15,936 nt of DNA from Patescibacteria group bacterium. GTDB lineage: Bacteria > Patescibacteriota > Patescibacteriia > UBA1558 > GWA2-36-10. Made by a program: the position numbers and the translations under genes. The stretch is taken from the NCBI GenBank assembly GCA_030917205.1, contig JAUPVE010000002.1:1-15936 (forward strand), written 5' to 3'. This document shows, piece after piece, positions 1 to 15,936 of the stretch. Below the pieces are notes generated by a model. It worked only from the letters and a program-made list of their open reading frames with translations, had not been told where the DNA came from and made no database searches. Position 1 is the stretch's first letter; each line of letters starts with the position of its first letter.

Positions 1-561
1 TTTGACGGACAAAAGATGTCCAAGTCACTAGGCAACATCACAACCTTAGAAGATTTAGCCAAGAAAAATATTTCGCCATTGAGTTATAGATATTTATTAT
101 TACAAAATAATTATCGTACGCCTTTGAATTTTTCTTGGGAGTCACTAGAAGCTGCTCAAAATGGCTTGCAAAATATTATCAAAAATATTACTTGGTTGGT
201 TAAAGCCACAAAAGTACACGCACAATATTTAGCTGATTTTTATGAAGCTTTGAGTGATGACTTGAATACTGCCAAAGCTCTAGCAGTGCTGCAACAGCTT
301 TTGGCCAGTAAAGAAGATGCTGGAGTGAAATTGGCGACTATTTACAAAATGGATGAAGTGCTAGGCTTGGATTTGAAAAATTTAAAAACCAAAGCTTTAA
401 AAATACCAAAAGAAGCCAGTGATTTATTAAAGCAACGTCAGCAAGCTAGGATAGAGAAAAATTATAAATTATCCGATGATTTGCGAGATCGCTTGAAAGA
501 TCTGGGAGTAGAAGTAGAGGATACTAGTACTGGTCAACAGGCGATGAATGTGAAGTTGTAA
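1..561 (+). CDS. cysS: Cysteinyl-tRNA synthetase, C-terminal part (5' end outside window)
   Basis: Cytoplasmic class I aminoacyl-tRNA synthetase that charges tRNA-Cys. Only the last 186 codons are present; the family is usually about 460 residues, so the catalytic HIGH half lies upstream of the window. The reading frame is open from base 1. The ATG at 16 is an internal Met, because it sits inside the KMSKS signature (K-M-S-K-S-L-G-N, bases 13-36) that closes the active site. After it come the helical anticodon-binding domain with the CysRS-typical D-D-L-N-T-A-K-A-L stretch, and a C-terminal helix rich in R/Q/K of the form R-x-Q-A-R...K-N-Y-x-L-S-D-D-L-R-D-R-L, also characteristic of CysRS. 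The stop TAA (559-561) is followed 9 bases later by a hairpin terminator, so this is the last gene of its unit. Family assignment is firm; the N-terminal half was not seen. Confidence 0.95.
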   Translation, partial: FDGQKMSKSLGNITTLEDLAKKNISPLSYRYLLLQNNYRTPLNFSWESLEAAQNGLQNIIKNITWLVKATKVHAQYLADFYEALSDDLNTAKALAVLQQLLASKEDAGVKLATIYKMDEVLGLDLKNLKTKALKIPKEASDLLKQRQQARIEKNYKLSDDLRDRLKDLGVEVEDTSTGQQAMNVKL

Positions 562-570
562 GTAATATTA

Positions 571-600
571 AAACAGCCTTGTGAATAGGGCTGTTTTTTG
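571..600 (+). terminator. Rho-independent terminator of cysS
   Basis: An 8-bp stem (571-578 with 589-596, core AACAGCC/GGCTGTT) with a 10-base loop runs into a T-tract at 594-599. It lies directly downstream of the cysS stop and upstream of the next promoter. Confidence 0.85.
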
Positions 601-650
601 TTTGTTTTATGGGCTATTTCATATGTGTTCACTTGTGCATAATCGAGCCA

Positions 651-678
651 TTGACAAAGCTATTGGTGGTGCTACTAT
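651..678 (+). promoter_or_regulatory. Sigma-70-type promoter for the tRNA-like gene
   Basis: A perfect -35 hexamer TTGACA (651-656), a 16-base spacer, and a -10-like TACTAT (673-678, 4 of 6 matches to TATAAT). The expected start of transcription lies about 8 bases before the tRNA-like 5' end at 694. Position and a consensus -35 support it; the -10 is only fair. Confidence 0.6.
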
Positions 679-693
679 TTCGTTCTACAGATT

Positions 694-799
694 AACCCCG
701 TAGCTTAACTGGATAGAGCAGTAGGCCCTTACCATAGTGCCTACTACGGGCATGAATCAAAAAGTGCCCGTGGTGGTGGTTCGAATCCACCCGGGGTTC
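694..799 (+). tRNA. tRNA-like gene with a long variable arm and no normal anticodon loop
   Basis: Clear tRNA parts are visible. The acceptor stem is 7 bp (694-700 AACCCCG with 792-798 CGGGGTT). TA follows at positions 8-9, then a D-arm with 4-bp stem (703-706 with 716-719) and a GG-containing loop. The T-arm is 5 bp (775-779 GGTGG with 787-791 CCACC) with the canonical loop TTCGAAT (780-786). Between D- and T-arms lie 54 bases where a type I tRNA has about 22. They fold into two hairpins. One is 721-726 with 739-744 (GTAGGC/GCCTAC) around a 12-base loop, where a 7-base anticodon loop is expected. The other is an 8-bp stem, 745-752 with 765-772, resembling a type II variable arm but with a 12-base loop. 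No 7-base loop with U33 in a paired 5-bp stem can be drawn. CTTACCA (728-734) would read as Val UAC but has no stem. CCA is not encoded. It has its own promoter and terminator. It may be an unusual tRNA, a tRNA carrying an insertion, a degenerate tRNA, or a tRNA-like regulatory RNA. Confidence 0.6.
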
Positions 800-841
800 A
801 CAGTTCTTTCGCAGGGCATTTATTAAGCCCGTTTCCTAGGC

Positions 842-876
842 CCGCTATTCATCCGAATAGCGGTTTTTGTTTTTTA
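842..876 (+). terminator. Strong intrinsic terminator of the tRNA-like unit
   Basis: A perfect 9-bp stem (842-850 CCGCTATTC with 855-863 GAATAGCGG), a 4-base loop ATCC, and a T-rich tail at 864-876. It closes the tRNA-like transcription unit just before the next promoter. A weaker 4-bp hairpin (814-817 with 827-830) sits upstream. Confidence 0.9.
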
Positions 877-879
877 CAT

Positions 880-908
880 TTGACTAAAAGATGAAAAAAT
901 TCTATATT
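880..908 (+). promoter_or_regulatory. Promoter of the receptor-metG unit
   Basis: TTGACT (880-885), a 17-base spacer and TATATT (903-908) form a near-consensus sigma-70 promoter. Transcription would start near 915, giving a leader of roughly 25-30 bases before the ATG at 944. The preceding terminator ends just upstream, as expected for an independent unit. Confidence 0.6.
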
Positions 909-943
909 TATAGTGCGGACGGCTTAAATAATAAGACGGCGTT

Positions 944-2329
944 ATGACGTTAGACACTTTAATTTTATTGGTAGTTTGGCTGATCAATCTGGGCTTGCTA
1001 TTTTTTATTATTTTTAATAAAAACAAGCAGAGGCGTTGGCCAATTTTGACCATGATTTTTTTGATCTGGTTGTGGCAGAGTAGTGAGCTGGTTAATCTTT
1101 TGTTTTTACTAGATAGCCCATCTTTGCTTTTGGGAGTGCGGGCTGGATTATTACCCACTCTCTATATTGCCCCAACTTTTGTTTGGTTGAGCTACTCTCT
1201 GGTAGATAGTTGGAAAAATATCCGTCGCTACCAACAACTGTTTTTTCTGCCAGCCTATATCATGTCACCCTTTGCTTTTAGTAAATACAATCTTAGTAAT
1301 ATCATAGTCGGCCAAAACAGTGTGTCCTATACACCGGGGCCGATTTATTTTTATTTTGCAGTCTATTTTATTATTTTGATGTCTTGGAGTTTGGTGGTTT
1401 TGATTCGTCAGCGTAGTCGCTATGACCAGGTAGTCAAAAAACAAATTGATTATATTTTTGTAGCTACTGCTTTGACAGCTCTCTTGGCTTTACTTTTTAT
1501 TTTTGTCTTGCCACTACTGGGAGTGACAGCTTTTTACTACATGGGCGTCAATAGTAGTGTCATCTTTACTACGATTGTCACCTATGCTTTGTTTCGCTAT
1601 CGTTTTTTGGATTTGAAAATAAGTTTTTACAAAACTCTGGTCAATTTGGTGCGCTTACTTTTGACGGGCTTGGTTTATGCTGTGCTTTATGTTGTCTTGA
1701 TTGGCCCAGTGCAAGTAGATTTTACTAGGACCGCAAATAGTATTGTATTTTTGGTATTTTTTGGACTGACTGCGCCGATTGTTTTTGGTGTCGCAAGTTT
1801 GGCGGCCAAATTTTTTATTTATCATCCTTTGGAGAGGATCATCCAGGCAGAGAATAATATTGCGGTGATTTTGCGTTCTAGTCAGGATCTCAATCGCTTG
1901 ATGTCATCGCTCGCCAAGGAGATTGCGCAAGTGATTGATTATAAGGAAATTTTTATCTATCTTGCCAAGCGCAATGATGCTAAGTCTTTCCACCAAGTTT
2001 ATCCAGTGGGCGAGCGGACCCTACATATGGATCATGATTTGATTTTGCAGTATTTAGCCAAAAATCAAGATTTATTGCATAGTCCAGAAGTACATTATCT
2101 GGGTACTGATTCTAAACTTAGCCAAGAGCTAGTAGAACACCATATTGACATTTCTTTCCCAATATACTATAATAATCAGCTTTTAGGAGTATTGATGTTG
2201 GACAACAATAAAAAGCTTCTTTACCAACAACAGTTAGATTTTTTGAGAGAAGTGAATAAATATTTGGATATTGCTATTGGTAGTCTCTTGCTTTATCAAC
2301 AGGCTATGGCCAATCAAGAGGAGAAATAA
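944..2329 (+). CDS. Kinase-less membrane receptor: 7TM histidine-kinase sensor module + 2TM + GAF
   Basis: A 461-residue inner-membrane protein. Residues 1-225 hold about seven hydrophobic segments in the pattern of the N-terminal 7TM region of histidine kinases (HisKA_7TM type). Near 205-222 is a T-Y-A-L-F-R-Y-R-F-L-D-L stretch that matches the same point in the full kinase at 12349. Two more membrane segments follow (about 230-285), then a GAF-like domain (about 310-450). The protein ends right after it with a short helix; there is no HisKA, HATPase or other output domain. It therefore matches residues 1 to about 475 of the 12349-15177 kinase in layout. ATG 944 is the first start after an upstream stop, with no clear Shine-Dalgarno. 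It is the first gene of a dense unit, 20 bases before the next gene. Ligand and partner are unknown; coupling to a kinase in trans is an inference. Leu codons are mostly TTG, unlike the three genes that follow. Confidence 0.8.
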   Translation: MTLDTLILLVVWLINLGLLFFIIFNKNKQRRWPILTMIFLIWLWQSSELVNLLFLLDSPSLLLGVRAGLLPTLYIAPTFVWLSYSLVDSWKNIRRYQQLFFLPAYIMSPFAFSKYNLSNIIVGQNSVSYTPGPIYFYFAVYFIILMSWSLVVLIRQRSRYDQVVKKQIDYIFVATALTALLALLFIFVLPLLGVTAFYYMGVNSSVIFTTIVTYALFRYRFLDLKISFYKTLVNLVRLLLTGLVYAVLYVVLIGPVQVDFTRTANSIVFLVFFGLTAPIVFGVASLAAKFFIYHPLERIIQAENNIAVILRSSQDLNRLMSSLAKEIAQVIDYKEIFIYLAKRNDAKSFHQVYPVGERTLHMDHDLILQYLAKNQDLLHSPEVHYLGTDSKLSQELVEHHIDISFPIYYNNQLLGVLMLDNNKKLLYQQQLDFLREVNKYLDIAIGSLLLYQQAMANQEEK

Positions 2330-2349
2330 GTAATCATTATAATAAATAT

Positions 2350-3045
2350 ATGAGTATACAAAATTTATTGTTATTAATCGCTGGCTTGATCAATTTAATG
2401 ATGTTTTTTGTGGTTGTCAGTCGTGGTTTGAATAATAAAATAAACTTGTATTTTGGCTTTTTAACTTTTTCGAACTTTTTGTGGACTTTAAGTATTTTGA
2501 TTGCTCGGATGGGCGAGGGCGGTATGTTTTGGTACTATGGTGGAGCATTATTAGCTTATCCCATTGCCTTAGGTATTGTCTTGTCTTTATACTTTTTTTC
2601 TCGGTATTTCCCAGTGCCAGGTAGCAAAGTAAAAAGGCTTCATGATGTGTTAATGCTATTATCAGCTTTTATTTTAGCCGTTGTTGTTTATATCAGAGGA
2701 GCATTTGTTTTAAGCTATAATAAAGATATTATAAATACAGAATATACTCTCTATGTAAATAAACCTGTTTATATTGTTTATAGTCTTTATTTTACCTTTG
2801 TAGCCTTGCTAGCTTTATGGAATTTATATCACAAAATTAAAGTGACTGATCATTATTTTCAGAAACAGACAATTATATTATTTATTGCTATTTTAATTGG
2901 TCTAGTTTTTGGAGTTTATTATGATTTGATTTTATGTTATTTTGGTAACTACCAGTATACCTGGTTTGGACCGGTCTTTACCTTGTTTATGAATGCAGTG
3001 GTTTTTTATTTTATTATCTCACCTCGAGAAAAAATAAGTAATTAA
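2350..3045 (+). CDS. Stand-alone 7TM sensor-domain protein, copy 1
   Basis: A 231-residue membrane protein made only of seven hydrophobic segments (about 3-22, 30-50, 60-85, 100-118, 137-162, 172-192, 202-222). Its fold type is the N-terminal 7TM module of histidine kinases, here without any cytoplasmic domain. Shared with the two following genes are an opening Q-N-L-x-L-L-I-A, K-I-N-L-Y-F-G-x-L-T-F after TM1, a K-Q stretch opening TM6, a G-P-V-F-T-L-F-M-N block in TM7, and a charged tail S-P-R-E-K-I-S-N at the very C-terminus. ATG 2350 is the only start that keeps TM1 whole; no Shine-Dalgarno is visible. The stop is 4 bases before the next gene. A receptor, scaffold or ligand-binding subunit is possible; function is not known. 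Confidence 0.78.
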   Translation: MSIQNLLLLIAGLINLMMFFVVVSRGLNNKINLYFGFLTFSNFLWTLSILIARMGEGGMFWYYGGALLAYPIALGIVLSLYFFSRYFPVPGSKVKRLHDVLMLLSAFILAVVVYIRGAFVLSYNKDIINTEYTLYVNKPVYIVYSLYFTFVALLALWNLYHKIKVTDHYFQKQTIILFIAILIGLVFGVYYDLILCYFGNYQYTWFGPVFTLFMNAVVFYFIISPREKISN

Positions 3046-3049
3046 ATAT

Positions 3050-3748
3050 ATGATTATTTTTTCAACACAAAATTTTGTTTTATTGATTGCCGCGTTGATT
3101 AACCTGTTCATGTCCTTTTTTGTTTTTAAAAGGGGTATTAAAAATAAAATTAATTTATACTTTGGTTTGCTAACTTTTTTTAATTTTACCTGGAGCCTAG
3201 GTTTGTTAATTTCTCGATCAATAGCAGATATAAGTTTAGTAGGTTTATTTGCTAGAAGTACCTATATTTCCGCTTTAGCAATTGTTATTTTTTTATTTTA
3301 TTTTGTTCATCATTTTCCATATCAGACGGCCAAATTAAAAAATGTTGCTCATATTTTTATCTTATTACCAGCCATTGTTTTATCATTCTATATTTATACT
3401 CCATATTTTATAACCGAGACAGTGAGGGCTTATAGTGATTTCGAGTATATATCTCATTATAATAAAGTAGGTTTTTTTCTATATGCTATTTATTTTGTAG
3501 TTATAGCTATTTTAGCTTTGAAAAAATTATTTAAAAAATATAATGTAGCAGAGGGCTTATTAAAGCAGCAAATTAAAATGTTATTAGTGGCTATTATAAT
3601 TGGCTTATTGTTCGGTAGTTATTTTGATTTATTTATTCAGTATTTTGACGATTATAGGTTTAATTGGCTGGGTCCAATATTTACGGTATTAATGAATTTT
3701 ATAGTTTTCTTTTTTGTTATTTCCCCTAAAGAAAAAATAAGTAATTAA
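3050..3748 (+). CDS. Stand-alone 7TM sensor-domain protein, copy 2
   Basis: A 232-residue paralogue of the genes on both sides, with seven hydrophobic segments and nothing else. It has the family blocks K-I-N-L-Y-F-G-L-L-T-F-F-N after TM1, K-Q-Q-I-K opening TM6, G-L-L-F-G-S-Y-F-D in TM6, N-W-L-G-P-I-F-T before TM7 and the terminal S-P-K-E-K-I-S-N. The extracytoplasmic loop between TM4 and TM5 is the least similar part among copies, as expected if each copy senses something different (inference). Start ATG 3050 follows the previous stop by 4 bases; the next gene begins 4 bases after its own stop. Codons are strongly TTA/ATT/AAA-biased. The tail and intergenic DNA are a near copy of the preceding junction. 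Confidence 0.78.
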   Translation: MIIFSTQNFVLLIAALINLFMSFFVFKRGIKNKINLYFGLLTFFNFTWSLGLLISRSIADISLVGLFARSTYISALAIVIFLFYFVHHFPYQTAKLKNVAHIFILLPAIVLSFYIYTPYFITETVRAYSDFEYISHYNKVGFFLYAIYFVVIAILALKKLFKKYNVAEGLLKQQIKMLLVAIIIGLLFGSYFDLFIQYFDDYRFNWLGPIFTVLMNFIVFFFVISPKEKISN

Positions 3749-3752
3749 ATAT

Positions 3753-4454
3753 ATGGGACAATTTTTTACTATTCAAAATTTAGTTTTATTTATAGTTGCT
3801 TTGGTAAATTTGGGCATGAGTATTTTTGTTGTTAAGAGAGGTACAAAAAGCAAGATTAATTTATATTTTGCCTTACTAACCTTTTTTAATCTGACTTGGG
3901 TAATTGGTTTGATGATGGCAAATTCAATCAATGGTTTGAATTGGATCGACTTTTACGACAGATCTACAAATTTATCTGGTGTTGGTATAATTATTTCCTT
4001 ATTTTATTTTACCTTACATTTTCCCTATCAAAGAGAGAGGATTGGTAATGTTAAAACAAAGATAATTTGGTCATTAGCAATTTTATTATCAATATTAATA
4101 TATACAAAATGGTTTATAGTGAGTACTGTCTGGTCTGATAAATTTCCATATTATATAGCTTATTATTATAAGCCAGTTTTTATTGTCTACGCTATTTATT
4201 TTTTTGTTTTAGCAATTTGGTCAATTTATTTTCTGATAGCCAAATATAAAAAATCCGAGGGACTCATTAAGCAGCAATTAAAATGGTTGATTATTGCTAT
4301 AATTATTGGGTTAATATTTGGGGCCTATTTTAATATTATTGTGTCTTATTTTGGTAATTTTAATCCTGGTTGGCTTGGACCGGTGTTTACTTTGTTTATG
4401 AATATAGTAGTCTTCCGAGCCATAAGATCCCCTAAAGAAAAGATCAATGGTTAA
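3753..4454 (+). CDS. Stand-alone 7TM sensor-domain protein, copy 3
   Basis: A 233-residue third copy of the bare 7TM module. It shares Q-N-L-V-L-F-I-V-A near the N-terminus, K-I-N-L-Y-F-A-L-L-T-F-F-N after TM1, K-Q-Q-L-K-W opening TM6, G-W-L-G-P-V-F-T-L-F-M-N before TM7 and the tail S-P-K-E-K-I-N-G. Its last codons overlap the next gene by 8 bases (ATG 4447 inside ATGGTTAA), so translation of the two is probably coupled. Here the tail has diverged at the DNA level from copies 1 and 2. Function is unknown; a membrane sensor or scaffold is inferred from kinship to the 7TM region of the kinase at 12349. Confidence 0.78.
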   Translation: MGQFFTIQNLVLFIVALVNLGMSIFVVKRGTKSKINLYFALLTFFNLTWVIGLMMANSINGLNWIDFYDRSTNLSGVGIIISLFYFTLHFPYQRERIGNVKTKIIWSLAILLSILIYTKWFIVSTVWSDKFPYYIAYYYKPVFIVYAIYFFVLAIWSIYFLIAKYKKSEGLIKQQLKWLIIAIIIGLIFGAYFNIIVSYFGNFNPGWLGPVFTLFMNIVVFRAIRSPKEKING

Positions 4455-5418
4455 AGCCAGAAAAAAAATAACTTTACTTTTGGCTGGCGGTACAGCTTTA
4501 CTTGATCAAAACAAGAGGCTGTTGACTGTCCAAAGTCCAGAAGATATAGAGCTCTGGCTCAAGCAAATGCCTGAGTTGGGACTACTCGCTGAGATTGAGC
4601 CAATTTTTGTGTCTGCCGAAAACGATATCTTGACTCCAGAACATTGGCAGGCTATAGCTAGGCAGATTGCTGAGCGCCTGGAGACCAGTAGTGGTTTTGT
4701 AGTAGTCTCTAGGGCTGATCAATTATTGTTGACTGCTAATGCTTTGAGTTTCTTGTTGCAGAATATTAAGAAAACAGTAGTATTGACATCAGCTTTACGC
4801 AGTGGCACTACTGAGATCAAGCAGAAAAATATTTTTGGTCAAAAAAATGATTTGGGTTTACGATCCAATCTGATCAATGCTTTTCAGGTTTTGGACTATA
4901 GCCTACCCACACCAGCTATCATGTTTGGCACTAGACTCATCCCTGGAGTACGAGCCATCAATGACCATGATCAAGGCTTGAATATTTTTGCTAGTCTTGA
5001 TGATAATTATTGGGGTCGAGTCGATTTTGGTATCAGTGTCAAAGCCGGCTTGAGCTTTCATACAGCCAAGACAAAGCTTTATGAAAAAATAAAAGCTAAT
5101 ATTTTAGTTTTTGATGACTTACCGGGCCTAGCCTGGGATCTGGATTTTGCTAAGCTAAAAAATTATGAGGCTATTTTTATCCGTCTCAATCATCAAAATA
5201 AATTAGAGCCAGTGAAAATAAAACAAATTAAAGAATCTCCTTATCCGGTTTTTTTGTATCATCCTACCCAAGTCCAGGGGCCAGATGAAGCCATAGCCAT
5301 GAGTAATTGTACTTTTGAAGCAGCTTTAGCTAAAGCCATGTGGGCTATAGCTAATAAAGATGCTTTGAGTCAGTTTACGCAAATTGGTGAGCAGAATATT
5401 ATAGGTGAGCTAATATAA
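4447..5418 (+). CDS. Asparaginase-family protein lacking catalytic residues (possible pseudoenzyme)
   Basis: A 323-residue protein with the overall length and layout of type I L-asparaginases (AnsA/GatD fold). The N-terminal L-L-L-A-G-G-T-A-L-L-D keeps the first active-site Thr (T16 of G-G-T). The second signature, normally H-G-T-D-T-x-x-x-T-A-x-A-L-S-F, reads S-R-A-D-Q-L-L-L-T-A-N-A-L-S-F: the catalytic Thr of T-D-T is Ala90, and His and the last Thr are gone; Asp91 remains. The conserved Lys in the G-N-R-x-T-K context (Lys162 in E. coli AnsA numbering) aligns with Asn172 in G-V-R-A-I-N. The remaining blocks (V-V-L-T-S-A-x-R, I-x-A-F-x-V, N-I-F-A-S) are well kept, so the fold is under selection although ordinary asparagine hydrolysis looks unlikely. 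Its start overlaps the last 7TM gene by 8 bases, which suggests co-translation. It may be a ligand-binding protein or an enzyme with altered chemistry. Confidence 0.8.
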   Translation: MVKARKKITLLLAGGTALLDQNKRLLTVQSPEDIELWLKQMPELGLLAEIEPIFVSAENDILTPEHWQAIARQIAERLETSSGFVVVSRADQLLLTANALSFLLQNIKKTVVLTSALRSGTTEIKQKNIFGQKNDLGLRSNLINAFQVLDYSLPTPAIMFGTRLIPGVRAINDHDQGLNIFASLDDNYWGRVDFGISVKAGLSFHTAKTKLYEKIKANILVFDDLPGLAWDLDFAKLKNYEAIFIRLNHQNKLEPVKIKQIKESPYPVFLYHPTQVQGPDEAIAMSNCTFEAALAKAMWAIANKDALSQFTQIGEQNIIGELI

Positions 5419-5431
5419 GATCAAGAAATTT

Positions 5432-6013
5432 ATGCATATTTATTTTTACAGTAATACTAGTGAGACCGATCAAAATAGTCAGCAGATTTTGCAATATTTG
5501 CGTCGGGTCGGCGCTACAGTCATCAGTGAAACTTCGACCAAAAAAATAGACAGTTTAGCTGGTACCTTACCGATGGACAAAGTAGACGTTATGCTTATCT
5601 ATGGCCAAAAATTAGATGCGCAAGCTGGCTACTGGTTGGCTTGGGCGGTGTCAAAAAATAAAGATGTCTTATGTCTGTTGCCTGAGGGTACAAAGCTTGA
5701 TGCAGCCTTAGAGCATCTTTTGACTGATCAAGTAGCGACCAAAAAATTGCATTTGGCTCGCTATCAGAGTAATGATGTTTTAGAAAAAGTGTCTAATTTT
5801 TTGGAAACTTTTGGTCAAGATGATTTAGCTGAGCTATACAATATCAAATACACTCTGCGTTTGTCTCGCAAGATCAATGAATATCTTGATTGGAAAAGTG
5901 AGTCTACTCAGATTGATAAAGCTACCTGGCTGAGACAAAATATCCAAGGCTTGATGGAAGCAGATAAAGATTGGCAAAAATATCTAGCTACTAAATTTAA
6001 AGTCAAGAAATAA
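5432..6013 (+). CDS. Rossmann-like (nucleoside deoxyribosyltransferase-type) protein with possible ribbon-helix-helix tail
   Basis: A 193-residue soluble protein not assigned with certainty. Residues 1-110 alternate short strands and helices. M-H-I-Y-F-Y-S opens like a first beta strand. From D52, D-V-M-L-I-Y-G-Q-K-L-D, then G-Y-W-L-A-W-A-V-S-K-N-K-D-V-L-C-L-L, resembles the 'E-x-G-x-A-x-x-x-x-K-P-V' region of nucleoside 2-deoxyribosyltransferase-like folds. The catalytic Glu is not evident: G-Y-W-L-A replaces it. Residues 136-180 (Y-N-I-K-Y-T-L-R-L-S-R-K-I-N-E-Y-L-D-W followed by K-A-T-W-L-R-Q-N-I) have the strand-helix-turn-helix spacing of a ribbon-helix-helix DNA-binding unit. It lies 13 bases after the asparaginase-like gene and 2 bases before the hydrolase gene. 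A nucleotide-binding or regulatory role is only an inference. Confidence 0.6.
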   Translation: MHIYFYSNTSETDQNSQQILQYLRRVGATVISETSTKKIDSLAGTLPMDKVDVMLIYGQKLDAQAGYWLAWAVSKNKDVLCLLPEGTKLDAALEHLLTDQVATKKLHLARYQSNDVLEKVSNFLETFGQDDLAELYNIKYTLRLSRKINEYLDWKSESTQIDKATWLRQNIQGLMEADKDWQKYLATKFKVKK

Positions 6014-6015
6014 GT

Positions 6016-6831
6016 ATGGAAAAAACCGCAGTGCATAAGCAGTTTACCTTTTTGGCCGATGTCTCACCCAAAGCTCAGCCTTTTGTCATTCACTCACCGT
6101 CTAGTGATACCTTAGCTATTTTGATTCACGGCTTTTCTAGCTCACCCTATACTTTTCATGATTTAGCCGAATACTTAGCCAAGCGGGGGATTGATTCAGA
6201 AACTGTACTGCTAGCTGGTCATGGACGGGATTTTAAGTGTTTGAAAAAAAGCACAGCTATAGACTGGTATCAATCAGCGGAGAGAGTATTACATAAAAAT
6301 CAAGCTAAGTATAAAAATATCTTTGTCATTGGCGAATCATTTGGTAGTAATGTGGCTATTCATTTAGCCTCGCATTATCCTAAGCTGAGTGGAGTAGTGA
6401 CATTGAGCATTCCAGTGTTTTTGTTTAAGGAAAAAACTATTAGATTTTTTTTACCACTGGCCGCTTTAGTGACCACGAAGTACAAAAAACGTTGGTTTGA
6501 CTCCAAGGATATGCATCAGATCAAAGAATTTGGTCGACATCTCTATCTGCCAATTGCCAGTATCAAAAATTTTTATAAGTTTATCGATACCTTTACCAAA
6601 AAAGAGGCGCACAAAGTCCGTATACCAGCCCTGATCATGCACTCTCGCAATGATCGCGTGTCACAGGCTAGGAGCTCGCAGTGGCTTTTTGAGGAAATAA
6701 AAAATAAGAATAAGGAGCTGTATCTTTTGGATAAAGAAAATCATCACCTGATCTACAAAACTCGTAGTGATTTGGTTTTTGAAAAAATTACTACTTTTAT
6801 TGAAAAAAATAGGCAAAATTTTGACGATTAG
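6016..6831 (+). CDS. Alpha/beta hydrolase (carboxylesterase / monoacylglycerol-lipase type)
   Basis: A 271-residue serine hydrolase with a full catalytic triad. The oxyanion-hole motif is I-L-I-H-G-F (H38-G39), the nucleophile elbow G-E-S-F-G places Ser108, Asp213 sits in H-S-R-N-D-R-V, and His244 is in E-N-H-H-L-I-Y. The length fits the Est30/monoglyceride-lipase type of short carboxylesterases. A lid-like insert rich in aromatic and basic residues lies between about 135 and 195. There is no signal peptide or membrane anchor, so it probably acts in the cytoplasm on acyl esters. Start ATG 6016 is 2 bases after the upstream stop. The substrate is not identifiable; release of fatty acids from membrane lipid, for use by the acyl-CoA synthetase downstream, is possible but unproven. 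Confidence 0.85.
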   Translation: MEKTAVHKQFTFLADVSPKAQPFVIHSPSSDTLAILIHGFSSSPYTFHDLAEYLAKRGIDSETVLLAGHGRDFKCLKKSTAIDWYQSAERVLHKNQAKYKNIFVIGESFGSNVAIHLASHYPKLSGVVTLSIPVFLFKEKTIRFFLPLAALVTTKYKKRWFDSKDMHQIKEFGRHLYLPIASIKNFYKFIDTFTKKEAHKVRIPALIMHSRNDRVSQARSSQWLFEEIKNKNKELYLLDKENHHLIYKTRSDLVFEKITTFIEKNRQNFDD

Positions 6832-6869
6832 GCCTATATTTGTTAGACTGGCTACTTAGAAACAATACA

Positions 6870-8534
6870 ATGACAAAACAAAAAAATAATATATTTATTG
6901 CTTTGGCTTGGCCCTATGCCAATGGCTCTCTGCACTTGGGTCATCTAGCTGGTTTGCTAGGTGGAGATATTGTGGCTCGCTACTATCGTTTGGCTGGACA
7001 TAAAGTCTTGATGGTGTCTGGTAGTGATTGTCACGGCACACCTATTGCCGTCGAGGCTGACAAGCAGGGTGTGGAGCCAGCTGTTATAGCGTCAAAGTAT
7101 CACACAGAGTTTAAAGATATTTTTTTGAATAAATTGAATTTTTCTTTTGATTGTTATACTACCACTACCACCAAAAATCACGAACAAGCTGTACAGGAGT
7201 TTTTTTTAGATTTGCAAAAAAAGGGTTATATCTACTCAAAGTTTGAAGATCTGGCCTATTGTGAAACTTGTCAGCGCTTTTTACCTGATCGCTATGTCGA
7301 AGGAGAGTGTCCAAAGTGTCAGTTTATTTCGGCTCGGGGCGATCAATGTGATAATTGTGGTGCGTTATTGGATGCTAATCAGCTCATTAAGCCACGTTGT
7401 AAGACTTGTGGTTCTACACCAATCTGGAAGCCTTCGGAACATTTTTTCTTGAAACTTTCAGCTTTTCAAGCCCAATTAGAAAAATGGGTATCTAAAAGTG
7501 AGGGCTGGCGACCAAATGCCAAAAATTTTACTTTGAATTTTTTGAAAGAAGGTTTGCATGATCGGGCTATCACTAGGGACACTAATTGGGGTATAGATAT
7601 ACCGCTAGATGGCTACGAAGCTAAAAAGATTTATGTTTGGTTTGAGGCAGTTATTGGTTATTTTTCTGCCAGTCGCGAGTGGGCTGAATCTACGGGTAAT
7701 GCTCAAGCGTGGCAAGAGTTTTGGCAGAATGACTCGTGTCTGCACTATTATTTTCATGGCAAAGATAACATACCATTTCATACCGTGATTTGGCCGGCGA
7801 TGTTGATGGCCAAAGAGGCTTTGCATTTACCTGATCGCATCATATCTTCTGAATATCTGACTTTAGAAAAAAAACAATTATCCAAGAGTCGTCACTGGGC
7901 TGTCTGGCTACCAGATTTTTTGGCTAAGTTTGAGGCTGACACTATTCGCTATTATTTGGTGATTTCTGGTCCAGAGACTTCTGATGCGGATTTTTCTTGG
8001 ACTGAGTATCAGGTTAAAGTAAATACTGAGTTGATTGGTAAATTTGGCAATTTAGCTAATCGAGTTTTTTCTTTTGTCAATAAACATTGTCCAGATGGAT
8101 TGGTAGCCAGTGATATCAGGCTAGATAAGCCGGCTGAAGATTTATTAAAATTGACTGAGGAGGCCTTTACTAGTGTCGGTGATGGTATTAGCCAAGCCAA
8201 GTTCAGAGACAGTTTGAAAGTAATATTGAATCTAGCTGAGAGTGCCAATAGGTATCTAGAAGAAACTTCGCCTTGGAAGCAGATCGCTACTGATAGACAG
8301 TCAGCGGAGCGAGCTCTCTATACAGCCTCTCAAGTTATTTACAATTTGGCGACTTTACTAAATCCTTTTATACCGCAGTCCACTGATAAAATTTTAGCTA
8401 TGCTTGGTCAGGAGAGAAAACAAGCCTGGCAGTATACAACATTGCCTGCTGTCCAGATTACTAAAGTCGAGCCATTGTTCGCTAGGATTGAGGATGCAGT
8501 GGTAGAGCAAGAGTTCAAGGCCTTGGGCCAATAA
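6870..8534 (+). CDS. metG: Methionyl-tRNA synthetase, compact form
   Basis: Charges tRNA-Met (initiator and elongator) in the cytoplasm. The class I HIGH motif is H-L-G-H (22-25, in W-P-Y-A-N-G-S-L-H-L-G-H). Two zinc knuckles are present: C131/C134 with C147/C150, and C160/C163 with C177/C180. The KMSKS loop reads K-Q-L-S-K-S (335-340), so the usual Met is Leu and the first turn is changed. The C-terminal helical anticodon domain is complete, but the optional EMAP-like tRNA-binding/dimerisation domain is absent, giving about 554 residues. I chose ATG 6870 rather than the in-frame TTG at 6840: the first ten codons from TTG have no counterpart in the family, and M-T-K-Q leads directly into the first strand. 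It follows the hydrolase gene by 38 bases and is the last gene before the terminator. Confidence 0.95.
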   Translation: MTKQKNNIFIALAWPYANGSLHLGHLAGLLGGDIVARYYRLAGHKVLMVSGSDCHGTPIAVEADKQGVEPAVIASKYHTEFKDIFLNKLNFSFDCYTTTTTKNHEQAVQEFFLDLQKKGYIYSKFEDLAYCETCQRFLPDRYVEGECPKCQFISARGDQCDNCGALLDANQLIKPRCKTCGSTPIWKPSEHFFLKLSAFQAQLEKWVSKSEGWRPNAKNFTLNFLKEGLHDRAITRDTNWGIDIPLDGYEAKKIYVWFEAVIGYFSASREWAESTGNAQAWQEFWQNDSCLHYYFHGKDNIPFHTVIWPAMLMAKEALHLPDRIISSEYLTLEKKQLSKSRHWAVWLPDFLAKFEADTIRYYLVISGPETSDADFSWTEYQVKVNTELIGKFGNLANRVFSFVNKHCPDGLVASDIRLDKPAEDLLKLTEEAFTSVGDGISQAKFRDSLKVILNLAESANRYLEETSPWKQIATDRQSAERALYTASQVIYNLATLLNPFIPQSTDKILAMLGQERKQAWQYTTLPAVQITKVEPLFARIEDAVVEQEFKALGQ

Positions 8535-8548
8535 TTATATTTATTTAA

Positions 8549-8584
8549 AAGCTACTTGCTATTTAGTGAGTAGTTTTTGTTTTA
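8549..8584 (+). terminator. Terminator after metG
   Basis: Stem 8552-8559 (CTACTTGC) with 8566-8573 (GTGAGTAG), 8 pairs including two G-T. The loop is 6 bases, the base is lengthened by AAG/TTT pairs, and a T-rich run follows (8574-8584). It ends the unit that begins near 915. Confidence 0.75.
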
Positions 8585-8592
8585 TCTAGCTA

Positions 8593-8622
8593 TTGTCGTT
8601 AGGCCATACTTTATGTTAAAAT
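8593..8622 (+). promoter_or_regulatory. Promoter of the acyl-CoA synthetase/CoA unit
   Basis: TTGTCG (8593-8598), an 18-base spacer, then an extended -10: TG (8614-8615), one base, TAAAAT (8617-8622). Predicted transcription start near 8629, leaving a leader of only about 12 bases before ATG 8641. No other gap in this unit is long enough for a clear promoter. Confidence 0.6.
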
Positions 8623-8640
8623 ATAGTTGTTTTATTGCTT

Positions 8641-10356
8641 ATGTCCAATACGATTATTGCTAATTTTTTGGAAGTAGTTCGCGATTTTGCTCAGCGTCCA
8701 GCTTTAGGTTTTTATAGCCAAGGACACTATCAGACTATCAGCTACCAAGAGCTCAATAATCTCCGTAGCCAATTGGCTGACGATTGGCAGAAAAAAGGAT
8801 ACATACAAGGTGAGAAAGTGGCTGTGATGTTACCCAATTGCCCAGAGTGGGTCATAGCTGACTTGGCAGTAGCTACTTTGGGTCTGATTTTGGTACCCGT
8901 ACACTATACTTATCCAGAAAAGTATTTAGAAACAGTAGTCAATCACTCAGGAGCTAAATTCCTATTGATCAATCAAGAATTATTTACTAAGTATAAAAAT
9001 AGTATTTTGTCTTTGCCACTCAAGGCTATTTATGTAGTTGGCTTGACGGAGAGCGTTGATGATCAGAGAGTTTTGGCTTGGCCATCTTTTGATAAGCATA
9101 AATTAGTCAATATTGAAGCCATGGCTCGGGCAGAAGACTTACACACAATTGTCTATACATCTGGTACTACTGGTGAGCCAAAAGGAGTGATGCTATCGCA
9201 AAAAAATTTAGTTAATGATGCGCAATCCGCTCGGCGCAATGTCCCCATCTACGAAACTGATAAATTCTTTTCTTTTTTGCCTTTGTCACATGCTTTTGAA
9301 AGAATGGCTGGATATTATGGGCCCTTGTTTGCCGGTTGTAGTATTTATTATGCTCAGAGCGCCAAGACCATGATTGCTGATATCAAATTGGTTCAGCCGA
9401 CTGTTTTGCCTTGTGTGCCGAGGATTTTTGAAAAAATATACGCCAAGATTTTTGAGCAAATAAAAAGTGGTAGTAAGTTCAAGAAAAAATTATTTTATCA
9501 AACGCTTAATTTAGTTGATGCCAAGAAAAAAAGGCAGTTAAATATTATAGAAAAATATCAGTATCTTCTTCTGAACTATTTGGTATTCAAGAAAATAAGA
9601 AATATTTTGGGCGGTCAACTGCGCTTGGCTATCTCTGGCGGTGCTTCACTCAATCCAGCCATTGCTAAATTTTTTGATAGCTTAGGCCTGAAGTTGATCG
9701 AGGGCTATGGGTTGACTGAGGCTTCACCAATCGTAGCGGTCAATCATCCTGATAATTATAAATTCGGCACTGTGGGTTTACCACTAGATTGTAATAAAAT
9801 AAAATTGTCAGCTGACAAAGAAGTTTTACTAAAAGGTGACAATGTTATGTTGGGCTACTATGCCAATGAGCAGGCTAGTAGCGAAGCCTTTAATGAAGAT
9901 GGTTGGCTCCATACGGGTGATTTGGGCTTTTTTGATCAGGATGGTTTTTTGTCAATCATTGGTCGAGCCAAAGATGTAATTGTCCTATCAACTGGTAAAA
10001 ATGTTTTCCCAGAGCCAATAGAGTATATACTTAACGCCAATAAGTATATTAGCCAGAGCATGGTCTATGGTGACAAGCAAAAAGCCTTATCAGCTATTAT
10101 TGTGCCAAATAAAGAGTCATTACAAACTTGGTGTGAAAAAGCTAGCATTGAGTTCAAATTACCAGAAGTTTTAAATAATACTTCAGTAGTGAATCTATAC
10201 AGACAAGTTATTGATGACTCGCTAAAAGATTTTTCTAAGACTGAAGGAATTAGTAATTTTAAATTAGTCGAGGAAGAGTTTAGTATTGATAACGCTTTAT
10301 TGACTATTACATTGAAGTTAAGAAGGCATCATATTTTGAGAAAGTATTTTAAGTAA
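8641..10356 (+). CDS. Long-chain acyl-CoA synthetase (AMP-forming)
   Basis: A 571-residue member of the ANL adenylating superfamily that activates a fatty acid to acyl-AMP and transfers it to CoA. The phosphate-binding loop T-S-G-T-T-G-E-P-K-G is at 173-182, the adenine/acyl motif G-Y-G-L-T-E at 355-360, H-T-G-D at 424-427 (Asp427 binds the ribose), the hinge G-R-A-K-D at 441-445, and the C-terminal catalytic Lys is probably Lys559 in T-L-K-L-R-R. It is slightly shorter than E. coli FadD. It is closest in style to FAA1/FadD15-type long-chain synthetases, with F-L-P-L-S-H-A-F-E-R in the middle. I chose ATG 8641 over the in-frame TTG at 8635 because the -10 leaves almost no leader. It is the first gene of its unit and 26 bases before coaC. 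From about codon 490 the codon use turns AT-rich (TTA, AGA), unlike the first 480 codons. Confidence 0.92.
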   Translation: MSNTIIANFLEVVRDFAQRPALGFYSQGHYQTISYQELNNLRSQLADDWQKKGYIQGEKVAVMLPNCPEWVIADLAVATLGLILVPVHYTYPEKYLETVVNHSGAKFLLINQELFTKYKNSILSLPLKAIYVVGLTESVDDQRVLAWPSFDKHKLVNIEAMARAEDLHTIVYTSGTTGEPKGVMLSQKNLVNDAQSARRNVPIYETDKFFSFLPLSHAFERMAGYYGPLFAGCSIYYAQSAKTMIADIKLVQPTVLPCVPRIFEKIYAKIFEQIKSGSKFKKKLFYQTLNLVDAKKKRQLNIIEKYQYLLLNYLVFKKIRNILGGQLRLAISGGASLNPAIAKFFDSLGLKLIEGYGLTEASPIVAVNHPDNYKFGTVGLPLDCNKIKLSADKEVLLKGDNVMLGYYANEQASSEAFNEDGWLHTGDLGFFDQDGFLSIIGRAKDVIVLSTGKNVFPEPIEYILNANKYISQSMVYGDKQKALSAIIVPNKESLQTWCEKASIEFKLPEVLNNTSVVNLYRQVIDDSLKDFSKTEGISNFKLVEEEFSIDNALLTITLKLRRHHILRKYFK

Positions 10357-10382
10357 TTTTTTATAAATTTTAATATAAAAAT

Positions 10383-10949
10383 ATGGAAAAATTTAGTAAT
10401 TTAAAATCAAAAAAGATTTTAATTTGTATTACTGGTGGTATTGCAGTTTATAAGATAGCCTCTTTGGTTAATCATTTTTTAAAAAATGGATCACAAGTAA
10501 AAGTTATCATGACACAAGCAGCTACGGAATTTGTTTCACCTGTTACTTTTCAGGCACTATTGAATGACGTTGTCTATACTGATCTTTTTGATATCAAGAA
10601 TCCACGCGAGGTAGAGCATATCTCCTTGGCAAAGTGGGCAGATATTTGTTTGGTAGCCCCAGCCACAGCTAATACTATTGGTAAAATTGCTCATGGTATA
10701 GCTGATAATTTATTAACAACTGTCGTTATGGCTTTGCCACAAAAAACCAAGATAATTATAGTGCCAGCTATGAATACAGAGATGTGGAATAATCCAATCA
10801 TGAAAAATAATATAAACGAGCTTAAAAAATATAAAAGATATATTTTTATTAATCCAGTAAGTGGTTTGTTGGCCTGCAGAGATGAAGGCATAGGCAAGGT
10901 AGCTGATAGTCAGGATATATTAAAAATTGTAAGTAAGGAGTTAAAATAA
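10383..10949 (+). CDS. coaC: Phosphopantothenoylcysteine decarboxylase (stand-alone CoaC)
   Basis: An FMN-dependent flavoprotein of the HFCD family that decarboxylates 4'-phosphopantothenoylcysteine to 4'-phosphopantetheine, the middle of CoA synthesis. It is 188 residues, so it is the single-domain form and not the usual bacterial CoaBC fusion of about 400. Visible marks are the FMN-binding start I-T-G-G-I-A-V-Y-K (16-24), the active-site His79 in V-E-H-I-S-L-A-K-W-A-D, the substrate motif P-A-M-N-T-E-M-W (128-135, Asn131), and the flexible-loop Cys165 in A-C-R-D-E-G-I-G, which reduces the enethiol intermediate. The stop TAA abuts the ATG of the next gene with no spacer. The partner ligase CoaB is encoded one gene later. 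No Shine-Dalgarno is visible; the 26-base gap upstream is almost pure A/T. Confidence 0.95.
   Translation: MEKFSNLKSKKILICITGGIAVYKIASLVNHFLKNGSQVKVIMTQAATEFVSPVTFQALLNDVVYTDLFDIKNPREVEHISLAKWADICLVAPATANTIGKIAHGIADNLLTTVVMALPQKTKIIIVPAMNTEMWNNPIMKNNINELKKYKRYIFINPVSGLLACRDEGIGKVADSQDILKIVSKELK
10935..10940 (+). promoter_or_regulatory. Shine-Dalgarno of the transglutaminase-like gene
   Basis: AAGGAG lies 9 bases before ATG 10950, inside the end of coaC. It is the only canonical ribosome binding site I can see before any gene in the window, and it fixes this start. Confidence 0.7.
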
Positions 10950-11699
10950 ATGGATTCTATTGATAGTTTTTTGTTGGAGACTAAACATTGTAATTTTAAT
11001 AATCCAACAATAAAAAAATTAGCTCAAGATATTACTAGGGACTGTGTAAGTGATCAGGAAAAGGCAGTCAGGCTTTTTTATTGGGTAAGAGATAATATTC
11101 AATATAGGTTTGGTCCATGGAATAAAATAGCCTCAGATATATTACGGGACAGATTTGGTATGTGTACTAATAAAGCGGTTCTTTTAACTTCATTATTAAG
11201 AGCTGAAGGTATTCATTCAGGTTTTGGCATTTTGAAGGTAAAGGGTCAGGAATATTTTGGCCCCATAGCACCAATTGTTTTGTCTGGTAGGGTGAGTAAG
11301 TTGTCTGTTCATTTTTATTCGTATGTGTTTATTGAAAACAAGTGGATAAAGATAGATCCGTCTGTCGATATTGACTTAGCACGAAAGACAAATTATTTTA
11401 ATCCAACTACACAATTAACAGAGTGGTTTGGTTCGGAAGATGCAACTGAGAATCTTGATCCTTCTCATATCATTTCTGATGAAGGGCCACTTGCAAACAT
11501 AGAGAGTTATCTTAGAAAAAAACCAAGGGTCATTAGTAGGATAAATTTTTTTGTTGGTAATTTATATTTAGATTTTTTACGTTCTAATAAAATAAAGATT
11601 GTTGATCCAAAACAATTAGGTCATTTGTTTGAATCTTGGTTGAAAAGAAACAATTTTTTTTATTATTTTTTATTCAAAATTTATATAAATATCAAATGA
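10950..11699 (+). CDS. Transglutaminase-like cysteine enzyme inserted between coaC and coaB
   Basis: A 249-residue protein of the transglutaminase-like superfamily (papain-type fold). The predicted triad is Cys72 in F-G-M-C-T-N-K-A-V-L-L-T-S-L-L-R-A-E-G-I, His121 in S-V-H-F-Y-S-Y-V, and Asp136 in W-I-K-I-D-P-S; the helix before Cys and the W-x-x-x-D-P spacing are as usual for the family. An N-terminal helical part (1-60, with R-L-F-Y-W-V-R-D-N-I-Q-Y) is the typical lead-in. The C-terminal 70 residues are basic and aromatic and unassigned. There is no signal peptide, so it is probably cytoplasmic. Its ATG touches the coaC stop, and its TGA overlaps the coaB ATG (ATGA, 11696-11699), so it is translated as part of the CoaC/CoaB pair. 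Members hydrolyse or form amide bonds; the substrate here is unknown. A pantothenoyl, pantetheine or cysteinyl amide is an inference from position only. Confidence 0.85.
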   Translation: MDSIDSFLLETKHCNFNNPTIKKLAQDITRDCVSDQEKAVRLFYWVRDNIQYRFGPWNKIASDILRDRFGMCTNKAVLLTSLLRAEGIHSGFGILKVKGQEYFGPIAPIVLSGRVSKLSVHFYSYVFIENKWIKIDPSVDIDLARKTNYFNPTTQLTEWFGSEDATENLDPSHIISDEGPLANIESYLRKKPRVISRINFFVGNLYLDFLRSNKIKIVDPKQLGHLFESWLKRNNFFYYFLFKIYINIK

Positions 11700-12346
11700 A
11701 AAAAGCTTTTTATGGTAAGAGATTTTTGATTACAGCGGGCCCAGTTTGGGTGCCAATAGATAGTGTGAGGGTTCTGACTAATATTTTTGGAGGTAAATTA
11801 GGCTATGTTATTGCTCAGGAGGCTGTCAAATTAGGCGCTGAGGTCACACTGTTGATGGGACCTGGTAGAGTTCAGTTTGTTGGTAATGAAAAGTTTAAAG
11901 TAATTAAATATAGGACATTTTCTGACATATACAAGTTAATGAAAAATGAAATCAGTACTAAAAAATACGATGTCATCATTCATTCGGCGGCAATTCCAGA
12001 TTATGTACCTGTGAAGGTTTTTAATGGTAAAATTAAATCCGGCAAAAAAGATTTAACAATAAGATTTAAAAAAACTTTTAAAATTGTAGATAGAATAAAA
12101 AAATGGGATAAAGACGTTTTATTGGTAAAGTTTAAATTAGAGGTTGGTAAATCAAAAAAACAATTATTAAGCATTGCCCATGAAAGTATGTTGAAATCCC
12201 ATGCTGATATTATAGTGGCTAATGAATTTGGGGATGTTATAGATGGTCACTTGGCGTATATATGTGGATCTGGTGAGCCAATAAAATGTTATGGGAAAGA
12301 TGGTGTGGCAAAAAATTTATTGAGTATGATTAGGTTAAAAATATAG
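11696..12346 (+). CDS. coaB: Phosphopantothenate-cysteine ligase (stand-alone CoaB)
   Basis: Joins 4'-phosphopantothenate to cysteine using a nucleotide triphosphate (CTP in bacteria), the step before CoaC. It is 216 residues, the size of the CoaB domain alone. The N-terminal L-I-T-A-G-P (11-16), P-I-D-S-V-R (20-25) and T-N (28-29) match the DFP/CoaB start, although the usual T-x-E before P-I-D is V-W-V. Further on come S-A-A-I-P-D-Y (97-103, for the usual A-A-V-S-D-Y), the K-I-K-S segment that carries the nucleotide-binding lysine, and an I-V-A-N-E-F-G-D block near the end. I chose ATG 11696, which forms the ATGA overlap with the upstream stop. The in-frame TTG at 11636 would add 20 residues overlapping the coding end of the upstream gene and has no family support. 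The kinase gene follows after 2 bases. Confidence 0.93.
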   Translation: MKKAFYGKRFLITAGPVWVPIDSVRVLTNIFGGKLGYVIAQEAVKLGAEVTLLMGPGRVQFVGNEKFKVIKYRTFSDIYKLMKNEISTKKYDVIIHSAAIPDYVPVKVFNGKIKSGKKDLTIRFKKTFKIVDRIKKWDKDVLLVKFKLEVGKSKKQLLSIAHESMLKSHADIIVANEFGDVIDGHLAYICGSGEPIKCYGKDGVAKNLLSMIRLKI

Positions 12347-12348
12347 TT

Positions 12349-15177
12349 ATGTATTTTAGATTAGATTATCAAAATTACATTATATTATTTTCTGCTGTAG
12401 TTAATTTATTCTTTGCCGGTTTTATTTATTTAAAGGGCAAAAGAAATTTAGTTAATATTTCTTATAGTATTTTTACGATCGGTGTTGTTTTCTGGTCACT
12501 GGGTATGTTTATGTACCGGGGTACACCTGATTATGGTCAGGTAATTTTTTGGTCTAAGTTTTTATATTTCGCATCTGGTTCAATACCTTTATCTCTCTTG
12601 TTTTTTTCTCTTATTTTTCCCGATAGTAAAATTAAATTAAATTTTCTTAAAATTATATTTCTTTTTATTATCCCCGCATTTTTTTTAATTGGTTCTTTTA
12701 TACCAGGTTTTATTGTAAAAGATATTGTAATTCATAGAACATCAGAAAATGAGATGTTTTTTGGAAGTGGTTATAATTTTTGGTCCTTTTATCTTTTGTT
12801 TTATTTTGGGGCCTCTTTTTATAATTTAGTAAGAACCTATAGAAGGTCAAAAAATATAGTAAAGCTTCAAATCAAATACATTCTGATTGGAGCGGTAATT
12901 TCTGTATTTTTTGGTGCATTAACCAATTTAGTTTTACCAGCAATTGGTAATACCAGCTTTGGTTGGTTGGGTCAGAGCTTTACTATAATAATGATAGCGT
13001 TTGCTACTTATGCTGTGGTTAAGTTTAGGTTAATGAATATTCGCTTCTTTTTAACAAGAGGAATTTTGTATGGTTTACTGGTTGCTATGGTTGCAACAAT
13101 TTTTTCTTTATCAGTTTTAATGACTGCGAGTCTTTTTGGTACAGAAAATCAGGCAAGTAGAGTAGCAGTATCCATAGTAGTTTCTTTTATTATCGTGATA
13201 TTTTTAGACCCTGTCAAAAGTATCTTTGCTAGAATCACGGATAAAATTTTTTATAAAGATCGAATTGACTATCAAAAACTTTTACAGCAGGCCAGTGCTG
13301 TTGTTTCAAGAGAAATTGATTTAAGTAAATTAGCATATTCTTTATCTGATCTGTTAGCCACACAGTTAAAAGTTAAAGAAATATCAGCATGGATTATAAA
13401 AGATCAAAATTGGCATTGTATCGCTAGTTCTATAAAAAATAGTAAAAGTTTTGAATTAAGTAAAGAGCTAATTAAACTCATACAAGATCATCAGGATATT
13501 ATTGTCGTAGAGGAATTAATTCGTAATCAAAATAATCTCAATTTCAATATACCTTATTATCAAACACTTGGTCTTCTTATAAAAGAAGCTGAAAGTATTG
13601 GCGTAGAAATGGTGGTGCCGGTTTATGATGAAAAAAAGGCAATGACGGCAATTTTTTTATTTTCAGCGAAAAGTTCAGGAGATCTATATAATCAGGATGA
13701 TATAAATTTTTTGAATGTTTTAACTCCTCAAATTGCTACAGCTATTGAAAAATCTAAATTATACGAAGAAGTTCAAGCTCTAAATCTTGAGTTACAGGCT
13801 AAAGTTGATGCTAGAACAAAAAGTTTAAAAGAAGCTAATCTTGGTCTTGAGCAAAGAAACAAGTTTTTGATAGCCATGCAAGGTGTGACTAATATGGTTA
13901 GTCGTACTATGGATTTGAAGCAGGTTAATCAGTTGATTGCCAACAGTATTGCTACGGAGTTCGGTTATATTGGTGGTATTTTGACTTTTATTGATGAAAA
14001 AAATAATGTTTTGCGTATTGGTGCTATGACTGAGAATGAGTATAGCAATGAAGTTGTAAAAATTTTAGGTCAAGATCCCAAAAATTTTGTAGCGGAAATG
14101 CAGATGAAGGACCTGTTGGGTGTAAAAACTGTGTTGTCTGGTCAGATGAATACTTCTGATAAAATGTCTGATTTCTTTTCTCCGCCAGTAGAAAAAGCAG
14201 TAATTGATCAAATACAAGAAAAATTAGGTGTCAAAACCATAGTGGGTTTGCCAATTTTTTCTGAGGATAAGATTATTGGTATTGTTCATTTTTTGTTGGC
14301 TGTAGAGGAAAGCAAGTTTACCTCTCTGGATAGAGATACTATGATCGCTCTGGCTGACCAGATTGGTATCGTGTCTAGAAACTTGCGCTTATACAATAAT
14401 CTCCAAGCTACCAACCAAGACTTGCAGGTAGCCAATATGCGATTGAGGGAGTTGGATCAGGCTAAGTCTGAGTTTTTATCAATTGCTTCGCATCAGCTAC
14501 GCACACCTATTTCTGCTCTCAAAGGCTATTTGTCCATGATTTCTGATGGTGATTTTGGTACTGTGCCACCAAAGATTAGTAAGGTAGTCAAAGATTTGTT
14601 TGAAAGTGCTGCTCGTTTGGCTAGGTTGGTCAATATATTTTTGAATGTTTCTAGGATTGAGTCTGGGCGCTTGAAGATAGAAAAGAAACCACTGCAGATC
14701 GGTGATATGATTGAGAGTGTCATTGCTGAGCTACACAATGAATCAGATAAAAAAGGCGTGAAGTTGATTTATAAAAAGCCGAAGCCAGCCTTGGCACTGG
14801 TGGCGGCTGACGCTGACAAATTGCGTGAAGTAGTTTTGAACTTGATTGATAATTCTATCAAATACACACCCAAAGGGCAGATTGAGGTCAGCGCATTGGT
14901 TGAAAATGACAATATGCACTTCAAAGTGCAGGATACTGGTATTGGTATAGATCCTGAAGAAGCCAAAAATTTATTTAGAAAATTTGTGCGGGCTAGTGGT
15001 GCGGCCCAGATTCATACTGGTGGCTCTGGTTTAGGCTTATTCATCGCTCAGAAGATCATCAAAGAGCATGGTGGACAAATATGGGTAGAGAGTGCTGGCA
15101 AAGAGCAGGGGAGTATTTTCCAGTTTGTGATACCTATGCTTGGTGGTGAGCCAAATAAAGAAGAGATGCAATCTTAG
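12349..15177 (+). CDS. Membrane sensor histidine kinase: 7TM-2TM-GAF-coil-GAF-HisKA-HATPase
   Basis: A 942-residue sensor kinase and the only complete one in the window. Residues 1-225 form the 7TM sensor module shared with the genes at 944-4454. Two further membrane segments lie at about 240-290, GAF1 at about 324-468, a coiled coil at about 470-505, and GAF2 at about 520-680. The dimerisation/phosphoacceptor domain has E-F-L-S-I-A-S-H-Q-L-R-T-P with His715. The HATPase domain has the N box at 831-836 (N-L-I-D-N-S), D-T-G-I-G-I from Asp862 and G-S-G-L-G-L from Gly892, so kinase residues are intact. It autophosphorylates in trans and passes the phosphate to a response regulator (family knowledge); no regulator gene is visible nearby. 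The stop TAG is followed by a terminator. Odd point: codons before residue ~500 are TTA/AGA-rich, after it TTG/CGN-rich, with the change at the coil/GAF2 junction. This suggests a chimera of an imported receptor half and a resident kinase half. Confidence 0.92.
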   Translation: MYFRLDYQNYIILFSAVVNLFFAGFIYLKGKRNLVNISYSIFTIGVVFWSLGMFMYRGTPDYGQVIFWSKFLYFASGSIPLSLLFFSLIFPDSKIKLNFLKIIFLFIIPAFFLIGSFIPGFIVKDIVIHRTSENEMFFGSGYNFWSFYLLFYFGASFYNLVRTYRRSKNIVKLQIKYILIGAVISVFFGALTNLVLPAIGNTSFGWLGQSFTIIMIAFATYAVVKFRLMNIRFFLTRGILYGLLVAMVATIFSLSVLMTASLFGTENQASRVAVSIVVSFIIVIFLDPVKSIFARITDKIFYKDRIDYQKLLQQASAVVSREIDLSKLAYSLSDLLATQLKVKEISAWIIKDQNWHCIASSIKNSKSFELSKELIKLIQDHQDIIVVEELIRNQNNLNFNIPYYQTLGLLIKEAESIGVEMVVPVYDEKKAMTAIFLFSAKSSGDLYNQDDINFLNVLTPQIATAIEKSKLYEEVQALNLELQAKVDARTKSLKEANLGLEQRNKFLIAMQGVTNMVSRTMDLKQVNQLIANSIATEFGYIGGILTFIDEKNNVLRIGAMTENEYSNEVVKILGQDPKNFVAEMQMKDLLGVKTVLSGQMNTSDKMSDFFSPPVEKAVIDQIQEKLGVKTIVGLPIFSEDKIIGIVHFLLAVEESKFTSLDRDTMIALADQIGIVSRNLRLYNNLQATNQDLQVANMRLRELDQAKSEFLSIASHQLRTPISALKGYLSMISDGDFGTVPPKISKVVKDLFESAARLARLVNIFLNVSRIESGRLKIEKKPLQIGDMIESVIAELHNESDKKGVKLIYKKPKPALALVAADADKLREVVLNLIDNSIKYTPKGQIEVSALVENDNMHFKVQDTGIGIDPEEAKNLFRKFVRASGAAQIHTGGSGLGLFIAQKIIKEHGGQIWVESAGKEQGSIFQFVIPMLGGEPNKEEMQS

Positions 15178-15202
15178 GGGAAAAGAAAAAATTATTTTTT
15201 TT

Positions 15203-15238
15203 AAGCTGTCTTAGTGAGTATCTTGACAGCTTTTTTAT
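15203..15238 (+). terminator. Terminator between convergent units
   Basis: An 8-bp perfect stem (15203-15210 AAGCTGTC with 15225-15232 GACAGCTT), a 14-base loop, then T-rich 15231-15238. It ends the kinase unit. On the other strand the stem is followed by A-rich then T-rich sequence, so it may serve the minus-strand gene less efficiently. Confidence 0.75.
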
Positions 15239-15936
15239 TTTAATTTTTTTGCCTTAAATCCTACTATGTCTTTGTAAGATTTTTCTCCAAATAATACTGG
15301 ATAAAATGATTCTGTGGCCTTAATATGTTTGTTACCTACTTGGCCAAGGATATTGCCTTTTGATACTAGTTTAAAATTATGAATAAGTTTATTTAATTTA
15401 AATCCTTTAGGTTTATTTTCAACGCCAAATACTTTATAAAATTTAGTTTTATTAATAATTTTAGGTGAATTATCCTCAATCATTCCTAAATTAGACATTA
15501 ATCTTTTGATATCATTTAAAGATTTGGTGAATGTATCTTTATTTTTGTCTTTACCATATTCAATACTAATACCAGAACAAAAATTTATTAAAGATCCATC
15601 ACCGTAGTTTTTTGGCATTAAGACCACTTTATTTGGATTGATGATGGAAATCATTTTATTAATCATGGCATTTGTCTTTTTGACGATGATCACATCTTTA
15701 GTATCAGAAGTTGTAGAATGAATATCAATAACATAATCACGTGGTGATATTTTTTTTAAAATTTTTGCTGCTATTTTTTCTTCTAATAATTTACTATTTT
15801 TATTACCAGAAAAACTACGGTTCAAGTCTTGGTCAATAAATCTTTTATTGGCTAGAATGGCTTTAGGATTAGCAATGATAGTTTTTAGCTGTCCTTTTAT
15901 AATCTTTAATTTTTTTAATTCGGCAATAATTTTCTG
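15235..15936 (-). CDS. Succinylglutamate desuccinylase/aspartoacylase-family protein, C-terminal part
   Basis: The minus-strand frame stays open to the window edge, giving 233 codons; the start and N-terminus lie beyond 15936. The TTG at 15825 is an internal Leu, because codons above it continue the family signature: N-P-K-A-I-L-A-N-K-R-F-I-D-Q-D-L-N-R-S-F-S-G. D-L-N-R holds the substrate-carboxylate Arg. V-I-D-I-H-S-T-T holds the third zinc ligand His. I-S-I-E-Y-G supplies the expected catalytic Glu. The first zinc pair (H-x-x-E) should be in the missing part. The C-terminal beta-rich domain is complete, ending at TAA 15235-15237. Members of this M14-related family remove acyl groups from N-acyl amino acids; the substrate here cannot be told. 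It converges on the kinase unit and shares the terminator region. Confidence 0.88.
   Translation of the reverse strand, partial: QKIIAELKKLKIIKGQLKTIIANPKAILANKRFIDQDLNRSFSGNKNSKLLEEKIAAKILKKISPRDYVIDIHSTTSDTKDVIIVKKTNAMINKMISIINPNKVVLMPKNYGDGSLINFCSGISIEYGKDKNKDTFTKSLNDIKRLMSNLGMIEDNSPKIINKTKFYKVFGVENKPKGFKLNKLIHNFKLVSKGNILGQVGNKHIKATESFYPVLFGEKSYKDIVGFKAKKLK

Follow-up and report, generated by a model that had tools for sequence, protein, structure and literature searches.

The window, the whole stretch of 15,936 nucleotides analysed here from a tiny uncultured bacterium, raises the question of what HisKA_7TM sensor modules do when no kinase is attached to them: positions 2350-4454 consist of three same-strand ORFs, each beginning with ATG and separated from its neighbour by 4 bp, that match this module and then end (Table 1). 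Copies 2 and 3 passed the PF16927 gathering score of 28.6 bits, and copy 1 fell short of it. No kinase family was found in any copy in Pfam and NCBIfam scans; copies 1 and 2 could be aligned through to the C-terminal end of copy 3, with kinase domains absent after the 7TM module. The initial annotation had described these ORFs of 231-233 aa as bare sensor modules and called for a HisKA_7TM profile search; the ORF calls, the PF16927 matches given by all three (copy 1 below gathering) and the genes of relatives bear this description out. It had also named a match to an unrelated transporter or enzyme family as the outcome that would undo it, and in Pfam no family other than PF16927 matched any copy with E < 0.1. 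Because relatives carry the same kind of gene, the bare 7TM ORFs are no chance reading; the counterpart of copy 1 in a genus-mate (G001) is a truncated gene with 71% identity over 179 aa.

Table 1. Features of the window, with the matches on which each assignment is based.
Feature	Position	Strand	Evidence
7TM-GAF protein without kinase	944..2329	+	461 aa; PF16927 E 5.2e-9, GAF 1.5e-4
Bare HisKA_7TM copy 1	2350..3045	+	231 aa; PF16927 24.1 bits, E 3.8e-5, under gathering score
Bare HisKA_7TM copy 2	3050..3748	+	232 aa; PF16927 42.3 bits, E 1e-10; placed in 7TM tree
Bare HisKA_7TM copy 3	3753..4454	+	233 aa; PF16927 50.3 bits, E 3.8e-13
Asparaginase-like protein	4447..5418	+	PF00710 E 1.3e-19
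DNPH1/Rcl-like nucleotide hydrolase fold with C-terminal helical segment	5432..6013	+	profile and Foldseek
Alpha/beta hydrolase	6016..6831	+	PF12146 E 2.3e-21
AMP-binding fatty-acyl ligase	8635..10356	+	PF00501 E 6e-75
Cassette gene 1, CoaC-like flavoprotein decarboxylase	10383..10949	+	PF02441 E 2e-37
Cassette gene 2, transglutaminase-like	10950..11699	+	PF01841 E 9.6e-16
Cassette gene 3, CoaB-like (phosphopantothenate-cysteine ligase fold)	11690..12346	+	PF04127 E 1.5e-38; PDB 5int E 1.2e-20
Histidine kinase 7TM-GAF-GAF-HisKA-HATPase	12349..15177	+	942 aa; profile domains

The AlphaFold2 model of copy 3 has seven TM helices (pLDDT 89.8, pTM 0.88) and a chain that stops 8 residues past TM7; the helices of copies 1 and 2 were assigned by alignment alone. 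Foldseek comparison indicated a GPCR-like seven-helix fold with a beta-hairpin at the place of ECL2. The GPCR rows all lie within the 1000 best matches that Foldseek itself returned, so any fold it missed cannot show up among them, and a 51-row bare-7TM profile gave no match to PDB sequences at E up to 1. A GPCR-like fold is thus predicted in bacteria both with and without an attached kinase. Identity between eukaryotic GPCRs and the bare 7TMs is about 10%, with neither common descent nor a G protein evidenced, and the fold that the two have in common, as modelled, shows no function.

Copy 1 is 43% identical to copy 2 and 39% to copy 3; between copies 2 and 3 the identity is 51%. The loop between TM4 and TM5 had been singled out as the most variable part, which did not hold: identity among the three copies was 28% in ECL2 and lower still in ECL1 (22%), the N-terminus (23%) and TM4 (26%), followed by TM3 (30%), with ICL3 (17%) disregarded for its length of just 2 residues. 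The most alike regions were the tail (75%), TM2 (61%), TM1 (59%), TM7 (53%) and TM6 (49%). The SP(R/K)EKI tail is indeed common to copies 1-3, as had been claimed, but is lost beyond near relatives, with its mean identity dropping to 36% across 51 bare proteins. Among 75 bare ORFs outside the window, each covering most of the HisKA_7TM domain, SP(K/R)EK was present within the last 14 residues of one, and the looser (K/R)(E/D)K in 11, all of them in the window's family (f1). These values argue against the fixed docking tail that had been proposed.

Bare 7TM genes recur, singly or in runs of two to four, in distant families of the class. The loci read held 37 singles, 14 doubles, 4 triples and 2 quadruples of adjacent bare genes, a few fragments included, with one to three bare genes per operon in f1. 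In the tree built from 186 7TM domains, a starred branch (SH-aLRT 97) separates 52 bare rows, which come from several families, from all the others; the three window copies are old (deep) paralogues. The survey of other genomes that the initial annotation had asked for thus found bare genes in families far from the window's, and the branch and the deep paralogy run counter to a recent degenerate duplication in one strain. Searching a protein database with A3 gave 53 entries; the few whose source was named came from Patescibacteria or an unnamed bacterium, and they added no function. We see next to no plausibility in an origin of the bare genes by decay of duplicated histidine kinases: their match is limited to the N-terminal module of a kinase, and in some copies (for instance in G004) the reading frame contains a stop or is truncated, but the starred branches are all-bare, the paralogy is deep, the proteins are similar in length across families, and the ORFs are open and closely coupled to the next gene. 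On the 7TM tree, we rejected the degenerate-kinase reading.

The operon has a conserved order: 7TM-GAF protein, bare 7TMs, asparaginase-like, DNPH1-like, hydrolase, acyl-AMP ligase, variable cassette and 7TM histidine kinase. The 7TM-GAF gene type lies upstream of bare 7TMs in many f1 loci, and its 17 rows in the 7TM tree, all from f1, make up one starred side. The asparaginase-like gene starts 8 bp before the end of copy 3, and a bare 7TM lies directly upstream of 21 of 26 such genes, the window's included, at gaps of -47 to +9 bp that depend on the ORF starts chosen in the analysis; the two kinds of gene adjoin in f1, f4 and f6. Catalytic asparaginases have an HGTDT motif. The asparaginase-like protein of the window retains GGT and has SRADQ at that site, and is probably inactive as an asparaginase. 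The next protein gave profile matches to DNPH1/Rcl chains (E 0.0022-0.0073) and had DNPH1 as its best Foldseek matches (E 1.7e-4; model pLDDT 78); its C-terminal helical segment we take to be ribbon-helix-helix-like. For the ligase, fatty-acid-CoA ligase families ranked best, all under their cut-offs.

Cassette chemistry differs among near relatives, with the rest of the operon unchanged. Elsewhere, cassettes include FeeM/autoinducer-synthase-like, BioF-like, acyltransferase plus HAD phosphatase, methyltransferase, ThiF, histidine-decarboxylase-like and other enzymes; some cassettes are not acyl-transfer enzymes. In the window, cassette gene 1 scored 215.1 bits against TIGR00521 (cut-off 219.7). 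The CoaB family was detected in three of 17 f1 genomes, each of which has the CoaC/transglutaminase/CoaB-like cassette, and was not found in the other 14, so the window cassette is hardly core CoA synthesis, a role that we rejected for CoaB/CoaC on this count. The missing CoaB of G001 proves nothing because a contig end cuts that locus within coaC. BioF-like cassettes precede 7TM kinases in five loci (L037, L044, L089, L094 and L101). The L037 protein, at 426.6 bits, barely clears the 426.45 bits that NCBIfam requires for biotin-pathway BioF, and its 209.4 bits with the autoinducer-synthase (alpha-hydroxyketone synthase) model are far below the cut-off of 428; by these scores, the cassette enzymes may be ordinary ones.

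The window kinase abuts its cassette, starting at 12349 after the cassette end at 12346. An H-box could be recognised in 67 of 75 7TM proteins of kinase length. Of the 75, 68 had a same-strand gene within 400 bp upstream, overlapping in 22 cases and within 20 bp in 49; among the seven that did not, L073 and L088 are truncated by a contig end, and L123, L130, L136, L144 and L149 are not. In held-out loci, one of eight enzyme groups lay directly upstream of 22 of 35 7TM kinases compared with none of 14 non-7TM kinases of the class (Fisher 5e-5), the latter being hand-picked and shorter (336-504 aa). Of 20 such controls 19 were kept (L167 was dropped on turning out to be a 7TM kinase itself), and 14 of the 19 had an upstream gene. 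A response regulator lay within two genes of 12 of the 75 7TM kinases, compared with 11 of the 19 controls; none lies beside the window kinase, as one would in a classical two-component pair.

The two halves of the kinase behaved differently with respect to the cassette. In cross-family pairs of 54 kinases, 7TM identity was 28.8% for the same cassette (113 pairs) vs. 23.3% otherwise (0/1000 shuffles), and kinase-domain identity was 40.6% vs. 41.4% (798/1000 shuffles). A fresh set of 60 loci, with 58 kinases of which 30 had a cassette label and the 28 without were left out, gave the same pattern across families (7TM, 24.8% vs. 21.4%, 0/2000; kinase domain, 38.3% vs. 37.9%, 694/2000). For the 7TM domains of 72 kinases, of which 51 had a usable cassette label, the tree required 19 label changes, and 300 shuffles gave a mean of 36.5 and never fewer than 32; the kinase-domain tree of the same proteins required 34 vs. 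36.6, with 21 of 200 shuffles as low. Taxonomic family was tracked better by the kinase domain (17 changes vs. 32.9) and in part also by the 7TM (28 vs. 33.0), with 0/300 as low in both. Within f1 alone, the linkage was weak on the tree (3 changes vs. 4.9, 10/300, 10 rows). Since the 7TM tracks cassette type between families and the catalytic domain does not, sensor and cassette seem to travel as a unit, the behaviour expected of a signal synthase and its receptor; by these sequence comparisons, the 7TM sensor changes together with the cassette and the catalytic half does not. The cassette labels are coarse, and six of them (L079, L107, L110, L114, L131 and L145) were set by hand from Pfam before the cassette tests. 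Kinases of less than 700 aa were left out of the label trees and the first cross-family test, single-member cassette types were left out of the tree label tests, and L039 was omitted as a duplicate of L085. Joint transfer is also expected where the 7TM senses a substrate or a by-product.

The bare 7TMs followed a different course. Their similarity tracked organismal descent, with a partial correlation of 0.505 with kinase-domain similarity (0/1000), and had a slight one of 0.129 with the kinase's 7TM (40/1000); the cross-family test found no dependence on the cassette (161/1000). On the bare-7TM tree, the cassette label was clustered (24 changes vs. 30.7, 0/300) and the family label more strongly so (18 vs. 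45.4). These data do not support the copies being ligand variants that serve the kinase, although the correlation of 0.129 (40/1000) weakly leaves room for direct pairing of bare 7TM and sensor. What stands of the earlier interpretation is a bare HisKA_7TM sensor module in recurring copies with a kinase carrying the same module nearby; the fixed docking tail and the ligand variants lack support.

That the bare 7TMs form a diversified receptor set docking on the 7TM histidine kinase via a conserved TM6-TM7 and tail surface is accordingly improbable in our estimation. Arrays recur, outside the window's family often directly upstream of cassette and kinase (L091, L094, L096, L100, L105 and L110), and TM1, TM2, TM6 and TM7 are more conserved than TM3, TM4 and ECL2; but the tail lacks conservation, and the kinase 7TM differs strongly even in genus-mates with near-identical catalytic halves (the window and G001 kinases are 14-48% identical over residues 1-250 and 76-100% from residue 451 onward, in blocks of 50), while the bare proteins track descent. 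Such divergence does not fit a specific TM interface, except one formed by the conserved TM1/2/6/7 face. We hold equally improbable a role as transporters, lipid carriers or membrane anchors by which the bare 7TMs would hand a common acyl precursor to cytosolic enzymes. Their place in the constant block, where they track descent like a housekeeping component, and their adjacency to the asparaginase-like gene in three families are consistent with such a role; the GPCR-like fold with its hairpin at ECL2 and the homology to a sensor domain count against it. A transporter family identity was rejected, with no match at a meaningful score in Pfam or NCBIfam.

We favour, with moderate confidence, the reading in which the three bare genes are part of the constant half of a putative operon for chemical signalling. 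The ligase and cassette would make a small, probably acyl-based molecule, and the kinase's 7TM domain would bind this product within the membrane and control the kinase, in which case the cassette would be the synthase of a signal and the sensor its receptor. Less confidently, the bare proteins, GPCR-like in predicted fold and lacking an output domain, may be accessory ligand-binding membrane subunits that work through unchanging partners, of which the asparaginase-like protein, encoded by the gene that overlaps the end of copy 3, is the likeliest. Because the bare 7TMs track the organism and not the cassette, such an accessory role is likelier than one as spare receptors for the cassette product.

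An alternative that we judge fairly unlikely has the operon producing a lipid for membranes or storage, or scavenging fatty acids, with the 7TMs as product feedback sensors and no cell-cell signalling. Feedback sensing would account for the sensor-cassette linkage just as well, and the fatty-acyl ligase, hydrolase, LPLAT plus HAD, FabA-like, BioF/serine-palmitoyltransferase-like and fatty-acyl-reductase-like enzymes would suit it. Against this, the cassettes vary in chemistry between near relatives with the rest of the operon staying the same, and an autoinducer-synthase-like or CqsA-like gene beside a sensor kinase is the layout proposed for quorum sensing in these bacteria (PMC7567580).

Extending the signalling reading, we consider it conceivable, though we lean against it, that Patescibacteria have a modular chemical-communication platform, in which interchangeable cassettes travel with matching GPCR-fold sensors and are plugged onto a conserved kinase, and runs of one to four bare GPCR-fold proteins form a second receptor layer signalling via separately encoded cytosolic proteins, a bacterial counterpart of GPCRs in organisation. 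The signalling reading bears on how host-dependent, genome-reduced Patescibacteria communicate with hosts and neighbours. A sensor exchanged with its cassette would point to likely receptor-ligand pairs from sequence alone, predicting an enzyme product for each 7TM domain, and so makes the receptor-ligand question testable one cassette at a time.

Alpha-hydroxyketone quorum sensing by CqsA/CqsS and LqsA/LqsS places the gene for a BioF-family synthase beside that for a multi-pass membrane histidine kinase. The BioF-like cassettes that precede 7TM kinases in some relatives resemble this arrangement; unlike in those systems, the sensor here is HisKA_7TM, chemically different cassettes share the slot, and bare 7TMs and an acyl ligase are present. 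No BioF/CqsA-family enzyme was found among the window proteins scanned. Two features looked for in a quorum-sensing locus were found, a biosynthetic gene adjoining the kinase and, by sequence linkage, a sensor that varies with the synthase. In pherotype systems (ComQXPA, ComCDE, agr), the signal gene and sensor domain co-vary on a conserved kinase, and the peptide and its modifier vary; here, in contrast, whole enzyme classes are exchanged.

Synthase-kinase adjacency in CPR has been in print since 2020, in a report on quorum-sensing gene pairs of CPR and DPANN (Bernard et al., 2020; PMC7567580). By the available portion of that report, CPR genomes have a kinase adjacent to a CqsA homologue in 51 cases, to a LuxI homologue in 18 and to PpyS in 3. 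Searched by term, its main text lacks "histidine kinase," "7TM," "operon" and "neighborhood," and neither sensor-synthase swapping nor bare 7TM genes are reported in that portion; among the open-licence PMC papers listed by our searches, likewise, none was seen to describe the swapping of sensor with cassette or arrays of bare 7TMs. Passages of PMC5847659 and PMC6944256 name HisKA_7TM among sensor domains and make no mention of kinase-less copies in runs. HisKA_7TM kinases (PF16927) of archaea and bacteria share their sensor module with the bare proteins described here.

Sequence comparison suggests that the sensor of the 7TM histidine kinase and the cassette, the variable enzyme gene or genes preceding that kinase, move together. 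Cassette labels came from profiles of the discovery loci or, for six, from Pfam, and kinase sequences played no part in assigning them. On the 7TM-domain tree the cassette label required 19 changes versus 36.5 when shuffled; on the kinase-domain tree of the same proteins it required 34 versus 36.6. Taxonomic family showed the opposite pattern, the kinase domain following family (17 changes versus 32.9 shuffled) better than the 7TM domain did (28 versus 33.0, although below all 300 shuffles). In cross-family pairs, a shared cassette was accompanied by higher 7TM identity (28.8% versus 23.3%; 0/1000 shuffles) but not by higher kinase-domain identity (40.6% versus 41.4%; 798/1000 shuffles). The nearest 7TM domain from another family shared the cassette in 27 of 47 comparisons, the nearest kinase domain in 7 of 47.

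Within the window's taxonomic family (f1), the corresponding values were 46 versus 27% for the 7TM and 70 versus 69% for the kinase (13 same- and 65 different-cassette pairs), while the tree count restricted to f1 gave a weak sensor-cassette linkage (10/300 shuffles, 10 rows). A repeat on 60 later-fetched loci, some of these being other loci of already sampled genomes, with 30 labelled kinases out of 58, yielded 24.8 versus 21.4% for the 7TM (0/2000) and 38.3 versus 37.9% for the kinase (694/2000). The window kinase and that of a genus-mate (G001) are 76-100% identical from residue 451 onward and 14-48% identical over residues 1-250; the G001 kinase lies at a contig end, so this comparison covers the kinases alone.

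Quorum sensing in CPR bacteria was earlier proposed from synthase homologues, with synthase-kinase adjacencies counted (Bernard et al., 2020, PMC7567580). Our search of open-licence PMC literature found no report of the HisKA_7TM identity of receptors in the synthase-kinase setting, of a sensor exchanged with its cassette against a conserved kinase, or of the wider cassette set and bare 7TM genes.

One to three enzymes occupy the slot between the ligase or bare array and the kinase, representatives being named via Pfam or NCBIfam and the others via profiles built in this analysis. The window's CoaC/transglutaminase (TGase)/CoaB-like cassette recurs in L042 and L085. Other loci carry an LPLAT acyltransferase with a HAD-IB phosphatase (L036, L041, L045, L050, L075, L084, L133), a BioF-like protein (L037, L044, L089, L094, L101), a FeeM/autoinducer-synthase-like GNAT with ThiF or a methyltransferase (L046, L100, L105, L109, L118, L121 and others), a histidine-decarboxylase-like protein (L110, L145) or a fatty-acyl-reductase-like protein (L107); methyltransferases and Shikimate_DH-like oxidoreductases form further cassettes. 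At E 0.001, Pfam gave no match for some adjacent genes of L037 (249 aa), L043 (532 aa), L104 (256 aa), L113, L120, L124, L127, L128, L141, L142 and L146. The L037 BioF-like protein exceeds the NCBIfam BioF cut-off, a score compatible with a biotin-type enzyme. Of 17 f1 genomes, 3 yielded a CoaB, each of them with the CoaC/TGase/CoaB-like cassette, and the other 14 did not.

Features of the window; the genes from 944 to 15177 lie on the + strand
Feature	Position	Strand	Observation
tRNA-like gene	694-799	+	106 nt; Rfam 41.3 bits; missed by ARAGORN
7TM-GAF protein	944-2329	+	
Three bare HisKA_7TM proteins	2350-4454	+	HisKA_7TM family match
Asparaginase-like protein	4447-5418	+	second catalytic motif replaced
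Presumed methionyl-tRNA-synthetase-like gene	6840-8534	+	between hydrolase and ligase
CoaC/TGase/CoaB-like cassette	10383-12346	+	CoaC-like and CoaB-like genes separate, transglutaminase-like gene between
7TM histidine kinase	12349-15177	+	

Apart from single loci with some genes absent, relocated or extra, the f1 order is 7TM-GAF, one to three bare 7TMs (HisKA_7TM proteins without an output domain), asparaginase-like, DNPH1-like, alpha/beta hydrolase, AMP ligase, variable genes and 7TM kinase. In other families of the order, these asparaginase-like and DNPH1-like genes come after a lone bare 7TM (L053-L055, L075, L076). Of 26 asparaginase-like genes, window counted, 21 have a bare 7TM as their immediate upstream neighbour; the remaining five have a contig edge (one), a 7TM-GAF gene (one) or other arrangements (three). 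The window-family asparaginase-like protein, a candidate pseudoenzyme lineage, lacks HGTDT, which we take to be a catalytic motif of asparaginases; L098 retains HGIDT and L119 HGVDT. Profile matches and a Foldseek comparison of the structure model point to a DNPH1-like identity for the next gene; its C-terminal part may be ribbon-helix-helix-like, and the modelled stretch preceding the C-terminal helices has low confidence. In the tRNA-like gene the anticodon loop is enlarged and a long additional arm separates the anticodon arm from the T arm; in L036 and L042 tRNAs of ordinary size lie upstream of the same 7TM-GAF gene. The synthetase-like gene has an 84% identical counterpart in the same position in G001 (L071) and no match among the 20 relative loci compared.

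On their own tree, the bare 7TMs followed family (18 changes versus 45.4 shuffled) more than cassette (24 versus 30.7; 0/300 as low), and their similarity across families showed no visible cassette effect (161/1000 shuffles). In the 25 loci with both a bare 7TM and a kinase, bare similarity tracked that of the kinase domain (partial correlation 0.505, 0/1000) and, to a slight extent, that of the kinase's 7TM (0.129, 40/1000). We therefore place the bare 7TMs in the constant block. Our tentative proposal, to which we give a little less than even odds, is that they act as accessory, receptor-like proteins alongside constant partners; which partner they have we infer from gene coupling alone. Towards the overall reading that contains this role, a chemical-signalling operon, we lean slightly.

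The window's genome assembly (667 kb, 68.8% complete) has three matches to HATPase_c and four to response regulators, the four all lying on contigs other than the window's. Searched against it at E up to 10, copy 2 matched, beyond the three copies, solely the 7TM-GAF protein and the 7TM kinase. Taxon-labelled records holding relatives of the bare proteins are Patescibacteria, including Candidatus Komeilibacteria. Copy 3 has relatives, either bare or fused, in 29 of 53 related genomes; of 36 genomes from the order, 30 contain HisKA_7TM. Across the phylum sample, HisKA_7TM was present in at least 162 of 380 genomes, mostly in long frames, among the matches listed, which reach E 4.6e-9, so that weak bare genes may fall outside. 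Within the class, the bare profile matched 160 of 380 genomes, fused proteins counted too, with bare frames also in families distant from the window's. Neighbouring bare genes number three in genome G412, three plus a fragment in G581 and four in G460, and occur also in G459. The loci read held 37 single, 14 double, 4 triple and 2 quadruple runs, fragments counted, which are not frequencies since the loci were picked for 7TM matches.

On a quick tree of 186 7TM domains without bootstraps (78 bare, 78 from proteins of at least 520 aa, 30 of intermediate length), 7 changes accounted for the bare label versus a shuffled mean of 59.6 (0/500 shuffles), and one branch (SH-aLRT 97) had 52 bare rows as one side. 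The same tree contains two old paralogue groups within f1, the window's three copies all falling in one. The bare 7TM match of L074 (G004:C17) has an in-frame TAA, and at least one relative's copy may thus be a pseudogene. By far the strongest HisKA_7TM match of the phylum sample, G376:C1:440581-441252 (E 4e-49, 511 aa frame; runner-up 1.4e-22), is possibly a recent acquisition.
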